Part shown: in pieces, positions 1 to 64,000 of the stretch | Position numbering within the stretch: position 1 is the stretch's first letter | How the letters are laid out: each line of letters opens with the position of its first letter | From: Salinilacihabitans rarus | GTDB lineage: Archaea > Halobacteriota > Halobacteria > Halobacteriales > Natrialbaceae | Direction of reading: 5' to 3' | Assembly: GCF_024296665.1 (NCBI RefSeq) | Contig: NZ_CP100762.1 | Span: 3,348,001 to 3,412,000, forward strand | Length of the DNA: 64,000 nucleotides | Notes under the pieces: generated by a model | Seen by the model: only the letters and a program-made list of their open reading frames with translations | What the model was told of the DNA's origin: nothing | The model's database searches: none | Made by a program: the position numbers and the translations under genes

Positions 1-1
1 C

Positions 2-562
2 GTCGAGGAGCACGACATCGACGTCGTCCGGCGGCTCACCGGCGGCGGCGCGATGTACGTCGAACCGGGCGCGGTGATCACCTACTCGCTGTACCTCCCC
101 CGCGAGGCCGTCGCCGACGACATCGAGGCCAGCTACGCCGAACTCGACCGGTGGGCCATCGACGCCCTCCGCGAGGTCGGCCTCGACGTCTCCCACGAGC
201 CGCTGAACGACATCTCCCACCCCGACGGGAAGATCGGCGGCGCGGCACAGCTTCGGAAGGGCGACGCCGTCCTCCACCACACGACGATGAGCTACGACCT
301 CGACACCAGCGAGATGCTCCGGGTGCTCCGCATCGGCGAGGAGAAGGTCTCCGACAAGGCCATCGAGTCCGCCGAGAAGCGCGTCGCGGTCATGAGCGAC
401 TACGTCGACGCGAGCCGCGAGGAGGTTATCGACGCGCTGACGGAGACGTTCGCCGACCGCTTCGAGGCCGAACCCGGCCGGCTCCCCGACGACGTCCTCG
501 ACGAGGCGCGTCGACGCGCCGTCGAGACGTTCGCCACCGACGAGTGGAACCGACAGCTGTAA
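2..562 (+). CDS. lplA: Lipoate-protein ligase A family protein (5' end outside window)
   Basis: C-terminal part of a biotin/lipoate protein ligase (BPL/LPL) family enzyme that activates lipoate with ATP and transfers it to lysines of 2-oxoacid dehydrogenase or glycine-cleavage proteins. Visible are the family signature RRLTGGGAMYVEPG near the window start and KIGGAAQ about 60 residues later, which carries the catalytic lysine. The reading frame is open from base 2, so the true start lies upstream; at least 186 residues are present. No lipoylated-protein gene is adjacent here. The family is clear; octanoyl- or biotin-transferase specificity cannot be excluded. Confidence 0.88.
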   Translation, partial: VEEHDIDVVRRLTGGGAMYVEPGAVITYSLYLPREAVADDIEASYAELDRWAIDALREVGLDVSHEPLNDISHPDGKIGGAAQLRKGDAVLHHTTMSYDLDTSEMLRVLRIGEEKVSDKAIESAEKRVAVMSDYVDASREEVIDALTETFADRFEAEPGRLPDDVLDEARRRAVETFATDEWNRQL

Positions 563-628
563 GCCGCGACGGTCCGGACCGCCCGCCGCTGCGGAGAACT
601 TATCCGAATCACCGTCCACTTCAGGGCT

Positions 629-3298
629 ATGACCGACCGAGACGACCCGCGGGAGACGGCCCGCGACGACGCCGGCGCCGAGGCATCCCGGTCCTACCGA
701 CGGCTCGTGAATTCGGTCGACGACGGCGTCTACCGGCTGGACGCTGACGGGCGGTTCGTCGCGGTCAACGACGCGATCGTCCGGAAGACGGGCGTTGCGC
801 GGGAGGACCTCCTCGGCGAGCACGTCTCGACGGTCCTCGAAGAGGGCGACGCCGAGCGACTCGAACGCGAGATCCGCACCCGGATCGAGACCGACGCGGA
901 CCCGGAGGCGACGTTCGACCTCGCGATCGAAACCGCCGACGGCGAGCGCGTTCCCTGCGAGTTGCGGTTCAGCGTCCTCGCGAGCGACGGCGAGTTCGAG
1001 GGGACCGCCGGCGTCGTCCGCGACGCCGACGCCCGCGATCGGCGGCCCGCCGACCCCGCCTCCCGCTGGGAGACCTACGAGTCGATCACCTCGGTCATCG
1101 ACGAAGCCGACGTCGGCGTCTTCGTCCTCGACGAACACCTCGACGTCGCGTGGATCGACGAGACCATCGAGGAGTACTTCGGCGTGGATCGGGCCGACGT
1201 CGTCGGTCGCAGCAAGCGCGAGGTCGTCGAAGACACGCTCCGGGACCGACTCGCCGATCCCGACGCGTTCGCCGAGACCGTCCTCGAGACGTACGCGGAG
1301 AACTCCTACGTCGAACGGTTCGAGTGTCGGGTCACCCCCGGTCCCGACCGCGAGGGACGCTGGCTCGGCCACCAGAGCAAGCCGATCGAGTCCGGCCGGT
1401 ACGCCGGCGGCCGCGTCGAACTGTACTACGACGTCACCGACCGGAAGACCTCGGAGCAGGCCCACGAGGAGAGCGAGCGACGGTTCCAGTCGCTGGTCGA
1501 CGCGGTCGACGAGTACGCGATCTTCATGCTCGATCCGCGGGGCCGCGTCGTCAGCTGGAACGCGGGCGCACGGCAGATCAAGGGCTATCGGCGGGCGGAC
1601 ATCATCGGCGAGCACTTCTCGCGTTTTTACACCGACGCCGACAGACGCGACGGCGTTCCCGAACGCAACCTCGCGGAAGCGCGGGAGACCGGGAGCGTCG
1701 AGGACGAGGGCTGGCGGGTCCGGGCGGACGGCTCGCGGTTCTGGGCGAACGTGACGATCACGGCCATCCGGGACGACGGCGAGTTGCGCGGGTACGCGAA
1801 GGTCACCCGCGACATGACCGACCGGCGGGAACGGGAGCAACAGCTCCAGCGAGAACGCGACCTGACCAACCAGATTCTGGAGACCAGTCCGGTCGGCATC
1901 GCGGTCGTGAACCCGGATGGATCGACCAGCCGGGCCAACGATCGGATGGCCGACCTGCTCGCGCTGTCGGCGGACGATATGGGACAGTACACCCTGGGAC
2001 GGCGGGACATGTACGACGCGGACGGCGAGTTCCTCCCGGTCGACGAACGGCCCGCGGCGCGCGCGTTCGCGACCGGCGAGCACCTGTACGAGCGGGAGGT
2101 TCTGGTGGAGCTTCCGGGGGGACGACAGCGGTGGCTGTCGATGAACGTCGCGCCGATCGCCGACGAGGATGGGCGGCCGGAGCGAGTCGTCGCGACGGCG
2201 ACGGACGTCACCGACCTGAAGGAGCTGGCGGAACGGCGCAAGCACGAACTCGCCGCCGTCAAACTGGCGACGGCCCTGCTCGAACCGAGCGACAAACCGG
2301 TCGACGAGCTGGTACGGGAGTTCGTGATCAACCTCCCCCGGTCGTTCAGACACCCGGAGCGGACCGCCGCGCGCGTCTCGGTCGGCGACTACGAGGCGAC
2401 GACCGACGGGTACGAGCCGCTCGACCGGGCCGCCAGCGCTCGCACGCGGACGGCCACGGGGACGCCGATTACGATCGACGTCGTCCTCGAAGGGCCGCCC
2501 GACGAGGGGACCGACCCCTTCCTCGACGAGGAGCGGGAACTGATCGAGACGCTCGCGACGCTGCTACGATTCTACATGGAGCGTCGCGAGTACATCGACG
2601 AACTGCGGGCGGAGACCAGACGCCTCGAACAGTTCGCCTACGCCGCCAGCCACGACCTGCAGGAACCCCTGCGGATGGTGTCGAGTTACCTGCAGTTGCT
2701 CGACCGACGGTACGGGGACGAACTGGACGCCGACGGCCGGGAGTTTCTCGGGTACGCCGTCGACGGCGCCGACCGCATGCGCGAGATGATCGACGGTCTG
2801 CTGGAGTACTCCCGGGTCAAGACGCGGAGCGATCCGTTCGAACCGGTCGACCTCGACGTCGTCCTCGACGAGGCGCTGTCGAACCTCGAAGTCCGAATCG
2901 CCGAGAGCGGCGCCGAGATTACCGCCGACGACCTCCCCACCGTCGAGGGCGACGCCGACCAGTTGCGACGGCTGTTCCAGAACCTCGTCGACAACGCCAT
3001 CGAGTACAGCGACGGGACGCCGCGGGTCCACGTCGGGAGCGAGCGGGCCGGCGCCGAGTGGGTCGTCTCGGTGCGCGACGAGGGGGTCGGTATCGCCCCC
3101 GACGAGCAAGAGCGCATCTTCGAGGTCTTCCAGCGTCTCCACGGCCGCGACGAGCACCCGGGCACCGGGATCGGGCTGGCGCTCTGTCGGCGGATCGTCG
3201 AGCGCCACGGCGGCGAGATCCGCGTCGACTCCGACCCCGGCGAGGGGTCGACGTTCTCGTTTACCCTGCCGGCGGCGGAGACGGACGTCGACGTCTGA
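629..3298 (+). CDS. Multi-PAS sensor histidine kinase
   Basis: Cytoplasmic sensor kinase of 889 residues without membrane segments. Four PAS-like modules follow one another (about residues 20-130, 150-270, 285-400 and 410-535; the third carries [18 protein letters not shown]), then a linker (about 540-650). The HisKA phosphoacceptor region has [12 protein letters not shown] with the histidine at about residue 675. The HATPase domain has an N box ([10 protein letters not shown]), G1 ([10 protein letters not shown]) and G2 ([13 protein letters not shown]). The protein resembles haloarchaeal light- or redox-sensing kinases. No response regulator lies beside it, so its partner is unknown. The gene starts 66 bp after the preceding stop, with no obvious Shine-Dalgarno sequence. 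Confidence 0.93.
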
Positions 3299-3849
3299 TT
3301 CCGGTGCGGGAGGCGTCGTCGAATCTCTCGGCGACCGACAGGACCGGCCCGCCGAATAGACGCGCTATACCACCACGACGGTCCCAGCAGATCAGTACAC
3401 CCAGTACACCCCTGCGAGGAGTACCGTAGCGAGGGTGGTATTCCGGACGAACGAGTTCCACCGCGTATGCATCCGTCAAATCCCCACCTATTACATCATG
3501 GGTATTTTGCCTGTGCTTACACTACCGTCGCGAACCGAGGTGAATCGCGTGACACGTTCGCGCTCCCCGTTCAGCACGGTTCCTGAACCCTGTCACCGTT
3601 CGAGAGTTCCGACGAGGCCGGTGGGGACGGCCCGCCGCTCGCGGACTCGGAACGCGTCGCCCGGAAGTGGGGGAGTATCGAGCGGAGGGAACTGGCTGAC
3701 TGGGGGGTGGGGCCTCTCATGTCCGGGTCGGGAGTCGTCCCTCCGCTGTCTCGCGTTACGGCGGGTGCGGTAATACCACTATACCCAAACATTTTAGGCA
3801 TTAGTGATTACGGGACGCGACCGGCAGGATTCAAAACGTGAGACATCCT
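3299..3849. other. Gene-poor stretch before the transposon relic
   Basis: I see no convincing gene here. Short open frames exist on both strands, but their proteins are arginine/serine/proline rich and look like the random translations typical of GC-rich DNA. A locally AT-rich sequence around 3,770-3,810 could be a promoter or the insertion flank of the transposon relic that follows. Confidence 0.5.
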
Positions 3850-4220
3850 ACAGTTATTTATCTGAATTGCAGGCGCTAAAACCCCGTCCTTCAGGACGGG
3901 ATACAGCGCCGCCATCGTCTGCCTTCCGTCTGAATCGGCAGTTTTACAGTCCAACACGGCGTATTGTGGACTGTGCGCGGAAAACTGGCAGTTGACTCGG
4001 TGTTTGCCACGGCGAGAGCCGGTGTCAAACAAGTGAGCCGACCGCGCCGACCGACACAAAACAGGATACCTCGAAGCCCCACACGGGGTACGAGTACCGG
4101 CTTCGTGGCAGAGCCAGCGCCGTCGGTCGCAAACCTTAGATTCCCAACCTTCCGAATTGACGGGAACCGCCACTTGTGCGGTTCGGGAAGCCCCGCCCTT
4201 TAGGGCGGGGAGGATGTCAC
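3850..4220 (+). mobile_element. Non-autonomous IS200/IS605 (IS1341-type) relic
   Basis: Two hairpins frame about 370 bp without a transposase. The left one is nested: GGCGCT (3872-3877) pairs with AGCGCC (3905-3910) around an inner CCCGTCC/GGACGGG stem (3883-3900). The right one is CCCCGCCCT paired with AGGGCGGGG (4191-4210), followed by AGGATGTCAC, an end I recognise from haloarchaeal TnpB-bearing IS1341-type elements. Such elements have subterminal hairpins instead of inverted repeats and duplicate no target. The interior does not encode TnpA or TnpB in any frame, so this is a deletion derivative (a palindrome-associated or MITE-like element). The exact left boundary is uncertain. Confidence 0.65.
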
Positions 4221-4272
4221 TAGCGAGAGTGTTGGTCGGTCAACTGTCAGTGCGTCACACTGGTGAGAGACC

Positions 4273-4551
4273 ATGACTGACCAACGCAGACGGACGTTCC
4301 TGAAGCAGGCGGGCATCGCGAGCGTCGGCGCTGTGGCACTCGCCAGCGGTACCGCGACGACGGACGGCGTCGAGGGCGTCGCGCCGTTTACGTGGGCCGC
4401 GTTCCACGACGACGAACGTGACTTCGCGTTCGTCACCGACAGCGACACCGGCGTGTACACGTTCGACGTCTCCGGGAAAACGGCCCGCGGCGAGGACGGC
4501 GGCGGCCCCGGCCACTACTACGACGTCGAGGCGGTGATCGGCAGGGACTGA
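4273..4551 (+). CDS. Small Tat-signal secreted protein of unknown function
   Basis: 92 residues with an N-terminal twin-arginine signal (RRTFLKQAG followed by a hydrophobic alanine/valine stretch), so it is probably exported folded by the Tat pathway, the main haloarchaeal route. There is no lipobox cysteine; cleavage after an ASG-type site is plausible. The mature part (about 65 residues) is acidic and contains an FVTDSDTGVYTFDV segment that could form beta strands. The gene stands alone just downstream of the transposon relic. I do not recognise the mature domain. Confidence 0.7.
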   Translation: MTDQRRRTFLKQAGIASVGAVALASGTATTDGVEGVAPFTWAAFHDDERDFAFVTDSDTGVYTFDVSGKTARGEDGGGPGHYYDVEAVIGRD

Positions 4552-4616
4552 GCGGCCGTCCGGCTCCCGCCTCGCGGACGCCCGCGACGGTTCCCGGCGA
4601 ACGGCCCGTGAGGCCG

Positions 4617-5669
4617 TCAGCGAGGCGTGAGGCCGACGCCGTCCGCCAGCAGTTCGTGCGAGCGGAGCGCGTCCCCGTGATCGGCCACGACGTGCTGGAT
4701 CATCACCTCCTCGACGCCGACGCGGCCCGCGAGCTGGGAGAGCAGGCCGTCGAGGGTCTCGGGACTCCCGGAGATCGCTCTCGGCCACTCGCCGGCGTCG
4801 AGCGTGGCGGGCGTCGGCTCGGGGACCGCACCCAGTTCGTCGATCGCCTCGTCGACGGACGGGACCGTGCCGACGATTCCCCGCTGCATCCGCTCGTAGG
4901 ACGCCTCGGCGACGGCTCGGAGTCGTGCCGCCTCCTCGTCGGTCCCGGCACACACGGCGTTTACCGCGACCATCCCCCGAGGCGCGTCGATTCCGCCGGC
5001 CAGCCGCGACGGCTGGAACCGCTCGCGGTACGTCTCGAAGGCGGGTTCGGCGAATCCCGGTCGGATGAACGCCGCGAAACAGTAGGGCAACCCGAGTTCC
5101 CCCGCGACGGCCGCGCTCGACGGGCTCGATCCGAGCACCCACGGCACGGGCGCCGCGGCACCCGAGCGCGGGATCTTCAGGTCACCGTACGCGTGTTCGT
5201 CGGGGTAGTCGTCGGAGAGGTGGCTGACGACGGCCTCGATCTTCTCGGCGTGGTCCTCGTCCGGATTCCGGACGTGTCGCTCCGTGCCGAGGGCGTCGTC
5301 GACGGCCGGCGAGCCGTTCGCGCGCCCCAGTCCCGCGTCGATACGACCCGGCGCGAGGGCGTCCAGCGCGCCGAACACCTCCGCGACCTTGAACGGGCTG
5401 TAGTGGTTGAGCAGCACCGCCCCCGACCCGAGGCGAATCGAGTCGGTCTCGGCGGCGAGGTGGCCGAGCAACACTTCGGGGGTCGTCCCCGCGAGGGTGT
5501 CGGCCGTGCCGTGGTGTTCGGCGACCCAGAACCGCTCGTAGCCCAGCGTTTCGGCCTGTCGTGCGGATTCGACCGTGTTGGCGTACGCGTCGGTCGCGGT
5601 GCCGTCGTCGGGGACCGGGGAGAGATCGACGATAGAGAGGTCCACGTCCGCGTTCGGGGACTCCGGCAC
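4617..5669 (-). CDS. LLM-class flavin-dependent oxidoreductase
   Basis: Bacterial-luciferase-like TIM-barrel monooxygenase of 350 residues, the usual family length. Family features are LSIVDLSPV at the first strand, AETLGYERFWVAEHHG (about residues 36-51), and LGSGAVLLNHYSP followed by ALDALAPGRIDAGLGR. This resembles the MsnO8/YvbT-type subgroup, which uses reduced F420 or FMN; the substrate cannot be read from sequence. Start is a GTG at 5669. The gene is divergent from the next gene with a 164-bp gap and stands alone. Confidence 0.88.
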   Translation of the reverse strand: MPESPNADVDLSIVDLSPVPDDGTATDAYANTVESARQAETLGYERFWVAEHHGTADTLAGTTPEVLLGHLAAETDSIRLGSGAVLLNHYSPFKVAEVFGALDALAPGRIDAGLGRANGSPAVDDALGTERHVRNPDEDHAEKIEAVVSHLSDDYPDEHAYGDLKIPRSGAAAPVPWVLGSSPSSAAVAGELGLPYCFAAFIRPGFAEPAFETYRERFQPSRLAGGIDAPRGMVAVNAVCAGTDEEAARLRAVAEASYERMQRGIVGTVPSVDEAIDELGAVPEPTPATLDAGEWPRAISGSPETLDGLLSQLAGRVGVEEVMIQHVVADHGDALRSHELLADGVGLTPR

Positions 5670-5800
5670 ATAACGGTTCGGCTAGCAGAACGCACCTCCC
5701 GGTGCCCGAGTGTCACGCGGTGTACCCGACGCCCGTCGACCTGACGGATCGATCCGGGCGGTGTCGTCGACGATTTCGACCGCCTATCGAGCGGGCCAAC

Positions 5801-5808
5801 ACTTATTA
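5801..5808 (+). promoter_or_regulatory. TATA-like box for the 5,834 gene
   Basis: ACTTATTA sits 26-33 nt before the ATG at 5834, the spacing expected for a haloarchaeal leaderless transcript. It argues for the ATG rather than an upstream in-frame GTG at 5813. Confidence 0.5.
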
Positions 5809-5833
5809 GCCGGTGCTCTCCCCCCAAGGGGAT

Positions 5834-6430
5834 ATGGCGCGTCGTGCACCAGAGAACACGCCGATCGACGCACTCGGATCGTCGACCGAAGGCCCGGAAG
5901 CGCCCGCCGGCGGACCCCGGTCGCGAGGGGCCGGAACGGCGAGCGGATTCAACCTCCTCGACGAACCGTACCGCGACGACCTGCAATCGGCCGCGGAGCA
6001 CCTGGAGGAACTCTCGTTCGAGGAATTCGCCGAGGAGTTCCACGACGTCGTGTCCGACCGACGCGACGCGTTCGAACCGGGCGACGCGGTACTGTTCACG
6101 TTCCACGTCGCAGACGGCGGGATCGACGACTGGCGCTACCAGCACCTGGACCTGCGTCCGGACGGCGGCGAGACCGTGATCGATCGGCAGAAGCAGGCCC
6201 GACAGTACGATCACGCGGATCGCCTCGCGGTCGGCGACCTCCGCTTGCTGGTCCGGTCCCGGGAGACGCTCGAACCGGCCCGACTCATGCAGCGCCTCTA
6301 CGACGCGTTCGTTCACCTCCTCACGACCGACCGACCCGGGCGGTGGTTCGACAGGCGCGAGGGGATTTTCGTGGTGGAGGAGGCGCCGGAACAGGCCTTC
6401 GACGTCGTCGATCGCGGTCGTCGTGGATAA
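5834..6430 (+). CDS. Conserved haloarchaeal protein of unknown function
   Basis: Soluble protein of 198 residues. After a proline/glycine-rich, probably flexible N-terminus (about 35 residues), it has a compact acidic domain with EELSFEEFAEEFHDVVSD, a predicted beta section (FTFHVADGGIDDWRYQHL) and a C-terminal segment ending EGIFVVEEAPEQAFDVVDRG. No membrane segment, catalytic motif or metal site is evident. The ATG at 5834 was chosen because it lies at leaderless distance from the TATA-like box at 5801. Function unknown. Confidence 0.7.
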   Translation: MARRAPENTPIDALGSSTEGPEAPAGGPRSRGAGTASGFNLLDEPYRDDLQSAAEHLEELSFEEFAEEFHDVVSDRRDAFEPGDAVLFTFHVADGGIDDWRYQHLDLRPDGGETVIDRQKQARQYDHADRLAVGDLRLLVRSRETLEPARLMQRLYDAFVHLLTTDRPGRWFDRREGIFVVEEAPEQAFDVVDRGRRG

Positions 6431-6531
6431 CTGGTGGGGCGTCGGGTCCGCGTCACTCGGCTGGAACCGATCGTCTTTGTCGGATATCCGACGCTACGGC
6501 ACCTCCGCTCGCTAGTATCGAACGTCGTAGC

Positions 6532-7689
6532 TCAGCCCGGTAGCCGCCCCGTCCGATCGAGGAGGGCGAGGACGACGACCGAGGCGCCGAGGAAGAGCGC
6601 GGCGGTCCCGAACACCTGGTCGTAGGCGTAGCCGCCCTCGATGAACACGCCGAGGACGTACGAGCCGAGCGCCTGCGCGAGCATCCACGAGGAACTGAAC
6701 ACGGCGTAGGCGCTGCCCCGCGTCGAGTCCGGCAGCGTGTCGAGGAGGTACGTGTCCGTCGCCGGGAACAGGGCGTGGATGACGAACCCGACGACCGCGG
6801 ACATCGCGATCAGCGCGACCAGCCCCTCGATCGCCGTCAGCGCGAGCAGGCTCGCGGCGAACGCGCCGACGACGCCGAGCAGGTACGGGACGGGCCGCAG
6901 CCTGTCGGCCAGATCCCCGCCGAAGTAGAACGCGGGAATGCCGGCGGCGAAGACGACCGTGAGCATCATCCCCGAGGCCCCCTTCGAGAGCCCCTTCGAC
7001 TGCATGTACAGTTCGTAGAAGTTGAAGACGCCCTGCCAGACGAACGACGTCGCGCCGACGATCGCCAGCGCCGTCACGATGAGCCGCCACTCCGAGAGCG
7101 CGCCGGCGACGAAGTTCCGGTCCTCCCGGCCGGCGTTTGGCAGGTCGGTCCGCCTCGCGGCGATCCACGTGTGGATCGTCACCAGCGCCGCCCCGGCGGC
7201 GATCGCCCACAGCGAGAGCCGCCAGTCGACCAGCAGCGTGAGCACGACGAACGGCGCCGCGACGACCGCGGCGACCTGACTCGCGGCCCCGTGGATGCCC
7301 ATGACGCGGCCGACGCGATCCGGGTACAGTTCGCTCAAAAACGGGTTCGCCGAGACGAAGTAGACGCCGGAGGCGATGCCCATGAGGAACGCCCCGACCA
7401 TGAGATGTCGGACCGTCGTCGCGGTCGCGGCGAACGCGCTGGCGACCGTGAGGATCGTCCCGGAGACGAGGACGACGTGGTGTCTCGGCACCCTCGTGAG
7501 CAGCAATCCGGTCGGCAGCCGCGGGGTCGCGCTCCCGACCCACGCAAGTGTCACGATGAGTCCGACGGTCGCCTCGCCGACCGAGAACCGCGCGATGAAC
7601 ACGTCCACCAGCGGCGCGAAGATGATTCTGGCGAGGTTGACGAGAAAGACGAGTCCACAGAGAGACGCGAAGAGACGACGACGGGTCAC
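6532..7689 (-). CDS. MFS transporter
   Basis: Major facilitator protein of 385 residues with about 12 hydrophobic helices. The family loop between helices 2 and 3 is recognisable as LPTGLLLTRVPRHHVVL, with an SELYPDRVGRVMGIHGAA stretch in the first half and GGDLADRLRP at the matching position of the second half, the usual internal repeat. The substrate is unknown. It is convergent with the gene ending at 6430 and divergent from the membrane protein at 7900, with a 210-bp gap that includes TATA-like sequences. Confidence 0.88.
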   Translation of the reverse strand: MTRRRLFASLCGLVFLVNLARIIFAPLVDVFIARFSVGEATVGLIVTLAWVGSATPRLPTGLLLTRVPRHHVVLVSGTILTVASAFAATATTVRHLMVGAFLMGIASGVYFVSANPFLSELYPDRVGRVMGIHGAASQVAAVVAAPFVVLTLLVDWRLSLWAIAAGAALVTIHTWIAARRTDLPNAGREDRNFVAGALSEWRLIVTALAIVGATSFVWQGVFNFYELYMQSKGLSKGASGMMLTVVFAAGIPAFYFGGDLADRLRPVPYLLGVVGAFAASLLALTAIEGLVALIAMSAVVGFVIHALFPATDTYLLDTLPDSTRGSAYAVFSSSWMLAQALGSYVLGVFIEGGYAYDQVFGTAALFLGASVVVLALLDRTGRLPG

Positions 7690-7866
7690 GGCTACTATTT
7701 CGATTCGGAGGTATCAAACGTTGCGAAACCGGGACGGTTCGACGTCGATCGGGAGCGTACTCGGATCCGATACCCGGCGCGGCCGGCGTCGCACCGACCG
7801 CGACGTGTCCGTCGACGGCGCCGCCGAGCCGTGTACCGGAAAACTTCCACGGACGAATATCCGTGT

Positions 7867-7875
7867 ACTTATTTA
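7867..7875 (+). promoter_or_regulatory. TATA-like box for the 7,900 gene
   Basis: ACTTATTTA, 25-33 nt before the ATG at 7900, fits a leaderless start and disfavours an in-frame GTG at 7894. Confidence 0.5.
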
Positions 7876-7899
7876 CCCCGCTAATTGAAATAGGTGGCC

Positions 7900-8394
7900 A
7901 TGACAGTCGATCGTTGGCGGCCACGCGCGACACTCGGCGTCGAACTGTTCCTCAACGTGATCCCCGGGTTGCTCTTCGGGACGGTCCTGTTCGGGATCGT
8001 CCTCGACAGGACCGGGCGCCTCGCGGCGGTGGCGAGCGTGTACGGCCTCGAGGGCGCTACCGCGGGCTGGCTGGTGTTGATCGCGCACTGTTTCGCCCTC
8101 GGGGGGCTGTACGCCGCGGTCCTCGTCTTCCTCGGGCGGGCCGACGACGGCCTCCGCGCCGCGCTCAACGTCGACTTCCACGACCCGATCGCCGGCGCGA
8201 TCTGGACCGGCCTCATCTGTCTGGGCGGGTGGGCCGTCGTCGTCGGCCTCGTGGTCCCGATCTGGCTGAGCGTCGTCTACGGGAAGCCGTGGACGCTCCC
8301 GGCCGTCGGGTGGAGCGACCCGGCGGGGGCGGTCGTCTTCGGGTTCGTCCTCGGCGGCGGCTACCCGTTCGTCCGCGAACTCGTCGCCGGGTAA
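7900..8394 (+). CDS. Polytopic membrane protein of unknown function
   Basis: 164 residues with four hydrophobic segments: about 13-35 (LFLNVIPGLLFGTVLFGIVL), 55-78, 97-123 and a shorter one near 135-155. The loops are acidic or neutral and there are no conserved polar motifs suggesting an enzyme. It is convergent with the antiporter gene, 35 bp from its stop. The ATG at 7900 is preferred because of the TATA-like box at 7867. Function unknown. Confidence 0.7.
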   Translation: MTVDRWRPRATLGVELFLNVIPGLLFGTVLFGIVLDRTGRLAAVASVYGLEGATAGWLVLIAHCFALGGLYAAVLVFLGRADDGLRAALNVDFHDPIAGAIWTGLICLGGWAVVVGLVVPIWLSVVYGKPWTLPAVGWSDPAGAVVFGFVLGGGYPFVRELVAG

Positions 8395-8429
8395 GGTGGC
8401 CGCGTCTCGCGACGGCTCGATTCGATTCC

Positions 8430-10454
8430 TCAGCGTCCTTCGACGAGGTCGCCGCTCGCCGGGTACACGACGACGAAGTCCCCCTCGACGATCGTCGGGA
8501 GGCGGTCGTCCAGCGTTCGGAGTTCCGGCTGCCACCCGACGGTGTTCGGCCGGGCGCTCGCGCATACTACCAGGTCGTCGACCGACGCCCGTTCGGCGAG
8601 GACCGCGAACAGGCGGTCCCAGTCGTCGACGCGTTCGACCGAGACGTCGGCGACGGATTCGAGGGCCGAAAACATCTGCCGGTAGCGCTCCGCGGCGTCC
8701 CCGACGGCGATGCCCCGAACCGGCGCCCCGGTGCCCGCCGCGATCCGGTCGACCGTTCGCACGACCTCGTGAACGCCCGGGTCGTGCGCCACCTGCGGCG
8801 GGAGCACGACGGCGATCCGGGACACGGTGTTGAGGGGCTCTCTGATGCGGGAGACGAGGACGAGTCGGTCGCTCCACCGGAGAACCTGCCTCGTCGCGTG
8901 GCTGAACAGCGGCTGTCTGGGGAGGCGGATTCCGTCTCGGTCGAGGAGGATGGTCGTAGCCTGGGTTTCTATCGCCGCGCGGACGATGCCGGAGGCGACG
9001 TTGTGGTCGACGCGCGTGTGAAACGACACCGGCACTTCAGCGCCGGCGGCGTACTCCTCGGTGTGCGCGATCGCCGACCGGGCGGCGGCGATCTCCCGCT
9101 CGGTCTCCGGTCCCGGCGGGACGACCGTCAACGTGTGCAATGGCTCGTCGGAGTCCTCCTCGCGGAGGAGAAACGCCAGGTCGAGCAGCGACTCGTGGTA
9201 CTGCAACAGCGTCTCGTGGTGCTCCGGAATCGGCGTGAACGGAACGAGGATCCGCTGTCGGGCGCCGGTCGACGGGCGCTGCCGACGCTCGGCGATGGCG
9301 AGCGCCCGCCCGTACTTCTCGACGACGATCGGACTGACGAGGCTCACGACGAGGATCATCGCCACCGCGCCGTTGATCATGTCCACGTCGAACCCGGGGA
9401 CGCCCGCCTCGAACGCGATGAGAACGATCGACAGCGCTTCGGCCTGTCCGATAGAGAGCCCGAACACGCTGAGCACCTGTTCGCGGCCGTACGCGTACAG
9501 CCGCCCCGTCGTCCAGGCCGCCGCGAACTTCGTCGCGACGGTGAGTCCGACGAGCGAGCCGGCGAGCACGAGCGACTCGCGGCTACCGACGAGCGCGGCC
9601 GGGTCGACGAGCAGGCCGATCGAGAGGAGGAAGAACGGGACGAACAGCGCGTCGCCGACGAACTGGATCCGGTTCATCAGCGGCCCTCGATCGGGGATGA
9701 GACGGTTGAGCGCCAGCCCGGCCACGAGCGCGCCGATGATCGGTTCCGCCCCGACGACCGCCGCGAACCCCGCCGAGACGAAGAGTGCAGCCATGACGAA
9801 CAGGTACTCGAAGTAACTCTCCTCGGCGAGGCTGCGGAAGAACCGCCGGCCGAACCACGGGACGACGTACCAGACGCCGACGAACAGGAGGACGAGTCCG
9901 GCGCCGAGTCGCGCCCAGAACAGCCAGTCGAGGGCCGCCTCCGTCGACGCGACGACGACGACGAGCACGAGCAGCGCCAGCACATTCGTCAGGACGGTCC
10001 CGCCTACGGTCGCCGTGACGGCGTCGTTTCCGACGATTCCGAGCCGGTGGGCGACGGGATAGGCGACCAGCGTGTGCGAGGCGAAGATCGCGGCGAACAA
10101 CAGCGCCGTCGAGGCCGAGAACCCGAGTACCCACCCCCCGAAGGCGGTCCCGATCGCCTGCGGCACGAGGAACGTGAGAACGCCGAAGACGACGCTCTGG
10201 TCGATGTTGTCGAAGAACCTGTGCAGGTCGATCTCGACCCCGGCGAGGAACATCAGGTAGATCAGCCCGACGTCCCCGAGGAGGACGATCGCGGGGCTTC
10301 GATCGAGGATTCCGGCCGCGTTCGGCCCGATCGCGGCGCCGACGAGGACGATGCCGACGATGCCGGGCAACCGATGGCGCTCCAGGAGCAGCGGGGCGAC
10401 GAGAAAGACGACCATCGCCACCGCGAAGATCGACACGGGGTCCTCGACTGGCAT
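8430..10454 (-). CDS. CPA2 cation:proton antiporter with C-terminal Usp-like domain
   Basis: Monovalent cation/proton antiporter of the CPA2 (Kef/NhaS-like) type, 674 residues. The first ~385 residues are a block of about 12 hydrophobic helices with family features such as LPGIVGIVLVGAAIGP near the start and FLAGVEIDLHRF after it. The C-terminal ~270 residues are soluble and resemble one or two universal-stress-protein folds (RILVPFTPIPEHHETLLQ; later IAVVLPPQVAHDPGVHEVV), a common regulatory tail in haloarchaeal antiporters. The ATG at 10454 (MPVEDPVSIFAV) is chosen over a TTG 18 bases upstream. It probably moves Na+ or K+ out in exchange for H+. Confidence 0.9.
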   Translation of the reverse strand: MPVEDPVSIFAVAMVVFLVAPLLLERHRLPGIVGIVLVGAAIGPNAAGILDRSPAIVLLGDVGLIYLMFLAGVEIDLHRFFDNIDQSVVFGVLTFLVPQAIGTAFGGWVLGFSASTALLFAAIFASHTLVAYPVAHRLGIVGNDAVTATVGGTVLTNVLALLVLVVVVASTEAALDWLFWARLGAGLVLLFVGVWYVVPWFGRRFFRSLAEESYFEYLFVMAALFVSAGFAAVVGAEPIIGALVAGLALNRLIPDRGPLMNRIQFVGDALFVPFFLLSIGLLVDPAALVGSRESLVLAGSLVGLTVATKFAAAWTTGRLYAYGREQVLSVFGLSIGQAEALSIVLIAFEAGVPGFDVDMINGAVAMILVVSLVSPIVVEKYGRALAIAERRQRPSTGARQRILVPFTPIPEHHETLLQYHESLLDLAFLLREEDSDEPLHTLTVVPPGPETEREIAAARSAIAHTEEYAAGAEVPVSFHTRVDHNVASGIVRAAIETQATTILLDRDGIRLPRQPLFSHATRQVLRWSDRLVLVSRIREPLNTVSRIAVVLPPQVAHDPGVHEVVRTVDRIAAGTGAPVRGIAVGDAAERYRQMFSALESVADVSVERVDDWDRLFAVLAERASVDDLVVCASARPNTVGWQPELRTLDDRLPTIVEGDFVVVYPASGDLVEGR

Positions 10455-10513
10455 CGGATCGACTGGCGTCAACGGTGAATCCTCGTCCCGCGACGTCTAC
10501 GTGCTCGCGTCAC

Positions 10514-11560
10514 CTATCGTTCGTCCGTCGTTCGACGGACTGTACGCCGAGACGACACGAACGGCCGACGCCTGCGGAGCCCGCGGGCCGCCCTCGAATC
10601 CGCCGCCGCGAGAGCGCGGCCGAGCGTCGACCAGTTCAGCGCGACGAACCCCCCGACGACCACGAGGAACCCCGCCAGCGTGACCGCCGTGACGCCCTCG
10701 CCGAGCACCAGCCAGCCCGCGACGATCGCGACGAGCGGGCTCGCGAACGAGGTGAGACTCGTCCGGGTGGGGCCGACCGCCGCGAGGAGGACGAGGAAGG
10801 CGGCGTAGCCGCCGATACCGACGACCGTCGCCAGGTAGACGGTGGCCGCGATCGCCGCCGGCGTCCACTCGGCCGTTCCGATCGACCCGCCGGTTCCGAC
10901 GCCGACGAGGTGCAGCGTGACGCCGCCGACCAGCGCGCCCCACCCGGTCAGCGACGTCAGGGGCAGGGTCGTCTCGAGGCGGCCGAGCAGGACGGCCCCG
11001 AGACTCGAACTGATCGCCGCACAGAGTACGAGCGCGATTCCCACCGTCTCCCCCGCGGCGACCGCCGTCGGGGAGGGGCTGGCGACGATGGCGACGCCGA
11101 CGAACCCGAGGACGACGCCGACGAGGTCCGTCCGGGAGAGCCGTTCGCCGGGGACGAGCAGGTACGCGATCGGGACGGTGACGACCGGACCGAGGCCCAT
11201 CACGACGGCGGCGACCGCCGGCGTGGTGTACTGCTGGCCGACGAAGAGGAGGCCGACGGTTCCCGCGAGGACGAGTTCCCCGAGGACGAGGATCGCGACC
11301 GCGTCGGCCGTCGTCCGCGGGCGCCACCGGCCGGAGGCGAACGCGTACGCCAGCAGTATCGCCGCGGACGCGTCGAAGCGAACCGCCGCGAGGACGGTCG
11401 GCGGGACGGTTTCGGTGCCGATCCGGATCGCGACGTAGCCGGTCCCCATCACGAGGGCCACGGCGACGAACAGGATGCCGCCGCGGTGCCGCTGGCCGCG
11501 GACGCGGGCCGCCGCGACCCGCCGCCCCGCCCTCGCGCGTCGTACTCGATTCGCCACCAT
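10514..11560 (-). CDS. DMT-family (EamA) permease
   Basis: Drug/metabolite transporter of 348 residues with about ten hydrophobic helices in two EamA repeats. The first repeat begins at GGILFVAVALVMGTGYVAIR, and the second (from about residue 185) ends in LVAIVAGWLVLGEGVTAVTL, the typical EamA closing motif. The N-terminus (about 25 residues) is unusually arginine rich. The ATG at 11560 is favoured by a TATA-like box 27-32 nt upstream; an in-frame TTG/CTG extension to 11653 is less likely. Substrate unknown. Confidence 0.85.
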   Translation of the reverse strand: MVANRVRRARAGRRVAAARVRGQRHRGGILFVAVALVMGTGYVAIRIGTETVPPTVLAAVRFDASAAILLAYAFASGRWRPRTTADAVAILVLGELVLAGTVGLLFVGQQYTTPAVAAVVMGLGPVVTVPIAYLLVPGERLSRTDLVGVVLGFVGVAIVASPSPTAVAAGETVGIALVLCAAISSSLGAVLLGRLETTLPLTSLTGWGALVGGVTLHLVGVGTGGSIGTAEWTPAAIAATVYLATVVGIGGYAAFLVLLAAVGPTRTSLTSFASPLVAIVAGWLVLGEGVTAVTLAGFLVVVGGFVALNWSTLGRALAAADSRAARGLRRRRPFVSSRRTVRRTTDER

Positions 11561-11586
11561 CGTCTCTACGTGGGACGGGACGGCCC

Positions 11587-11592
11587 CTATAA
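11587..11592 (-). promoter_or_regulatory. TATA-like box of the DMT permease gene
   Basis: TTATAG on the minus strand, 27-32 nt before the ATG at 11560, consistent with a near-leaderless transcript. Confidence 0.45.
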
Positions 11593-11790
11593 TTCGCGCA
11601 CGAGAGCGGTGACGAGAAGTGAGACGGCGAGCGGCGAGCGACCGGCGTGTCACCGCTCGATACGCGTCTCACGACGTGTTGGGTCTCGGCGGTGGAGTCG
11701 GGATTCGTCGACGGCCGCAGGTGGGGGCGTGTGGGTCGTCGACGCCGGCGGTGTTCCGGACGCGGACCTATCTTAATTATTGATTATGAT

Positions 11791-11815
11791 ATCTATATCC
11801 CGGTAGGCGACCTAC
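11791..11815 (+). promoter_or_regulatory. Promoter with candidate operator for the flavoenzyme pair
   Basis: A strongly AT-rich stretch (TATCTATATCC at about 11790-11800) is followed by a perfect short inverted repeat GTAGG-CGA-CCTAC (11803-11815), 17-29 nt before the ATG at 11832. Its place between the TATA-like box and the probable start site is typical for a repressor operator; the regulator is unknown. Confidence 0.4.
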
Positions 11816-11831
11816 GCTGACTAGGGAACTA

Positions 11832-13226
11832 ATGTCAGTGACTACCACAACGGCGGACGACGCCGGACGAGACCTGGAGGCGCGGCTTCACGGCGAACTG
11901 ATACGGCCCGGCGAACCGGGCTACGACGAGGCGCGGTCGGTCTGGAACGGGATGATCGACCGGTCGCCGGCGCTCGTCGTCCGGGCGCGGGGCGTCTCGG
12001 ACGTGATCGCCGCGGTGGACGTCGCCCGCGAGCACGACCTGCTGCTCGCGGTGCGCGGCGGCGGGCACAACATCGCCGGGAACGCGGTCTGTGACGACGG
12101 CCTGATGCTCGACCTCTCGCCGATGCGGTCGGTCCGGGTCGACCCGGAGCGCAAGCGGGCCCGGGTCGAACCGGGCGCGACGCTCGCCGACGTCGACCAC
12201 GAGACGCAGGCGTTCGGACTCGCGACCCCGTTCGGCATCAACTCGACGACCGGCGTCGCGGGGCTCACGCTGGGCGGCGGGTTCGGCTGGCTCACCCGCA
12301 AGTACGGGATGACCGTGGACAACCTGCGCTCGGTCGACGTCGTCACCGCGGACGGCGAACTGCGGCGCGCGAGCGAGGCGGAACGGTCGGACCTCTTCTG
12401 GGGGGTCCGCGGCGGGGGCGGCAACTTCGGCGTCGTCACCTCCTTCGAGTTCGACCTCCACGAGGTCGGCCCCGAGGTCCTCGCCGGACCGATCGTCCAC
12501 CCCGGAGAGGACGCGCCGGACGTGCTCAGGCACGTCCGGGACTTCAACGAGGACGCGCCCGACGAGGCGTCGGTCTGGGTCATCCTCCGGAAGGCCCCGC
12601 CGCTCCCGTTCCTGCCCGAGGACGTTCACGGCGTCGGCGTCGTCATCGTGGTCGCGTTCTACGCCGGCGACGTGGCGGAGGGCGAAGACGTGCTGGCCCC
12701 GATCCGGGAGTTCGGCGACCCCATCGCCGACGCCGTCGGCCCGAATCCGTACGCGGGGTTCCAGCAGGCGTTCGACCCGCTGCTCACCGAGGGCGCGCGA
12801 AACTACTGGAAGTCCCACAACTTCCGCGAACTCTCCGACGACGCCATCGACACCGCGGTCGAGTTCGCCGCGAGGCTGCCGTCGCCGCTGTCCGAAATTT
12901 TCTTCGGGCAGGTCGGCGGCGCGATGGCGCGCGTGCCGGCGGACGCGACGGCGTACCCCCACCGCGACGCGGCGTACGTGATGAACGTCCACACGCGCTG
13001 GGAGGACCCCGAGATGGACGACCGGTGTGTCGCCTGGTCCCGGGAGTTCTACGACGAGATGGCCCGGTACGCGACCGGCGGCGTCTACGTGAACTTCGTC
13101 AGCGAGCGCGAGGGCGAGGAGGACGTCGCCTACGGCGAGAACCACGAGCGGCTGGTCGAACTCAAGACCAGGTACGACCCGACGAACCTGTTCCGGGTGA
13201 ACCAGAACGTCGAACCGACGGCCTGA
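11832..13226 (+). CDS. FAD-binding oxidoreductase, berberine-bridge-enzyme type
   Basis: 464-residue flavoprotein of the PCMH/VAO fold with a C-terminal BBE segment. RGGGHNIAGNAVCDDGLMLD (about residues 75-94) is the FAD loop, with the histidine that usually carries the covalent 8-alpha-histidyl bond. GLTLGGGFGWLTRKYGMTVDN and WGVRGGGGNFGVVTSFEF follow, and the BBE tail ends NHERLVELKTRYDPTNLFRVNQN. Members oxidise alcohols, sugars or alkaloid-like substrates with O2 or other acceptors; the substrate is not predictable. There is no signal peptide, so it is cytoplasmic. It sits 123 bp before another flavoenzyme gene on the same strand, suggesting a joint pathway. Confidence 0.92.
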   Translation: MSVTTTTADDAGRDLEARLHGELIRPGEPGYDEARSVWNGMIDRSPALVVRARGVSDVIAAVDVAREHDLLLAVRGGGHNIAGNAVCDDGLMLDLSPMRSVRVDPERKRARVEPGATLADVDHETQAFGLATPFGINSTTGVAGLTLGGGFGWLTRKYGMTVDNLRSVDVVTADGELRRASEAERSDLFWGVRGGGGNFGVVTSFEFDLHEVGPEVLAGPIVHPGEDAPDVLRHVRDFNEDAPDEASVWVILRKAPPLPFLPEDVHGVGVVIVVAFYAGDVAEGEDVLAPIREFGDPIADAVGPNPYAGFQQAFDPLLTEGARNYWKSHNFRELSDDAIDTAVEFAARLPSPLSEIFFGQVGGAMARVPADATAYPHRDAAYVMNVHTRWEDPEMDDRCVAWSREFYDEMARYATGGVYVNFVSEREGEEDVAYGENHERLVELKTRYDPTNLFRVNQNVEPTA

Positions 13227-13349
13227 GCCGGTACGCCGTTCCGACCGGGTTCGACGCGCCGCCGACCCCGGTCGTTCCCCGGCGTCGCGCCGGACGGTGT
13301 GGCATCCATTGACGTACTTCGACGTGGAGTCTGCGGAGGGGGGTGCCAC

Positions 13350-14753
13350 ATGACCTTAGCAACCGTTCCGCGGTACGACGGCGACCGGGAGGTGGAGGGA
13401 GGCGAGCGCGCGGTCGTGATCGGGGCGAGTATGGCCGGCCTGCTCGCGGCCCGCGTCCTCGCCGACGCGTTCGACGAGGTCACGGTCGTCGACCGGGATC
13501 CGCTGCCCGACGAACCGATCGCCCGGCGCGGCGTTCCGCAGGCCGAGCACATCCACGTCCTGCTGGAGGGCGGGCGCGCCACGCTGGAGGACCTGTTCCC
13601 GGGCTACGGCGAGGAACTGCTCGCGGCCGGCGGGCTGGTGATCGACAACGCCCGCGACGTCGGCTTCTACTCCGAAGGGGACTTCCTCGCCGAGGGGCCG
13701 CGACGGATCCCGCTGTACTGTGCGACCCGGCCGCTCTACGAGCGGCTGGTTCGCCGTCGCGTCGCCGCCCTCGACGGCGTTCACCTGCGACAGGGCTGTC
13801 GGTTCAGGACCTACCGCGTCGACGACGCGGGGACGACCGTCGAGGGCGCGGCGGTCACCGACGAGGAGGGCGGGACCGAGGACCTCGCGGCCGATCTGGT
13901 CGTCGACGCCACCGGCCGGGCGAGTCGAACGCCGGCCCGGCTCGAAAAACGCGGCTACCCGTCGCCCGCCGTCGACGAGGTGTCCATCGACCTCGCGTAC
14001 GGCACGACGCTCGTCGAGCGGCCCGCCGACGACCGCCGCGCGTTCCTCGTGACGGCGTTCCCGCCGCACACTCGTGGCGGCGCGGCGCTCCCCGTCGAGG
14101 GCGATCGGTGGATGGTGACGCTGTTCGGGCTGCACGGCGACCACCCGCCGCGGGATCCGGCGGGGTTCCGGGAGTTCGCCGCGGGGCTGCCAACGCCGGA
14201 ACTGTCCCACCTCCTCGACGAGCAGCCGCGAGCCACCGAGGAGATCACCGGCTACCGATTCCCGGCCAGCAGACGGTATCGCTACGAGGACCTCGAACGG
14301 TTCCCCGAGGGGCTGGTCGTCGTCGGCGACGCGATCGCCAGCTTCAATCCGATCTACGGTCAGGGAATGTCGGTCGCCGCGTTCGAGGCGCTGGAACTCC
14401 ACCACGCGCTGGCGGCGGGCGGACGCGACGCGCTCGCGCGTCGCTTCTTCGAGCGGGCCGCGGAGACGGTCGACGCGGCGTGGAACATGGCCGTCGGCGG
14501 CGACCACCGGTTCCCGCGGACGGTCGGGCCGAAGCCGCGCGGAACCGACCTCGCGAACCGGTACTTCTCCCGGCTGCTCCGCACGGCACACGCCGACGGC
14601 GTGCTGGCGGACGCTTTCTTCCGGGTCCTGCTGATGGAACGTCCCGCCAGCTCGCTGCTGCGCCCCCGGATCGCCTGGCGCGTGTTCGCTCCGGCCCGCC
14701 CGACTCGGGAGATCGCGCTCCGCCGGCGGTTCGCGTCGACGCGCGTCAGGTAA
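13350..14753 (+). CDS. FAD-dependent monooxygenase/oxidoreductase
   Basis: 467-residue flavoprotein with an N-terminal Rossmann motif (AVVIGASMAGLLAARVLAD, about residues 20-38), a VVDRDPLPDEP strand end, VVDATGRASRTPARL in the middle, and a second FAD motif (EGLVVVGDAIASFNPIYGQG) like that of para-hydroxybenzoate hydroxylase and geranylgeranyl reductase relatives. The ATG at 13350 has a GGAGGGG sequence 8 nt upstream, better than the in-frame GTG at 13299. It probably forms an operon with the preceding BBE-type enzyme. Substrate unknown. Confidence 0.9.
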   Translation: MTLATVPRYDGDREVEGGERAVVIGASMAGLLAARVLADAFDEVTVVDRDPLPDEPIARRGVPQAEHIHVLLEGGRATLEDLFPGYGEELLAAGGLVIDNARDVGFYSEGDFLAEGPRRIPLYCATRPLYERLVRRRVAALDGVHLRQGCRFRTYRVDDAGTTVEGAAVTDEEGGTEDLAADLVVDATGRASRTPARLEKRGYPSPAVDEVSIDLAYGTTLVERPADDRRAFLVTAFPPHTRGGAALPVEGDRWMVTLFGLHGDHPPRDPAGFREFAAGLPTPELSHLLDEQPRATEEITGYRFPASRRYRYEDLERFPEGLVVVGDAIASFNPIYGQGMSVAAFEALELHHALAAGGRDALARRFFERAAETVDAAWNMAVGGDHRFPRTVGPKPRGTDLANRYFSRLLRTAHADGVLADAFFRVLLMERPASSLLRPRIAWRVFAPARPTREIALRRRFASTRVR

Positions 14754-14801
14754 GCAGCGACGGCCGGCGGCCGGCGGCCGTCGCCCCGCGCTGGCTCACT
14801 C

Positions 14802-15128
14802 TCAGGTCGGGTCGGCGACGACGGTCCCGCAACTGGAGACCGTCACCCGACAGCCCTCGTAGGTGAACGTCACCTCGGCGGGCGGGTCGCGGGCCGACGT
14901 CACGAGGTTGGTGAGCGCGTCGGGGTCGACGGTCGCGTACAGCGGCGACATGGAGATGGCGTCGCGCTTCGTGGCGGTCGCTACGGCCTCGACGATCGCG
15001 ACCACCGGCGTGCTGGAGTTCGCGTCGAACCGGGTGTGGAACGTCTCCGTGGCGGGGTCGTATCTCACACCACCGTCGGCGCTGGAACCCGAAGGGGCGG
15101 CGTCGGAGTGGGTCGTACTGTCGGTCAT
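14802..15128 (-). CDS. HalOD1 output-domain protein
   Basis: Small protein (108 residues) made almost entirely of a HalOD1 domain, a haloarchaeal signalling output module. Recognisable are VVAIVEAVATATKRDAISMS followed by PLYATVDPDALTNLV and a final beta strand with EVTFTYEGCRVTVSSCGTVV. Such proteins usually lie beside two-component or bat-type regulators. Here it is 46 bp beyond the stop of the PAS/HTH regulator at 15,175-16,314 on the same strand, so the two may be co-transcribed. The molecular role of the domain is not established. Confidence 0.82.
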   Translation of the reverse strand: MTDSTTHSDAAPSGSSADGGVRYDPATETFHTRFDANSSTPVVAIVEAVATATKRDAISMSPLYATVDPDALTNLVTSARDPPAEVTFTYEGCRVTVSSCGTVVADPT

Positions 15129-15174
15129 TGATCACGCTACGGCGGGCGCGGTGGTAAGGGTGGACGCTGACTGG

Positions 15175-16314
15175 TCAGCGTGCGTCCGCGCCGGACTTCT
15201 CGAAGAGGTGCTTGAAGACGGTCCGCTGGGCCTTGCGGAGGTGCTGGTTGAACGTCTGGCGGGTGACGCCGAACCGGTCCGCGAGTTCGTCGCCGGTGCT
15301 GGTCCGGGGCGTCTCGAAGTAGCCGCCGAAGTACGCCGAGTCGAGGGCGGCGATCTGGTGGTCGGTGAGCGCGTCGGAGACGACGTCGTACAGCAGGTGC
15401 GGCGAGTAGACGAGTTCCTCGGAGACCAGTTCGACCTCGGGGTGAAACTCCCGGATGCCGTCGGCGGCCAGCCGGGGCTCTACGTCACCCGGGAGGTCGC
15501 CGAGGAACCGCACCTCCTCCGGCGTGATGATGATGGCGCGGGCGCGCCCGCCCAGCGAGGGGAAGACACGCGAGACCGTCGTCGACTCCGCGTGGGCCTC
15601 GATGCGGTTGTGGCCCTCGACCGAACGCAGCAACCGCGCGTCGAGGTAGTGGGGCACCTCCTCGACGGCGGTGACGAAGTCGCTCGCGGGGAGGTCCGAC
15701 GTCCCCATGTACTGGACGGTGCTCCCGTCCGGCATCGAGACGACGGAGTCGACTTCGATCCGCGTCTCGCCGTCGGTGACCCGCAGCGACGGGGGCACCG
15801 CCGACCGGTCCGTGCGGAACTCGAGGCGGCGGACGTGGTCGCTGGTCAGTCGCTCCTCGCGGCGCTTCAGCCCCGTCACGTCCTCGAACGAGACGACGAC
15901 GTACTCCACGTCGCCGTCGTCCAGCACGGGCGCCGAGTTGCTCGACAGCCACCGCTCGGTCCCGTCGGGCAGTTCGATCCAGTGTTCGAAGCCGTAGACG
16001 GGGTCGCCCGTGTCGAAGACCTGCGTGACGGGGTTCTCCGCGACCGGCACGGGCGTCCCGTCGTCGTAGTAGATGTTCCAGTCGGGCTGGTCGTACGTCC
16101 GGCCGGTGATCTCCTCCTCGGTGAGGTCGAGCGTCTCCGCGGCGCGCTCGTTGGCGTAGACGAACGCGCCCGTCGAGTCGACCACGACCGTACTGACGGG
16201 GTTCACGTCGAACACGCGCCGGGCGAGGTCCTCGGGCGGCGTCTGCCGGCCCCCTTCCGCCCGGCACTCGGCCGAATCGTCGCCGCGGAGTTCGCCCATC
16301 GAGGAATCGGTCAT
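15175..16314 (-). CDS. bat-type PAS/HTH-10 transcriptional regulator
   Basis: Regulator of 379 residues in the bacterio-opsin-activator family. A PAS domain (about 25-150; ARRVFDVNPVSTVVVDSTGA) is followed by a GAF-like bat domain (about 155-300) and a C-terminal HTH-10 DNA-binding domain (about 315-375: TDHQIAALDSAYFGGYFETP, then ELADRFGVTRQTFNQHLRKA). The PAS domain probably senses redox, light or a small ligand. There is no receiver domain or kinase. The HalOD1 gene downstream may be a partner. No bop-like opsin gene is in the window, so the target regulon is unknown. Confidence 0.88.
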   Translation of the reverse strand: MTDSSMGELRGDDSAECRAEGGRQTPPEDLARRVFDVNPVSTVVVDSTGAFVYANERAAETLDLTEEEITGRTYDQPDWNIYYDDGTPVPVAENPVTQVFDTGDPVYGFEHWIELPDGTERWLSSNSAPVLDDGDVEYVVVSFEDVTGLKRREERLTSDHVRRLEFRTDRSAVPPSLRVTDGETRIEVDSVVSMPDGSTVQYMGTSDLPASDFVTAVEEVPHYLDARLLRSVEGHNRIEAHAESTTVSRVFPSLGGRARAIIITPEEVRFLGDLPGDVEPRLAADGIREFHPEVELVSEELVYSPHLLYDVVSDALTDHQIAALDSAYFGGYFETPRTSTGDELADRFGVTRQTFNQHLRKAQRTVFKHLFEKSGADAR

Positions 16315-16555
16315 CGACTCACCGTCCGGCGGAGCCGTCGGCGGGTCGCTCCGGGACGGGCGAGCGACGGCACGGAGAATCCGCTCGCGTCCATGGCACC
16401 GGTACGGTGCCGGCGAATAAAGCTGTTACACCGGCATCAAACCGACACCGTCCCCGGAGGACGAGTGTCACCGGTCCCGGGCCCCGCCGCGGGAGCCGGA
16501 TCGAACGGCCCGGGTTCGCGCGCCCACGACGGCCCCGCCGGGTACGACGAGACGC

Positions 16556-17521
16556 CTACGTCTCCGGGAAGATGCTCTCGGGCAGGTACGCGGCGACGGT
16601 CCAGTTCGGGACGTTGACCGCCTGACTGATCTTCAGGTCGACGGCCGCCGAGCACAGGACGTACGCCTCGCTCCGCGAGAGGCCGCGGTCCTCGTGGAGG
16701 TGGTCGATCATGTGCCGGATCGCCGCCCGGGTGGCCTCCAGCGGGTCGGCGGCGATTCCCGTCGTCCCGTAGGTCGGTTCGTCCCGCCCGGTCGGGGTGA
16801 ACGGCCCCGTCGTCTCGAACCGGGGCTGTTCGATCGACTTCCCCGACTGCAGGTCGAACCGGCACGTGACCGTCATCGGGGCCTCGACCCCCGAGACGCA
16901 GACCTCGCCGTCCCCCTGGGCGGCGTGGCAGTCGCCGACGCTGAACAGGGCGTCCTCGACCGCGACGGGCAGGTACAGCGTCGACCCCGCCCTCAGGTGT
17001 TTGACGTCGAGGTTGCCGCCCACCGACCGCGGCGGGTTCGTGTCGTGGGCGCCGTCCGCCGCGGGCGCGACGCCGATGGTGCCGGGGAACGGGGCCAGCG
17101 CCACCTCGATCCCGTTCGCGAAGCGGCCCACGTCGCCGTCGAGGTCCCAGACGTACAGTTCGGGCTCCGGGAACGCCTCGGGCAGGAGGCCCAGTCCCAG
17201 TTCCCCGGGGAGGACCAGCGTGTAGCCCCAGCCCTCGTGTTCGAGATCGAGCAGGTCGACGCGGAGGACGTCGCCGGGGCGGGCGCCGTCGACCGCGACC
17301 GGCCCGGTCAGCGGGTGGACCGGGTCGACGTCGAGGGCGGCCACGTCCGCGGCCGTCGAGTCCGGGTCGAGTTGGCCGTCCGTGGCGTCCCGACACTCGA
17401 ACTGGACGACGTCGCCCGGTTCGACCGTCAGCACCGGTTCGAGACCGTTGTCCCACGCGCTGTGGACGGCGTCGTCGGTTGCGTTCACCCGGTGGTCGAC
17501 CGCGTAGTCCTCGTTCGACAT
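16556..17521 (-). CDS. Acetamidase/formamidase family protein
   Basis: 321-residue FmdA/AmdA family amidase that would hydrolyse formamide or acetamide to ammonia and the acid. Family motifs seen are EPGDVVQFECRDATDGQL near residue 35, HPLTGPVAVDGARPGDVLRV, NPPRSVGGNLDVKHLRAGST and LFSVGDCHAAQGDGEVCVSG, which holds the metal-site region. The C-terminus has SAAVDLKISQAVNVPNWTV. The ATG at 17521 gives a normal family length and has a TTTTATCC box about 25 nt upstream. It acts in the cytoplasm in nitrogen scavenging. No amide transporter is adjacent. Confidence 0.92.
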   Translation of the reverse strand: MSNEDYAVDHRVNATDDAVHSAWDNGLEPVLTVEPGDVVQFECRDATDGQLDPDSTAADVAALDVDPVHPLTGPVAVDGARPGDVLRVDLLDLEHEGWGYTLVLPGELGLGLLPEAFPEPELYVWDLDGDVGRFANGIEVALAPFPGTIGVAPAADGAHDTNPPRSVGGNLDVKHLRAGSTLYLPVAVEDALFSVGDCHAAQGDGEVCVSGVEAPMTVTCRFDLQSGKSIEQPRFETTGPFTPTGRDEPTYGTTGIAADPLEATRAAIRHMIDHLHEDRGLSRSEAYVLCSAAVDLKISQAVNVPNWTVAAYLPESIFPET

Positions 17522-17868
17522 TCGGGGGAGCAGACGCCGCCGCGGGGGATAAAACACCCGCCGGTGGCGCCGGTGGGGATCAGCCGGCGGCCGCCCGGAC
17601 GGCCGGAGCGGTCGGCGGTGCCGTCGCTCTTCGACCGGGGCGTTCGGACGAAGTCGAAACGAAAACCGAGAGACACCGCCGACGTGACCACCCGCACGTC
17701 GGCCGTGGAGAGACCGGCAGAGGGGGAGGCCACCCTCGGGACATCTCACGCCCAGGAACGAAGATATCCCCTCTGCCGAGTCGAACGTGGGCCGGAACGA
17801 ACGTAGTCGTGGCGGTCAATAATTCAGGCGGTTAAAGCGGCGGCCGGCCGAGGGCCGCGCCGGCACCG
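17522..17868. other. Intergenic region
   Basis: About 350 bp between the amidase gene and trmO. Near the amidase it contains a minus-strand TATA-like box (about 17,545-17,552). I see no gene, repeat or RNA in the rest. Confidence 0.5.
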
Positions 17869-18357
17869 TCAGAGAAAGCGGTCGTCGGCCCGCTTCGTCC
17901 GGACCGACTCCTCGGACGCCGCGATCCAGCCCGCCTCGGCGTCGTCCGGCACGTCGAAGCCGGGGACGAACGGCTTGACGTCCAGCAGCGGGGTCCCGTC
18001 GACGACGTCCACGCCGCTGACGGTCAGCGTCGGCCCGTCGACGCCGTCGACCGCGACGACCGAGAGGCCGATGGAGTTCGGCCGCTGGGGCGCCCGCGTC
18101 GCGAACAGTCCCCGCTCGTCGTCGTCGAGGAACGGTTCGACCCGCAACGAGACGTCGTCGTCGGACGCGTGGAAGTGGTACAACAGGATGCAGTGGGAGA
18201 AGCCGTCGAGGTCCTGTAACCCCGCGGCGTACCGTTCTTCGAGTTCGACCGTTCCGACCGCCGCCTCGTCGCCGGCCGGCTGGATCGGCATCCCCTCCGG
18301 GTCGTCGAAGGGGGTCCGGATCACGCCGATCGGCTCGTACGCTATCTCGTCGCTCAC
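17869..18357 (-). CDS. trmO: TrmO-type tRNA t6A37 N6-methyltransferase
   Basis: TsaA/TrmO beta-barrel protein (162 residues) that methylates threonylcarbamoyladenosine at position 37 of tRNAs using SAM. Typical are the start YEPIGVIRTPFDDPEGMPIQ, then GLQDLDGFSHCILLYHFHAS, the highly conserved RAPQRPNSIGLSVV and a final LLDVKPFVPGFD. A GTG at 18357 is chosen because the homology begins right after it; a TTG at 18384 would add nine unconserved residues. The gene stands alone, divergent from the next. Confidence 0.9.
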   Translation of the reverse strand: MSDEIAYEPIGVIRTPFDDPEGMPIQPAGDEAAVGTVELEERYAAGLQDLDGFSHCILLYHFHASDDDVSLRVEPFLDDDERGLFATRAPQRPNSIGLSVVAVDGVDGPTLTVSGVDVVDGTPLLDVKPFVPGFDVPDDAEAGWIAASEESVRTKRADDRFL

Positions 18358-18537
18358 ACCCGCGGATCGGTCGCGAAACGACAAAGCTCTACCCCTCGCC
18401 GCCGGCGTCGTCGCGGCGAGGTGCCGCGCCCGCGACCGCCGGATTCCGCGAGAGCTGACCGTCTTCGTCCCGTGGCCGTCCCCAAAATGGTTGGCACAAC
18501 CGTTACCGCCGCGAGCTTTCTACCGCACCCGTTCACG

Positions 18538-18903
18538 ATGGCGCTCGCTTCCTTCCCCCGGGCGACGCCGAACGGACCGGGAACCTCGCGGCTGCGGGCC
18601 GCATTCGGACTCGCGTGGCTCGCCGACCTGATCGCGACGGTCTTCCTGTTCGTCGTCCCGTACGCCCACGAGTTGAACCCCGTCACCGTCCTGCTCCACG
18701 AGGCGCTCGGACTGCCGGGCGTCGTGCTCGCGGCTGCCTCCTACGCCGCGGTCGTCGTCGCGGTCGGAGGCCTCCTGCGAGAGCCCCTCGACGGGCAGTT
18801 CGTCGCCGTCGCGGCGTCGCTGTACGCCCTGTTCGCGACGAACAACGTCGTCCTGCTGGCGGTCCGCGAGCCGCTCCCCGAGGCGCTCGTCCCGTTGCTG
18901 TGA
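18538..18903 (+). CDS. Small membrane protein of unknown function
   Basis: 121 residues with three to four hydrophobic segments: FGLAWLADLIATVFLFVVPY, VLHEALGLPGVVLAAASYAA and FVAVAASLYALFATNNVVLL. The short loops contain few charged residues. The ATG at 18538 is about 25 nt after a CTTTCTA box, which suggests a leaderless transcript. The family is common in haloarchaea but I cannot assign a role. It is convergent with the small zinc-finger gene. Confidence 0.7.
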   Translation: MALASFPRATPNGPGTSRLRAAFGLAWLADLIATVFLFVVPYAHELNPVTVLLHEALGLPGVVLAAASYAAVVVAVGGLLREPLDGQFVAVAASLYALFATNNVVLLAVREPLPEALVPLL

Positions 18904-18937
18904 CCGTCCGACCGCCGCTCGCCGTCGCTGGCGAGTC

Positions 18938-19096
18938 TCAGGAGACGTCCTCCTCCTCGAACGCCTCGACCTCGGCGGCGACGAACTTCGCTAGCTTGCG
19001 CTTCGTGTGGTCGTCGACGAGGTGGTCTTCGAGGCGCCGGCCGGGGCTCACCTCGTCGTGGCAGATGGGACACTCGATCCGCGACCGAGTCGCCAT
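18938..19096 (-). CDS. Small C2H2-like zinc-finger protein
   Basis: 52-residue protein with one putative zinc site: CPIC near residue 10 and HLVDDH about 15 residues later (C-x2-C…H-x4-H). The rest is a charged helix ending in a glutamate-rich tail (AEVEAFEEEDVS). Small single-zinc-finger proteins are numerous in haloarchaea and some act as regulators, for example of biofilm or lipid genes. The ATG at 19096 gives the shortest form containing the whole finger. Confidence 0.7.
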   Translation of the reverse strand: MATRSRIECPICHDEVSPGRRLEDHLVDDHTKRKLAKFVAAEVEAFEEEDVS

Positions 19097-19176
19097 ACGT
19101 AGGACGTAATTCCCGCGATCAAAAGCGTGTAGCCGGAACGTGCAACGCACGTAGCCGGAACGTGAAACGCGCGGCG

Positions 19177-20712
19177 TCAGTCGCTGGGCTCGGCGCCGAT
19201 CCACCGATCCCAGAACGTCCTGAACTCCGCGTCGTCCTCGGTGATGCGGTCCCACTCGGCGAGACCGCGCTCCTCGCGGGTGCCGGGGATCGTGTTGTCG
19301 AGGACGAGCGCGGCGAGGCCGCCGACGGCCATCCCGGTCGAGCCGATGACGTAGATCGTGTCCGCGAACACCTGTTCGCTCAGGACCGGGCCGAGCAGCG
19401 CGACGCCCTCCATGGCCGCCCGGAACTCGCCGACGGTCCCGTAGTTGCCCATGTACGCCGGAATCGCGAGGCCGACGAACAGCGCGAAGCCGACGATGAA
19501 GACGTTGCGCGAGGAGTCGAGGTCGACGTGCCGGAGCGTGCGCAGCCCGACGGCCACGATCTGGGCGAACATGGCGATGAAGAGCCCGCCGACGATCGGG
19601 TTGGGCAGCGTGGCGATGAGTTGGCCGAAGTAGCCGACGAAGCCGGCGACGATCATCACGACCGCGCCGATCTTGACGACGTACCGGGAGGCGACGCCGG
19701 TCAGCCCGATGGCGCCGATGTTCTCGGAGTACGACGTCGACCCGCCGGTACCCATGATGCCCGCGAAGACGTTCATCAGCCCCTCCATCCCGATGCCGTG
19801 GTTGATGCGCTTCTCGCTCGGCGCCGCGGAGCCGGTGAGGTTCGCGACGGCGTAGTAGTCACCGATGCTCTCGACGATCGAGGCGAGCACGCCCGCGACC
19901 ATACCGACGACGAACGCGGTCGTGAACTCGGGGACGCCCCACTGGAACGGGTAGATCGGCAGCAGGAACGAGGCGTCGGCGATCTCCCCGAGGGGGACGT
20001 AGCCCGGGTGGTCGGCCCCGTAGACGCCCTGGACGGACAGCACCGCGGCCACGATCCAGGCGATGACGATCGCGAGGATCACCGGGTAGAGCCGGAACGC
20101 CTTGTGCTTGACGTCGAGGTACTGCGAGAACAGGAGGATCAGCCCGAGCGTGAACGCGAGCAGACCCCAGCTGGTTTCCGACGGCACGGTGATCTGGTCG
20201 ACGCCGAACAGCGACAGCCCGATCAGCGCGATCGTCGGCGCGATGACCACCGGCGAGAGGAACCGCCGGAGTTTGCCCACGAGGCCGAAGTAGCCGAGCA
20301 CGACCTGCACCGTCGCGGCGGCGATGATCGCCCCCTGTAACTGCAACAGCGCCGTCTGCCAGTCCCCGCCGCCCGCCCCTCCCGCGGTGACCGCGAGGAT
20401 GATCGCGATCGCCGGCGCGAGCATCGAGAACGGCGCCCCCTGGACGATCGGATACCGGTTGCCGAACGTGGTCTGTGCGAGCGTCGCGATGCCGGAGACC
20501 ACGAAGAACGTGCCGATGAACTGCGCCCGCACCTCGCCCGGCATTCCCATCACGTCGGCGAGAATCAGCGGCACCGCGATGTTCGCCCCGACCATCGTCA
20601 GGTAGTGCTGGATGCCGAGCACCGTCGATTCCCCCAACGGCGGTCGTTCGTCGATTCCGTACTCGAGCGCGTCGTCTGCGGACCTTACGTCCGCTGGGTC
20701 CTCCCCCGTCAT
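19177..20712 (-). CDS. NCS2-family xanthine/uracil permease
   Basis: Nucleobase/cation symporter-2 of 511 residues with about 14 membrane helices. The N-terminal YGIDERPPLGESTVLGIQHY is the family opening; SVLVIPSIV-type segments are replaced by GVYGADHPGYVPLGEIADAS; and GVFAGIMGTGGSTSYSENIG near residue 320 corresponds to the NCS2 signature before helix 10. The acidic, probably cytoplasmic ends carry no added domains. It imports xanthine, uracil or a related base with protons; exact specificity is not evident. No purine or pyrimidine catabolic gene is adjacent. Confidence 0.92.
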   Translation of the reverse strand: MTGEDPADVRSADDALEYGIDERPPLGESTVLGIQHYLTMVGANIAVPLILADVMGMPGEVRAQFIGTFFVVSGIATLAQTTFGNRYPIVQGAPFSMLAPAIAIILAVTAGGAGGGDWQTALLQLQGAIIAAATVQVVLGYFGLVGKLRRFLSPVVIAPTIALIGLSLFGVDQITVPSETSWGLLAFTLGLILLFSQYLDVKHKAFRLYPVILAIVIAWIVAAVLSVQGVYGADHPGYVPLGEIADASFLLPIYPFQWGVPEFTTAFVVGMVAGVLASIVESIGDYYAVANLTGSAAPSEKRINHGIGMEGLMNVFAGIMGTGGSTSYSENIGAIGLTGVASRYVVKIGAVVMIVAGFVGYFGQLIATLPNPIVGGLFIAMFAQIVAVGLRTLRHVDLDSSRNVFIVGFALFVGLAIPAYMGNYGTVGEFRAAMEGVALLGPVLSEQVFADTIYVIGSTGMAVGGLAALVLDNTIPGTREERGLAEWDRITEDDAEFRTFWDRWIGAEPSD

Positions 20713-20797
20713 TCGCTCGTCGTCGGATAGCTGGTGAGGGGGTTGAAAGAGCCGTCGATCCGTCCCGGGGACGCCCGGTCGCCGGGCGACGGGACGC

Positions 20798-21178
20798 TCA
20801 GCGGTCGGGAGCCGGCGCGACGACGACCGGCCGGTCGGCCTCGGCGACGACCGCGGCCGCGAGCGCGCCGTCGGCGCCCGCTTCGTCCGGTCCGCCGGGG
20901 CCCGGGACGACGACCTCGTCGGGGTCGCGCTCCGCGGCCGCTTCGAGTACCGCGGCGGCCGGATCGCCCGTCCGAACGTCGGTCGCGAGGTCGCCGACGC
21001 CCCCGAGGCGACCCCTCGCGACGTTCAGTGCGTCCTCGGCGTCCCGCCGCGGCCCGGGGTCGTCCGGGGGGGCGAGGCCGACGACCGTCACGGCGTCGGC
21101 CGCCGTCGCCCGCTCCGCGAGGTAGTCACAGACCGCCGCCGTCGCGTGGACCGAGTCGGTGCCGACGAGGTAGTGCAC
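20798..21178 (-). CDS. Universal stress protein-like domain protein
   Basis: About 126 residues with a UspA-like fold: an opening strand (HYLVGTDSVHATAAVCDYLA), a central DEVVVPGPGGPDEAGADGAL where the usual nucleotide loop G-x2-G-x9-G(S/T) would be, and a final strand PVVVAPAPDR. The P-loop-like residues are partly degenerate. The GTG at 21178 is chosen because the Usp fold begins there; longer in-frame starts exist. It is divergent from the glutamate-rich operon with a 129-bp gap. Confidence 0.65.
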   Translation of the reverse strand: MHYLVGTDSVHATAAVCDYLAERATAADAVTVVGLAPPDDPGPRRDAEDALNVARGRLGGVGDLATDVRTGDPAAAVLEAAAERDPDEVVVPGPGGPDEAGADGALAAAVVAEADRPVVVAPAPDR

Positions 21179-21307
21179 GCCGACGGCTACGAACGCCCGG
21201 ACCAAAGCGTCACCGGCCCGACGGTGGCCCTCGCCGCGCTCGTGGCCCGCTATAGCACATGCAAGGCCAACCACCACACGCCTGTCTCACGTCTCTCTTT
21301 CCGGATA

Positions 21308-22294
21308 ATGACCACGGACACGACAGGCGACGGGCGCGAGGAGCGTCCGGCTCGCACACCGGTCGCAGCCGGCGCCGACGAGGGTGCCGGTCGCGGCCGG
21401 CGGGCGAGGGTTGTGACGGACGGGGGCGTAACCGACGTGACGGGCGACGAGGCGGCCGCCGACGAGGGCGAGGGGTCCGAGGAAACGCAAGCGGAAGCCG
21501 AGTCCGCGGGCGCGGAAGGCGAGGACGACGCGGAGTCGGAAGCGGAGACCGAGGAAGAGCAGCCGGAGGACGAAGCCGAGGAGGCCGAAGAGGCCGAGGA
21601 GGCCGAGTCAGAGGAAGGTGAGGAAGGCAAAGAGGCCGAGTCAGAGGAAGGTGAGGAGGCCGAAGAGGCCGAGGAGGGAGAAGAAGCCGGCGAGGGCGAA
21701 GCCGAAGCGGCCGAAGAAGGCGACGAGGGCGCACACGGCGGCGACGCCGAGGACGTCTACGAGAGCGACGAGGCCTCGGGCGTCCTCCACCTCGACCTCG
21801 ACGGCCTGTTCCTCGACCTGCTCGGACTGGAGGTCAACCTCAACGAGGTGACCCTCGACGTGTCGGCCCGCCCGGGCGGGAACAACCTGCTCGGCAACCT
21901 GCTGTCGGCGGTGACGGGCCTTCTCGACGGCGTCGGGTCGCCGCTGAGCGCGCTGACGAACAAGCTCGGCGGGGCGGTGAACCGCGTCCTCGGCATCCTG
22001 CCGGGCGTCGGTGGCGAAGACGGCGAGGAAGGCGAAGCGGGCGACGAGGGAGACGGCGACCCCGGCCTCCTCTCGCGGCTCGGCGGCTGGCTCCGCGGCC
22101 TGCCGGGGGCCGTCGCGGGCTGGTTCCGCCGGCGGCTAGCGGGCCTCGTCGGGCGGCTTCCGCTCGAAGACGTGATCGCGACGATCGTTCGGACGGCGAT
22201 CCAGCAGTTGATCGAGGCCGCGGAGTCGCGAACGGCCGAGGAAGAAGCGCCGGAGGAGGCGGAAGCGCCGTCCGGCGCGGAGGCCGAAGCATGA
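21308..22294 (+). CDS. Glutamate-rich protein with NLLGNLL domain (acidic operon gene 1)
   Basis: 328 residues without a signal peptide. A basic-to-neutral N-terminus (about 50 residues) is followed by an extremely Glu/Ala-rich repetitive stretch (about 52-142, EEAEEAEE-type). A folded domain follows at about 150-210 (LHLDLDGLFLDLLGLEVNLN, then SARPGGNNLLGNLLSAVTG). I recognise this pattern from bacterial secreted proteins of unknown function. The C-terminus has an amphipathic glycine-rich helix (GGWLRGLPGAVAGWFRRRLA) and an acidic tail. The ATG at 21308 follows a TATAG box at 21251 and a short leader. Its stop overlaps the next start (ATGA), so the genes are translationally coupled. Function unknown. 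Confidence 0.75.
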   Translation: MTTDTTGDGREERPARTPVAAGADEGAGRGRRARVVTDGGVTDVTGDEAAADEGEGSEETQAEAESAGAEGEDDAESEAETEEEQPEDEAEEAEEAEEAESEEGEEGKEAESEEGEEAEEAEEGEEAGEGEAEAAEEGDEGAHGGDAEDVYESDEASGVLHLDLDGLFLDLLGLEVNLNEVTLDVSARPGGNNLLGNLLSAVTGLLDGVGSPLSALTNKLGGAVNRVLGILPGVGGEDGEEGEAGDEGDGDPGLLSRLGGWLRGLPGAVAGWFRRRLAGLVGRLPLEDVIATIVRTAIQQLIEAAESRTAEEEAPEEAEAPSGAEAEA

Positions 22295-22758
22295 GCGGGG
22301 AGAGCGAGAGCGCCCAGTCGGGGTCGGAGTCGCTCGTCCAGCGCATCGACTACGAACGCATCGCCGAGAACGTCGACTTCGAGGACCTGCTCGAGGGGAC
22401 CCGATGGGAGGGCGAACTCGACGGCGACGAGCCGACGGGGACGGCCCTCGGCGGGTTGATCGGCGCGATCATCGGCCGGCGGGTCGGCGAGATCCTCGGG
22501 CGGACGATCGGCGAGACGGTGATCGAGGAGATACTCGGGCGCGAGGACGAGGAAGAAGCGGACGAGGAAGAGGGCGAGGAAGAAGAGGCCGAGGAAGAAG
22601 CCGAAGAGAGCGAGACCGAGGAAGAAGAAGGCGAGCAAGCGGAAGGCGAGGAAGAAGAAGGGGACGACGCGGAAGCGGAAGCGAGCGACGAGGAAGCGGA
22701 AGCCGAAGCGGCCGAGGACGGAGAGCGCGAAGAGGGGGAGGACGACGGTGACTCCTGA
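22291..22758 (+). CDS. Glycine-zipper, glutamate-rich protein (acidic operon gene 2)
   Basis: 155 residues in two parts. The first ~85 residues contain a short helix (RIDYERIAENVDFEDLLEG) and a striking glycine zipper, GGLIGAIIGRRVGEILGRTI, in which glycines recur every fourth residue for six turns (about 53-73). The last ~70 residues are almost only Glu, Ala, Asp and Gly, predicted disordered. The zipper region aligns with the start of gene 3, so the two are tandem paralogues. Glycine zippers pack helices tightly and often insert in membranes or oligomerise. The start overlaps the stop of gene 1. Confidence 0.75.
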   Translation: MSGESESAQSGSESLVQRIDYERIAENVDFEDLLEGTRWEGELDGDEPTGTALGGLIGAIIGRRVGEILGRTIGETVIEEILGREDEEEADEEEGEEEEAEEEAEESETEEEEGEQAEGEEEEGDDAEAEASDEEAEAEAAEDGEREEGEDDGDS

Positions 22759-22797
22759 CCCCGTTCCGGCGGCGCGGCCCGCGGGGGGTGAGACGCC

Positions 22798-23457
22798 GTG
22801 AGCGACGAGTCCGGACTTCGGGAGGTCGTCGTCGAGGAGGTGACCGAGCAGGTCGACGTCGGGAGGCTCGTCGACGGCGAGAGCCTGCAAGACCAGTTCG
22901 ACGGCGCGACCGTCGGCGAGTCCGTCTTCGGGCGACTCGGCGAGCGCCTCGGCCGCGAGATCGGCGCGTCCGTCGGCGCGAGCGTCCACGAGGCCCTCGA
23001 ACGCGGCCTCGAAGAGGGCGAGAGCCTCCGGGACCTGCTCGACCACCTCGTCGAGGCGGTCCGCGAGGGGCTTCGAGCCGTGTTCGGGGGCGAGGGCCCC
23101 GGGGACGTTCGCTCGCTCGTCGACGAGACCGCCGAGGCGGCCGGCATCGACGGTCTCGTTCCGGAACCGGAAGCGGACGAGGTGCCGGAGGCCGAGGCCG
23201 AGGAAGCCGCGGAACCCGGAGCCGAGGCGGCCGACGAGGCCCCGGCGGAAGCCGCGGAGATGGCCGAGACCGAGGACGGCCCCTCGGTGGAGGACCTAGA
23301 GGAGTTGCGGACGGAGACGCTCCGGGACTTCCTGTCGATGCTGTCCTACACCGACCTCCAGTCGATCGCGAAGGACCTCGACGTGCGGGCGAACCTGAGC
23401 CGCGAGGAGATGACCGACCGGATCGTCGAGACCGTCGCGGACGGCGGCGAGCAGTGA
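22798..23457 (+). CDS. Glycine-zipper protein with SAP/Rho-N-like C-terminus (acidic operon gene 3)
   Basis: 219 residues starting at a GTG with a GGGGTGAG sequence 6-7 nt upstream. The N-terminal ~70 residues resemble gene 2: a VDVGRLVDGE segment, then GRLGERLGREIGASVGASV with glycine every fourth residue (about 44-62). A Glu/Ala-rich linker follows. The C-terminal ~45 residues (ELRTETLRDFLSMLSYTDLQ, then SIAKDLDVRANLSREEMTDR) look like a helix-extended-helix module as in SAP or Rho N-terminal domains, which often bind nucleic acid; this is inference. It lies 39 bp after gene 2 and 25 bp before gene 4. Confidence 0.75.
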   Translation: MSDESGLREVVVEEVTEQVDVGRLVDGESLQDQFDGATVGESVFGRLGERLGREIGASVGASVHEALERGLEEGESLRDLLDHLVEAVREGLRAVFGGEGPGDVRSLVDETAEAAGIDGLVPEPEADEVPEAEAEEAAEPGAEAADEAPAEAAEMAETEDGPSVEDLEELRTETLRDFLSMLSYTDLQSIAKDLDVRANLSREEMTDRIVETVADGGEQ

Positions 23458-23482
23458 GACCCCCACGAGGTGCCTACACGAC

Positions 23483-24340
23483 ATGAGCGACCCACCGGAC
23501 GAGCGCGCGAGCGAGATTCTGGACGACGCGGCGGCGACCGTCGCGGACCTCCCGCCGGAGGCGGACCCGGAGGGGCTCCGCGACGAACTGGACGACGCGG
23601 ACGAGGACGCCCTGCGCGACTTCGCGGCGGCCGCCCGGGAAGTCGTCGAGGAGAGCGAGCCGGCCGACGTACTCGCGGCGGTCGGACTCTCGGAACTGCC
23701 CGACGGGAGCGAGCCGTCCTCGCTCCCGGAGGCCATCGCCGCGGGCGACCCCGGGAAGGTCGCCGACCTGCGGTCGCTGCTGATCCTCTCGAAACTGGCC
23801 GGCGAGTGGCGCGACGACGAGGCGGTCGGGCAGCGCCTGTCGGAACTCCGGGAGACGCTCGGCGAGCGGGCCGGGCCGTCGGCGCCCGACGAGGGGGAGG
23901 CCGACGCGGAGGGCGACGAGGCCGAGGCCGAACGCGCGGCGGACGAACGCGACGCCGAGGGCGGCGACCTCGAATCGACGCTCCAGTCGGCGATGGACGA
24001 CGCCCTCGGCGGGTTCGGCGACGAGGTCGCGGCCGTCCGGGAGCGTCTGGAGGGGATGCGCTCGGACGAGGGGGAGGGAGCGACCGCGGACGACGGATCT
24101 GCTGACGGGGTGGAGGCCGGAGCCGAGGCGGCGGACGAAGCGCCGACGGCGAAAGCGGAAGCCGAGACGGCCGAGGAGGGCGAGGGCCTCCTCGGCGGGC
24201 TGGGCGACTCGTCGGGGCAGTCCTCGGGCGTCGCCACCATGCACTCGACGGTCGCGCCGTCGCCCTCGAAGCGGGCGGACATGCGCGCGGTCAGGCGCTT
24301 CTCGACGATGCCGAAGCGACACCGGTCGGACGAGGAGTGA
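23483..24340 (+). CDS. Acidic coiled protein with basic C-terminal tail (acidic operon gene 4)
   Basis: 285 residues. The N-terminal ~130 residues are predicted helical and folded (ASEILDDAAATVADLPPEAD; ADLRSLLILSKLAGEWRDDE), followed by disordered Glu/Ala/Asp-rich segments and one helix (LESTLQSAMDDALGGFGDEV). Unlike the other three products, its last ~35 residues are basic and Ser/Met containing (SKRADMRAVRRFSTMPKRHR), a possible docking or nucleic-acid/membrane-binding tail. The start is an ATG 25 bp after gene 3. I recognise no family. Confidence 0.7.
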   Translation: MSDPPDERASEILDDAAATVADLPPEADPEGLRDELDDADEDALRDFAAAAREVVEESEPADVLAAVGLSELPDGSEPSSLPEAIAAGDPGKVADLRSLLILSKLAGEWRDDEAVGQRLSELRETLGERAGPSAPDEGEADAEGDEAEAERAADERDAEGGDLESTLQSAMDDALGGFGDEVAAVRERLEGMRSDEGEGATADDGSADGVEAGAEAADEAPTAKAEAETAEEGEGLLGGLGDSSGQSSGVATMHSTVAPSPSKRADMRAVRRFSTMPKRHRSDEE

Positions 24341-24427
24341 AACGGCACGTGGGTCCCGACGCGGCGGGGAAGTACTGCAGGCGGGTCACCGCTGAAGCCT
24401 TATCCCCGGACGTGCCGTCTCCCGCCC

Positions 24428-24901
24428 ATGACGAGACACGTGAGCGCCGAACAGGTCCGGCGGTGGCTCGACGAGACCGCCGTCCGCGGCGTGACCCACC
24501 ACGACGAGGCGGACGCGGAATTCAACTTTCAGGTCGAACTCTCGCGGCTGCCGATCCACGTCGTCAAGGAGGAGCCGTGGGGGCCGGTCCGGATCGTCGG
24601 CCGGACGGGGTTCGACTCGGACCGGGCGAAGGAACTGCTGTGCGACGACGAGCGCCGCGGCGAGTTGCTCCGCGCGGTCGGGCCGATGCTGGCGGCGACG
24701 CCGGGATTCTACACGTTCCTCGACGAGGAGGGCGCGCCCTGCGAGTTGCGCCACGCGGAGACGATCCAGCTCGAGTACCGCGTCTACCCTGACGGGGCGA
24801 GCCAGCAGACGCTGATGAACGGGGTGATGGCGGTCGGGAAGGGAATGCGGTACGTTCGGTCGGTGATCGTCTCGATGGGGACGGTCGACGACGGCCCGTG
24901 A
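24428..24901 (+). CDS. DUF2299-like conserved protein
   Basis: 157-residue soluble protein. It begins with a helix HVSAEQVRRWLDETAVRGVT, then strands FNFQVELSRLPIHVVKEEPW, and ends with a long helix GMRYVRSVIVSMGTV. It resembles the archaeal DUF2299 family, thought from overall shape to relate to secretion-chaperone-like folds; the assignment is by memory of the pattern and only moderately sure. A CCTTATCC box lies about 25 nt before the ATG, fitting a leaderless transcript. It follows the acidic operon on the same strand (87-bp gap) but probably has its own promoter. Confidence 0.65.
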   Translation: MTRHVSAEQVRRWLDETAVRGVTHHDEADAEFNFQVELSRLPIHVVKEEPWGPVRIVGRTGFDSDRAKELLCDDERRGELLRAVGPMLAATPGFYTFLDEEGAPCELRHAETIQLEYRVYPDGASQQTLMNGVMAVGKGMRYVRSVIVSMGTVDDGP

Positions 24902-24950
24902 CTGCCCGACGGCCGGAACGGAAATTTACGTCGGGGGCCCTACGTGACGT

Positions 24951-25400
24951 ATGATGGACTCCATCCTCGTCGCGACCGACGGCAGCGACACCGCCGGGGA
25001 GGCGGCCGGCTACGCGATCGACCTCGCGGACCGACTCGGGGCGTCGCTGCACGGCATCTCGGTCGTCGAGACCCGGACGGCCTACGACAACGCCATCGTC
25101 GACCCCGAGGAGGCGGAGGCCGCCCTCCGCGAGCGGGCACGCGAGGCGCTGGCTGCCCTCGAGGACGCGGCCGCGGCCGCCGGCGTGTCCGTCGAGACGA
25201 CGGTCGAGCGGGGCGTCCCGCACGAGGAGATCATCGCGTACGCCGAGGCCCACGACGTCTCGACGATCGTGGTCGGATCGAGCGGGCGGTCGTCGTTCAG
25301 GCGGGCGCTGCTGGGGAGTACGGCCGACGCGCTCGTGCGGCTGTCGCCGGTACCGGTGCTGGTGGTCGGGGACCCGGTCGAGCGGGCGCCCGACCCGTAG
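24951..25400 (+). CDS. Universal stress protein (UspA family)
   Basis: 149 residues with the complete Usp fold: the opening strand and aspartate (SILVATDGSDTAGEAAGYAI), then HDVSTIVVGSSGRSSFRRALLGSTADAL, which carries the ATP-binding G-x2-G-x9-G-S/T motif, and a closing strand PVPVLVVGD. It is therefore likely an ATP-binding type stress protein. Two ATG codons are adjacent at 24951; the first is 20-25 nt from a TTTACG-type box. It is the first of three Usp-type genes in 1.4 kb. Confidence 0.93.
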   Translation: MMDSILVATDGSDTAGEAAGYAIDLADRLGASLHGISVVETRTAYDNAIVDPEEAEAALRERAREALAALEDAAAAAGVSVETTVERGVPHEEIIAYAEAHDVSTIVVGSSGRSSFRRALLGSTADALVRLSPVPVLVVGDPVERAPDP

Positions 25401-25441
25401 CGGGCCGAACTTTTACCTCCGCCGTCCGCACACAGTGGGGC

Positions 25442-25888
25442 ATGACGTTACTCGCCCCGTTCGACGGCACGGCCCTCTCGCGGGCCGCGCTCGAACGCGC
25501 CGCGGAGTTCGCCGACCTGACCGACGACGACGTACTCGCGCTGACGGTCGTCCCCGACGACCGCGACTACGCGGTCGAGCGCGGCTGGATCCCCGAGGAC
25601 GTGTCGTTCGACCCGGAGCGGGTCGCGGCCGCGATGGAGTCGCAGGTCCACGACATCGCCCCCGAGGCGGCGTTTCGCAGCGAGATCGTCGATTCGGACG
25701 AGCCGACGGCGACGGCGACGACGAACGTCGTCAGGGAGATCCGCCGGGTCGCCGCCGCGGTCGACGCCGCGGTCGTCTTCGTCGGGACGGAGAACGCGGG
25801 CGGGGTAACCGCGCCGCTGTCGAGCGTCGGCGCCCCGGTCGTACACGACCCGAGCTACGACGTCTACATCGTCCGCCACGCCGACTGA
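25442..25888 (+). CDS. Universal stress protein-like protein, divergent
   Basis: 148 residues with a Usp-like order of strands and helices: LLAPFDGTALSRAALERAAE at the start, a central VREIRRVAAAVDAAVVFVGT, and VGAPVVHDPSYDVYIVRHAD at the end. The glycine-rich ATP loop is weak (ENAGGVTAPLSSVG), so nucleotide binding may be lost. A TTTTAC box precedes the ATG by about 30 nt, suggesting separate transcription from the upstream usp gene (41-bp gap). Confidence 0.8.
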   Translation: MTLLAPFDGTALSRAALERAAEFADLTDDDVLALTVVPDDRDYAVERGWIPEDVSFDPERVAAAMESQVHDIAPEAAFRSEIVDSDEPTATATTNVVREIRRVAAAVDAAVVFVGTENAGGVTAPLSSVGAPVVHDPSYDVYIVRHAD

Positions 25889-25901
25889 ACCGCGGCGACG
25901 C

Positions 25902-26336
25902 TCACCTGACGATCGTGACGGGGACCGTCGACCGGCGGGCGACCCGCTCGGCGACGCTCCCGAGCAGTAGCCGACGTACCCCGTCGCGGCCGTGGCTGCC
26001 GATCACGACGTGGTCCACGTCGCCGCCCCGGACGCGCTCGACGATCGCTCGCGCGACGTTGCCCGCCAGCGCCTCGGCCCCTATCTCGCGGTCGTGGTCG
26101 GCGGCGATCGAGCGCGCCTCCTCGAACACCGTCTCGGCGGCCTGTCGGCCCCGTTCGATGTGGGCCTCGAACTCGTCGGCGTCCACGTCGGTCGCCGTCG
26201 TGTGGGTACCCATCTCCGCCGGATCGACGACGTAGACGACGGTGAGCGTCGCGTCGGGGTACGTCTCGCAGGCGAACTCGAGGGCCGCTCGCGCGGGGTC
26301 GGAGCGATCCATCGGGACGAGGACGTGTTTGCCCAT
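25902..26336 (-). CDS. Universal stress protein (UspA family)
   Basis: 144 residues, a typical Usp: HVLVPMDRSDPARAALEFAC at the start, a DVDHVVIGSHGRDGVRRLLLGSVAERVAR stretch containing the ATP-binding G-x2-G-x9-G-S motif, and STVPVTIVR at the end. It is convergent with the previous usp gene; the two stops are 13 bp apart. Cytoplasmic; probably involved in stress resistance as in other archaea, though direct roles are rarely known. Confidence 0.93.
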   Translation of the reverse strand: MGKHVLVPMDRSDPARAALEFACETYPDATLTVVYVVDPAEMGTHTTATDVDADEFEAHIERGRQAAETVFEEARSIAADHDREIGAEALAGNVARAIVERVRGGDVDHVVIGSHGRDGVRRLLLGSVAERVARRSTVPVTIVR

Positions 26337-26384
26337 AGCCGAAGGTTAGCCGACTGGATAGTAAACCCCCGGTCCTGAGTCCGG

Positions 26385-26669
26385 TTACTGGGAGGCGGCG
26401 ACGCTGCGCCAGCCCCAGACGCCGAGCGCGAGGACGACGAGCGCGAGGGCGGCGAACGCGGCCCACTGGCCGCCTTCGGTGTCCGCGACCGGCGCGAACA
26501 CGTCGACGAGGCCGCTCCACTGCATCATCCCGACGACGAGTACGACGAGTCCCAGTATCGAGACGACCGCGATCCCGACCCAGTTTTGCGCCAGCCAGGC
26601 GGTCTCCTCCTCGGCCTCTCTGGCCGTGTTGGTCGGCTTCTCGGTCGGTTCCTCGTCGGGTCGATCCAT
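26385..26669 (-). CDS. Small membrane protein with two helices
   Basis: 94 residues. After an acidic/polar N-terminal ~25 residues, two hydrophobic helices follow: NWVGIAVVSILGLVVLVVGM and WAAFAALALVVLALGVWGWR, with a short acidic loop between them. No motif points to a function. It lies on the minus strand upstream of a usp gene (48-bp gap) and may share its transcript. Confidence 0.7.
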   Translation of the reverse strand: MDRPDEEPTEKPTNTAREAEEETAWLAQNWVGIAVVSILGLVVLVVGMMQWSGLVDVFAPVADTEGGQWAAFAALALVVLALGVWGWRSVAASQ

Positions 26670-26747
26670 GCCGCGGCCTAGCGGGGCGGCGTGGGAAACG
26701 GTTGTACCTGCAGGCTCCGGGTGAGCGATCTCGGGGTCTCAGGGCCG

Positions 26748-27398
26748 CTAGGTCCGGCCTTCGAACCCCGAGGCCAGCAGCTTTCGGATCGTGTCGGCGA
26801 ACTTCCCGGACCGGCCCACGTTCTGCATGACGAAACTGCCGTCGCCGCCGGAGACGCGGACGTTTCCGAGGCCGACGAGCGCCTCGACGAGCGACTTTCG
26901 CTCCTGTACGCCGCGAACCTTCTGGAGCGGGACCTCCCGGCGGACCAGCGAGCGGAACCGGAACTCCTTGACGACCCGCTTGTTGGTGACGTAGTAGTTC
27001 GTCAGCGTGTTCGTCCAGTAGGTGTACAGCCCGACCGAGTACAGGTAGAGGCCGACGAGGAGTGTCGCGGCCGAATAGAGGGGCGGGGCCCGCGCGAAAA
27101 CCAGCAGGTAGCCCGTCGCCGCGAGCAGCGGCAGCCCGCTCGCGACCTTGACCAGGGCGACCCGCTGGGTCGGGTGCCGGCGGGCGATCATCCGCTCGCC
27201 TTCCTGCAGGCGGAGTTCCTCGGGGGTCCCGATCGTGTGGACGTACGCACCGATCGCCACGACGAACGCGCCGAACAACGCGAACGGGACGCCGACGGTC
27301 GGCGGGTACTGCGACTGGCCGTAGTACAGCCACGCGCCCGCGGCAACGAACGGCAGGCCGAGGACCGCGCTCCAGAGTCCGGGCTTTCCGCGCGCCAT
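26748..27398 (-). CDS. PH-domain (bPH2-like) membrane protein
   Basis: 216 residues: two hydrophobic segments at about 7-55 (LWSAVLGLPFVAAGAWLYYG; FALFGAFVVAIGAYVHTIGT), a second pair at about 85-125, then a bacterial-type pleckstrin-homology domain (YYVTNKRVVKEFRFRSLVRR, followed by EVPLQKVRGVQERKSLVEAL and a GNVRVSGG strand). The family (YdbS/YdbT-like) is widespread, membrane bound and of unclear role. The ATG at 27398 is nearly adjacent to the stop of the preceding gene (27400), suggesting coupling. Confidence 0.8.
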   Translation of the reverse strand: MARGKPGLWSAVLGLPFVAAGAWLYYGQSQYPPTVGVPFALFGAFVVAIGAYVHTIGTPEELRLQEGERMIARRHPTQRVALVKVASGLPLLAATGYLLVFARAPPLYSAATLLVGLYLYSVGLYTYWTNTLTNYYVTNKRVVKEFRFRSLVRREVPLQKVRGVQERKSLVEALVGLGNVRVSGGDGSFVMQNVGRSGKFADTIRKLLASGFEGRT

Positions 27399-27399
27399 C

Positions 27400-27735
27400 T
27401 CAGGCCCCCCGAACCGGCTGGTAGGCGATGCCGGCCGCCGACGGGACGACCCCGCCTGCGGTCGGGGCGAACGGATCGCCGAGCGCCTCGCGGGCGCCGT
27501 CGTCGTTCGCGTCGCCCAGCCGTGCCGTGATCTCAAGCGGTTCGTCGACCCGGAACTCCTCGGTGTATCCGACGGCGGCACCGTCTTCGACGGCGGCCGT
27601 CGCCTGCCGGTTCGCGGTCGGGTCGCCCCCGTGACCGACGACTCGCCCCCGAAAGGTCGCCTCCTCGGCTCCGAGTCCGGCGACCGCGCCCGGTCCCGTC
27701 GCGGCGAAGAACGCCCGTTTCCCGATATCGCTCAT
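27400..27735 (-). CDS. Hypothetical haloarchaeal protein
   Basis: 111 residues, beta-rich: an opening SDIGKRAFFAATGPGAVAGL, then strands around TFRGRVVGHGGDPTANRQAT, VGYTEEFRVDEPLEITARLG and a C-terminal GIAYQPVRGA. No signal peptide or membrane helix. The ATG at 27735 has a CATATATG sequence 15-24 nt upstream. It is immediately followed by the PH-domain gene (stop and start 2 bp apart). Function unknown. Confidence 0.65.
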   Translation of the reverse strand: MSDIGKRAFFAATGPGAVAGLGAEEATFRGRVVGHGGDPTANRQATAAVEDGAAVGYTEEFRVDEPLEITARLGDANDDGAREALGDPFAPTAGGVVPSAAGIAYQPVRGA

Positions 27736-27886
27736 TCGAACAGTCCTTGTCATATATGAACAAAAGCCTTTCCCGTCGGACGCCCGTTCGACGACGCGCC
27801 GCGGCCGTCGACCCGGCCGAGCGCGAGAGACGGCGACCCACGCCGACAGCGAAGTCGATAAACCGCGCCCGTCCCAAGCGACGGTC

Positions 27887-28762
27887 ATGCAAGCGCTGGT
27901 CATCGCGGCACACGGGTCGCACCTGAACCCGGACGCGTCGGCCCCCACCCACGCGCACGCGGACGCCATCCGCGAGACGGGGACGTTCGACGAGGTCCGC
28001 GAGGCGTTCTGGAAGGAAGAACCCCACTTCCGCGAGGTGATCCGCACCCTCGAGTCCGAGGAGGTGTTCGTCGTCCCGCTGTTTATCAGCGAGGGTTACT
28101 TCACCGAGGAGGTGATCCCGCGGGAACTCCGCCTCGACGACTGGGACCCCGACCTCTGGGACTCCGACGGCACGGAGGCCTCGCAGGCGACCCTCGAAGC
28201 CGGCGACGTCGAGAAGACGATCCACTACTGCGGGCCGGTCGGCACCCACGACGCGATGACCGACGTGATCGTCCGCCGGGCCGAGAGCGTCACCGGCGAC
28301 CCCGACGTCGGCGAGGGGGTCGGCCTCGCGGTCGTCGGCCACGGCACCGGGCGCAACGAGAACAGCGCGAAGGCGATCGAGTACCACGCCGGGCGCGTCC
28401 GCGAGATGGACCGCTTCGACGAGGTGCGCGCGCTGTTCATGGACGAGGAGCCGGAGGTCGACGACGTCACCGACTACTTCGAGAGCGAGGACGTCGTCGT
28501 CGTCCCGCTCTTTATCGCCGACGGCTACCACACCCAGGAGGACATCCCCGAGGACATGGGCCTGACCGACGACTACCGGACGGGGTGGGAGGTCCCCGCC
28601 GAGGTCGACGGCCATCGCATCTGGTACGCCGGCGCCGTCGGCACCGAGTCGCTGCTGGCCGACGTCGTCCTCGAACGCGCGGCCGACGCGGGCGCCGACG
28701 TCGGCGCCGCGCTCGACCGGACGAGAGACCGAACGGACGGCGCGTCCGCGGCGGGGGACTGA
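27887..28762 (+). CDS. cbiX: CbiX-type sirohydrochlorin cobaltochelatase
   Basis: 291 residues with two CbiX domains. The first begins ALVIAAHGSHLNPDASAPTH, where the H near residue 10 is a metal ligand, and has EEVFVVPLFISEGYFTEEVI. The second begins at GLAVVGHGTGRNENSAKAIE and has DVVVVPLFIADGYHTQEDIP. This duplicated form inserts cobalt in sirohydrochlorin in anaerobic-type cobalamin synthesis. The gene is followed after 3 bp by a DR2241-type gene, an arrangement seen in haloarchaeal cobalamin loci. No further cbi genes are within the window. Confidence 0.9.
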   Translation: MQALVIAAHGSHLNPDASAPTHAHADAIRETGTFDEVREAFWKEEPHFREVIRTLESEEVFVVPLFISEGYFTEEVIPRELRLDDWDPDLWDSDGTEASQATLEAGDVEKTIHYCGPVGTHDAMTDVIVRRAESVTGDPDVGEGVGLAVVGHGTGRNENSAKAIEYHAGRVREMDRFDEVRALFMDEEPEVDDVTDYFESEDVVVVPLFIADGYHTQEDIPEDMGLTDDYRTGWEVPAEVDGHRIWYAGAVGTESLLADVVLERAADAGADVGAALDRTRDRTDGASAAGD

Positions 28763-28765
28763 CCC

Positions 28766-29905
28766 GTGTCGGGCAGCGAGGACGCCGTCGACGCCCTGCT
28801 CGCGGCCGTCGACGAGGAGGGTGACGTCGACTTCGACGGCCTCCGTCTCGCCCGGGCGGCGGACGGCTACGCCCTCGAAACGCCGACGCTCGACCGGACC
28901 GGCCTCTCGGAGGACGAGGCGCGCGCGGCGCTCGCCGACGTGCCGGCGTTCGTCGCCAACTGGTGCTTCTGGGACCGCGTCGGCGGCGAGGGCACCGCCC
29001 GTCGCGCCTTCCTCCGGTGGTGCGAGCGCGCGCCGACCGAGGACGCGGCCGCGGGCGGCGACGAGGGCGACGCGCTCCCCGTCCCCGAGCGACACGCGGC
29101 CCTCCGCGACGGGATCGAGCGGACGTGGGGCCAGTTGCACGTGACGGCGCGACTCGCGGACGGCGACGCCCCCGCGGGCGAGCGCGTCTACGACCTCCGG
29201 CACGTCGACGACGCCGGGACGCCGCTCGACGACCTCGACCGCCACGAGGAACCCCGCGAGGCCCGCGAGATCGCCACCGACGACGAGCGGGGGCGGTACC
29301 GGCCCCTGAAGACCGCGCCGACGCTGGTCTCCGGGTGGGCGTTCGCCGGTCTCTCCGGGAACGACCTCGTCGCGACCGTCGAGCGGTTCTATCCCGCGAC
29401 GGTCGCGAACTGGCACCGCGAGCGCCGCGGCGACCTCGACGTCGACCACTGGATCGAGACCGCCGAGCGCCAGACCGGCATCTACGACGTCGTCGACGAC
29501 CTCCCGCGGGAGGCCGTCGACTGGATGGCAGAGGCCTGCTGTGTCGACTCGCAGTGTCTCCGCCGGCGCGAGTGGGAGTACGAGGAGGGCGACGACCTCC
29601 CGGTCGACGGCGGCGACGGCGCCTTCCCCTGTCGCGAGCCGTGCTCGCTCGTGATCGCCGCCGCGCGCAAGTGGGCCGTCCTCGAACACGAGGAGACCCA
29701 CACCTGGGAGTTCGAACTGACCCGCAGCGAGAAGAACCAACTGGAGGCCCTCGTCGACGCCGTCGCCGAGGGCCGGGTCGACGAAATCCGCGAGGCGGAC
29801 GTCAACGACGGCGCGAACCGCTACCGGGCGCGGTACCTCCGGGCGAAGCGCGTCGACGAGGACGGGAACCTCTGTGGCGTCGAGGAGCCGGTCGAGACGG
29901 ACTGA
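28766..29905 (+). CDS. DR2241-type protein linked to cobalamin synthesis
   Basis: 379 residues. It begins with a helical region (DALLAAVDEEGDVDFDGLRL), has a central HVDDAGTPLDDLDRHEEPRE region, and near residues 255-300 a cysteine cluster (EACCVDSQCLRRR and later FPCREPCSLV) that could hold an iron-sulfur centre. The C-terminal helices end in FELTRSEKNQLEALVDAVAE. I recognise this as the DR2241-like partner often placed beside cbiX in haloarchaea; a role in cobalt chelation or assembly of the chelatase cofactor is inferred. It starts at a GTG 3 bp after the cbiX stop. Confidence 0.8.
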   Translation: MSGSEDAVDALLAAVDEEGDVDFDGLRLARAADGYALETPTLDRTGLSEDEARAALADVPAFVANWCFWDRVGGEGTARRAFLRWCERAPTEDAAAGGDEGDALPVPERHAALRDGIERTWGQLHVTARLADGDAPAGERVYDLRHVDDAGTPLDDLDRHEEPREAREIATDDERGRYRPLKTAPTLVSGWAFAGLSGNDLVATVERFYPATVANWHRERRGDLDVDHWIETAERQTGIYDVVDDLPREAVDWMAEACCVDSQCLRRREWEYEEGDDLPVDGGDGAFPCREPCSLVIAAARKWAVLEHEETHTWEFELTRSEKNQLEALVDAVAEGRVDEIREADVNDGANRYRARYLRAKRVDEDGNLCGVEEPVETD

Positions 29906-29971
29906 CCTGCCCGGAACCGGTCGCCCCCCGGGGTCGCGAGGCGGCCGCAGTGTGTCGGCGGACGGGGTCGA

Positions 29972-30214
29972 TCAGGTCGGGGGCATCGCTCCCAGCGTGG
30001 CGAGGACCAACATCGGAATCACCATCGCAAGAAACGCCCACCGGTGTTCGTCCGTCCACGCTCGAACCCCCGGCGAAGCGATGCGCAATGCGGCCGTGAG
30101 ACTGAACAGGAGGAGTCCGACCGTGCTCAGCGGACGCCCGGTGAGAGCCATCCAGGCCGCGTACGGGAGGGTCCCGACGATCACGCTCCCGTCCAGAACC
30201 GTCTCGCCGTCCAT
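29972..30214 (-). CDS. Small membrane protein
   Basis: 80 residues with three short hydrophobic segments (VGTLPYAAWMALTG; TVGLLLFSLTAALRI; WAFLAMVIPMLVLATLGAMP). The first ten residues are polar. The ATG at 30214 lies about 20-25 nt from an ATATAC sequence on the minus strand, consistent with a leaderless message. Function unknown. Confidence 0.62.
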   Translation of the reverse strand: MDGETVLDGSVIVGTLPYAAWMALTGRPLSTVGLLLFSLTAALRIASPGVRAWTDEHRWAFLAMVIPMLVLATLGAMPPT

Positions 30215-30298
30215 GTGCCCGTGAGTATATGCGGCGAAAGTAACGGTTCCGGAACGGGGCGGAGCGAAACCACCGCTCGGCGGCGAGCGGTCGGGCCG

Positions 30299-30868
30299 TC
30301 AGCCCAGCAGGAGCGCGACGGCGACGGCGACCCCGACGACGACGATCAGGAAGCCGACGAACGCGGCGGCTCCGCCGACGACCGCCGCGGTCAGGGCCGC
30401 GACGCCGACGGCGAGCAGCGCCAGCACGAGGACGGCGACCGTCCCCGGTTTGACGCCGGCGGCGACGGGTAGCCGGCCTCCGGCCCCGTCTTCCGGCTCG
30501 GGTTCGGGCGGGTCCGCGAGCGTCTCGTCGACGTCGACCCGCGGACCCGACTCGACGGTGACGTCGATCGAGACGACGGTCGCCCCGTAGCCGGTCGACA
30601 CTTCGAGGGTGCCCTCGACCGGGCCGGCGACGTCGTCGACGTCGACGGGGACGACCGTCTGCTCGCCCGGTTCGACGTAGTAGTTCGGCTGGGCGATTCG
30701 GGCGACCGTCGCGAGGTCGCCCGCGAGCTTGCAGTGGACGTGTGCCGGCCCGTCGTGGCCCCGCAGGAGGAGGTCGAACGAGCCGCGCGTTTCGAGCGCC
30801 GTGGTCGCCGCTTGCAGCGTCCCGCTCTCGCCGCGGTTGACGTGGACGGTGACCGACGCTCCCGGCAC
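30299..30868 (-). CDS. Membrane-anchored beta-sandwich protein of unknown function
   Basis: 189 residues. The first ~115 residues look like an immunoglobulin-type beta domain (SVTVHVNRGESGTLQAATTA; NYYVEPGEQTVVPVDVDDVA). A Pro/Glu-rich linker and two adjacent hydrophobic helices follow at the C-terminus (VAVLVLALLAVGVAALTAAV and a second reaching the end). No signal peptide, so topology is tail-anchored. Start GTG at 30868. It lies just downstream of the trm112-like gene (9-bp gap), so both may be one transcript. Confidence 0.7.
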   Translation of the reverse strand: MPGASVTVHVNRGESGTLQAATTALETRGSFDLLLRGHDGPAHVHCKLAGDLATVARIAQPNYYVEPGEQTVVPVDVDDVAGPVEGTLEVSTGYGATVVSIDVTVESGPRVDVDETLADPPEPEPEDGAGGRLPVAAGVKPGTVAVLVLALLAVGVAALTAAVVGGAAAFVGFLIVVVGVAVAVALLLG

Positions 30869-30877
30869 GCTACCACC

Positions 30878-31072
30878 TTACGCCGGGGTCTCCTCGCGCA
30901 TGTCCGGCGGGAGCAGGTTCGGGATGCCGTCCTCGACGGGGTAGCGCTCGCCGCACTCGGTGCAGACGAGCACCCCGCCGACGACCTCCTCGTCGCCGTA
31001 CTCGGGGTCTTCGAGTTCGAGGTCGTGTTTGTCCAGCGGACAGCAGAGAATCTCGAGCAGCGACTCCTTCAT
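30878..31072 (-). CDS. Trm112-like methyltransferase activator
   Basis: 64-residue zinc protein of the Trm112 family. MKESLLEILCCPLDKHDLEL at the start and LVCTECGERYPVEDGIPNLL at the end hold the four cysteine-type zinc ligands and the conserved YP-x-x-DGIP-x-L motif. In archaea and eukaryotes Trm112 stabilises and activates SAM methyltransferases such as Trm9 (tRNA wobble uridine), Trm11 and Mtq2. A Trm9-like candidate partner is at 38,239. The ATG at 31072 starts the family homology; a longer in-frame form to 31099 is unlikely. Confidence 0.88.
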   Translation of the reverse strand: MKESLLEILCCPLDKHDLELEDPEYGDEEVVGGVLVCTECGERYPVEDGIPNLLPPDMREETPA

Positions 31073-31126
31073 ACTACTGGGGCTGTCCGCATCTGGCAAA
31101 AGGTTTCGGGAACGGTACCGACCGCG

Positions 31127-32488
31127 TCACTCGAACGGGTCTTCGAGGACGACCGTCTGCTCGCGGCCGGGGCCGACCCCGACGCAGTAGATCGGAACGT
31201 CCAGTTCGTCGGCGAGGTACTCGAGGTACGCGCGGGCGTTCTCGGGGATCGCCTCGTACCCCTCGTCGGCGACTTCGGTCCAGTCGACGTCGGGCCAGCC
31301 GTCGAACGTCTCGAAGGTCGCCTCGCAGCGGCCCCACTTCTCGGTGGTCGGCGGCGGCGTCAGGATCTCTTCGCCGTCGAACTCGTAGCTGTGGCCGACC
31401 TTCACCTCGTCGAGGCCGGCGAGCACGTCGACGTGGTTGACGGCGAGCCCCGTGAAACTGCTCGCGCGGGCGGCGTGGCGCAGCATCGGCACGTCGAGCC
31501 ACCCGACGCGGCGGGGTCGACCGGTGACGGTGCCGTACTCCCCGCCCTCGTCGCGGATGTACGTCGCGAGTTCCTCTTCCTCGTCGTCGGCGTCGGCGGG
31601 GTCGTAGTCGGGAGTCTGGCCCTCGACGCCGCCGAGTTCGGTCGGGAGCGGGCCGGTGCCGACCCGCGAGAGGTAGGCCTTGACGATGCCGACGATCTCG
31701 CCGCCGCCGATCACGCCGGGGCCCAGCCCGGAGCCGACGGACGCGCCGCCGGCGGTCGGGTTCGAGGAGGTGACGTACGGGTAGACGCCGTGGTCGATGT
31801 CGAGGGAGGTCCCCTGGGCGCCTTCGAGCATGACGGCGTCGCCCTCGTCGACGCGCCGCTGGAGGTAGGTGCCGGCGTCGACGGTCATGTTCTCGTCGGC
31901 GAGGCGCTCGCCGTACTCGCGGCAGGTCTCGAAGAGGTGGTCGACGTCGAACGCCTCGTCGGTCTCGATCCCGAAGACGTCCTCCGCGAGGGCCTTCTTC
32001 TGGGGGACGACGTACTCGAGGCGCTCGCGCAGCGCCTCGGGGTCGAGCAGGTCGCCGACGCGGACGCCGCGCCGGCCGACCTTGTCCTCGTAGGTCGGGC
32101 CGATGCCGCGCTTGGTGGTGCCGGCGGCGAGGTCCTCCTTCTCGTCTTCCTCGATCCCGTCGAGGACGCGGTGGTACGGGAGGATGACGTGCGCGCGCTC
32201 GGCGACCCGGACGTCGGGGTCGAGGCCGCGCTCGCGGAGGACGTCTAGCTCGTCGAACAGCGTCTCGGGATTGACGACACAGCCGTTGCCGAGTACGCCG
32301 ACCTTGCCCCGGACGGCCCCCGACGGCACGAGCGATAGCTTGTACGTCTCGCCGTCGTGGACGACGGTGTGGCCGGCGTTGTCGCCGCCCTGATAGCGGA
32401 CGACGACATCGGCGGCGTCGCCGTAGAGGTCGACGACGCGCCCCTTGCCTTCGTCGCCGAGTTGGGACCCGACGATGGTGACGGTCAT
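31127..32488 (-). CDS. purA: Adenylosuccinate synthase
   Basis: 453 residues. PurA joins IMP and aspartate with GTP to adenylosuccinate, the first committed AMP step. The N-terminus carries the P-loop VTIVGSQLGDEGKGRVVDLY and DNAGHTVVHDGETYKLSLVP; AGTTKRGIGPTYEDKVGRRG, EGAQGTSLDIDHGVYPYVTS and NPTAGGASVGSGLGPGVIGG follow; the C-terminus has YLEYLADELDVPIYCVGVGP. All core motifs are intact. The ATG at 32488 is chosen, as it puts the P-loop near the N-terminus like in the family; the in-frame extension to 32569 is unsupported. Confidence 0.96.
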   Translation of the reverse strand: MTVTIVGSQLGDEGKGRVVDLYGDAADVVVRYQGGDNAGHTVVHDGETYKLSLVPSGAVRGKVGVLGNGCVVNPETLFDELDVLRERGLDPDVRVAERAHVILPYHRVLDGIEEDEKEDLAAGTTKRGIGPTYEDKVGRRGVRVGDLLDPEALRERLEYVVPQKKALAEDVFGIETDEAFDVDHLFETCREYGERLADENMTVDAGTYLQRRVDEGDAVMLEGAQGTSLDIDHGVYPYVTSSNPTAGGASVGSGLGPGVIGGGEIVGIVKAYLSRVGTGPLPTELGGVEGQTPDYDPADADDEEEELATYIRDEGGEYGTVTGRPRRVGWLDVPMLRHAARASSFTGLAVNHVDVLAGLDEVKVGHSYEFDGEEILTPPPTTEKWGRCEATFETFDGWPDVDWTEVADEGYEAIPENARAYLEYLADELDVPIYCVGVGPGREQTVVLEDPFE

Positions 32489-32844
32489 AACAGCGGCGGG
32501 TTCTTCCCGGGTTGATAAACCGGTTACGGTCTGGGCGGCCCCGGTTCCGTCCCCCACATTGATGGTCACTCCCGCGGGACTGTCGTCCGCCGCCGACCGA
32601 CACTGCAGACGAGCGGCGGTCGTCGCCGGCGTGGCTCGCGCCGGTGGCGCCCGCGGCCGCCGGCGAACGCTGGTTCCGGGGCGTCGCGAGACGGTCCGAA
32701 CCGGGTTCGTCTCCGACGGACTGACGTTTCACGCGAGAACCAGAATCGTTAACTACTGGCACGACAAACCTCCGGATTAGCTCCGTTTCACTGCACTCTC
32801 GAGGAGTAATCTTTAAAGGGTGCAAAGACAAGTTAACAAATGCC
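32489..32844. other. Divergent intergenic region
   Basis: About 355 bp between purA and the wHTH gene. It must hold both promoters: a CTTTAAAGGG sequence (about 32,811-32,820) lies 25-34 nt before the ATG at 32845. I see no gene, repeat or RNA in the rest. Confidence 0.5.
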
Positions 32845-33150
32845 ATGATAGACCGGCTTGAGAAGGAAGTGGATATGCTGGAACGACATCTTCAAGTGCT
32901 GAAGATGGTCATCGAGAACGAACCCATCGGCATCGTGAAGATGTCCAACGAGACCGGCTACCCCCACCACAAGGTTCGCTACTCGCTTCGCGTTCTCGAG
33001 GAGGAGAACCTCATCGAGCCCTCCAGCCAGGGTGCGATCAAGACCGACCGCACCGCGGAGTTCGTCGACGAACTCGACGGCAAACTCGACGAGATCATCG
33101 ACAAGCTCGAGGGGATGAAGATCGAAGACGTCGCCGAAATCGAAGGCTGA
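32845..33150 (+). CDS. Winged-helix regulator, archaeal
   Basis: 101 residues. A short coiled N-terminus (DRLEKEVDMLERHLQVLKMV) leads to a winged helix: ENEPIGIVKMSNETGYPHHK, where GYPHHKVRYSLRVLEEENLI is the recognition helix and wing start. A C-terminal helix (VDELDGKLDEIIDKLEGMKI) probably dimerises. It resembles small archaeal transcription factors conserved in many euryarchaea. Less GC-rich and strongly translated-looking, with a TATA-like box about 25-34 nt before the ATG. Targets unknown. Confidence 0.8.
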   Translation: MIDRLEKEVDMLERHLQVLKMVIENEPIGIVKMSNETGYPHHKVRYSLRVLEEENLIEPSSQGAIKTDRTAEFVDELDGKLDEIIDKLEGMKIEDVAEIEG

Positions 33151-33161
33151 TCGACGACTAC

Positions 33162-35507
33162 CTAGAGCTCGGGTACTGTCATGTGGAAGCCGCCCGTGCG
33201 CGACTCCATCAGACAGAGGTGGTACCCCTGTTTTCGCGTGAGGTTGACGTAGCTCAGCCGCGAGCCCCGGCTGAGAAAGCCCCCGCTGGTCGCCTGCTCG
33301 GCCACCTCGAGTGCGCCCGGCTGGAAGAAACTCGACGTGATGACCAGCGACGCCCCCATGTCGGGGTAGTTGGCGCTGACCGCCGACGACGCCTCCTCGA
33401 CGGCTTCGAGCATCTCCTGTGAGGCCGGCTCGCGCGAGTCGTTCAGCGTCGCGACCAGCAGCGGCGTCCCCATCTTGTCGAAGGCGACGACGTCGAAGCT
33501 CACCTCGTCCGGGACGTCCTCGGTGTCGTCGTCCTCCAGCGAGATCGACGCCCCCAGCTCCGCGCGGTCGATCCGCGGGATCACGTCGTAGAGGTCGCCC
33601 AGCGCGTCGGCGTTGCCGGTGTCGCGGATCTCGTAGGGCAGGGTGTGGGTGAGCCACTCGACGAAGCGGTACTCCATCGAGTCGGCGAGGAACTCCTCGT
33701 AGGGCCGGCCGGCGACGAGGGCGTCCGCGGCGTCGAAGCTAGTGTGGTGTTCGATGCGGAGGTTCGTGGCGACCTCCTCGCGGCTCGCCTCGCCGTCGTG
33801 AGCGGCCGCGAGCGTCGGCTCGCTCTTCGAAGCGTACCGGACGAAGAGGTTCGTCTCCGAGAGCGCCCGCTGGGGCGACAGCTCCGTCCCGCGGGTGCTG
33901 GTCGCGGCGGCGTCCCCGGAATCGAGGTTCTCGATCCGCGAGCGCAACTGCTCGATCGTCGACGACAGCTCCCGGTTTTTCTTCCGGAGGCGGTCGCGCT
34001 CGCCTTCGAGTTCTTCGTTGCGCTCTTCGAGCGCCGACCGGCGCTTCTCGAGTTTCTCGACGCGCCGCTGGAGGCGCTGGAGTCTGGCCTCCCCGTCGGC
34101 CTCCGAGCCGCTCTCGCCGCCGGAGCCGGCAGAGCGCCCGGCGCTCCCGGCGCTCGACCGACCCGACGAGCGCTCGCGGTTCGACGTCGACGCCGACGAC
34201 GCGGTCGACTGGCCCCGCCGCTGGCCCCGGTCGTCGTCCGCGTCGTCGTCGGTCGACCGGTCCGGGTCGATCGAGGGGATGCGCCGCGTCTCGCGCCACT
34301 GCTCCTCGCGTTTGAACGGCTCTTCGAGTTGCGATTCGTCCTCGACCTCGCCGTCGGCGCCGGTTCCGGCGCCGTTCGCGTCGGCGACCGCCGCGCCGTC
34401 GTCCGCCTCCTCCCCGTCGATCTCCCAGGGGACGCCCCCCTGTGCGAGTTCCTCGGCGGCGGCCTCGAGTTCGTCGGGGTCGAGGCTCGACCGGTCGCCC
34501 GCGGGCGGGGCCGACGAGTCGGGCGTCTCGTCGGCCGGCGCGGCGTTCGCGTCGCCCGCCCCGCCCGACGCCGCCGGGTCGTCCGTGATCCCCGGCCCGT
34601 TCGATTCGGCGTCGTGGCCGTCGTCCACGGTGATCCCTCGACGGTCGGAGTCGGGGTCGGGGTCGTCGCCGCCCTCGGCCTCGGTGACGAGGTCGTTCGA
34701 CTCCTCGGCCGAGTCGTCGGTCGACGCGGACGCGCCGGCCGGCTCGTCGGCGGTCGGGCCGTCGTCATCGCCGGGGATCAGCGATCCGCTGCGGAGGTCG
34801 TCGGCGCCCGGGCCGCCGCCGGCACCGCCGGCGGCGCCGCCCGCCGCGTCGGTCGCGCCGGCGCCGCCCATCCCCGCGTCGGTCGCGTCGTTCGTTCCGG
34901 CGTCGGTCGTGGCGCTCGCACCGCTCGCACCGGTCGATCCGGGGCCGGCGGCGCCGGTGTCGCCCTCGTGGCCGGGGATGTCGGTGACCTCGATCTCGAC
35001 GTCGATCACCCGGTAGATGCCGACCTCGTCGGCGGCGCGCTCGAACGCCTCGTCGCCGGTGAGCAGGCGCTCGGCGTTGCCGATGTACGCCGCGGCCATC
35101 CGCCGGCCACCGTAGTAGACGACGTAGTAGTCGCCGCTGAGGACGTTCTCGCTCAACTCGATGTAACCGGTAAACGACCCTTCCCGGAGCGTCCGGTCGG
35201 CCTCTTCCAGCGGCGTGTCGTTCGTGTAGTACTTCGCTCGCGTCTCGCCGCCGCGTTCCTCCATCGAACAGAGCAACGGCAGCGACGGATCCGGCGCGAC
35301 GTAGACGGTGCCGGACGCGTCGCGAAAGTTCTCGAGCGAGCCGTCGACGACGCCGACGACGCGGCCGTTGAGCATGAACAGCCACGCGCCGCCGGCGGTG
35401 ACGGCGCCCGAGAAGTCGCGGTCGGCGAGATCCGAAAGTTCGTCGTAGCCGCCCGCGAACGGGCGGGAATCCCACCGCTCGACGCGCTCCTGCGTGCGCG
35501 GGTCCAT
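33162..35507 (-). CDS. Large multidomain acidic coiled-coil protein
   Basis: 781 residues. Domain 1 (about 1-175) is folded (GRVVGVVDGSLENFRDASGT; SGDYYVVYYGGRRMAAAYIG). Residues about 180-460 are low-complexity Gly/Ala/Asp/Ser-rich and probably disordered. A coiled coil follows at about 470-527 (RRVEKLEKRRSALEERNEEL). The C-terminal domain (about 545-781) is folded, with LVATLNDSREPASQEMLEAV and LRIEHHTSFDAADALVAGRP, and ends in HMTVPEL. It reminds me of haloarchaeal proteins annotated only by domains of unknown function. No membrane segment. Its partner is unknown; the wHTH gene is convergent 11 bp away. Confidence 0.75.
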   Translation of the reverse strand: MDPRTQERVERWDSRPFAGGYDELSDLADRDFSGAVTAGGAWLFMLNGRVVGVVDGSLENFRDASGTVYVAPDPSLPLLCSMEERGGETRAKYYTNDTPLEEADRTLREGSFTGYIELSENVLSGDYYVVYYGGRRMAAAYIGNAERLLTGDEAFERAADEVGIYRVIDVEIEVTDIPGHEGDTGAAGPGSTGASGASATTDAGTNDATDAGMGGAGATDAAGGAAGGAGGGPGADDLRSGSLIPGDDDGPTADEPAGASASTDDSAEESNDLVTEAEGGDDPDPDSDRRGITVDDGHDAESNGPGITDDPAASGGAGDANAAPADETPDSSAPPAGDRSSLDPDELEAAAEELAQGGVPWEIDGEEADDGAAVADANGAGTGADGEVEDESQLEEPFKREEQWRETRRIPSIDPDRSTDDDADDDRGQRRGQSTASSASTSNRERSSGRSSAGSAGRSAGSGGESGSEADGEARLQRLQRRVEKLEKRRSALEERNEELEGERDRLRKKNRELSSTIEQLRSRIENLDSGDAAATSTRGTELSPQRALSETNLFVRYASKSEPTLAAAHDGEASREEVATNLRIEHHTSFDAADALVAGRPYEEFLADSMEYRFVEWLTHTLPYEIRDTGNADALGDLYDVIPRIDRAELGASISLEDDDTEDVPDEVSFDVVAFDKMGTPLLVATLNDSREPASQEMLEAVEEASSAVSANYPDMGASLVITSSFFQPGALEVAEQATSGGFLSRGSRLSYVNLTRKQGYHLCLMESRTGGFHMTVPEL

Positions 35508-35544
35508 AATCCAACAAGCCGGATTCGCACTAAATACGTTTCGC

Positions 35545-35823
35545 CTAGATCTTCGACTCCGCGTCGTCGGCCAGCTCCTCCATGCGCTTGCCGATCCGGC
35601 CGGCGCTGGAGAACTCGTCTTCGCTCATCGCCGACGCGAGCGCGTTTCCGAGGACGAACACGGCGTGTTTGTGTTCGCTCTTCGACTTGTGGACGTCCGA
35701 GGGGTCGACGTCGAGCCCGCGGTACGGTTCGAAGAGTTCCTCGTCGACCTCCTCGCGATCGGCGAAGTACTCCATGATGATCACGAGCTCTTCGTGAAGG
35801 TCGAGGAGTTCGTCTTTGTGCAT
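35545..35823 (-). CDS. UPF0058 family protein
   Basis: 92 residues: MHKDELLDLHEELVIIMEYF at the start and VHKSKSEHKHAVFVLGNALA in the middle are the family signatures (H-K-S-K-x-E-H-K-H). The protein is all-helical and widely conserved in euryarchaea; the histidine/lysine-rich motif suggests metal or nucleotide binding, but no function is established. The ATG at 35823 begins at the conserved MHKDEL. It is divergent from the VOC gene at 35975. Confidence 0.88.
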   Translation of the reverse strand: MHKDELLDLHEELVIIMEYFADREEVDEELFEPYRGLDVDPSDVHKSKSEHKHAVFVLGNALASAMSEDEFSSAGRIGKRMEELADDAESKI

Positions 35824-35974
35824 GGGGCCGTCTACGAACGGTGCCGATTTAACGTTTGTGTGGCCCAGCGTCGCAAAATCGCCGCTCTCGGGCGACTGGG
35901 GCAGGAATTCGGACCGCCGACGACCGGTCCGGGGACGCGGAACGCCTTTGTCGCCGCCCGTTCCACCTCCGGAC

Positions 35975-36325
35975 ATGTCGGGAATCGCGTTCTTCGCGAC
36001 GGAATCGCTCGAACGGGTCGTCGACTTCTACGTCGAGGAGGTGGGTGCGTCGGTCTGGCTCGAACAGCCCGACTGTACGATCCTGCAGTACGACAACCTG
36101 CTGTTTGGCTTCTGCGAGCGCGAGGCGGCCGACACCGACGGGGTCCTCACGTTCGTCTTCGAGACCCGCGAGGCGGTGGACGCGGCCCACGAGCGCCTGC
36201 GCGAGCGGGCGACCGACGAGCCACACGAGAACGAGCGCTACCGGATCTACCAGTTCTTCGCCGAGGACCCGGAGGGGCGAACGATCGAGTTCCAGACGTT
36301 CCTGCACGAGACGGAGCCGGTGTGA
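35975..36325 (+). CDS. VOC (glyoxalase/bleomycin-resistance) family protein
   Basis: 116 residues: one glyoxalase-type fold, beginning GIAFFATESLERVVDFYVEE, with LEQPDCTILQYDNLLFGFCE and a closing FFAEDPEGRTIEFQTFLHET. The final E and the expected H/Q positions suggest a metal site. The family includes glyoxalases, dioxygenases and antibiotic-binding proteins; the substrate is unknown. The ATG at 35975 starts the homology. It converges with the ABC ATPase gene; the stops are 2 bp apart. Confidence 0.82.
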   Translation: MSGIAFFATESLERVVDFYVEEVGASVWLEQPDCTILQYDNLLFGFCEREAADTDGVLTFVFETREAVDAAHERLRERATDEPHENERYRIYQFFAEDPEGRTIEFQTFLHETEPV

Positions 36326-36327
36326 GG

Positions 36328-37524
36328 TCAGTCCGCGACGACGTCCTCGTCGCCCTCGCGGTGGTCCGCCGGGAACCACGCGAGTTCGTGGTCGGCGGTG
36401 ACGCGGACGGCGACGCGCTCGTCCAGTTCGAGCCGGTCGGAGTGGTTGTGCATGCACTCGATCGTCTCGCCGTCGTCGAGTTCGACCCGGTAGAGGACGG
36501 TCGGCCCGAGGTACCGGCGGTAGACGACCGTGCCGTCGGCCTCCGCGTCGCCGGCGGGGAAGGCGGTCACGTCGTCGGGGCGGACGAGCAGGTCGATGAC
36601 CGTCCGGTCGTACTCCTCGGCGAGGCCGTGGACGTCCTCGCGGAGGACCCGCCCGAGCGCGGTGTCGACGTGGTCGCCGTGGACGCGTCCGGAGAGAAAG
36701 CTCGCGTGGCCGAGGAAGCCGGCGACGAACCGGGACTCGGGCTGCTGGAAGACCCGCTCGGGCGCGTCGACCTGCTCGACGGCGCCGTCGTTCATCACGG
36801 CGACGCGGTCGGAGATCGACAGCGCCTCCTCCTGATCGTGGGTGACCGAGACGGCCGTCACGCCGGCCGCCTTGACGATCCGGCGGACCTCCTCGCGCAT
36901 CTCGACCCGGAGGTCGACGTCGAGGTTCGAGAACGGCTCGTCCAGCAGCAAGATCCGGGGCTCGGGCGCGAGCGACCGGGCGAGGGCGACCCGCTGTTGC
37001 TGGCCGCCGGAGAGTTCGTCGGGGTAGTCCTCGCCGTGGTCGGCCAGTCCGACGAGGTCGAGCAGGTCCTCGACGCGGGCGTCGCGTTCCTCCCCGGGCA
37101 CGTCCCGGAGGCCGAAGGCGACGTTCTCGCGGGCGGTGAGGTGCGGGAACAGCGCGAACTCCTGGAAGACGACGCCGACGTCGCGCTCCTCGGGCGGGAC
37201 GAACGTCCCGTCGCCCGCGACGGCGTCGTCGCCGAGGCGGACGACGCCGGCGTTGGGCCGTTCGAGGCCGGCGATCAGCCGCAGCGTCGTGGTCTTCCCA
37301 CAGCCCGAGGGCCCGAGCAGGGTGAGGATCTCCCCGTCGCGGACCGAGATCGAGAGGTCGGAGATGACGTCCTCGTCGCCGTAGCGCTTCGCGATGCCGT
37401 CGAGTTCGAGCACCACCTCCGCCGCCGCGTCGGCGGCCGCCGACGCCGAATCGGCGGGTACGGGCTCGTCGACGCCGAGAACGCGCTTTTCCGTCGCCGT
37501 CGACCGTCCGGTGCCTGCGCGCAT
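36328..37524 (-). CDS. ABC transporter ATPase, probable ferric iron import (FbpC-like)
   Basis: 398 residues. The ATPase has a Walker A (LLGPSGCGKTTTLRLIAGLE), Q-loop (VGVVFQEFALFPHLT), signature (DELSGGQQQRVALARSLAPE), Walker B (RILLLDEPFSNLD) and H-loop (VTHDQEEALSISD). A C-terminal TOBE-like region (about 270-398) follows, with LVRPDDVTAFP. This architecture is that of FbpC/PotA importers. The iron-box palindrome in its promoter argues for iron import. No permease or binding-protein gene is beside it. The N-terminal ~35 residues are poorly conserved; the ATG at 37524 fits the TATA box. Confidence 0.88.
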   Translation of the reverse strand: MRAGTGRSTATEKRVLGVDEPVPADSASAAADAAAEVVLELDGIAKRYGDEDVISDLSISVRDGEILTLLGPSGCGKTTTLRLIAGLERPNAGVVRLGDDAVAGDGTFVPPEERDVGVVFQEFALFPHLTARENVAFGLRDVPGEERDARVEDLLDLVGLADHGEDYPDELSGGQQQRVALARSLAPEPRILLLDEPFSNLDVDLRVEMREEVRRIVKAAGVTAVSVTHDQEEALSISDRVAVMNDGAVEQVDAPERVFQQPESRFVAGFLGHASFLSGRVHGDHVDTALGRVLREDVHGLAEEYDRTVIDLLVRPDDVTAFPAGDAEADGTVVYRRYLGPTVLYRVELDDGETIECMHNHSDRLELDERVAVRVTADHELAWFPADHREGDEDVVAD

Positions 37525-37533
37525 TCGTTCAGA

Positions 37534-37547
37534 TTAGGCTCGCCTAA
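37534..37547 (-). promoter_or_regulatory. Iron-box palindrome (DtxR/SirR-type operator)
   Basis: TTAGGCGAGCCTAA on the coding strand, a perfect TTAGGC/GCCTAA inverted repeat, lying between the TATA box and the start codon. It matches the type of site used by haloarchaeal DtxR-family metal repressors (Idr/SirR). Binding would block transcription when iron is sufficient. Confidence 0.7.
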
Positions 37548-37548
37548 A

Positions 37549-37557
37549 ACACTTATA
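37549..37557 (-). promoter_or_regulatory. TATA box of the iron ABC ATPase gene
   Basis: CTATAAGTG region on the minus strand, ending about 25 nt before the ATG at 37524, giving a leaderless transcript. The iron box is directly downstream. Confidence 0.55.
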
Positions 37558-37618
37558 GGTGCCGGTCCGTCCCGGGCGGGCGGAACTCGCGGTTCGAGGT
37601 CCCGGCGTCGCTCGGCGC

Positions 37619-38089
37619 TCAGAGTTCGACGCCGCTGGGGATCAGGCTGTGCTGGCGCAGCAGGTTCCCCTCGTCGTCGTAGACGAGGAAGGTACCCTTG
37701 TCGTACTCGACGAACGGGTCGCCGTCGAGGGTGATCGCGACCTCGTACCGGCCGTCGTCGTCGGCGTCGCGCTCGCCGTAGCCGCGGGCCGCGCGGATGA
37801 ACCGCAGGACGTTCTCGGCCTCCTCGTTGAGTTCGAGCACGAAGTCGCCGGTGATGCGGTTCGTGACGCTCACGACGCCCGTGGCGTCGGCGCCGAGCGG
37901 ACCCTGGAGTCGGAGGGCGACGTCCGTCTCTGCGGCGTCGAGGATCTCGCCGTCGGGACCAGTGAGGCGCTCGCGGAGCATCGACGCCGGACCGGTGAAG
38001 TCGATCGATACCGAGGGTTTCTCTGGTTCGCCGTCGGTCTCGACCCAGTCGACGTTGCTGACGTCCAGCGTGAAGTGCTCGCGCCTCAT
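37619..38089 (-). CDS. Conserved haloarchaeal protein (DUF5793-like)
   Basis: 156 residues, soluble and beta-rich: RREHFTLDVSNVDWVETDGE at the start, VSIDFTGPASMLRERLTGPD, GPLGADATGVVSVTNRITGD in the middle, and a closing FLVYDDEGNLLRQHSLIPSG. I recall this pattern from a haloarchaea-specific family (DUF5793); its function is unknown. The ATG at 38089 directly follows a GTG in frame; either could be used. It is divergent from the methyltransferase gene (149-bp gap). Confidence 0.78.
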   Translation of the reverse strand: MRREHFTLDVSNVDWVETDGEPEKPSVSIDFTGPASMLRERLTGPDGEILDAAETDVALRLQGPLGADATGVVSVTNRITGDFVLELNEEAENVLRFIRAARGYGERDADDDGRYEVAITLDGDPFVEYDKGTFLVYDDEGNLLRQHSLIPSGVEL

Positions 38090-38238
38090 CACGTACTACT
38101 CGGTTGGGACTCGCGGGGCATGAACGTAACGCCGACGAAACCGGCGACCGACGGTCACTCTCACGGACGGGTCGGTTCCGTGACGCGTTCGCGACGCCGT
38201 TGCGAACGCTTTTGTCCGCCCCGGCGCGAGCCACCGGC

Positions 38239-38916
38239 ATGGACCGCCGGGCCGACGTCCGCGACACGTACGACCGGATCGCCCCCCACTTCGCGTCGAC
38301 CCGCGAGTACGCCTGGCCCGAGGTCGAGTCGTTCGTCGCCGACCGACCGCCCGCGGACGTCGGCCTCGACCTCGGCTGTGGCAACTGCCGCCACGCCGAG
38401 GTCCTCGCCGGGCGCGTCGACCGCGTGGTCGGCCTCGACGTCAGCCGCGGCCTGCTCGAAACCGGCCGCGAGCGCGCCGCCGAGCGGGGTTTCGCCGTCG
38501 ACCTCCTGCAGGGCGACGCCGCTCGCCTCCCGCTGTGTGACGGGTGCGTCGACGTCGCCGTCTACGTCGCGACGCTGCACCACCTCCCGACCCGCGCGGG
38601 CCGCCTCGCCAGCCTCGACGAACTCGCGCGCGTCCTCGCCCCGGGCGGCCGGGCGCTCGTCAGCGCCTGGAGCACGGCCCACGACCGCTTCGACGGTGCC
38701 GAGGAGGGGTTCGACACGACCGTCGAATGGACCCTCCCCGGCGGCGAGACGGTCGACCGCTTCTACCACATCTACGACCCCGAGGAGTTCGTCGCCGACC
38801 TCGAGGCGAGCGCGCTGACACGCCGCGAGTGGGAACTCTCCAGCGGGAACTGTTACGCGGTCGTCGGCCCGAAACCGGCAGACGGCGCGAACGCCTCGCC
38901 GGGATCGATGGATTGA
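38239..38916 (+). CDS. Trm9-like class I SAM methyltransferase
   Basis: 225 residues. It starts ADVRDTYDRIAPHFASTREY, the conserved Trm9/ABH8 opening. Motif I is DVGLDLGCGNCRHAEVLAGR, motif II VVGLDVSRGLLETG, and YVATLHHLPTRAGRLASLDE with LAPGGRALVSAWSTAH completes the family pattern. Trm9 with Trm112 methylates carboxymethyl side chains on tRNA wobble uridines in eukaryotes; archaeal relatives likely act on tRNA too. A Trm112-like gene is at 30,878. The ATG at 38239 fits the homology start. Confidence 0.88.
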   Translation: MDRRADVRDTYDRIAPHFASTREYAWPEVESFVADRPPADVGLDLGCGNCRHAEVLAGRVDRVVGLDVSRGLLETGRERAAERGFAVDLLQGDAARLPLCDGCVDVAVYVATLHHLPTRAGRLASLDELARVLAPGGRALVSAWSTAHDRFDGAEEGFDTTVEWTLPGGETVDRFYHIYDPEEFVADLEASALTRREWELSSGNCYAVVGPKPADGANASPGSMD

Positions 38917-38944
38917 GGGCGCCCCCCTGAGAAGGTCCGAACGA

Positions 38945-39742
38945 ATGGCTCTCCTCGAGAACCTGGTGTTCGTGTTCGTCGCCGGGTTTATCACCGCCCT
39001 GGCGACCGGCGTCGGGGCGCTCCCGTTTTTCTTCTTCGAGGAGATCAGCGACCGATGGAACGTCTTCCTCTGGGGGCTCGCCTCCGGGATCATGGTCTCG
39101 GCGTCGGTGTTCGGGCTGCTGTCCGAGGGGCTCGCCGAGGGGACGCTCCGCGACGTCGTCCCCGGCGCCGTCGCCGGCGTCTTGCTGGTGGTCGTCAGCC
39201 ACCACCTCATCTCGGGCGCGGAGGTCAACCCCCGCGAGTACGAGGCCGCCGACTTCAAGAAACTCGTGCTCATCCTCGGCATCCTGACCGTCCACAGCTT
39301 TCCCGAGGGGGTCGCCGTCGGCGTCTCCTTCGCCGACCTCGGCCTCGAAGGCGGGACGCAGGTCCTCGGCTTTACCGTCCCGCTGCTGGCGGTGTTCATG
39401 ACGGTCGCCATCTCGATCCACAACGTTCCCGAGGGGACCGCCATCGCCATCCCGCTGCGCGCGATGGGCGTCTCGAACTGGAAGATGGTCTGGTGGGCGG
39501 TCTTCTCGAGTCTCCCCCAGCCGATCGGCGCCGTCCTCGCGTTCTACTTCGTCCGGATCGCCCGCGAGTTCCTCCCGTTCGGCTTCGGCTTCGCCGCCGG
39601 GGCGATGATCTTCCTCGTGGTGTCGGAGTTCGTCCCGGAGGCCCTCGAAACGGGGTCGAAACTGCCCGGCAAGGGCCGCCGCGAACTGACCTCCGGGCTG
39701 CTCGTCGGCGTGCTCCTTATGGTGCCGCTGGCGGCCGTCTGA
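38945..39742 (+). CDS. ZIP family metal transporter
   Basis: 265 residues with eight hydrophobic segments. The ZIP metal-site motifs are complete: LILGILTVHSFPEGVAVGVS on helix 4 (H-S-F-P-E-G) and MTVAISIHNVPEGTAIAIPL on helix 5 (H-N-V-P-E-G). It imports zinc or another divalent metal into the cytoplasm. It follows the Trm9-like gene by 28 bp on the same strand, possibly co-transcribed. No metal-responsive box is seen directly upstream. Confidence 0.92.
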   Translation: MALLENLVFVFVAGFITALATGVGALPFFFFEEISDRWNVFLWGLASGIMVSASVFGLLSEGLAEGTLRDVVPGAVAGVLLVVVSHHLISGAEVNPREYEAADFKKLVLILGILTVHSFPEGVAVGVSFADLGLEGGTQVLGFTVPLLAVFMTVAISIHNVPEGTAIAIPLRAMGVSNWKMVWWAVFSSLPQPIGAVLAFYFVRIAREFLPFGFGFAAGAMIFLVVSEFVPEALETGSKLPGKGRRELTSGLLVGVLLMVPLAAV

Positions 39743-39821
39743 CCGGCGGTCGGACCGCGACCGCGGCCCCGTCGCCGGATTTCGGCGATCGGACCAGACG
39801 GGCTATGAACGCGAGCGTGAA

Positions 39822-40421
39822 ATGTGTCCCATGGACGAACGACCGATCGACGCGACCTCGACCGTGGACCGACGGACCGTCCTCGCCGGCGCCGCGATCG
39901 CCGGCGTCGGTGCCCTCGCCGGTTGTCTCGGCGAGGACGACGTCCCGGACCCGGTCTCGATCGAAGACGGCCGCGAGTGCGACAACTGCGGCATGATGAT
40001 CGCGAAACACCCCGGCCCCGTCGGGGAGTCGTTCTACGAGGCGGACGCCGGGGTCACCGACGACCCCGAGGCACCGGCGCAGTTCTGCAGCGGCACCTGC
40101 ACGTACGCGTTCGGCTTCGATCAGGCCGACGCCGGCCACGAGTCGATCGTCACCTACGCGACGGACTACTCGTCGGTCGACTGGGACCTCGAGACCAGCG
40201 ACGGGGAGACCGCCATCAGCGCCCACCTCGACGCCGAGGCGTTCGCGCCCGTCACGGACCTGACGTTCGTCGGGGACAGCGATGTCGAGGGCGCGATGGG
40301 GGCGTCGCTGATCGGCTTCTCCGACGCCGACGACGCCGACGCGTTCGTCGACGAGCACGGCGGCGACCGCTACGAGGACGAGGACGTCACGCGCGAGTTG
40401 ATCAGCAGCCTGATGATGTAA
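39822..40421 (+). CDS. nosL: NosL copper-binding lipoprotein
   Basis: 199 residues with a twin-arginine lipoprotein signal (DRRTVLAGAAIAGVGALAGC, with LAGC as lipobox) and NosL features: RECDNCGMMIAKHPGP, AQFCSGTCTYAFGF and the tail FSDADDADAFVDEHGGDRYE. NosL delivers Cu(I) for the nitrous-oxide reductase copper centres, outside the membrane. Two ATGs are possible (39822 or 39831). It converges with nosY; the stops are only about a dozen bases apart. Together with nosD, F and Y it forms an accessory set, but nosZ is absent here. Confidence 0.88.
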   Translation: MCPMDERPIDATSTVDRRTVLAGAAIAGVGALAGCLGEDDVPDPVSIEDGRECDNCGMMIAKHPGPVGESFYEADAGVTDDPEAPAQFCSGTCTYAFGFDQADAGHESIVTYATDYSSVDWDLETSDGETAISAHLDAEAFAPVTDLTFVGDSDVEGAMGASLIGFSDADDADAFVDEHGGDRYEDEDVTRELISSLMM

Positions 40422-40432
40422 CCCGGCTCCTT

Positions 40433-41317
40433 TTACGACCGCCGCACCGCGAGCGTCGCGACGGCGAGCGACGCCGCGGTCCACAGCAGGAGGCCGAGCG
40501 CGCTGGCGGCCGGCGAGGCGGCCCGCGGCCCGGTACCGGAGGCGACGACGACCGCGGTTTCGAGGACGAGTCCGCGGTAGGCGCTGAGCGGACTCAGCGC
40601 CAGCGAGTAGACCAGACTCGACTCGCCGACGACGCCGGCGCCGAAGCCGTAGACGAGCGCGAGGTCGAGGCCGACGAGCAGGCCCACGAGGGCGATGGCC
40701 GCGAGCGCGATCGCGCCCCGCGTGGCGGTCGCGAGCGCCGAGACGGCGACGGCGACCGCGAGCGACGCCAGCGCGAACCCGACCGTCAGGGCGGCAAACC
40801 GGGCGAACAGCAGCGGCGAGTCGACGCCCTCGTGGGTCGCGTAGATCGGCGTGACGTCCGTTCCCGAGAGCGCGACCGCCGCCGCGACGACCGCAAGCGG
40901 GAGGCCGACGGCGACGACGAGGCCGACCGCCCGCCCGAGGTAGACGCCGAGGACGAACTCCCGGGGCGAGACGGGGTAGGTCTCGAGGACGTCCAGTTCG
41001 CCCCGCCGGTCGGCGGCGAGGATCGCCCGGTAGCCGAACGCGAAGGCGACCGCCGGGACGAGCAACTCCAGCGGCGTGAGGAGGTCGACCGCCGTCGGCA
41101 CGTAGCCGGCGCCGATCCCCCCGCCGGTCCAGGCGATTCCGAGGAGGACCGCCGCCAGCGCCGCCGCCAGCAGCGAGAACGCGGGCGTCCGGACGACCGT
41201 CCGGACCTCCCGGTCGAGGACCGTCCCGACGAGTCGGGCCGATCCCGGCGCGGCGCCGTCGCCGGTCTCCTCGCGGGCGCCCTCGGCGGTCGACTCGGCG
41301 TACTCGGCGGCGCTCAC
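40433..41317 (-). CDS. nosY: NosY-type ABC permease
   Basis: 294 residues with six hydrophobic helices after an acidic ~30-residue N-terminus. The ABC-2-type pattern is visible as LDREVRTVVRTPAFSLLAAA, FAFGYRAILAADRRGELDVL and YPVSPREFVLGVYLGRAVGL. In nitrous-oxide respiration NosDFY forms an ABC machine that supplies sulfur/copper-site assembly for NosZ. Its GTG start overlaps the nosF stop by 4 bp (GTGA), so the two are translationally coupled. Confidence 0.85.
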   Translation of the reverse strand: MSAAEYAESTAEGAREETGDGAAPGSARLVGTVLDREVRTVVRTPAFSLLAAALAAVLLGIAWTGGGIGAGYVPTAVDLLTPLELLVPAVAFAFGYRAILAADRRGELDVLETYPVSPREFVLGVYLGRAVGLVVAVGLPLAVVAAAVALSGTDVTPIYATHEGVDSPLLFARFAALTVGFALASLAVAVAVSALATATRGAIALAAIALVGLLVGLDLALVYGFGAGVVGESSLVYSLALSPLSAYRGLVLETAVVVASGTGPRAASPAASALGLLLWTAASLAVATLAVRRS

Positions 41318-42051
41318 GCCGACTCACCCCGCACGCGGACGGTGCCGGCGTCGCCGGCGACGGACCGCTCGTAGGCCTCGAGCAGCGTCGCGGCGCCGAG
41401 GTCGTCGCGGACCGCCGCCGGCGACCCCGACCGGACGATCCGCCCCTCGTCGAGCAGCGCGACCCGGTCGGCGGTCCGCTCGACGAGGTCGAGCGAGTGC
41501 GAACTGAGGAGGACGGCGGCCCCCTCGTCGGCCAGTTCGGCCGCGATCTCGAAGACGTGGACCCGCATCCCCGGGTCGAGGCCGCTCCCGGGTTCGTCGA
41601 GGATCACGACCGGCGGGGAGCCGACCGTCGCCTGCGCGATCCCGAGCAGCCGGGTCATCCCCCCGGAGAGCGCCTCGACGGGGCGGTCGGCCGCGGCCGC
41701 GAGGCCGACGAGTTCGAGTCGTGCCGTCGCGTCGGCCGCGCCCTCGCCGAGCAACTCGGCGTAGAACGCGAGCGTCTCGCGGGCGGTAAACCCCGGGCGG
41801 AACTCGGGTCGCTGGGGCAGGTAGCCGATCTCGCGGGCCGTCTCCGGCCCGCGGTAGCGGACCGTCCCCCCGGTCGGTTCGTGCAGGCCCGCGAGCGCGC
41901 GGATCAGCGTCGTCTTGCCCGAGCCGTTCGGGCCGATCAGCGCGGTGACCGTCCCCGCCGGCAGCGCCAGCGTGACGTCTTCGAGGACGGGGACGTCGCC
42001 GTAGGAGTGTTTCAGGGCCGTCGCTTCGAGCGTCGGTGTCTCGTCTGTCAT
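41314..42051 (-). CDS. nosF: NosF-type ABC ATPase
   Basis: 245 residues with all ABC motifs: Walker A ALIGPNGSGKTTLIRALAGL, signature VEALSGGMTRLLGIAQATVG, Walker B PPVVILDEPGSGLDPGMRVH and H-loop LLSSHSLDLVERTADRVALL. It pairs with NosY and NosD in the NosDFY complex. Its ATG overlaps the nosD stop by 4 bp (ATGA). The start is supported by homology near the N-terminus. Confidence 0.88.
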   Translation of the reverse strand: MTDETPTLEATALKHSYGDVPVLEDVTLALPAGTVTALIGPNGSGKTTLIRALAGLHEPTGGTVRYRGPETAREIGYLPQRPEFRPGFTARETLAFYAELLGEGAADATARLELVGLAAAADRPVEALSGGMTRLLGIAQATVGSPPVVILDEPGSGLDPGMRVHVFEIAAELADEGAAVLLSSHSLDLVERTADRVALLDEGRIVRSGSPAAVRDDLGAATLLEAYERSVAGDAGTVRVRGESA

Positions 42052-43982
42052 GGCTCGGTATCGGTCGGTGTGACGGTGCAGTCGGCGGCCGCGTCGGCCG
42101 CGTCGGTCGTCGCGAGCAGGTCGGGGTTGTTCGGCCCGCAGGTCGGGCCCGTGTCGACGATGCTGCCGTCCCGCATCCCCGGAACGGCGTCCCGGAAGCC
42201 GGCGAGCGCGTCGACGGCGGGCGCCTGCGCGAGCGTCGGCGTGCCGTCGACGCGGTGGAGGCCCGCGTCGACCGGGTCGGTCGGCGCGTACGGCCGGTCG
42301 AGGACGCCGCCTTCGGCGTCGGGAGTGCCGACGGCCCCCTGCCAGTAGTTACCGTGGCCGTCGTGGGTCCAGATGCGCAGCGGGCCGGGGCCGGCGACCG
42401 CGTGCTCGTCGTTGCCGACGAAGTCGTTGCCGACGACGCGGTTGGTCGGCAGGAGCGACCGGGCCTGCATCCCCTGCTCGTTGTCCGCGAGCACGTTGTG
42501 CTCGTAGATCGTTCCGCTCGCGTCGGTCCGCAGGCCGACCGCGTTCCCTTCGAGGACGTTCCGGGCGACGTAGGAGTCGGTGCCGCCGGGGCGAATGCCG
42601 GTTTCGGTCTCCCGGACCGTGTTGCCCACGATCGCGTTCCCCTCGGGGCCGGTCATGACGTAGATGCCGGTCTGTGCCTGCTCGCGGAACTCGTTGCCGG
42701 CGAGCAGGGCGTCCGAGGTGAACATCGAGTGGACGCCGAACCGCCCGTCGGTCATCTCGTTGTCCCTGACGACGATGCCGTGTGAGCGGTGGAGGTAGAC
42801 GGCGTCGCGCCCGCCGGCGAACGTCGAGTCCTCGATCACGCCGGGCGACCGGATCGCCAGCACGCCCATGTAGCCGTCGCGCCACGAGTCGGTCCCATCG
42901 ACGCTCACGTTCCGCACGACGGTGCCCGGGCTATCCCGGAGCAACACCCCGTTCGCCGGCGTCTCGATCGCGACGCCCTCGATCACCGTCCCGGGCGCCG
43001 ACTCGACCGCGACGCCGGCGTCGCCGCTGCCGTAGAACCGGTCGATGCTCTCGTCCCAGTCGCCGTCCTCGTCCCCGGCGTCGGTTTCCTCGTCGGCGAT
43101 GTTGGTGTCGCCGACGCCGACGACGTCGAGGCCGGTCACCGCGGCCCGCTCCGCGCGCACCTCGACGACCGTGCCGGTCCCGCCCCCGTCGATCGTCGCG
43201 TTCTCGCCGGCGAGCGTGATCGACTCGTCGATCACGACCGTCTCCTCGTAGGTCCCCGGCGGGACGACGACGGTCGTGTTCGGCGGCGCGGCGTCGACGG
43301 CCGCCTGCACGGTGTCGGCGTCCTCGCCGACGACGACCGACGTCGGCCGGTCGAGGAGAGCGTCGGCCGCCGCTGAGCGCTCGTCGGCCGCGGCCGCCTG
43401 CTCCTCGACGCGTTCGCGGACGACGGCGGCGTTGTCGACGTCGAACTCCGTCCCGAGGATCTCGGTCCACGGCAGGACGTCCCCGCCGTGGGTCTCGGCG
43501 AACGCCTCGGCGTCGGCGCGTTCGGAGAACGGGACGACCGTCTCCCCGCCGGGTGCGGTCGCCTCGCTGCCGACGACGAACCACGCGCGTTCGGCGTCGG
43601 TCCACCCGACCGCGACGTCGGTCGCCGGGTACCCCTCGTCGGTCAGTTCGACGTCGGTACCGCTGTAGTCGGTGACGTACACCGCGAGGGGGTAGCCGAA
43701 CCGCTGTTGGTGTCCCTCCTGCTGGAACGTGTCGACGAACGTCTCGACCCCGTAGTAGCCGACGACGTACTCGTACTGCGAGTAGAACACCTGCGCGCGG
43801 GGCAACGCGACCTCGTCGTCGAGGCCGACCTGGTTTTCGAGGGCGAGGCCGACCGACACCGTGTCGTCGAACGCGACGGGCGACGGCGACGTCGAGCCGA
43901 CGTCGACGGCGAACGGCACGGCGCTCGTGACGAGGAGGGCCACGACCGCGATCGTCATCCAGCGACGCGCGCGTCGATTCAC
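42048..43982 (-). CDS. nosD: NosD copper-site assembly protein fused to an N-terminal NosL-like domain
   Basis: 644 residues, longer than bacterial NosD (about 400-450). After a signal-like hydrophobic segment (MTIAVVALLVTSAVPFAVDV), residues about 35-185 resemble NosL (LPRAQVFYSQYEYVVGYYGV; FSERADAEAFAETHGGDVLP). Then a right-handed beta-helix of CASH type fills about 210-600 (TVVVPPGTYEETVVIDESIT and many short repeats such as GNTVRETETGIRPGG). It acts outside the membrane with NosFY. Start is a GTG at 43982; nosD, F and Y overlap by 4 bp each. Confidence 0.88.
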   Translation of the reverse strand: MNRRARRWMTIAVVALLVTSAVPFAVDVGSTSPSPVAFDDTVSVGLALENQVGLDDEVALPRAQVFYSQYEYVVGYYGVETFVDTFQQEGHQQRFGYPLAVYVTDYSGTDVELTDEGYPATDVAVGWTDAERAWFVVGSEATAPGGETVVPFSERADAEAFAETHGGDVLPWTEILGTEFDVDNAAVVRERVEEQAAAADERSAAADALLDRPTSVVVGEDADTVQAAVDAAPPNTTVVVPPGTYEETVVIDESITLAGENATIDGGGTGTVVEVRAERAAVTGLDVVGVGDTNIADEETDAGDEDGDWDESIDRFYGSGDAGVAVESAPGTVIEGVAIETPANGVLLRDSPGTVVRNVSVDGTDSWRDGYMGVLAIRSPGVIEDSTFAGGRDAVYLHRSHGIVVRDNEMTDGRFGVHSMFTSDALLAGNEFREQAQTGIYVMTGPEGNAIVGNTVRETETGIRPGGTDSYVARNVLEGNAVGLRTDASGTIYEHNVLADNEQGMQARSLLPTNRVVGNDFVGNDEHAVAGPGPLRIWTHDGHGNYWQGAVGTPDAEGGVLDRPYAPTDPVDAGLHRVDGTPTLAQAPAVDALAGFRDAVPGMRDGSIVDTGPTCGPNNPDLLATTDAADAAADCTVTPTDTEP

Positions 43983-44082
43983 GGTCGCACTTGCCCGACG
44001 ACGGCTATATGCGGTCTGGTTCGCCTCTCGAACGGCGGGGGTCGAGTCCGCTCCCCCGTCCCGGTTTCGACCGTCGACGACG

Positions 44083-44610
44083 TCAGCGACCCCCTTCGGC
44101 GTCCTCGAGCAGGCGGTCGACCAGCCGGCCGAAGCGGTCGACCAGCCGGTCGGGGACCGTCGGGGTCACCCGCGCCAGCAACTCGCCCGTCCGGTGGGGG
44201 TCGACGAGGTGGAGGGTGACGCGGTTCCGGTCGTCGTAGCGCTTCTCGACGAGGTTCTGCTCTTCGAGGTGGGAGACGTGCCACTCGATCGTGCTCCGGG
44301 CGACGCCGAGGTCGTCCGCGACCGCCGCGGGCGACGACGGGCCGCACTCGGAGAGGTAGGCGACGACGTCGCGGCTCGTCTCGCGGCGCAACAGGGCGAG
44401 CGCGCCCCGGTCCCACTCGCCGTACTCCTCGGGGTAGTAGTGAGTGCGCCCGTACAGGTGCTCGGCGACCAGTTCTCCCGACCGCTGCAGCCGGTGGACG
44501 TGATACTGGGTCTGCCCGGCCGCGAGGTCGAGTTCCCGAACAAGTTCGTTGAAGTGGATCCCGGGATCGGCCCGGACGCGGTGTCTGATTCGGTCGCGAA
44601 CCTCGCTCAC
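44083..44610 (-). CDS. Double winged-helix transcriptional regulator
   Basis: 175 residues with two winged helices. The first (about 5-60) reads RADPGIHFNELVRELDLAAG and QTQYHVHRLQRSGELVAEHL; the second (about 72-130) reads SSPAAVADDLGVARSTIEWH and VSHLEEQNLVEKRYDDRNRV. This tandem type is common in haloarchaea next to respiratory and copper genes. Its place about 100 bp upstream of nosD on the same strand suggests it may control the nos group. The start is a GTG at 44610. Confidence 0.82.
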   Translation of the reverse strand: MSEVRDRIRHRVRADPGIHFNELVRELDLAAGQTQYHVHRLQRSGELVAEHLYGRTHYYPEEYGEWDRGALALLRRETSRDVVAYLSECGPSSPAAVADDLGVARSTIEWHVSHLEEQNLVEKRYDDRNRVTLHLVDPHRTGELLARVTPTVPDRLVDRFGRLVDRLLEDAEGGR

Positions 44611-44807
44611 TGCGGCTCACCTCCGGCAGCGCTCATCGGTCTCCCGAAGTCGGTCCGTACGCAAACGCCGCACGACGATTCCCGACGAGTGAAAACCGTC
44701 GGAGGAACCGTGTTCCTCGCCCTCGACGGTCCGGCAGGTTCGGCGGCGACCGGTCGTCGGTACGTACTTTACGACGAGCCGCCCTACCGGCACGTGAGGA
44801 CCGATCG

Positions 44808-45170
44808 ATGTTCGCGTTCGATCCAGACGTCGCCGTCGCGTTCGCGAGCTGGCCCGAGATGCGCTTTTCCCCCCTTCTGCTCGTCATCCTCCTCCTCGCG
44901 GGCGTCGGGACGACCGCACTCTTCCTGATCGGGCTGGCTGCCTACCGCCGACGGCGGTCGCGGACGTACCTGCTCATCACGCTCGCGCTCGGGACGCTCG
45001 TCGTCCGGACCGTCGTCGGCCTCGGGACGGTCTTCGGCGTCGTCCCGATGGGCGTCCACCACCTCGTCGAGCACACCTTCGACTTCCTCATCGCGGCGGT
45101 GTTGCTGGCGGCGATCTACTACCAGCGACGCGGGCCGTCACGGACGCCGGCCGACAGTTTCGGCGACTGA
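44808..45170 (+). CDS. Small membrane protein linked to the nos region
   Basis: 120 residues with three hydrophobic segments: FSPLLLVILLLAGVGTTALF, YLLITLALGTLVVRTVVGLG and VEHTFDFLIAAVLLAAIYYQ, separated by an arginine-rich loop (AAYRRRRSRT). Histidines in GVHHLVEHTFD at the third helix might bind metal or heme. It is divergent from the wHTH regulator. I recognise similar small proteins near haloarchaeal nos and copper genes, but the function is unknown. Confidence 0.7.
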   Translation: MFAFDPDVAVAFASWPEMRFSPLLLVILLLAGVGTTALFLIGLAAYRRRRSRTYLLITLALGTLVVRTVVGLGTVFGVVPMGVHHLVEHTFDFLIAAVLLAAIYYQRRGPSRTPADSFGD

Positions 45171-45227
45171 CGTGGCCGCCGGCGTGGTGTTTCGCCGTCA
45201 CGGACGCCGGCGGCCGAAAAAGTAAGG

Positions 45228-45237
45228 CCCTTAACCG
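45228..45237 (+). promoter_or_regulatory. Promoter of tRNA-Gly
   Basis: CCCTTAACCG, about 23-32 nt before the tRNA, with an A-rich BRE-like stretch (AAAAAGTAAG) just upstream; typical position for archaeal tRNA promoters. Confidence 0.45.
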
Positions 45238-45259
45238 GGGGCCGAGAAGGGGAGGGTGC

Positions 45260-45330
45260 GCGCGGATGGTCTAGTGGCAGGACCTGAGCCTTCCAAGCTC
45301 ATGGCCCGGGTTCAAATCCCGGTCCGCGCA
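45260..45330 (+). tRNA. tRNA-Gly (anticodon UCC)
   Basis: Complete 71-nt cloverleaf ending in the discriminator A, without encoded CCA or intron. The acceptor stem is GCGCGGA/TCCGCGC (45260-45266 with 45323-45329); the D arm contains GGTCTAGTGGCAGGACC; the anticodon stem TGAGC/GCTCA has loop CTTCCAA, giving anticodon TCC; the T arm is CCGGG-TTCAAAT-CCCGG. It reads GGA and GGG glycine codons. An integrase gene starts 185 bp after its 3' end, so the tRNA 3' half is the likely attachment site of the following element. Confidence 0.96.
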
Positions 45331-45422
45331 CTCCACAAGACTTCTCTCGTTGGTTTTCCGGGTTTCCAGCAATGACCCGACCATGCCATTCGAAGCTTAC
45401 AACGTGGGTTGGCGTACCGCAC

Positions 45423-45444
45423 CCCGGAGCCGTCTCCGGGTTTT
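45423..45444 (+). terminator. Hairpin with T run after tRNA-Gly
   Basis: CCCGGAG (45423-45429) pairs with CTCCGGG (45434-45440) around CCGT and is followed by TTTT. It could end the tRNA transcript or be part of the attachment region. Confidence 0.45.
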
Positions 45445-45515
45445 AAGAAGTTTCAAGCTTACTAGAGGTATAGTCAGTGGTTCCCCTGTTTTCGCGGAGC
45501 CGGAGGTGAGGGCTT

Positions 45516-46637
45516 ATGCAGGATGAGCGTGACAAGGTCGATGGAATCGTTGTGGTTCCGGAGCAGTCGGAGAAATACTTGAATCAGCGGCAGCTCGAGG
45601 ACTACCACAGCTTCCGGAGCCAGTTACTCAAATGGCTTCTCAACTTGGGGAAGGATCCGGAGATGGCTGAGGGCTACGCATTCGACACCGTGCGGCAGAG
45701 AGGATACAAAATCGACCAGTTCTACCGGTGGATCTGGAGGCAGGAAGACGGGTATACGCTCCGTGTCACGACCGGTCATGCGGACGAGTACTGCAAGGAG
45801 TTGGTGTACGAGGAGACATCGAAAACTCACAAGGCCGCCGTCCAGAAAGCGATCAAATCGCTATTCAAGTATCTGAACCACGAGAGAGGACGAAGTATCG
45901 ACTGGGAACCCGAGATCAAGTTCTCCAGCGGCGGCGCCACACACCAGATACGAGATTTCCTGACAGGAGACGAACGGAGAAAGATCAAACAGGCTAGTCT
46001 CGAATACGGGTCGATACCTCATTATAACTCCTTGGACCCGCGTGAGAGAGATAAGTGGAAGGCTCATCTGGCGCAACGGTTCGAAAAACCGAAGACCGAG
46101 GTGACCAGGAATGACTGGGAACGAGCGAACGGGTGGAAGTATCCCTCGATCGTCTACACATCGATGGATGCAGGTCTGAGGCCCAAGGAGGTTGGGCGCG
46201 CCAAAACGAGTTGGCTCGACCTCGAGAACGGGATGCTCCGTATCCCCAAAGATGAGTCGACGAAGAACACGGACAACTGGCACGTCGCACTCAGCGACCG
46301 CACATCGAATATTCTACGGAAATGGGTGAGTGAGCGGGAGAACTACGAAAAGTACCGGGGGACAGAAGCACTGTGGCTTACCAAGTACGGAAACCCGTAC
46401 GGTAGCTCCTCGCTCAATCGGTTACTCGGAAAGCTGTGTGAAGAAGCCAGAATCCCGGTGAAAAACAGAGACATGTCCTGGTACTCGATCAGACACTCAG
46501 TGGGTACGCAGATGAGCCGGGACCAGGGACCTGCTGCAGTCCAACAACAGCTACGTCAGAAGTCGTATGAGATGGCTGTCCGGTACGACCAAGCACCTGT
46601 AGACGACCGTCAGGAAACAGTCAATAACTGGGACTAA
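45516..46637 (+). CDS. Tyrosine recombinase/integrase
   Basis: 373 residues. An N-terminal core-binding region (about 20-140; AHKAAVQKAIKSLFKYLNHE-like helices) precedes the catalytic domain. Catalytic positions seen are Arg I in MDAGLRPKEVGRAK (about residue 222), the R-H pair in SWYSIRHSVGTQ (about residue 327) and the tyrosine in EMAVRYDQAP (about residue 358). The histidine three residues before Arg II is a tyrosine, as often in haloarchaeal integrases. A perfect Shine-Dalgarno sequence GGAGGTGA lies at 45502-45509, fixing the ATG. It is probably responsible for integration at the adjacent tRNA-Gly; a role on the repeats farther downstream is speculation. Confidence 0.92.
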   Translation: MQDERDKVDGIVVVPEQSEKYLNQRQLEDYHSFRSQLLKWLLNLGKDPEMAEGYAFDTVRQRGYKIDQFYRWIWRQEDGYTLRVTTGHADEYCKELVYEETSKTHKAAVQKAIKSLFKYLNHERGRSIDWEPEIKFSSGGATHQIRDFLTGDERRKIKQASLEYGSIPHYNSLDPRERDKWKAHLAQRFEKPKTEVTRNDWERANGWKYPSIVYTSMDAGLRPKEVGRAKTSWLDLENGMLRIPKDESTKNTDNWHVALSDRTSNILRKWVSERENYEKYRGTEALWLTKYGNPYGSSSLNRLLGKLCEEARIPVKNRDMSWYSIRHSVGTQMSRDQGPAAVQQQLRQKSYEMAVRYDQAPVDDRQETVNNWD

Positions 46638-46856
46638 TACTCACTCCTCTCCAAGGGATCCGGTCTCTCCTTTCCTCTAATCACTGTACAGTATACAGTC
46701 GCTCGATTTCAAACCTGGATTCAAACCTGATTCGTCCGGTATTGGCTTCCGATTCTAACCTGTCTTCTAACCTGGTTCCGCCTATGGCCGTGGAAAAGAA
46801 GAGGGCTCTTACCGGACTCAGTGAAGCAGTAGCATCTAAGTTGTGTCACAGTCTCT
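46638..46856. other. Non-coding region downstream of the integrase
   Basis: No gene visible. It contains palindromic CTGTACAG (about 46,685-46,692), a GTATAC sequence next to it, and the two iteron-like pairs listed separately. Confidence 0.5.
46708..46774 (+). repeat. Two pairs of 12-bp-spaced direct repeats (iteron-like)
   Basis: TTCAAACCTG occurs at 46708-46717 and 46720-46729; the variant TTCTAACCTG occurs at 46753-46762 and 46765-46774. Each pair has a start-to-start distance of 12 bp and the pairs are 45 bp apart. They lie 71-137 bp after the integrase stop. Such paired short repeats typically bind integrase arm domains, excisionase or a replication initiator. Confidence 0.6.
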
Positions 46857-46930
46857 CGTGATGAACACACAGCGCGAATGTGGCACGGATTGAGGAGCGA
46901 TCAACACGGAAGGGCGAACGCTCAGTACAG
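46857..46930 (+). repeat. Repeat R1 (right half only)
   Basis: GATGAACACACAGCGCGAATGTGGCACGGATTGAG-type sequence ending in CTCAGTACAG corresponds to the right half of repeat R2 (which has GCGCGAATGTGTCAC and GCTCAGTACAG). The left palindromic part is missing or decayed. It is the copy nearest the integrase. Confidence 0.55.
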
Positions 46931-46954
46931 TGTGCGCACTGAACACGAGTATTG

Positions 46955-47196
46955 GGCCTTGTTTAGACGCTAGTGAGAGCGGTGCTGTGGCTTGATGCTG
47001 ATCCTCTGGACGAGACTTCGTCGAGAGTTTTGCCCCACGGTCGAGATGATGGTGTCCCTCCAACCTCGATAAAACGGCTGTAGAACCGAAATTGTAGAGA
47101 CCAGTTTCTCGTTGACGATTCTATTTCCAACCTCTGTGTGTCTATTCTCGGTCTGTGGACCTCGTTACCCTCGAATTTTCGCGTCTAAACACGGCC
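46955..47196 (+). mobile_element. MITE-1 (16-bp terminal inverted repeats, 9-bp target duplication)
   Basis: Ends are GGCCTTGTTTAGACGC at 46955 and its complement GCGTCTAAACACGGCC ending at 47196, one mismatch in 16. The direct repeat CGAGTATTG flanks it exactly (46946-46954 and 47197-47205). The 242-bp interior has no transposase. The same terminal sequence bounds MITE-2 at 48,987, so both belong to one non-autonomous family mobilised by a transposase located elsewhere. Confidence 0.85.
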
Positions 47197-47271
47197 CGAG
47201 TATTGTATCGATAGCAAGACAGGAAACGTGGAAAAAGAGCGACCGGAGTCAAGACGACACAGCCAAGTAAT

Positions 47272-47808
47272 TCAATCAGAACACGTTTTGATCTTCCCGT
47301 CAGTTTCGTCCACCATTTCAACCTTGATTACTGTGCGCGTCGGCGGATTAGAGCCATTTCGACGCCACCTGTTTAACCGAACCCAATCTTCATCTGGATC
47401 TTCGAGTACGGGCGGCCATTCGGCGAGCGGAAGGTGGAAGATGAAGCGGTCACCATCGACTTCATTTCGCGGACACCACCCCTTATACACGCCGTCTGGA
47501 ATCACCTTCAGTTTCGACGCAAAAATCGCAGCAAATTCCTGGTCTGGATCGAACTCTGTGTAGTGATCATACCCGTGTTGAGAGAGAATCTCTTCATCCA
47601 ATATAGCTGTTAACTCGTCCGGCGTTGCAAACACTTCTGCCCGAAAAGGTTTGCCTCTCCAGTCAGTCGGATCATTAGTGAAGATCGGGCTTCGTGTCGT
47701 GAGGTGGGTTGCTTCCTGAAAGGAGGGTCCTGTGAGTTGATCAAGGCAACCCGCACCTGTGAGTGGAACGCTTGTTGCGGCAGCGAGGACCGTCCGTCTA
47801 GAGGGCAT
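47272..47808 (-). CDS. Tat-type lipoprotein of unknown function
   Basis: 178 residues with a twin-arginine lipoprotein signal (PSRRTVLAAATSVPLTGAGC; GAGC is the lipobox). The mature domain contains FRAEVFATPDELTAILDEEI, DPDQEFAAIFASKLKVIPDG and a C-terminal VIKVEMVDETDGKIKTCSD; tryptophans and a WCPRNEVDGDRF segment suggest a compact beta domain. The ATG at 47808 begins the signal peptide; a longer open frame upstream is not supported. It is the gene between repeats R1 and R2. Function unknown. Confidence 0.75.
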   Translation of the reverse strand: MPSRRTVLAAATSVPLTGAGCLDQLTGPSFQEATHLTTRSPIFTNDPTDWRGKPFRAEVFATPDELTAILDEEILSQHGYDHYTEFDPDQEFAAIFASKLKVIPDGVYKGWCPRNEVDGDRFIFHLPLAEWPPVLEDPDEDWVRLNRWRRNGSNPPTRTVIKVEMVDETDGKIKTCSD

Positions 47809-47920
47809 CTTATGATAAGTAAGTGTAGTGTGTAATATAGTCCTTGATTCAGACGTGGGTGTTTCTTTGGCACTTAACAGATGGGTTTTCGCTGGCCTGT
47901 TATCTGATTCGACTGTACTG

Positions 47921-48102
47921 AGCGGTTGGTACGTCTGTTTCGGTGTGAAACAAACGATGCCGTCGTGCTGTACTAATCCTCTGAATTCAGCAGGCATCTC
48001 CTGACATAATTCGAACAGAACGTTCAGCTTCTGCTGAATAGATAGCGCGAATGTGTCACTCGGTAGGCGCGATCTGCGAAGGCAGTGATCGCTCAGTACA
48101 GA
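47921..48102 (+). repeat. Repeat R2 (full length)
   Basis: Left part: AGCGGTTGG…GTGAAACAAACGATGCCGTC, then GTGCTG…CTCTGAATTCAGCAG. Right part: CTGCTGAATAGATAGCGCGA, then GATCTGCGAAGGCAGTGATC and GCTCAGTACAGAG. ATTCAGCAG (about 47,985-47,993) and CTGCTGAAT (about 48,031-48,039) form an inverted repeat with a 37-nt spacer. Closest relative within the window is R5. Confidence 0.7.
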
Positions 48103-48110
48103 GAACGGAT

Positions 48111-48827
48111 TTATTGGTTCTCTTTCCAGTCGTCCGGGTCCCCTTCACGGAATTCTCCCTTGGCATGGCGCTCGTGGGGCCAGAAGGTGACGCCCAGCAG
48201 TACGACGTAGAACACACCCACAATGGCAACCACAGCAATCCCGGGGATACGGGCGATTCCAGCGGTTGTCAGCCAGTCTTGGCGCGGCGCGAACGCTGTA
48301 ATCCTGGAGACCCACGCGACCAATAGAACACTGAGCAGAGCAAGGTACACACGCCGGAGCCGGTTTGCGAGTGCTTCGTGGAACGAGACTTTCAGCGTCG
48401 GCCTGCGATAGTCCCTGCTCAGTTCCGCTCGCCAGTCGTGACTTTCAGTGCCTTGGGACGGATCGAGGGCGTTTGCGAACAGGTTCTCTTGGATGACTCG
48501 AGCACGAGAGCGAAAGACATCGTAGTCCCGGTACCGCCGTGCTTCGATGCCCAGAAAGATGGTGACGACAACGATCCCGATCAGCAAGATATAGTGTGGG
48601 TTATCGGTACTCGAAAACGCCCACGTCAAGATTGCTGCCATCAGCGTCACCCCCCACTTCGTCGTCTCGTCGAGGCGCTGCCGCCACGTCCCCACTCGGT
48701 CTATCTCTCCGCGATAGGCGTGGGCCATCACCGAACCGAGTCCCGTACTGTCGTCAACCATTTTGCGGCCGATCTCCCGGTGATCTGGTGCTGTTGGGTC
48801 GAACTCGTCGCTACCCGAATCGGTCAT
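48111..48827 (-). CDS. DUF2270 integral membrane protein
   Basis: 238 residues. The family opening (REIGRKMVDDSTGLGSVMAH; AYRGEIDRVGTWRQRLDETT) is followed by helix pair TKWGVTLMAAILTWAFSSTD and YILLIGIVVVTIFLGIEARR with the conserved EARRYRDYDVFRSRARVIQE. A second hydrophobic pair lies at about 160-180 and 195-220. DUF2270 proteins are widespread small membrane proteins of unknown role. It is the gene between R2 and R3 and ends 9 bp after R2. Confidence 0.85.
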   Translation of the reverse strand: MTDSGSDEFDPTAPDHREIGRKMVDDSTGLGSVMAHAYRGEIDRVGTWRQRLDETTKWGVTLMAAILTWAFSSTDNPHYILLIGIVVVTIFLGIEARRYRDYDVFRSRARVIQENLFANALDPSQGTESHDWRAELSRDYRRPTLKVSFHEALANRLRRVYLALLSVLLVAWVSRITAFAPRQDWLTTAGIARIPGIAVVAIVGVFYVVLLGVTFWPHERHAKGEFREGDPDDWKENQ

Positions 48828-48920
48828 AAAGGAGAGACACCTCCTCGCTCCATAAGCAGTGATGGTGACGGCGTAATCTGAGTGTTAGTACTGGAGAACA
48901 TCGAATAGTACGCAGGTCTA

Positions 48921-49150
48921 CTGAACGGCTGGTTCATTGGCTTCGGAGTGAAACAAACGAACCCGTCGTGCTGAATTCATGTTCTGAACCTTGTTTAGAC
49001 GCTCCCGGATGAGCGGGTCAGGAGTCATTTTGACTGAACAGAATCCGGTGGTAAGCACCTCACAGTACGGTTCCATACTTTGAGAACGAAGCGTTAGCGC
49101 CGATCTCGGTCGCGTCTAAACAAGGCCCATGCTCTGTATTCAGCACGACC
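48921..49150 (+). repeat. Repeat R3 (left half, split by MITE-2)
   Basis: CTGAACGGCTGGTTCATTGG, GTGAAACAAACGAACCCGTC and GTGCTGAAT belong to the left half. It continues after MITE-2 as CTCTGTATTCAGCACGAC. Removing the insertion restores GTCGTGCTGAAT facing ATTCAGCACGAC, a perfect 12-bp inverted repeat with an 11-nt loop. No right half follows. Confidence 0.7.
48987..49127 (+). mobile_element. MITE-2, inserted in repeat R3
   Basis: 141 bp with ends AACCTTGTTTAGACGC (48987) and GCGTCTAAACAAGGCC (to 49127), matching MITE-1 except for the first bases. Flanks are CATGTTCTG (48978-48986) and CATGCTCTG (49128-49136), a 9-bp target duplication with one change. The interior has no open frame of note. 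Confidence 0.78.
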
Positions 49151-49252
49151 CCTTAAACCTATCACCGATTGAGGATTTCATCAAGGCCGAAATATTCCCT
49201 CCATTTCGGTGGTGGAGCGGGGTATAGAGGGCTACAGTACCTACTAGGAGTG

Positions 49253-49462
49253 ATGTCCGAATCAGAAGCAAATCGCTGGGAGTACGAGACGCTTCGCCCA
49301 CCGCGCGATGAGTCCCAAAAAGAAGCAGAGGATCCGAAAGCAGAGTTGAATCAACTCGGTGCAGAGGGCTGGGAGTTTGTAGAGACGATCGACTACGAGG
49401 GAGGCGGCACCAAGTACCTCGTTTTCAAGCGACCTGCCAATCGAGTGAGCCAGTATGACTGA
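49253..49462 (+). CDS. DUF4177-type small protein
   Basis: 69 residues: NRWEYETLRPPRDESQKEAE, then ELNQLGAEGWEFVETIDYEG and GGTKYLVFKRPAN. This is the DUF4177 pattern (W-E-Y…L-N-x-L-G-x-E-G-W-E), a small alpha/beta domain of unknown role often coupled with membrane proteins. The ATG at 49253 has AGGAG 2 nt upstream; an in-frame start at 49169 is not supported by homology. Its end overlaps the next gene by 8 bp, so they are coupled. Confidence 0.8.
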   Translation: MSESEANRWEYETLRPPRDESQKEAEDPKAELNQLGAEGWEFVETIDYEGGGTKYLVFKRPANRVSQYD

Positions 49463-50471
49463 CGAGACCGACATCAGTACGGCCAACACGATGCGTGAGC
49501 GCTCGGGCGAGAGTCGGATAAAACTCTGGTTGCTGCTGCGCGCGAACCGCCTTCTCGTCTCCAGTGTCCTGACCAGTGCCGTGTTCGTTGCATTCGTGAT
49601 CGCCGTCGCTGTCCTCGATCCACCATTTTCACGGCAAATCGAGTCCGGCGACATGATCGACACGATGTTCTCGACGATGATCACGGTCATCGTGACTGGG
49701 ACGACACTCGTCGTCACGATCGGTCAGCTCGTCCTCTCCCAGGAGAACGGCCCGCTCGGCGATCAACGCGAGCGTATGGCCAGTTCGATGGATTTCCGGG
49801 ATTTTACTGAAGAATTAATCGGGTCTCCGAGTCCTGCCGACCCATCCGAATTCCTCCGCCAGATCATCGGAATCACGGCACAACGGACGACGGCTCTTCG
49901 AGAGTCTATTGGTAAGAATGATGACGAGAACCTCCGAGAAGAGGTCGATGAATTCGCTGAAAGCGTCACTGGGAACGCTGACACGGTGTGTGATCAACTT
50001 GAGGATGCGCAGTTCGGCTCGTTCGATGTGTTATTCGCTGCACTAAATTTCAATTATAGCTGGAAAATCTTCCAAGTTGAACGTCTCGCGAACGAATACG
50101 AAGAGAGCCTCAATGAGGAAGAACGCGGCTTGCTTGACGACCTCAAAACAGCACTGTCTCTGTTTGGTCCGGCGCGCGAACACATCAAGACGTTGTACTT
50201 CCAGTGGGCACTCATTGACTTGTCTCAGATGATTCTCTATGCTGCAGTCCCGGCATTGGCCGTTGCGGGTATCATGGTCGGAATCGTCGATGCGGGGACG
50301 TTCCCAGGAAGCACACTCGGTCTCGATCACATCATCCTCGTCGTGGGTGGTGCGTTTGCGGTGACGCTCGTTCCATTCATGCTGTTCGTCTCGTACGTCC
50401 TTCGCATCGTCACCATAGCAAAACGGACACTTGCCATCGAGCCGCTGATCCTCCGCGAATCACAACGCTAA
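49455..50471 (+). CDS. Membrane protein of unknown function
   Basis: 338 residues with four hydrophobic helices: two near the N-terminus (VLTSAVFVAFVIAVAVLDPP; MFSTMITVIVTGTTLVVTIG) and two near the C-terminus (ILYAAVPALAVAGIMVGIVD; HIILVVGGAFAVTLVPFMLF). Between them is a ~150-residue helical domain with RQIIGITAQRTTALRESIGK and YSWKIFQVERLANEYEESLN. The topology (helix pair, large domain, helix pair) resembles haloarchaeal proteins of unknown function that accompany DUF4177/DUF2270 genes. Translationally coupled to the DUF4177 gene. It is the gene pair between R3 and R4. Confidence 0.75.
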   Translation: MTDETDISTANTMRERSGESRIKLWLLLRANRLLVSSVLTSAVFVAFVIAVAVLDPPFSRQIESGDMIDTMFSTMITVIVTGTTLVVTIGQLVLSQENGPLGDQRERMASSMDFRDFTEELIGSPSPADPSEFLRQIIGITAQRTTALRESIGKNDDENLREEVDEFAESVTGNADTVCDQLEDAQFGSFDVLFAALNFNYSWKIFQVERLANEYEESLNEEERGLLDDLKTALSLFGPAREHIKTLYFQWALIDLSQMILYAAVPALAVAGIMVGIVDAGTFPGSTLGLDHIILVVGGAFAVTLVPFMLFVSYVLRIVTIAKRTLAIEPLILRESQR

Positions 50472-50724
50472 GATCCGACGCAGAACTCAAACCTCAGACA
50501 CGGTTGGATGTGGACGCTTCGTGAGGCACTGAGGTTAGTCACTCTCAAAACGGGCGTCGATTGCTCGCGTCCCGCCACAGTTCCAATACCGTCCTCCGCG
50601 AGGAGATCGACACAGGCGCTGTTGAATGCCTTTGGAAATTTCCCAACCCCATTGCAGCCTCTAACATCGAAAATATAGCCCCGAAACGATTCGTCGTCCT
50701 TAATCCACTGGAATGACCGATGGA
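50472..50724. other. Intergenic region before R4
   Basis: About 250 bp without a recognisable gene, repeat or RNA. Its sequence is of moderate GC, like the rest of the element. Confidence 0.4.
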
Positions 50725-50855
50725 TACTCTATATTCAGCACGCCGCTCGTGATAGCGACTCGGGATTTCGGTCAGGAGTTGCCGAATACAGAGTGCGAAT
50801 GTCGCACGAGATTCGGGTCGATTTGCGAAGGGTAGTGATCGTTCAGTCTAGGAGA
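50725..50855 (+). repeat. Repeat R4
   Basis: TACTCTATATTCAGCACG (from 50725), then TGCCGAATACAGAGTGCGAA, GTCGCACGAGATTCGG and GATTTGCGAAGGGTAGTGAT. CTCTATATTCAGCA and TGCCGAATACAGAG are inverted copies with mismatches. The part containing GTGAAACAAACGA is absent. Confidence 0.65.
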
Positions 50856-50884
50856 AATGTTGAACACTGTCTTCTGTCCAACCC

Positions 50885-51262
50885 TCATCTACGAAGGGTT
50901 GCAACGGGACTTTTTGTACGGTGTCTCTCCTGATTTTCGGCCAACAGTTTGAGATGAGGTCGTATCTCGTCAAAATGGGGGCCTTGCATTACAAGATCGT
51001 CATTTCGATCCCACTCGATGAACCCGTACTCCGCTAATTTAGGCAGATGGATGTGGTGCATACTAACCGAGTACTCATCGGCTTCTGCAATCGTTCGAGA
51101 ACTGGATAGATGTCTGTGAAGTAGGTTCTCGTCTGCTTCTGCAACCTCTCGGGAAATGCCGGACGGTTTTGAGACGCGTTGGGGGCTGGAGAGTAATTTG
51201 ACTAGTAACTGTCGTCGGTGGCTGTCCGCCAATGCGTCAAAGACATCATCATAATTGACCAT
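50885..51262 (-). CDS. Winged-helix (ArsR-like) regulator
   Basis: 125 residues: DDVFDALADSHRRQLLVKLL at the start is typical of haloarchaeal ArsR-like regulators (ALADxxRRxLL). The recognition part is ADEYSVSMHHIHLPKLAEYG followed by FIEWDRNDDLVMQGPHFDEI as wing. It stands alone between R4 and R5. Its low GC and position suggest a regulator of the element. Target unknown. Confidence 0.8.
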   Translation of the reverse strand: MVNYDDVFDALADSHRRQLLVKLLSSPQRVSKPSGISREVAEADENLLHRHLSSSRTIAEADEYSVSMHHIHLPKLAEYGFIEWDRNDDLVMQGPHFDEIRPHLKLLAENQERHRTKSPVATLRR

Positions 51263-51381
51263 TCCATATCCCTCGGCCTCAACTATGGTCTCTCATAATC
51301 TTAAATACGCATCATTTTTACGGTTCACTGTTGTTTTGATTAACTGAGTGATTAAGTGTGCCCAGTTCAGTTCGCATATTC
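51263..51381. other. Upstream region of the ArsR-like gene
   Basis: AT-rich sequence (CTTAAATACGCATC on the plus strand near 51,299) probably carrying the minus-strand promoter. No gene seen. Confidence 0.4.
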
Positions 51382-51552
51382 ACTGAACAGCTGATTCATT
51401 GACTTCAGGATGAAACAAACGAAGCCGTCGTGCTAAACTCATCCTCTATATTCAGCACGCGACTCCTGTCAGTTGAAGGATTCAAAGACGCTGAATAGAG
51501 AGCACAAATGTGGCATAAATTGAGGGCCGATCTGCAAAGGGAAGTGATCGGC
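51382..51552 (+). repeat. Repeat R5 (full length)
   Basis: CTGAACAGCTGATTCATTGA, then GATGAAACAAACGAAGCCGT and CGTGCTAAACTCATCCTCTA with TTCAGCACG (left half), followed after about 30 nt by GCTGAATAGAGAGCACAAAT and GGCCGATCTGCAAAGGGAAG (right half). CGTGCT/AGCACG and CTCTATATTCAGC/GCTGAATAGAG are the two inverted repeats. Same layout as R2. Confidence 0.7.
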
Positions 51553-51599
51553 GGGACAGGTAGAGGAAGTTTCGAAGACAGTCGATCGCCACTGGAATG

Positions 51600-51806
51600 T
51601 TAGTCTCTGGCTGTCTGATCTTCGCGGGTGAAGTGGAAATATACGGGATGGTCATTGGGGCAGCGAACGAGTCGGGTCGTGGTACCTCCGTCTTCGGGCC
51701 TCGTGGAATCTGGCTCGGAACTAACCTCAACCTGTGAAATCCCCTGCGGCAGCCCTACTGGCACGGATTCTGAGCAAATCGGACACGTTACTTCCCGAAT
51801 GCCCAT
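51600..51806 (-). CDS. Small zinc-ribbon-like protein
   Basis: 68 residues with CPIC near the N-terminus and CPNDHPVYFHF about 35 residues later, a possible split zinc knuckle (C-x2-C … C-x3-H). The middle is polar and probably flexible (SEPDSTRPEDGGTTTRLV). It is the gene between R5 and R6. Function unknown. Confidence 0.6.
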   Translation of the reverse strand: MGIREVTCPICSESVPVGLPQGISQVEVSSEPDSTRPEDGGTTTRLVRCPNDHPVYFHFTREDQTARD

Positions 51807-51916
51807 AGTAGGTTAGAGTCAACAGAATACTAAAATACCACTAGCTAAGTCCTTTGATTCTCAGCGGTTGCGGTCCCGACGATCGATCTAAGGTACAGTC
51901 GGTACGCACGCGTGGT

Positions 51917-51982
51917 GAGCGGACGGTTCACTTACGGTATAACGTCGTTGTCGTGCTAAACCCACTCTCTATTCAGCACGCC
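51917..51982 (+). repeat. Repeat R6 (left half, degenerate)
   Basis: GAGCGGACGGTTCACTTACG, then GTCGTTGTCGTGCTAAACCC and ACTCTCTATTCAGCACGCC. It retains the GTCGTGCT/AGCACG inverted repeat; the right half is missing. It is the last copy, 120 bp before the stop of the VirD4-like gene. Confidence 0.6.
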
Positions 51983-52101
51983 ATCTGTATTAACCAGTGA
52001 GGATTTCAACAGAGCCTGTGGAGGTCGAAAACGGAGAAGTCCCTGACATCCATTTCCGGAGAAGAGACCTCAAATTAGTGGGAGACGGATAGACCACAGT
52101 T

Positions 52102-54153
52102 CTAATCGACCCCCTCGAAGTACTCGTCTGCTTTTGGCGTGAGAGAGACCGGCTTCACATCGAATACGCGGTTCTGGCTGCTTGTAACTCGCTCTACGGT
52201 CACGGGTTCACCGACGTTGATCAACCCCAGTTTTTCGAGGTTGTCGAAGCTGTAGTTGACCCTGTGATTCGTATAACCAGTGGACGAGGTGATCAGATTG
52301 GTGTCATCCTTTCCTTCCTTAATACAGTTGAGAACGGCGCGGTCGATCTCCCGAAGATCTTCGACCCACTCTGCATCACGGCTGGCTCTCTCAGAACCTT
52401 CGTAGAGGTTGAGTCCGTTTCCGGTAATTTCCAGAATTCGGTATTCTGCGTCTTCCAGCGAATCTATCTCGGTAAATGGCTCTCCCTGATCGGAATAATA
52501 GATGCCGTCCCCACCGTATTCTGTGTTGAGAGGGTCTGCAACGATGGTTTCCAGTTTTGAACCATTACCTTCTTCCACGATGAAGATGCATTCACGGCCT
52601 CTCTTAACAGCCCTCTGCAGGTTTTTCAGGACTTTCGCCGGTTTGGAGAGCGTTGAGTGTTCGGCTTCGAGATGCTCGATTTCGTCGTCCGGGAGGTGGA
52701 CGTGACCGTCCGGTTTCTCAGCACCCACATCCTGATAGAGCAGATCGACACGGAGACCGCGCTCCTCGAGCCGCTGTTTCGCGGTCGTAAGGAGCGCCCG
52801 GTGCTTTTCTCCGCCACTGTTTGTTCCTGGACCGAGAGATGGACTGAGGCTAGTTCCCTGTGTGGGTGGCGTAGCACTCTGGTGTTTGATGTCGTCGACG
52901 TGGTCCCTGTTTCCGTCCCACGGTGGGTAGGTGTCGATGATTCTGGCGTTGTCTCGGTTTCCTTTGCCGGGTGTCTGAACGGCCGCCCTGAACCGTCCTA
53001 ACTCGGCCAGGTTGCCTTTCTCGATTCCCTGGAGCATTCCCGCAATCCGGGTCAGGTCCTCTGAACTGCCCGGGTTGAACGCGATCTTGGTATTGGTGTT
53101 GTTGATGACCGCTTTCTGCATTGGTCGCTCTAGCTGGTGGAGGTACTGGGTGGCGAGCCAGCAGCCTAACCGGTACTCTCGGGCTTCGGACAGGATTTTC
53201 GCAAAGTTGCTTCCTTCGCCGCTGTAGTTCTGTAACTCGTCGACGAACAGGTAGAACGGTGTCCGCTCATCTATAGGCTGTGTGACACGGCTCTGTGCAG
53301 CTGCCCATACCTTGGTGATGACGATCGAGCCGACGAGTTCCGAGACCGTGGCCCCGACCTCTCCCTTCTGGACATCCACCAGGATGAGTTTCTGGCTGTC
53401 TATCGCCTCCTGGAAGTCGATGCCTGAACCGTCGGCGTCGATCACCCGTCGGATCGCCGAGTTCATCATGAAGTCGTTGAGCCGGCGCTGTAACGGCTCC
53501 ATCTCGTACGATGTCATGTCCTCTTTGACCCGGACCAGTTGCTCCCGAACGACCGGGTCCTGGATCTGGTCGATCAGGTCGGTGAGCGTCTCGTGGTTGA
53601 TGACGCTGCGGTAGACGTCGACCAGTGTGTGCGAGTCGCCGTTTTTGATGTTGAGCTCGAGGTATGCGTGGAGGAGGGTTTCGAGGACCCGCCCGAACTG
53701 GTCACCCCAATTTTCGCTCTGTCGCCGGAACAGATCGATCAGGTCGGAGACGATGATCTCCTTCTGGTTTTCCTGCTGTGCCAGGGTCATCCGCCCGTTC
53801 GTATAGGGCTCGAGGACGTTGACCGAGGGAACGGTTGGATGTGCTGGATTGATATAGATGATGTCGTCCCACCGCTCCTCAGAAAGCTTCGCGATGAACT
53901 CGTCGATAAGATCGCCTTTCGGGTTGATGATACAGCAACCGTAGCCCTTGTAGGCGTCTTGTAACGCGACGTGAACCAGTTCCTGACTCTTCCCGTACCC
54001 CGTTGGGCCTGTCGTCAGGACATGGGTCAATCGATCGGTATCGCGGAGCGTGACGTCTTCTTCGACGCCAAGGATCGAGGTTCGGGTCCCGAGGTACGTG
54101 GTGCTGCGGTTCTCCGCATCTTGGATGACTGCTCTGGTTGTTTTCGAATTCAC
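52102..54153 (-). CDS. VirD4/TraG-like coupling ATPase
   Basis: 683 residues. Walker A is GPTGYGKSQ (about 49-57), followed by GCCIINPKGDLIDEFIAKLS; Walker B is FYLFVDELQNYSGEG (about 299-313), followed by LATQYLHQLERPMQKAVINN. This is the FtsK/HerA-superfamily core of type IV coupling proteins (TraD/VirD4) that bring DNA to the secretion channel. The C-terminal ~170 residues include a winged helix (NLITSSTGYTNHRVNYSFDN LEKLGLINVG region). There is no N-terminal membrane anchor; the protein encoded at 54,280 may supply it or another partner domain. Gap to that gene is 126 bp. Confidence 0.87.
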   Translation of the reverse strand: MNSKTTRAVIQDAENRSTTYLGTRTSILGVEEDVTLRDTDRLTHVLTTGPTGYGKSQELVHVALQDAYKGYGCCIINPKGDLIDEFIAKLSEERWDDIIYINPAHPTVPSVNVLEPYTNGRMTLAQQENQKEIIVSDLIDLFRRQSENWGDQFGRVLETLLHAYLELNIKNGDSHTLVDVYRSVINHETLTDLIDQIQDPVVREQLVRVKEDMTSYEMEPLQRRLNDFMMNSAIRRVIDADGSGIDFQEAIDSQKLILVDVQKGEVGATVSELVGSIVITKVWAAAQSRVTQPIDERTPFYLFVDELQNYSGEGSNFAKILSEAREYRLGCWLATQYLHQLERPMQKAVINNTNTKIAFNPGSSEDLTRIAGMLQGIEKGNLAELGRFRAAVQTPGKGNRDNARIIDTYPPWDGNRDHVDDIKHQSATPPTQGTSLSPSLGPGTNSGGEKHRALLTTAKQRLEERGLRVDLLYQDVGAEKPDGHVHLPDDEIEHLEAEHSTLSKPAKVLKNLQRAVKRGRECIFIVEEGNGSKLETIVADPLNTEYGGDGIYYSDQGEPFTEIDSLEDAEYRILEITGNGLNLYEGSERASRDAEWVEDLREIDRAVLNCIKEGKDDTNLITSSTGYTNHRVNYSFDNLEKLGLINVGEPVTVERVTSSQNRVFDVKPVSLTPKADEYFEGVD

Positions 54154-54279
54154 GTCAGGGCACCTCCTACGCGATCGCCAGGTGTTCTACAACGCAGGGG
54201 TACTCTATTTTGGCCCGGGAATAGCCCACCTGTTTTCAAGCCGGATTCCACACTGACGTCGGATACAATAGGAGCATGG

Positions 54280-55260
54280 TCAGGGGTGTGCCGTCCTGAG
54301 GTTCTCTTGCTCTCTGTCTGGGATCGATACCAGCCCAGCGAGCTCCTCGGCAGAGGTCTGGAACGGAAGCATCCAGCCGCGAAACTCTTGGTCCGCTACG
54401 GCGGCCGCAAAGCCCCGTATGCGGGAGGCTCGAAGCGTCCGAAGATAGTGTGTTTCGAGAAACTGGCCGGTGGTCAAGTTCTCGAATACATTGAATCCGC
54501 CCGAGAGTTCTTTCACCCGGCTCAACGTGGCATCACCTGCCCCGATCACCAGGATGCGAATTCCCGTGTTGAATCGCGATCCGTCGACTTTCGCCTCGAT
54601 CAGGTTAGCCTGTTCTCGTTCACGTGCAGTCACATTGCGCTCGGGCAGCAAGATGCCCGACCGATCGCCTCCGAGGTACTGTGCCTCTTTCTGGGCCTTC
54701 CGGGCCCATCGACGATCCCTGATCGACTTCCGCGCAGCCGGTTGGAACAGGACCTGGATAACGAGTCGCGAATCCCGCATGGCATGGCGATGGAGTGAAC
54801 TCACCACCGAATTGATCGGTGGAGACTCGAAATCAGTCCGGAGTGGATACCAGTCTGTCTTTCCCATGGTGAGGACGCCGCCACCAATGGAGTTCCCCTT
54901 CTCGATGGGAAGGCCAGCTTCCCCCGACTCGAATCCGACCCCCGGGACGGTCTCCGCTAACTGGGTTCGGACTTTCCGCTCTAATCGCTTCGTAGGGACC
55001 GAGAACTGGAGCTGGAGCCGCTCCGGAGATGATCGACGGATCTCGTAGACAGAGACCGGTGACTTGTTCTGCAAGCCGAACCATGTCGTCTGGTACTCGG
55101 TGATACCTTTCACGAACCGGTAGACTGTCTCTGGAACGTCGTCGTTTGACGGTGGCTTAACCCTGACCGTGAACCTCCCGTCCGGCGCCTGAGAGAGGGC
55201 GTCCGCTGTCTCTTGATTTATTGTGATGTGGTTGCGGAGGAGTCGGTCTTTCGCGCTCAT
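54280..55260 (-). CDS. T4SS-associated protein of unknown function
   Basis: 326 residues, no membrane helix. Two alpha/beta halves are visible: FTVRVKPPSNDDVPETVYRF with SVYEIRRSSPERLQLQFSVP, and later NTGIRILVIGAGDATLSRVK with FETHYLR-like segments. In other conjugation systems a domain like this is fused in front of a VirD4/HerA-type ATPase; here it may be a separate subunit of the coupling protein (inference). Its ATG overlaps the stop of the VirB4-like gene by 4 bp, so it belongs to the same coupled operon. Confidence 0.7.
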   Translation of the reverse strand: MSAKDRLLRNHITINQETADALSQAPDGRFTVRVKPPSNDDVPETVYRFVKGITEYQTTWFGLQNKSPVSVYEIRRSSPERLQLQFSVPTKRLERKVRTQLAETVPGVGFESGEAGLPIEKGNSIGGGVLTMGKTDWYPLRTDFESPPINSVVSSLHRHAMRDSRLVIQVLFQPAARKSIRDRRWARKAQKEAQYLGGDRSGILLPERNVTAREREQANLIEAKVDGSRFNTGIRILVIGAGDATLSRVKELSGGFNVFENLTTGQFLETHYLRTLRASRIRGFAAAVADQEFRGWMLPFQTSAEELAGLVSIPDREQENLRTAHP

Positions 55261-57677
55261 GACTGAGGCACCCCTGTCAATCGGACGGCAATCCCGAGGA
55301 CCAGCACCCAGAGCACCTCGATGGCCACGAAGGCCACCGCCAGGGTAATCAGAACCCCCAGGTTGGTCGGCTCAGTGGGAATGATACCGACTGGGTCGAG
55401 GATCTGAATGAGCGTCCGCGACTCGACCACCCCCAATACGGAGAGGAGGAGGCCGCCGATGACCCCAGTGAACAGTCCTAGTTCGAACCGCTTGATGGAG
55501 GCTTTGGACGCCAGATTGAGGCTTGCGAGGAGGGTGAGCATCTTTCGGTTTGAGTCGGGGCTGTTATCTGAGTCCTGCTGATGCTTGTCTGCGTTCGGCT
55601 GCCCACCATCCGATTCCACCACCCGCCGTGGACGATCCGAGATTGCCTCGAGACCGCTATCCTCGTCTGCATGACCGGTTTCGAGGATGTCGTGTTCACG
55701 ATCAGTGGCTTTGATCCTGAGCGTAGTGTTCACCGGCCCACGGAGCAGCGCCGTACTGAACGGGAGGTCCGACCCTGTCCGGAGCCGATGGAGTTCTCCG
55801 GACTCAGTCCCGATCAGGTTGAAGAACGGTTCGATCTCCGTGTCGACGTCTTCCTGCTTGAAGAACAGGTTGCAGTCCACGTTTCGCAGAATGTTCTTCC
55901 CTTCCCGCGAGCGGGTGAACTCGTCGGCATTCTGTGTGATCAGCGTGACGGCGATGTTCCGGTCCCGACTCTCTCTGATGAGCCGCGACACCGTGTTGAG
56001 CCCGTCGTGATTAATCCGGTCTCCGATCGTGATGGGGCGATGCGCCTCGTCAACAACGACGAGCACTTTCGAATCGGTCTTGGATGCTTCCCGGTAGATG
56101 TGGCCGAGTGCCTCAACGAGCAGTTCGGTGTTGTCTTGTGACGGATCCTCGACTGTGTATCGCGTCACCCCATCAGGTTCGACGGCTGTGAGGTTGACGT
56201 GATCGAGGACAACGGTCTGACCGCCGAGTGAGTCGGTGACGGCTCCGTAGTCCCGTCGCTTCGGATCAAGGATGTAGATGTCGAGGTTATCGTAGGTCTG
56301 GGCCGACCGGAGGAGCATCAGCCCGGTCCAGTACGATTTTCCGGAGCCAGTCTTCCCCATCACCGTCATGTGGCCTGCATCCCAGGAGAACCGATCCAGG
56401 ATCACGGATGTCCCCTCCGAGGCATCCTGCCCGACCACGACGCCGTCTTCCTCGATCGTGTCCCCCGACGCGAAGGGGAACCCGGATGCGGCCGACCGGC
56501 CCGGCACGATCACTGTCTCGTGCAATGCGTCTGCGTGGTACGCCGAAGCAGCTCTGACCGCCTTGTGCGTCTTCAGGGCCGGCTCCTCCGTCTGGATCTG
56601 CTTTTTGCTCAGAACGGTCTCGACTGCTTTCCACGTCTCGTCAACCTCCTCGGGCGTCGACCCGGCGACCGTAATGTACACGCCGTAGTTCAGCAGGACT
56701 TCGCTCCGCCCTTCGATATCGAGCAGATCCTCGGCATCTCGTAATCTCCGTCTGAGGTCCACCTCGCGGGCCGGGCTCCGCGTTTCCTGCAGTTCAATTT
56801 TCAGCCGGCTGATCATCCGACTGATCCACGTGCGCTGATACGTGCTGATCGGCTTCGCAACCTGAACGACGCTGACTAACCCTGGCGCCTCAACGCTCAA
56901 GAGATCAGCCAACCAGGCCAGCTCCAGCTCGGCGGGATACTCCGTCACGTAGCGCAATTGCCGAACCTGCTTCTCCCCGTACTCCGTCTCGTATCGTCGC
57001 CGGTCGAGTTTCGTCTTCCCGAAGTAGAGCCGCTTCAAATGGGTTTTGAACGCGTCTCCTGTGATCCGCTCTGCGTACAGATCAGCCGCGGTTAACGCGT
57101 TTCGAATCTCTGTGCAGCGCTTATCTATCGCCTGCAATCGCTCCTGCACCGATGTGTGGGTTGACTCGTCAACCCGGACCACAACAACGTGGTCAGTGAC
57201 GACCTCAGAGTCGGCGGCACCTGAATACTGGGAGAGGTCAACAGTCCGCTGTCTGGAGTGGAGTTCAACTTGATATCCGAGCGTCTTCATCAGCTCATGG
57301 ACGGTGGCCAAGTTCGCCGTTTTCTCCAGATCTGAGAGGGTCTGGATGTCGCAAGACGACACCTTCACGAGGCCGAGGACCGTCCCGTTATCGAGGACAA
57401 CTGCATCGTTGTGAAGCTGTTCAAATGACGGCGACGATACCTGAACAACCGATCCAAAGCCGATGAGGGTAGCGATGTGCTCGTCGAGATGACGATCTCC
57501 CTGTTTGAACGCGACGAAGCCGAGTCCGATGATCGTCCCCGCCACCGCACCAAGATCGCCAGCCAGGCCCCAGCCGATGAGCGCCGGGATACCGATCCGG
57601 CCGAAATCGCCCACCGTGAACCGGTCCATGAACTTGACCTTGGTATCGATCGGGACTGGGAACGGGACGCGGATCAT
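55257..57677 (-). CDS. VirB4/TraC-like conjugation ATPase with VirB3-like N-terminus
   Basis: 806 residues. Residues about 15-55 form a short helix pair (MDRFTVGDFGRIGIPALIGW; GAVAGTIIGLGFVAFKQGDR) resembling VirB3/PrgI. The VirB4 domain follows: Walker A TVMGKTGSGKSYWTGLMLLR (about 435-454), Walker B SKVLVVVDEAHRPITIGD (about 533-550) and LITQNADEFTRSREGKNILR. Unusually, a C-terminal extension carries two hydrophobic helices (FTGVIGGLLLSVLGVVESRT; ITLAVAFVAIEVLWVLVLGI). It energises pilus or DNA-channel assembly at the membrane. The ATG at 57677 gives a 4-bp ATGA overlap with the upstream stop. Confidence 0.88.
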   Translation of the reverse strand: MIRVPFPVPIDTKVKFMDRFTVGDFGRIGIPALIGWGLAGDLGAVAGTIIGLGFVAFKQGDRHLDEHIATLIGFGSVVQVSSPSFEQLHNDAVVLDNGTVLGLVKVSSCDIQTLSDLEKTANLATVHELMKTLGYQVELHSRQRTVDLSQYSGAADSEVVTDHVVVVRVDESTHTSVQERLQAIDKRCTEIRNALTAADLYAERITGDAFKTHLKRLYFGKTKLDRRRYETEYGEKQVRQLRYVTEYPAELELAWLADLLSVEAPGLVSVVQVAKPISTYQRTWISRMISRLKIELQETRSPAREVDLRRRLRDAEDLLDIEGRSEVLLNYGVYITVAGSTPEEVDETWKAVETVLSKKQIQTEEPALKTHKAVRAASAYHADALHETVIVPGRSAASGFPFASGDTIEEDGVVVGQDASEGTSVILDRFSWDAGHMTVMGKTGSGKSYWTGLMLLRSAQTYDNLDIYILDPKRRDYGAVTDSLGGQTVVLDHVNLTAVEPDGVTRYTVEDPSQDNTELLVEALGHIYREASKTDSKVLVVVDEAHRPITIGDRINHDGLNTVSRLIRESRDRNIAVTLITQNADEFTRSREGKNILRNVDCNLFFKQEDVDTEIEPFFNLIGTESGELHRLRTGSDLPFSTALLRGPVNTTLRIKATDREHDILETGHADEDSGLEAISDRPRRVVESDGGQPNADKHQQDSDNSPDSNRKMLTLLASLNLASKASIKRFELGLFTGVIGGLLLSVLGVVESRTLIQILDPVGIIPTEPTNLGVLITLAVAFVAIEVLWVLVLGIAVRLTGVPQS

Positions 57678-58795
57678 CGCCGGTCCCTCCATTCGAATCG
57701 GTTATCACTGTCATCACGGTCTGACCGATCTCTATCTGGCCGGCTGTCCTCGCCTGATCGTCGACCCCCTTGGCTTGGACCTCCTCTCCTAGGACCAGTG
57801 CTCGGTGGTCGACCTCCTCTTCTAGGGCCAGTACCCGGTGGCTGGCCCTGCCTGCCATTTGAACCAGATTTGAACCGGTCATACTGTCGCCGAATCGTAT
57901 TCGGGGCACTCCGCATCAGACTGAGTCCGGGCCCCACCAGAACTGCCCCGGCACTGAGCACAGTCAACGGAAGCCCCAGGAGCATCGTCGTCCCAGCAAG
58001 TGCCCACAACCACTCTGGAATGAAGCCATTGGCCTCTATCATTTGGAGAATTAGGCTGAGAAGCCCGGCGTTAAGTGGGCCAATGAGGAGAAATCCCACC
58101 CAGATCTGGGCGAGCATCCGACCATATCTGGTGAGCCCCGGTGTGATAGCCATGAGTGCGATAAGGGGGGCAAGCCCCACTCCGAGGAGGATATATACGT
58201 TCCGTGCCAGGAACAGGAGGAGAATCCCGAGGACGATGACCACATCCAGGATGGCGATTACCGCCATTTGAAGGGTGAACTGGATAGACGTACGGAACTC
58301 TGGATCCGCCGGCAGTAGTGCCTCGGTCGTCTGTGCCGACAGTTCCACAGGGTACCACAGCAGATCCGGGGCAATCGCCCCGAAACCGACTGCCATCAAG
58401 ACGTATACCGCCGTCCGCACGCCATCAGTCTGGTTGAGCATGTGAGTGATTCCGATCCAGACGATGGCCGCGACCGCGAGTACTAGGGCGACGGTGAACA
58501 CCATTGCATGGAATTCCTGAACCCATGGCTGTCTTACGTCGGGGTAGTCAGCGAAGAGCGCCGCCATCACGCCTGCTGCTCCCTCGGACACCCACTCGAA
58601 CGGTGTCAAGATTACGTCGGTCAGTGCCTCCCGGATGGTTTCCCCCAACCCGTCACCTTCTCCTCCATCGGGGGCAGGGGCCGGAGTTGCAGTGTCATTA
58701 GACGTTTTCCCGACAGGCGTAGGTTCCGGGGTTGCTCTTGCTAGCCTTGTTGGGACAACCAACGTGAGCAGCGCGAGGGCTACCCAGCGGCTCAT
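57674..58795 (-). CDS. VirB6/TrbL-like polytopic membrane protein
   Basis: 373 residues: a signal-peptide-like start (SRWVALALLTLVVPTRLARA), a polar segment, then about seven hydrophobic helices (FHAMVFTVALVLAVAAIVWI; FTLQMAVIAILDVVIVLGIL; ALAGTTMLLGLPLTVLSAGA). The C-terminal ~70 residues are a basic, disordered tail with a repeat (PPGTGPRRGGRPPSTGPRRG). This topology and its place between the pilin-like gene and VirB4 fit the VirB6/TrbL channel subunit. Both ends overlap neighbouring genes by 4 bp. Confidence 0.78.
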   Translation of the reverse strand: MSRWVALALLTLVVPTRLARATPEPTPVGKTSNDTATPAPAPDGGEGDGLGETIREALTDVILTPFEWVSEGAAGVMAALFADYPDVRQPWVQEFHAMVFTVALVLAVAAIVWIGITHMLNQTDGVRTAVYVLMAVGFGAIAPDLLWYPVELSAQTTEALLPADPEFRTSIQFTLQMAVIAILDVVIVLGILLLFLARNVYILLGVGLAPLIALMAITPGLTRYGRMLAQIWVGFLLIGPLNAGLLSLILQMIEANGFIPEWLWALAGTTMLLGLPLTVLSAGAVLVGPGLSLMRSAPNTIRRQYDRFKSGSNGRQGQPPGTGPRRGGRPPSTGPRRGGPSQGGRRSGEDSRPDRDRSDRDDSDNRFEWRDRR

Positions 58796-59271
58796 TGTGG
58801 CACCCCACAAAGTGGTGTCGTGACGATCTCTACCAGCGCGCCGCTAAGGATGATAATCGCCAGTCCAATCGTTGTATTGATGAATATCCGCTTCGCACGT
58901 TCCTGTGCCTCGATCGTCCCCAACGACCAGTAGTACCCGGCCACAAGGTAGAGCAGCCCAGCTAGCGGGAACGCGATCCTCACCCCGAGCGCGTGGAGGT
59001 GGTCGATCAACGCTGTCAGTCGGACAACAGATGCTTCTTCGTGTTCAACGATATCCTCGCCTTCGTAGGGACTCCTGTTGGAACAGGCTGAGCTCGCCTC
59101 GTGTGCCACGGCTTCCCCCGCGAACAGAGATGTCGCGACGAGTACCAGGATAACTACTCGCCCAATGGTTGCTACAGTGGCAGGTCCATCTCTATACAGG
59201 CTGTTCTTCCAGCGTGAAATGCAAGTTGTACGTACCGATTCTTTGAATCGGATATTGTGGTTCACCCTCAT
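58792..59271 (-). CDS. VirB2/TrbC-like pilin candidate
   Basis: About 159 residues. A hydrophobic signal segment (TIGRVVILVLVATSLFAGEA) precedes a cysteine-containing polar part, then the pilin-type pair of helices: LHALGVRIAFPLAGLLYLVA and RAKRIFINTTIGLAIIILSG, with the short basic turn EAQERAKR between them. That turn is typical for T4SS pilins (helix-KG/RAKR-helix). The start is uncertain; the ATG at 59271 (MRVNHN) was chosen and an in-frame TTG/ATG extension to 59391 seems less likely. First gene of the coupled secretion operon. Confidence 0.7.
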   Translation of the reverse strand: MRVNHNIRFKESVRTTCISRWKNSLYRDGPATVATIGRVVILVLVATSLFAGEAVAHEASSACSNRSPYEGEDIVEHEEASVVRLTALIDHLHALGVRIAFPLAGLLYLVAGYYWSLGTIEAQERAKRIFINTTIGLAIIILSGALVEIVTTPLCGVPQ

Positions 59272-59421
59272 TTTCAGGTAATCCAACGAGAAGGGACGGC
59301 CTACTTCAGATTGAACACCCTCTACAGAACTATGGAGAACTCGCGAAATCGGTTTTGTAGCACCTAAAGCTGGTAAATATTTGTTATTCAATTAATTTAA
59401 CCTCAGAGCTGGGGTTTCTTA

Positions 59422-59434
59422 TTCAGTATATAGT
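59422..59434 (+). promoter_or_regulatory. TATA-like box of the 59,463 gene
   Basis: ATTCAGTATATAG, 29-41 nt before the ATG at 59463, on the divergent side of the secretion operon. Confidence 0.45.
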
Positions 59435-59462
59435 AATACGGGTGCAAACCCTCCTTCCCCAT

Positions 59463-60389
59463 ATGACTTCGAAACAGGTCGAGAGGCACGGGATCACGTA
59501 TCACCCCGAGGACATTCAGAATCGAGGTACGAACAAGGTTCCAGATGTCCGGGCATACCTTCCGGATGAAATCGGGGACCTCGGCTTAGAAGAGGGTGAC
59601 TCCATTGAGATAGAGAAAAACGAAGCAAGTGGAGATCCCTATCCGAGGACAGTACCGTATCTCGTCGGGAGAGAGTCGGACGATGAATCCGAGGGTGAGT
59701 ATAAAATATTCACAGATGGCTCCCAGCGACTCCGCATGACGATTACTCCTTGGAAGGATCTGTTCAACGAAGACAAGAATGTCCCACTCGTTGTTGAGGT
59801 GAATCAGCGAGAAAAGACGTTCCGGATTTACAGGAACGAGGACTACCATTACAGGCTGCAAGACCTGTACGATCGCGATATTCACCCACAGCTGAAACAG
59901 AAGGGGGTTGTACCCCTCGTAGCCTATCCAAGAAAGGAAGGCACGCAGAAGTTTCGAATTATTCCTTTTAATTGTGAGCACAATATTTTCTCAAAAGTTG
60001 CTGCCGAATTTGATAAGGAGAAACGTCCTTCGAATCCAGCGGTGTTCCATGAAGTGCTTGAGAAGGGGGAGCTACCACGATGCACATGCCCGAAGCTGAC
60101 GGTCTACTGGGACCCAGACGGGAATAGGGCTAGCAATAAAGACAACCTTGAGGCAATCTACACTGCAACGAATGTGGAGGAAGAAGATATCCTTCTACCT
60201 ACCGAGGGCTATTTCAGGGTTTTAGCAGACCACCACGAAAAAGCAACATGGTTCAGCCACGATGAGCCCTGGGGTCATTCGAAACAGTGGGAGATGCCAG
60301 TCGTTGGAAAGTGGGAAGGGCCGAATATAAAAGCAGACGAAAACGATGAGTATATCGCCGTGTATGTCCCCTGTGCATCACCAAAATAG
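59463..60389 (+). CDS. Hypothetical protein, element-borne
   Basis: 308 residues, soluble, less acidic and more lysine-rich than host proteins. Segments include GITYHPEDIQNRGTNKVPDV, RVLADHHEKATWFSHDEPWG and CTCPKLTVYWDPDGNRASNK with a CTC motif; the protein ends YVPCASPK. No known motif is recognisable. The ATG at 59463 fits the TATA-like box; a GTG at 59442 would be too close. It is divergent from the pilin operon. Function unknown. Confidence 0.7.
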   Translation: MTSKQVERHGITYHPEDIQNRGTNKVPDVRAYLPDEIGDLGLEEGDSIEIEKNEASGDPYPRTVPYLVGRESDDESEGEYKIFTDGSQRLRMTITPWKDLFNEDKNVPLVVEVNQREKTFRIYRNEDYHYRLQDLYDRDIHPQLKQKGVVPLVAYPRKEGTQKFRIIPFNCEHNIFSKVAAEFDKEKRPSNPAVFHEVLEKGELPRCTCPKLTVYWDPDGNRASNKDNLEAIYTATNVEEEDILLPTEGYFRVLADHHEKATWFSHDEPWGHSKQWEMPVVGKWEGPNIKADENDEYIAVYVPCASPK

Positions 60390-60520
60390 GACTTCTCCCG
60401 GGTAACTCGGTTTCGACAACTCATCAGAAATCAGGTGTCTCGTTGAGTACTACCCACTAGTCTTCCCCTGATTGGGTAGGGTGGTACAAAATTCAAGTAG
60501 AAACATACCAATTCCACGAC
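60390..60520. other. Intergenic region before the DUF932 gene
   Basis: About 130 bp. The frame of the following gene is open upstream to a TAG at 60458 but offers no ATG or GTG start. No other feature seen. Confidence 0.35.
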
Positions 60521-61489
60521 TTGGACGGACTCTATCAAACCGCTGAAGATCTTCCTAACGTCGAACGGCACGAGGTCTACGCCAACCATGGAGAGCGAGA
60601 CGAGTGGGAGCCAGTTCCATGGCGTGATAGCCTCTGGACTAATGAAAGCGATCCACAACTCGCGGGTGAGGTCTCCAACAACGACGAGTTCTACAACGTG
60701 ATTCAGTACGGCGACATCCTCGAGGCGATCGGCCACGGCGTCGAACAACACGACCTCGATCCAGAGGGGCACGTTTCACTTTCCGAGACACGGCACAAGA
60801 TGAGCGCCAAAATTGGCCTGGAGCAATCGATCGAGCCCGCGGAAGGAGATCAGATCGAGTTACAGCTCCACGCGCGGTCCGGCCACTCGGGGTACCACGG
60901 CGTAAAGTACGACATCGGAGCCGAACGCCTCGTCTGCAGCAACGGAATGACCGCATTCGTCGCCGACCACAGCTACGAGCAGACCCACGGCGAACCGTTC
61001 CAACCACAGCTGGCGTACCACGCCGTTGATTCGATGGTAGACGGTGTCGACACGGTCGAACAACGCCTGGAAGATGCCCAGGAACGCGAACTCATGAACC
61101 TGGACGAGGCGTTGCTCGTGCTCTACGATTTCGGGATCGACGAGCCACTCGAGAACCCAACCCCGGATCTCCTGACCGCACTCCACGAGGAAGTCGAAGA
61201 CACTGATGCGCCAACCCTGTACGAGACGTACAACGCCGCGAGCTACGCACTCACCCATCTGATCGAGGAGGACATTCCGGAGTATGCCCTCGACGACGCC
61301 TACGAACGGGCGGCCGGCCTCCTCGAGTACGGAGACGGCATCCCACACCCAGAGATCCTTGGGGAGAATGCGGTCACGAACCGTGCAACCCAGTTGCTCG
61401 AATCCGACGATCCCCAGGCGGAGGAATACTGGGAAGGTGAAACCGAGTCCATCCGTGAGCTTCTGGACGTCCACGAGGTCGACGCCTGA
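60521..61489 (+). CDS. DUF932-type phage/plasmid protein
   Basis: 322 residues. It resembles DUF932 proteins of plasmids and phages, with NDEFYNVIQYGDILEAIGHG, ETRHKMSAKIGLEQSIEPAE and the conserved GAERLVCSNGMTAFVADHSY (family: core residues around C-S-N-G-M). The C-terminal half is helical and acidic (LLVLYDFGIDEPLENPTPDL). The only start in frame is a TTG at 60521, without clear SD; the 5' end may be altered. It lies 151 bp before the HerA-like gene, which recurs with DUF932 genes in haloarchaeal elements (from memory). Confidence 0.75.
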   Translation: MDGLYQTAEDLPNVERHEVYANHGERDEWEPVPWRDSLWTNESDPQLAGEVSNNDEFYNVIQYGDILEAIGHGVEQHDLDPEGHVSLSETRHKMSAKIGLEQSIEPAEGDQIELQLHARSGHSGYHGVKYDIGAERLVCSNGMTAFVADHSYEQTHGEPFQPQLAYHAVDSMVDGVDTVEQRLEDAQERELMNLDEALLVLYDFGIDEPLENPTPDLLTALHEEVEDTDAPTLYETYNAASYALTHLIEEDIPEYALDDAYERAAGLLEYGDGIPHPEILGENAVTNRATQLLESDDPQAEEYWEGETESIRELLDVHEVDA

Positions 61490-61563
61490 CCGATCCACAC
61501 AAGCCGGTTACAGCGTGCGAGACGCCTAGCCAGCTACTGCCAACAGCGGTGGGGAGGAAACGG

Positions 61564-61581
61564 GTAGCCCACTTGGGCTAC
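61564..61581. other. Perfect 8-bp inverted repeat (hairpin)
   Basis: GTAGCCCA-CT-TGGGCTAC in the gap between the DUF932 gene and the HerA-like ATPase gene. It could be a terminator-like hairpin or an operator; no T run follows. Confidence 0.5.
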
Positions 61582-61640
61582 TTCATCCGAACCACCCCCT
61601 TCCCACAGATACCCGAGTCTCGGCATCGGAACAGCCCCTT

Positions 61641-63644
61641 GTGCGACGAACACAGGACCATCAACGGGTAGAACGCCTACTACGACTCGCCGACGATCTC
61701 GAGACTACGGACCCCCAGATCGACCAGTTGCTCAAGGCAGCAACGGTCTCCAATAGTCGATCGCTCACAGACGATGCGCTCACGCTTTTCGCAGCGAAAG
61801 CGGCGGAACAGCAACACTATCCATTTCCTGACGATGCTCACAGTGGATCGCTTCAATTTGGTGAAACACCACGGAACCGGCCCGTTGGCCTCGGTCCCAA
61901 TGACCTCACCAAGCACCTCCTCACAGTCGGACAGTCGGGATCAGGAAAGACCACACTGTTCTACAATCTGATGAGCCAACTCGAGGTCCCGTTCTGGAGT
62001 TTCGACCTGAAACAGGACTATCGCCACCTTATCCACGAGTACGACGATCTCCTGGTGTTGCCGTGGTCGGAATTGAAGTTCAACCCGTTGAAGCCACCAG
62101 AGGACGTCCCGCTGTTACGTTGGGCACAGGTCTTCGCCGAGATCTTCGGCCACGCGACGGCACTACTGTCCGGTTCCAAGAACTACCTGCTGAAGCACGT
62201 AGTCAAACTCTACAAGCTCTACGACCTGTTCAACGACCGATCGCCACCGTATCCAAGCCTCCACGAACTCGAACTCCTGATCTGGGACGAGAACATCAAT
62301 TACGTCCGGAAGACGTCGAACTATCGCGACACCGTCCTCAACCGGTTGGACGCGATGAACCTCGTTGCCGGAACTGTCTTCGACTGTAGCCACGGTCCAG
62401 CCCTGAACACGCTGCTCGATCGGAACATCGTGTTCGAGTTCGACGGCCTCAGCCGAGACCTCCAGAATTTCTTGATGGAAATCCTCTTCGCGTCCGTCTA
62501 CGAGTACCGGTTGGCGCAGAACCAGCGAGACACTGGCCTCGAGCACGTCTTCTTCCTCGACGAGGGAAAGCAGGTGTTCTCCGTCTACAAGGAACGCCAG
62601 GACGCCGCGGGTATCCCTGAGATCGATCAACTGACCGCAAAGATGCGGGAATTCGGTGAAGGGCTCGTCGTCGCGGATCAGGAAGCGTCGAAACTCACCG
62701 ACTCGATCAAGGCCAACACCGATACCAAGGTGTTGCTGCCGACTGGCGACCAGAAACAGTTTCGTGCGATTGCGGACTCGATGTCGCTGTCCGACCGCCA
62801 GCAAGCGTTCGCACAACGGCTCGAGGTTGGAAAGGCGATCGTTCAGGTCGGGAATAAAGATCCAGTGCCAGTACACCTCCGGAATTACAGTGTGCAAAAG
62901 ACGATCTCCGATCAGGAATTAGAGGAGCATCAGCGCGAAGCGTGGCAGCAACTCTCTCACGAACCACGTGAAATTGCACCTCGGTTAGATTACATGCTCA
63001 GTGGTGGACGGACAGGCGATCGAACCAGATCGGAGTCCAGTGACGATCACGGTGATGAAGGGGTGTCGAGGGATGCTGACCGGCTCCTCAAAGACGTGGT
63101 CGAACACCCGTTCAAGCCGTTGCTCGACCGATACCAGCAGTTCCCGAGTCGGTACAAGGGAAACAAGTTGAAGAACGAACTCGTCGACCACGGCCTCGTC
63201 ATCGAGAGAAAGGTAAAAGGTGGGGATCAGCGGAAGTTACTGGAACTTACCCAACACGGACGGGAGTACGTCGAGGACAATCTCGATTTCAATCCGAGAT
63301 TCGAGGGACGAGGCGGTATCGTTCATCGGTACTGGCAACACCGAATCAAAGAGCGATTCGAAGAGGCAGGCTGGACAGCCGACCTCGAAGGTGATGATGC
63401 GGATGTCTACGTTAGCATGGGAAACACAGATCTGGCAGTCGAAGTCGCGATGGGAAACAAGCCACGGGAACTGGAACATGTGGAAACGCACCTTGAGAAC
63501 GATATCGCTGTCTGGATCGTCTGTCGAACCGAGATCGTCAAAAAAGGACTACGACAACGGATAGCGGAACGCGATATCCAGAGTGAGCAGATCACACTTC
63601 ACCTGTTTCAGGACTTCAGCGAAACTAAGACACTCCCCGAATAG
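61641..63644 (+). CDS. HerA/VirD4-like ATPase with wHTH and nuclease-like C-terminus
   Basis: 667 residues. The ATPase has Walker A TVGQSGSGKTTLFYNLMS (about 95-112), FWSFDLKQDYRHLIHEYDDL after it, and Walker B HVFFLDEGKQVFSVY (about 302-316). A winged helix lies at about 490-550 (SRYKGNKLKNELVDHGLVIE). Residues about 555-667 resemble a PD-(D/E)XK nuclease fold: GWTADLEGDDADVYVSMGNT, then DLAVEVAMGNKP, where D585-E599-like acidic positions would be catalytic, but the usual lysine is replaced or shifted, so activity is uncertain. The start is a GTG at 61641. It may process or pump element DNA. Confidence 0.78.
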   Translation: MRRTQDHQRVERLLRLADDLETTDPQIDQLLKAATVSNSRSLTDDALTLFAAKAAEQQHYPFPDDAHSGSLQFGETPRNRPVGLGPNDLTKHLLTVGQSGSGKTTLFYNLMSQLEVPFWSFDLKQDYRHLIHEYDDLLVLPWSELKFNPLKPPEDVPLLRWAQVFAEIFGHATALLSGSKNYLLKHVVKLYKLYDLFNDRSPPYPSLHELELLIWDENINYVRKTSNYRDTVLNRLDAMNLVAGTVFDCSHGPALNTLLDRNIVFEFDGLSRDLQNFLMEILFASVYEYRLAQNQRDTGLEHVFFLDEGKQVFSVYKERQDAAGIPEIDQLTAKMREFGEGLVVADQEASKLTDSIKANTDTKVLLPTGDQKQFRAIADSMSLSDRQQAFAQRLEVGKAIVQVGNKDPVPVHLRNYSVQKTISDQELEEHQREAWQQLSHEPREIAPRLDYMLSGGRTGDRTRSESSDDHGDEGVSRDADRLLKDVVEHPFKPLLDRYQQFPSRYKGNKLKNELVDHGLVIERKVKGGDQRKLLELTQHGREYVEDNLDFNPRFEGRGGIVHRYWQHRIKERFEEAGWTADLEGDDADVYVSMGNTDLAVEVAMGNKPRELEHVETHLENDIAVWIVCRTEIVKKGLRQRIAERDIQSEQITLHLFQDFSETKTLPE

Positions 63645-63777
63645 CCGCTCACCGAGGGTGTCATAGAACTAATCACAGCGGTTTGATTTGCCCGCGATTC
63701 GAGGAATGCTATAGTAGACTGAGCGTGCTTGTTGATCGCCGCGTTCCTACCAGTTGGTGTGAGTGTTCGTAACCTCA

Positions 63778-64000
63778 TGCAAGATACAAGGCGTATACTG
63801 CGAATGATTTGATCGTAGAATATTTTCGGCGCAGGTAGCTCTCGTTCGCGAGCCGTTTCGCTGTCGTACTCCGTGGAGTGCCGGGGAATGAGCGATTGAG
63901 GTCCTCGTGGTAGATCGGGATGTAGCGCTGCTGGGCGAGAAAACCGGGCACGTTCAGCACGTGCAAACAGACGAGCGCTCCGTGGATGTCTTCGGGTTCG
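63778..64000 (-). pseudogene. Truncated succinylglutamate desuccinylase/aspartoacylase-family gene
   Basis: The frame is open to the window edge on the minus strand and includes IHGALVCLHVLNVPGFLAQQ and YIPIYHEDLNRSFPGTPRST, the AstE/AspA zinc-carboxypeptidase signature. After TAKRLANESYLRR (about 63,835) the sequence no longer follows the family (the usual continuation leads to a DFHT motif) and stops within 20 residues. The gene has thus lost its C-terminal two thirds, perhaps by insertion or deletion at about 63,830. The 5' end is outside the window. Confidence 0.7.

Follow-up and report, generated by a model that had tools for sequence, protein, structure and literature searches.

A glutamate-rich four-gene operon of haloarchaea as a probable gas-vesicle accessory module and possible substitute for GvpC

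What do four adjacent genes for glutamate-rich proteins of no known family do in the haloarchaeon Salinilacihabitans rarus? The genes, G1 to G4, lie in a stretch of 64,000 nucleotides (the window, G000:C1:3348001-3412000) of a 3.6 Mb, single-contig genome. Gas vesicles are protein bubbles that let cells float, and the operon is very probably an accessory module for them, situated away from the main gvp cluster in this genome. The fuller reading, in which G4 would be a second GvpI and G1-G3 would take the place of GvpC by binding the shell or its assembly complex, is given a probability of roughly 0.55. The features of the locus are as follows.

21255-21278, plus strand: conserved DNA element (GCACATGCAAGGCCAACCACCACA) of putative function, about 30 bp before the G1 start
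21308-22294, plus strand: G1, 328 aa, ATG start at 21308
21779-21940, plus strand: G1 core domain (GVLHLDLDGLFLDLLGLEVNLNEVTLDVSARPGGNNLLGNLLSAVTGLLDG), by which the module is best recognized
22291-22758, plus strand: G2, 155 aa, with an ATGA overlap with G1
22798-23457, plus strand: G3, 219 aa, GTG start, 39 bp 3' of G2
23483-24340, plus strand: G4, 285 aa, 25 bp 3' of G3
24428-24901, plus strand: DUF2299-like protein directly downstream of G4, a possible fifth member of uncertain membership

The open reading frames lie where the first-pass annotation, made from the DNA letters, had placed them: adjacent and on one strand, with one overlap and two short gaps. A codon-usage gene caller calls all four but shortens G1; the ATG at 21308 is retained as its start because it falls within a stretch of DNA that is conserved in relatives. 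Glutamate makes up 21, 34, 19 and 15% of G1, G2, G3 and G4, respectively, as compared to 8.3 ± 4.0% (maximum 18.8%) for 45 further genes in the window. The claim of tracts far more acidic than normal holds for G1-G3, moderately for G1 and G3 and strongly for G2, an extreme outlier (z 6.2), but fails for G4, which is within the ordinary spread (z 1.6). The pI of each of the four proteins is 4.05.

Profile searches and a check of gene order had been proposed to follow the first-pass annotation. With G1-G4 as queries, all Pfam and NCBIfam matches stay below the cut-off, in line with the claim of no known family, and a literature search found no paper describing any of the proteins. Of 107 haloarchaeal loci compared, 90 have G1-G2-G3-G4 in this order on one strand, a count that includes some genomes twice via two routes, and the order is conserved beyond chance. 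Searches with G3 and G4 across 146 genomes of the order give strong collinear matches within Natrialbaceae, and plasmid records searched with G3 give no match.

The distribution of the operon ties it to gas vesicles. Among 125 Natrialbaceae genomes, G2 is present in 109 of the 112 that carry a gvp gene (PF00741, GvpA/J/M) and in none of the 13 that do not (p = 4e-15 by a Fisher test, which here and below treats genomes as independent though they are related). The three gvp-positive genomes without G2 are G157, G146 and G222, the last a fragmented assembly. Across the order (313 genomes), a 74-residue probe at a threshold of E<1e-5 finds the G1 domain in 105 of 129 gvp-positive genomes and in 1 of 184 gvp-negative ones (p = 3e-58), the single exception being a 70% complete MAG. 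The association also holds outside Natrialbaceae alone (p = 2e-31). Joint absences of G2 and gvp are spread over several genera, for example g2 (G055, G191, G204), g7 (G100), g58 and g62, which argues provisionally, with some of the genomes being incomplete MAGs, for more than one joint loss. The gene at 24428-24901, whose product matches DUF2299 below the cut-off (Pfam E = 0.045), was used as a negative control. It is not a clean one, as it is often linked to the operon itself and lies just behind it in about 28 of the 125 Natrialbaceae genomes. Its presence in only 48 of the 125 nevertheless shows that the pattern of G2 and gvp is not a generic lineage effect.

Physical linkage differs between families. 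The genome's own gvp cluster lies at C1:1848342-1851183, about 1.5 Mb from the operon, and the two are also far apart in most Natrialbaceae and Haloarcula-type genomes. Such separation would be expected if the operon encoded a separate surface or scaffold system of the same planktonic lifestyle, co-occurring with gas vesicles but having no contact with them. That explanation is very improbable; in several other families the genes are linked directly to gvpA-gvpO, and G4 is a paralogue of GvpI. Outside Natrialbaceae, a G1 match is located at most 10 kb from a PF00741 gene in about 23 of 46 G1-positive genomes (coordinates compared by hand), and module genes are found in or beside gvp clusters at loci L059-L065, L067, L072, L099 and L105. 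The one-strand order gvpA, gvpO, a small CxxC-type protein and G1 recurs at L060, L064, L072 and L099, and G1-, G2- and G3-like genes stand beside gvpA-gvpO at L060, L064, L065, L072 and L105. G1-like and G2-like genes fall between gvpH and the gvpI position at L062-L063, and G4-like genes occupy the gvpI position between gvpH and gvpJ at L059, L061-L063, L073, L074 and L077. The weaker matches in other families fell at these positions, inside gas-vesicle clusters.

The basic tail of G4 described in the first-pass annotation is present at its C-terminus (STxxP..RADM..STMP; pI 11.3) and connects the protein to GvpI. An HMM of the G4 N-terminal part, trained on operon copies alone, finds the genome's own GvpI-position protein at E = 3e-7 and others down to about 1e-9, and an operon-only HMM of the tail finds the same protein of this genome at E = 5e-5. 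The tail motif hSTmAppPSeRADMrgvaRhSTMP is common to G4 and the GvpI-position proteins. The short GvpI of H. salinarum (AAHSTMPP...NSHSTVPK...) joins G4 only with an iterated profile (1.4e-8), and with a strict profile the match is not significant. G4 resides in the separate operon, not between gvpH and gvpJ, and the cluster has its own GvpI (L087). Sequence homology and location together therefore identify G4 as a paralogue of the long GvpI-position protein rather than as the GvpI of the cluster. The first-pass annotation knew of no named system of this kind, and had considered that clear similarity to a known surface or gas-vesicle system would refute its reading. A tie to gas vesicles was found, by co-occurrence, by linkage in other families and by the relationship of G4 to GvpI.

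The main alternative to a role in place of GvpC is that the module extends the GvpF-M complex and serves nucleation or early growth rather than the finished surface. G4 would then act with GvpH/GvpI and GvpL, and G1-G3 would be chaperones that keep the hydrophobic GvpA, GvpJ and GvpM soluble. The GvpI-like nature of G4 fits such a role, as does the finding that, in some families, G1-like and G2-like genes are part of the gvpF-M unit and are flanked there by gvpH and gvpI. GvpI of H. salinarum, moreover, binds GvpH, GvpF and GvpL (PMC7688916). However, the module genes of family f14 and of L099 follow gvpA-gvpO and not gvpF-M, and a nucleation role does not predict the avoidance of GvpC described below. 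This alternative is considered unlikely.

According to published descriptions, the gvp clusters of Natrialbaceae contain neither gvpC nor gvpDE, and several species of the family were reported to be Vac- (PMC4390858, PMC3403918). A detectable gvpC is found in none of the 105 gvp-positive genomes with G1 and in 8 of the 24 without it (p = 5e-7, and 4e-5 outside Natrialbaceae). These eight genomes, identified by a search with H. salinarum GvpC, come from three families (G049, G051, G060, G064, G067, G138, G257 and G277). Where gvpA is called in G1-type clusters, gvpN or gvpO follows it directly, with nothing between. A swap is seen within genus g35, where G056 has G1 and no GvpC and G064 has GvpC and no G1. 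In the gvp-positive Natrialbaceae genome G157, from which the operon is absent, a divergent gvpC separates gvpA from gvpN. G024 combines the operon and a gvpC-free cluster with a second gvp cluster that includes a divergent gvpC. The genome search missed gvpC in both G024 and G157, so GvpC is undercounted by a single-sequence search. G146 has neither G2 nor gvpC, and in about 16 gvp-positive genomes neither G1 nor GvpC was detected, which means that neither may be indispensable or that remote forms were missed. The rule "gvpC or operon", as it emerges from these gene contents, is strong but not absolute. The mutual avoidance of G1 and GvpC suggests that the module may do the job of GvpC. A phmmer search with NRC-1 GvpC matches GvpC-type genes only, with none in the genome studied here, and no direct homology of G1-G3 to GvpC repeats was detected.

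The architecture of G1 can be compared with such a role. A Glu-rich N-terminal half is followed by the conserved LDLxGLFLDLLGLEV...GNLLGNLL domain, with 75% mean column identity in an alignment of 23 diverse sequences, and then by amphipathic C-terminal helices; no signal peptide was seen in G1. In G1 of many Natrialbaceae, KP-marked repeats occur 3' of the core domain as tandem 11-residue KPxELLxxLL units. Of 63 intervals from KP to KP in G1 relatives, 52 measure 11, 22, 33 or 44 residues, and these multiples point to an 11-residue amphipathic repeat, for which the hydrophobic moment is as high as 0.58. Other proteins use amphipathic repeats of this kind to coat hydrophobic surfaces, and the repeats of cyanobacterial GvpC are 33 residues long; for G1 this is a resemblance only. 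Counted against the fuller reading are the lack of KP repeats in the window's own G1, although it keeps the amphipathic C-terminal helices, and the poor AlphaFold model of G1 (mean pLDDT 64.5, pTM 0.29), which is too poor for a structure search. The same applies to the secreted-looking proteins that share the G1 domain, which are not beside gvp genes, and to the reports of several Natrialbaceae species as Vac-.

G2 consists of a glycine-zipper helix and a Glu-rich tail, and G3 of a glycine-zipper helix, an acidic linker and a C-terminal SAP-like three-helix domain. The glycine-zipper regions are homologous, with G2 a paralogue of the N-terminal part of G3, and the zipper of G2 matches Pfam Gly-zipper_Omp below the cut-off (E = 0.005). 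The AlphaFold model of G3 has the zipper as a single long helix (34-70), the acidic linker as disordered, and the three C-terminal helices at pLDDT 90-97. Foldseek aligns the G3 end with Rho and DEK at an rmsd of 0.8-1.0 Å over about 42 residues, and its SAP/Rho/DEK alignments span about 42-57 columns at small rmsd, but with E>1, which is not significant; the match to Pfam SAP_new25 has E = 0.14. The SAP-like end proposed for G3 in the first-pass annotation is thus seen as a domain that resembles SAP, Rho-N and DEK, and the description of amphipathic, glycine-patterned helices in a conserved set of acidic proteins was upheld. The tie between the G3 end and the SAP-like ends of divergent GvpCs (L113, L090) is weak, with E = 0.025 and 1.5 and an hhalign probability of 81%. 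The same domain also terminates ribosomal uS3-like proteins (L066, L069), which makes it a haloarchaeal module in wide use.

Amphipathic proteins with acidic tails, encoded together with a second GvpI and missing where gvpC occurs, would fit replacement of GvpC. The chance that G1-G3, with G4, work in its stead at the shell surface or growth complex is judged to be a little short of even. From the sequence-level associations we infer a stabilizing or shaping role in which G1-G3 would attach to the GvpA shell as it grows, to the GvpF-M/GvpO assembly complex, or to both. Binding would be via amphipathic helices, namely the C-terminal helices of G1 and the glycine-zipper helices of G2 and G3, and the soluble Glu-rich tracts and the SAP-like end of G3 would face the high-salt cytosol. 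G4 would act as a second GvpI, and the outcome would be control over how the shell is shaped, how strong it is or how it grows. In H. salinarum, GvpC interacts through its C-terminal domain with GvpN, GvpO and several of the GvpF-M proteins (PMC9372576).

The Glu-rich tracts and multivalent helices might instead form a condensate that clusters or positions finished vesicles, as with the phase-separating GvpU of Priestia megaterium, which together with GvpT mediates clustering in pNL29 (PMC11445434). Long acidic tracts and low-pLDDT linkers are compatible with a clustering function, but acidic tracts are common in haloarchaea and present in GvpC too, and a clustering role would not lead one to expect the avoidance of GvpC. 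Clustering is regarded as improbable. The data can be explained without membrane association or phase separation, both suggested in the first-pass annotation.

The DNA upstream of G1 bears on whether the operon is expressed with the gvp genes. This DNA is strongly conserved, and the element in it has the Natrialbaceae consensus GCAyACGCAAGGc.AA.c.CCACA, with about 42 matches upstream of G1 in related loci. In gvpA-gvpF intergenic DNA (3.26 kb) there are 14 copies of the pattern GCNNNYGCAAGS, which has a GCAAG core and was chosen after viewing both groups of sites; other DNA has 2 in 139.6 kb, and the entire window a single copy, which lies upstream of G1. In a held-out test, a weight matrix from the gvp sites does not recover the site before G1 in the window, nor does the test succeed in the opposite direction. 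The only locus with a clear gvp-type site directly before G1 is that of Haloarcula amylovorans (L150). Given that the held-out matrices did not transfer, co-regulation of operon and gvp is only suggested, and the evidence for a shared promoter element is no more than suggestive.

Gas vesicles are known, but a distant accessory operon with a distribution complementary to that of GvpC is new as far as the literature search found. For the gvpC-less clusters of Natrialbaceae and other haloarchaea, described in Vac- species, the question has been whether they work. The operon, which comes and goes with gvp across genomes and occurs alongside a gvpC-bearing cluster only in one two-cluster genome, may be the missing partner, and the question is made testable in Haloferax volcanii. 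If the reading is true, many gvp clusters called gvpC-less are complete once the operon is counted, and heterologous expression of such clusters has been short of up to four genes, which is relevant to gas-vesicle engineering for acoustic reporters and antigen display. Tentatively, and at somewhat less than even odds, a second and non-homologous means of reinforcing or shaping vesicles would exist in haloarchaea: a three- or four-protein coat, made of G1 with 11-residue amphipathic repeats, the glycine-zipper proteins G2 and G3, and a second GvpI, that replaces GvpC and is usually encoded apart from gvp. The module would also provide the first functional context for the LDL-GNLLGNLL domain, which is shared with uncharacterized bacterial proteins that look secreted.

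Those bacterial proteins, from Chloroflexi and Nocardioides, have the G1 core domain in common with 60-66% identity over about 50 residues, and no Pfam model exists for their GPGNLLGNLL domain. Unlike G1, they have a signal-peptide-like N-terminus and no acidic tract; they look secreted and have no gvp neighbours, so the haloarchaeal G1 may have been built on a domain of wider occurrence. GvpU of Priestia megaterium is, as the module probably is too, a gas-vesicle accessory of disordered character, and is non-essential according to the literature, but the module is in a different gene context and the likeness is by description only. The long GvpI of Natrialbaceae (Nmag_0338/Htur_2370 type), for which the N-terminal extension was previously noted (PMC3403918), shares with G4 the acidic N-terminal region and the STxP..RADM..STxP tail motif. 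G4 differs in lacking the terminal RxYGxRF segment and in being present in addition to the GvpI of the cluster. Haloarchaeal GvpC, a protein of the outer vesicle surface, is one protein rather than three, and G1 and G2, usually unlinked to gvpA, have no detectable homology to its repeats. In common with the module, GvpC has an acidic tract and amphipathic helices and a place behind gvpA in some families, its divergent forms (L113, L090) end in a SAP-like domain with weak similarity to that of G3, and the distributions of the two are complementary.

Directly downstream of the acidic operon G1-G4 lies a gene that may be its fifth member:

window 24428-24901: DUF2299-like gene, immediately 3' of the operon

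The same arrangement is found in about 28 genomes of the family Natrialbaceae. A protein of 100-120 aa, with the motif LPWIDEP at its start and CxxC at its end, is encoded between gvpO and G1 in another haloarchaeal family (f14) and in locus L099, and it adjoins a G1-like gene in L105 (loci with this protein: L060, L064, L072, L099 and L105). It is a possible further member of the module. Elsewhere in the window, at 45000-64000, the G+C content drops from about 70% to 50-60%, which suggests the presence of an integrated element.

The gvp cluster of the same genome (L087, G000:C1:1840000-1859999) encodes gvpO, gvpA and gvpF-M, including a long GvpI, and is missing both gvpN and gvpC; GvpN had no matches above the cut-off across the G000 genome. 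This cluster also includes:

L087 13274-13489, minus strand: conserved 71-aa CxxC (zinc-ribbon-like) protein, adjoining gvpM

The 71-aa protein is likewise found next to gvpM in the Natrialbaceae clusters L088, L089, L091, L092, L106 and L114.

The core domain of G1 (LDL-GNLLGNLL), which is covered by no Pfam family, is present in apparently secreted proteins of Chloroflexi and Nocardioides (L164, L182, L183, L184 and L185). In some haloarchaea (L066, L069), a uS3-like ribosomal protein, whose gene lies in the ribosomal gene cluster, also terminates in the SAP-like domain found at the end of G3. A second type of gvp cluster, in genomes G024 and G157 (L090 and L113), has apparent chemotaxis genes (CheA, CheY and CheW-like) on its flanks, and its divergent gvpC, the gene for the usual gas-vesicle surface protein, encodes a SAP-like domain at the C-terminus.

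Follow-up and report, generated by a model that had tools for sequence, protein, structure and literature searches.

Gas vesicles serve as an ultrasound tool and as a model of protein shells filled with gas. Among the Gvp proteins closest to the locus presented here are GvpC and GvpI: according to the part of the study cited, Hfx. volcanii has no gvp genes of its own, and its transformants form long, weak vesicles without GvpC and very long ones without GvpI (PMC7688916). In Natrialba magadii, the cited portion of a 2012 report describes GvpC, D and E as absent and GvpI as extended at its N-terminus by more than 200 residues (PMC3403918). A 2015 review called the 11-gene vac regions found in several Natrialbaceae sufficient for gas vesicles; the species named there are Vac-, and whether their clusters are silent is given as not known in the section cited (PMC4390858).

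The window analysed, by which is meant the whole stretch of 64,000 nucleotides from Salinilacihabitans rarus, a member of the Natrialbaceae (genome G000), holds a four-gene operon, g1-g4. Given that this operon is inherited together with gvp genes although it lies far from them, it probably encodes overlooked gas-vesicle helpers. No paper in the open-access literature was recognised as describing it, and no Pfam or NCBIfam family scores above its cut-off for g1, g2 or g3.

Layout of the operon and paralogy of g2 and g3

The first open reading frame, g1 (21308-22294, plus strand), encodes an acidic N-terminal tail, a strand-rich core and a helical C-terminus, and its real start may lie further downstream than that of the annotated frame. 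The conserved core (HLDLDGLFLDLLGLEVNLNEVTLDVSA..GNNLLGNLLSAVTGLLDG; 21782-21931, plus strand) is predicted to form strands and then a helix, with a mean column identity of 70% (alignment A6). The stop of g1 and the start of g2 overlap in ATGA. As in the original prediction, g2 and g3 occupy 22291-22758 and 22798-23457, both on the plus strand. The former has an ATG start and encodes 155 residues, comprising an N-terminal zipper domain and an acidic low-complexity tail (43% D+E); the latter has a GTG start and encodes 219 residues, comprising an N-terminal zipper domain, an acidic linker and a C-terminal Rho_N/SAP-like three-helix domain (residues 164-216; 23287-23445, plus strand; mean column identity 75%). 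The fourth gene, g4, follows at 23483-24340 on the same strand. Downstream of the operon (24428-26336) come one DUF2299-like gene and three that are UspA-like, of which the last is on the minus strand; UspA matches are also found in many related loci.

Of 31 Natrialbaceae loci spanning 25 other genera, 30 have the order g1-g2-g3-g4; the exception, L091, is without g1 and has the end of g4 out of frame. Among 53 named loci, g1 is present in 50, g2 and the g3 zipper in 51 each and g4 in all 53; the full operon is found in 50, and the remainder are two loci at a contig end and one, L105, without g1. Of 121 Natrialbaceae genomes, g3 was detected in 106 and the N-terminus of g2 in 105. One fragmented assembly, G101, has g3 and no g2 match. 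A contig search with a single g2 sequence gave no match and was redone with profile A5.

The recurrence of glycine at every fourth residue stands as originally described, as does the run of four in g3 (residues 48-60), and the run in g2 was found to be one of seven (residues 50-74, spaced i, i+4; 22438-22512, plus strand) rather than six. The zipper of g3 (22915-22977, plus strand) consists of Gly40, 48, 52, 56 and 60 with Phe at 44, a position at which its relatives mostly carry Gly. A seven-glycine run did not arise in any of 20000 shuffles of the first 85 residues of g2; the g3 zipper taken alone is only modest evidence, since 307 of 20000 shuffles equalled its four glycines in a row. Across 32 aligned relatives of each protein, Gly50, 54, 58, 62, 66 and 70 of g2 and Gly40, 48, 52, 56 and 60 of g3 are kept in all 32, and Gly74 of g2 and Gly44 of g3 in at least 90%.

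Profile alignment of g2 with g3 by hhalign gave a probability of 97.6% and an E-value of 3e-12 over 60 columns. The stretch preceding the zipper gave 3e-6 by itself, a score as high as this being reached in none of 100 column shuffles, and the crossed controls for this comparison gave 0.06 and 0.5. When the non-glycine columns of g3 were shuffled with the glycine columns fixed, the best of 100 shuffles reached only 2e-4. Because of the pre-zipper stretch and the test with fixed glycines, in which shuffled profiles never came near the real ones, the similarity is more than compositional, and the comparison identifies g2 and g3, at the level of sequence, as true paralogous zipper proteins. When the g2 N-terminus was searched against the window's own genome, g3 ranked next after g2 itself (E 0.011); a third zipper place, G000:C1:2979066, was not significant (E 0.33).

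The proposal of duplication with divergence inside one operon is supported by loci of other haloarchaeal families and by the zipper tree. Two outgroup loci, L160 and L161, each have one zipper gene, which carries the C-terminal domain of g3, and zipper genes number two in L158 and three in L157. In the tree, which is built on a short alignment and leaves many forks unresolved, the g2-position and g3-position proteins of several families group apart (moderate support, 87/97), and the L160 and L161 proteins branch outside the g3 group on the g3 side of the midpoint root. The simplest reading is that the ancestor was a single protein with zipper and C-terminal domain, which was duplicated, the C-terminal domain then being lost in g2.

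Predicted structure of the zippers, the g3 C-terminal domain and g1

The glycine repeat had been read as that of helix-packing or membrane-inserting zippers. Helix packing is supported by inference. In the AF2 model of g3 (mean pLDDT 74.2) the zipper forms a single helix from residue 36 to 73 (pLDDT of the block about 79-94), followed by further helices, the disordered acidic linker and a confident three-helix C-terminal domain. In the tetrad of g2, register 0 is almost entirely Gly, 97% of register 3 is I/V/L and register 1 is mostly E/R/A. Membrane insertion fares differently: the highest 19-residue Kyte-Doolittle means are 1.38 for g2 and 1.28 for g3, none of the 32 members of either family attains 1.6 over 19 residues, and the transmembrane reading was rejected on this hydropathy. 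Since no member reaches a transmembrane level, the zippers are expected to be soluble, most likely of an amphipathic helix-packing type, and it is plausible that g2 and g3 form a hetero-oligomer. They have the GxxxGxxxG repeat in common with Gly-zipper_Omp (PF13488) and Rick_17kDa_Anti (PF05433), from which they differ in being amphipathic, charged and not transmembrane. The g2 proteins also score below the gathering level of these families, the window's g2 reaching 17.3-17.9 bits against 25 bits; PF13488 is matched at E<=0.1 in 28 of 32 g2 members (best 2.3e-5).

The C-terminal domain of g3 weakly resembles the Rho N-terminal and SAP (helix-extended-helix) domains. The similarity lies in size and three-helix arrangement (Z 5-6, rmsd 1.8-2.6 A), with VIA Z 5.9 and 1.8 A over 45 residues for the Rho N-terminal domain and VIA Z 5.6 for SAP, whereas the Pfam cut-offs are not reached: SAP_new25 scores 15.2 bits on the window's g3 against a cut-off of 26.3, and Rho_N is matched in seven of 32 g3 members at E<=0.1 (best 0.0024). 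A Foldseek search with the g3 model returned nothing under E 1, and PDB profile searches with the g2 zipper domain and the g3 C-terminal domain returned no significant match.

Similar searches with g1 gave no relative: none of 31 members matched Pfam at E<=0.1, a PDB profile search with the core found nothing significant, and Foldseek with the AF2 model, the core of which is of low confidence (mean pLDDT 61.8), found nothing under E 1. A distant relationship between the core and GvpA/J/M, which look alike by eye (LLGLEV.. and LVGIEI..), was rejected, given an hhalign probability below 1% and E-values of 0.09-0.38. The core was not found in plasmid records, and when it was sought outside the haloarchaea, 12 of the 236 genomes of a phylum sample matched, all 12 within the same order. 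A possible occurrence of the core motif in bacterial proteins found no confirmation in these searches. Very long forms of g1 exist in L157 (7517-10039, 840 aa) and L159 (7030-9303, 757 aa), the former with repeated segments that, judged by eye, are taken to resemble domains of the carboxypeptidase-regulatory type. Six outgroup clusters also contain a small zinc-ribbon-like gene of about 112 residues with two CxxC pairs, which is outside the standard gvp set and either separates gvpO from g1 or neighbours g1; it is found at L160:10458-10796, with equivalents in L157, L158, L159, L161 and L166.

Association with gas-vesicle genes

The link of the operon to gas vesicles is strong and begins with g4, which aligns over 242 columns with the family of long GvpI proteins encoded in haloarchaeal gvp clusters (hhalign probability 99.5%, E 4e-23). 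The C-terminal tail of g4 (..HSTV..RADM..RFSTMPK; 24224-24328, plus strand) matches that of GvpI at 1e-9. In Natrialbaceae and other haloarchaea, the long forms of GvpI have the same N-terminal domain as g4 and likewise the paired ST-M/V-P tail. The gene that occupies the gvpI position in these clusters has its tail, with the same pair of motifs, in common with Halobacterium GvpI (E 2e-5 for the GvpI of L160); compared directly, g4 and Halobacterium GvpI gave a non-significant 0.068. Given that the window's own genome keeps a separate GvpI gene between gvpH and gvpJ (L177 11597-12538), g4 is identified by profile as a paralogue of GvpI and not as GvpI itself, and differs from it in being an additional copy, encoded together with g1-g3 in an operon unlinked to the gvp cluster.

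In the window's genome the gvp cluster, consisting of gvpO, gvpA and then F-M, lies 1.5 Mb from the operon, which is itself outside any gvp cluster; gvpC and gvpN were searched for in this genome and neither was found. The two are likewise unlinked in most Natrialbaceae, with two loci, L093 and L180, in which the operon adjoins gvp genes. By comparison, 11 of the 18 loci from other haloarchaeal families have a gvp cluster within 19 kb of the homologues (L157-L162, L166, L168, L170, L173 and L174), the rest being L169, with a GvpI-like gene only, and six without any. In both L168 and L170 the gvp operon itself contains g1 and a zipper gene, placed between gvpH and gvpI and on their strand. For L160, Pfam or NCBIfam matches confirmed the identities of gvpA, O, F, G, H, J, K and L. 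On a plasmid of Haladaptatus halobius, a 'hypothetical protein' between gvpO and gvpF (L184:6838-7455) matches the zipper weakly (E 1e-5) and is possibly a diverged zipper member.

Co-inheritance points the same way. Among the 121 Natrialbaceae genomes, 106 have g3 and gvpA, two (G006 and G068) have gvpA without the module, 13 have neither and none has g3 alone (Fisher 1e-15, a value that ignores phylogeny and is taken over genomes that are not independent). All 13 genomes without gvpA, which is present in the other 108, are without both g2 and g3. By genus label these 13 comprise two genomes of g4 (both incomplete), one of g6, one of g7, three of g9, five of g10 and one of g14 (incomplete); as they fall into few genera, independent losses number fewer than 13. 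In the genera labelled g6 and g9, gvpA and g3 are missing together. Across 292 Halobacteria genomes the g1 core was found in 95, every one with gvpA, that is in 95 of 119 gvpA-positive and none of 173 gvpA-negative genomes. Zipper profile A3 matches 106 genomes, of which 97 have gvpA and nine do not; the latter matches are weak (E 7e-5 to 8e-4) and are taken as generic zipper matches. The control family, archaellin, shows no such association, being found in 12 of the 13 gvpA-negative and 72 of the 108 gvpA-positive Natrialbaceae genomes, so the genomes without gvp genes are not merely poor or incomplete. Archaellin and gvpA tend to be complementary (Fisher p 0.06; 36 genomes have gvpA alone and one of 121 has neither), a hint of a trade-off between swimming and floating; a search for archaellin in the window's genome gave no match.

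GvpC resembles the module in being acidic, haloarchaeal and associated with gas vesicles, and occurs where the module is absent; a shared fold is not claimed. With Halobacterium GvpC as query, homologues were found in 11 of 24 gvpA-positive genomes without g1 and in none of 56 with g1, the search having covered 56 of the 95 g1-positive genomes, that of the window included. The 11 GvpC clusters, one of which (L197) is at a contig end, have no match to g1-g3, and eight of them have GvpD and GvpE. Nine further clusters outside the Natrialbaceae have neither module nor GvpC, and none of these has GvpD or GvpE. Given these nine, together with G006 and G068, neither the module nor GvpC is indispensable to gvp genes. 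In a tree of GvpL, F, G and K the module clusters are spread and the GvpC clusters form one clade (100/99), so that the mutual exclusion of module and GvpC represents one evolutionary event, and a recurrent swap in which the module replaces GvpC is unsupported. In the same tree the gvp cluster of G006 (L179), one of the Natrialbaceae genomes in which the module is missing, falls with the GvpC clade and not with its own family, which suggests lateral replacement of that cluster.

Possible roles of the operon

It is considered likely that g1-g4 constitute a gas-vesicle accessory module which in the Natrialbaceae usually lies apart from the main gvp cluster. Weighing against this are the Vac- state of the Natrialbaceae species named in the review cited above and the gvp-bearing genomes and clusters without the module. 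A regulatory module has also to be weighed, in which the C-terminal domain of g3 would bind nucleic acid and, with g2, control the gvp cluster in place of GvpD and GvpE. The resemblance to Rho N-terminal and SAP domains would suit this, as would the finding of GvpD and GvpE in eight of the 11 clusters of GvpC type and their absence from all nine that have neither GvpC nor module. Natrialbaceae clusters are described as without these two proteins in the part of the literature cited (PMC4390858), and around the cluster of the window's genome neither is evident on inspection of the gene content. Given, however, that the domain similarity lies under the Pfam cut-offs with Z below 8, that helix-extended-helix folds serve in protein docking too and that neither g1 nor the GvpI-like g4 has a regulatory look, such control is quite unlikely. 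Rather less improbable, yet still unlikely, is a scaffold for clustering or tethering, in which zippers prone to oligomerise and acidic, low-complexity, disordered tails would form a condensate or mesh that bundles vesicles; acidic tails are, however, usual in haloarchaea. The role would be like that of GvpU of Bacillus without relationship to it, and this proposed role is the only likeness to GvpU/GvpT, which act in vesicle clustering and are given as exclusive to Bacillota in the passage cited (PMC10903477).

The co-occurrence with gvp genes could also be coincidental, the operon having another role, such as in general stress, and being lost with gvp through shared ancestry or lifestyle. The UspA-like and DUF2299-like genes after the operon and the shared ancestry of the losses in the genus labelled g10 would agree with this, but homologues lie within gvp operons, g4 is paralogous to GvpI, g1 is absent from every gvpA-negative genome and the archaellin control runs the opposite way, which together make coincidence very improbable. 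A membrane pore or anchor formed by g2 and g3 is similarly remote: the sub-threshold Pfam glycine-zipper matches speak for it, and the hydropathy, below transmembrane level in all 32 members of both families, and the frequent charge in register 1 speak against it.

For the accessory module preferred here, a mechanism can be put forward tentatively. The zipper helices of g2 and g3 would pair through their Gly/aliphatic face to give a soluble hetero-oligomer bearing long acidic tails and, on g3, the Rho_N/SAP-like domain for docking; g4 would plug this assembly into the GvpF/L/H complex via its GvpI-like tail, and the strand-rich core of g1 would touch the GvpA shell. Jointly, g1-g4 may shape, stabilise or tether vesicles in cells without GvpC. 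This raises the possibility, which the balance of the evidence does not yet favour, that haloarchaea have two gas-vesicle systems: the one already studied, with GvpC, and a more widespread one that would build or harden the vesicle with g1, the zipper pair and one or two GvpI-type proteins. Part of the latter would be kept by the Natrialbaceae on an unlinked second operon, so that the '11-gene' clusters, seemingly complete yet reported as Vac-, would never have been tested as the whole system. If a second conserved locus is indeed co-inherited with the 11-gene clusters, then a part of the gas-vesicle system has been overlooked, and g1 and the zippers would be added protein families and candidate shell, size or clustering factors.
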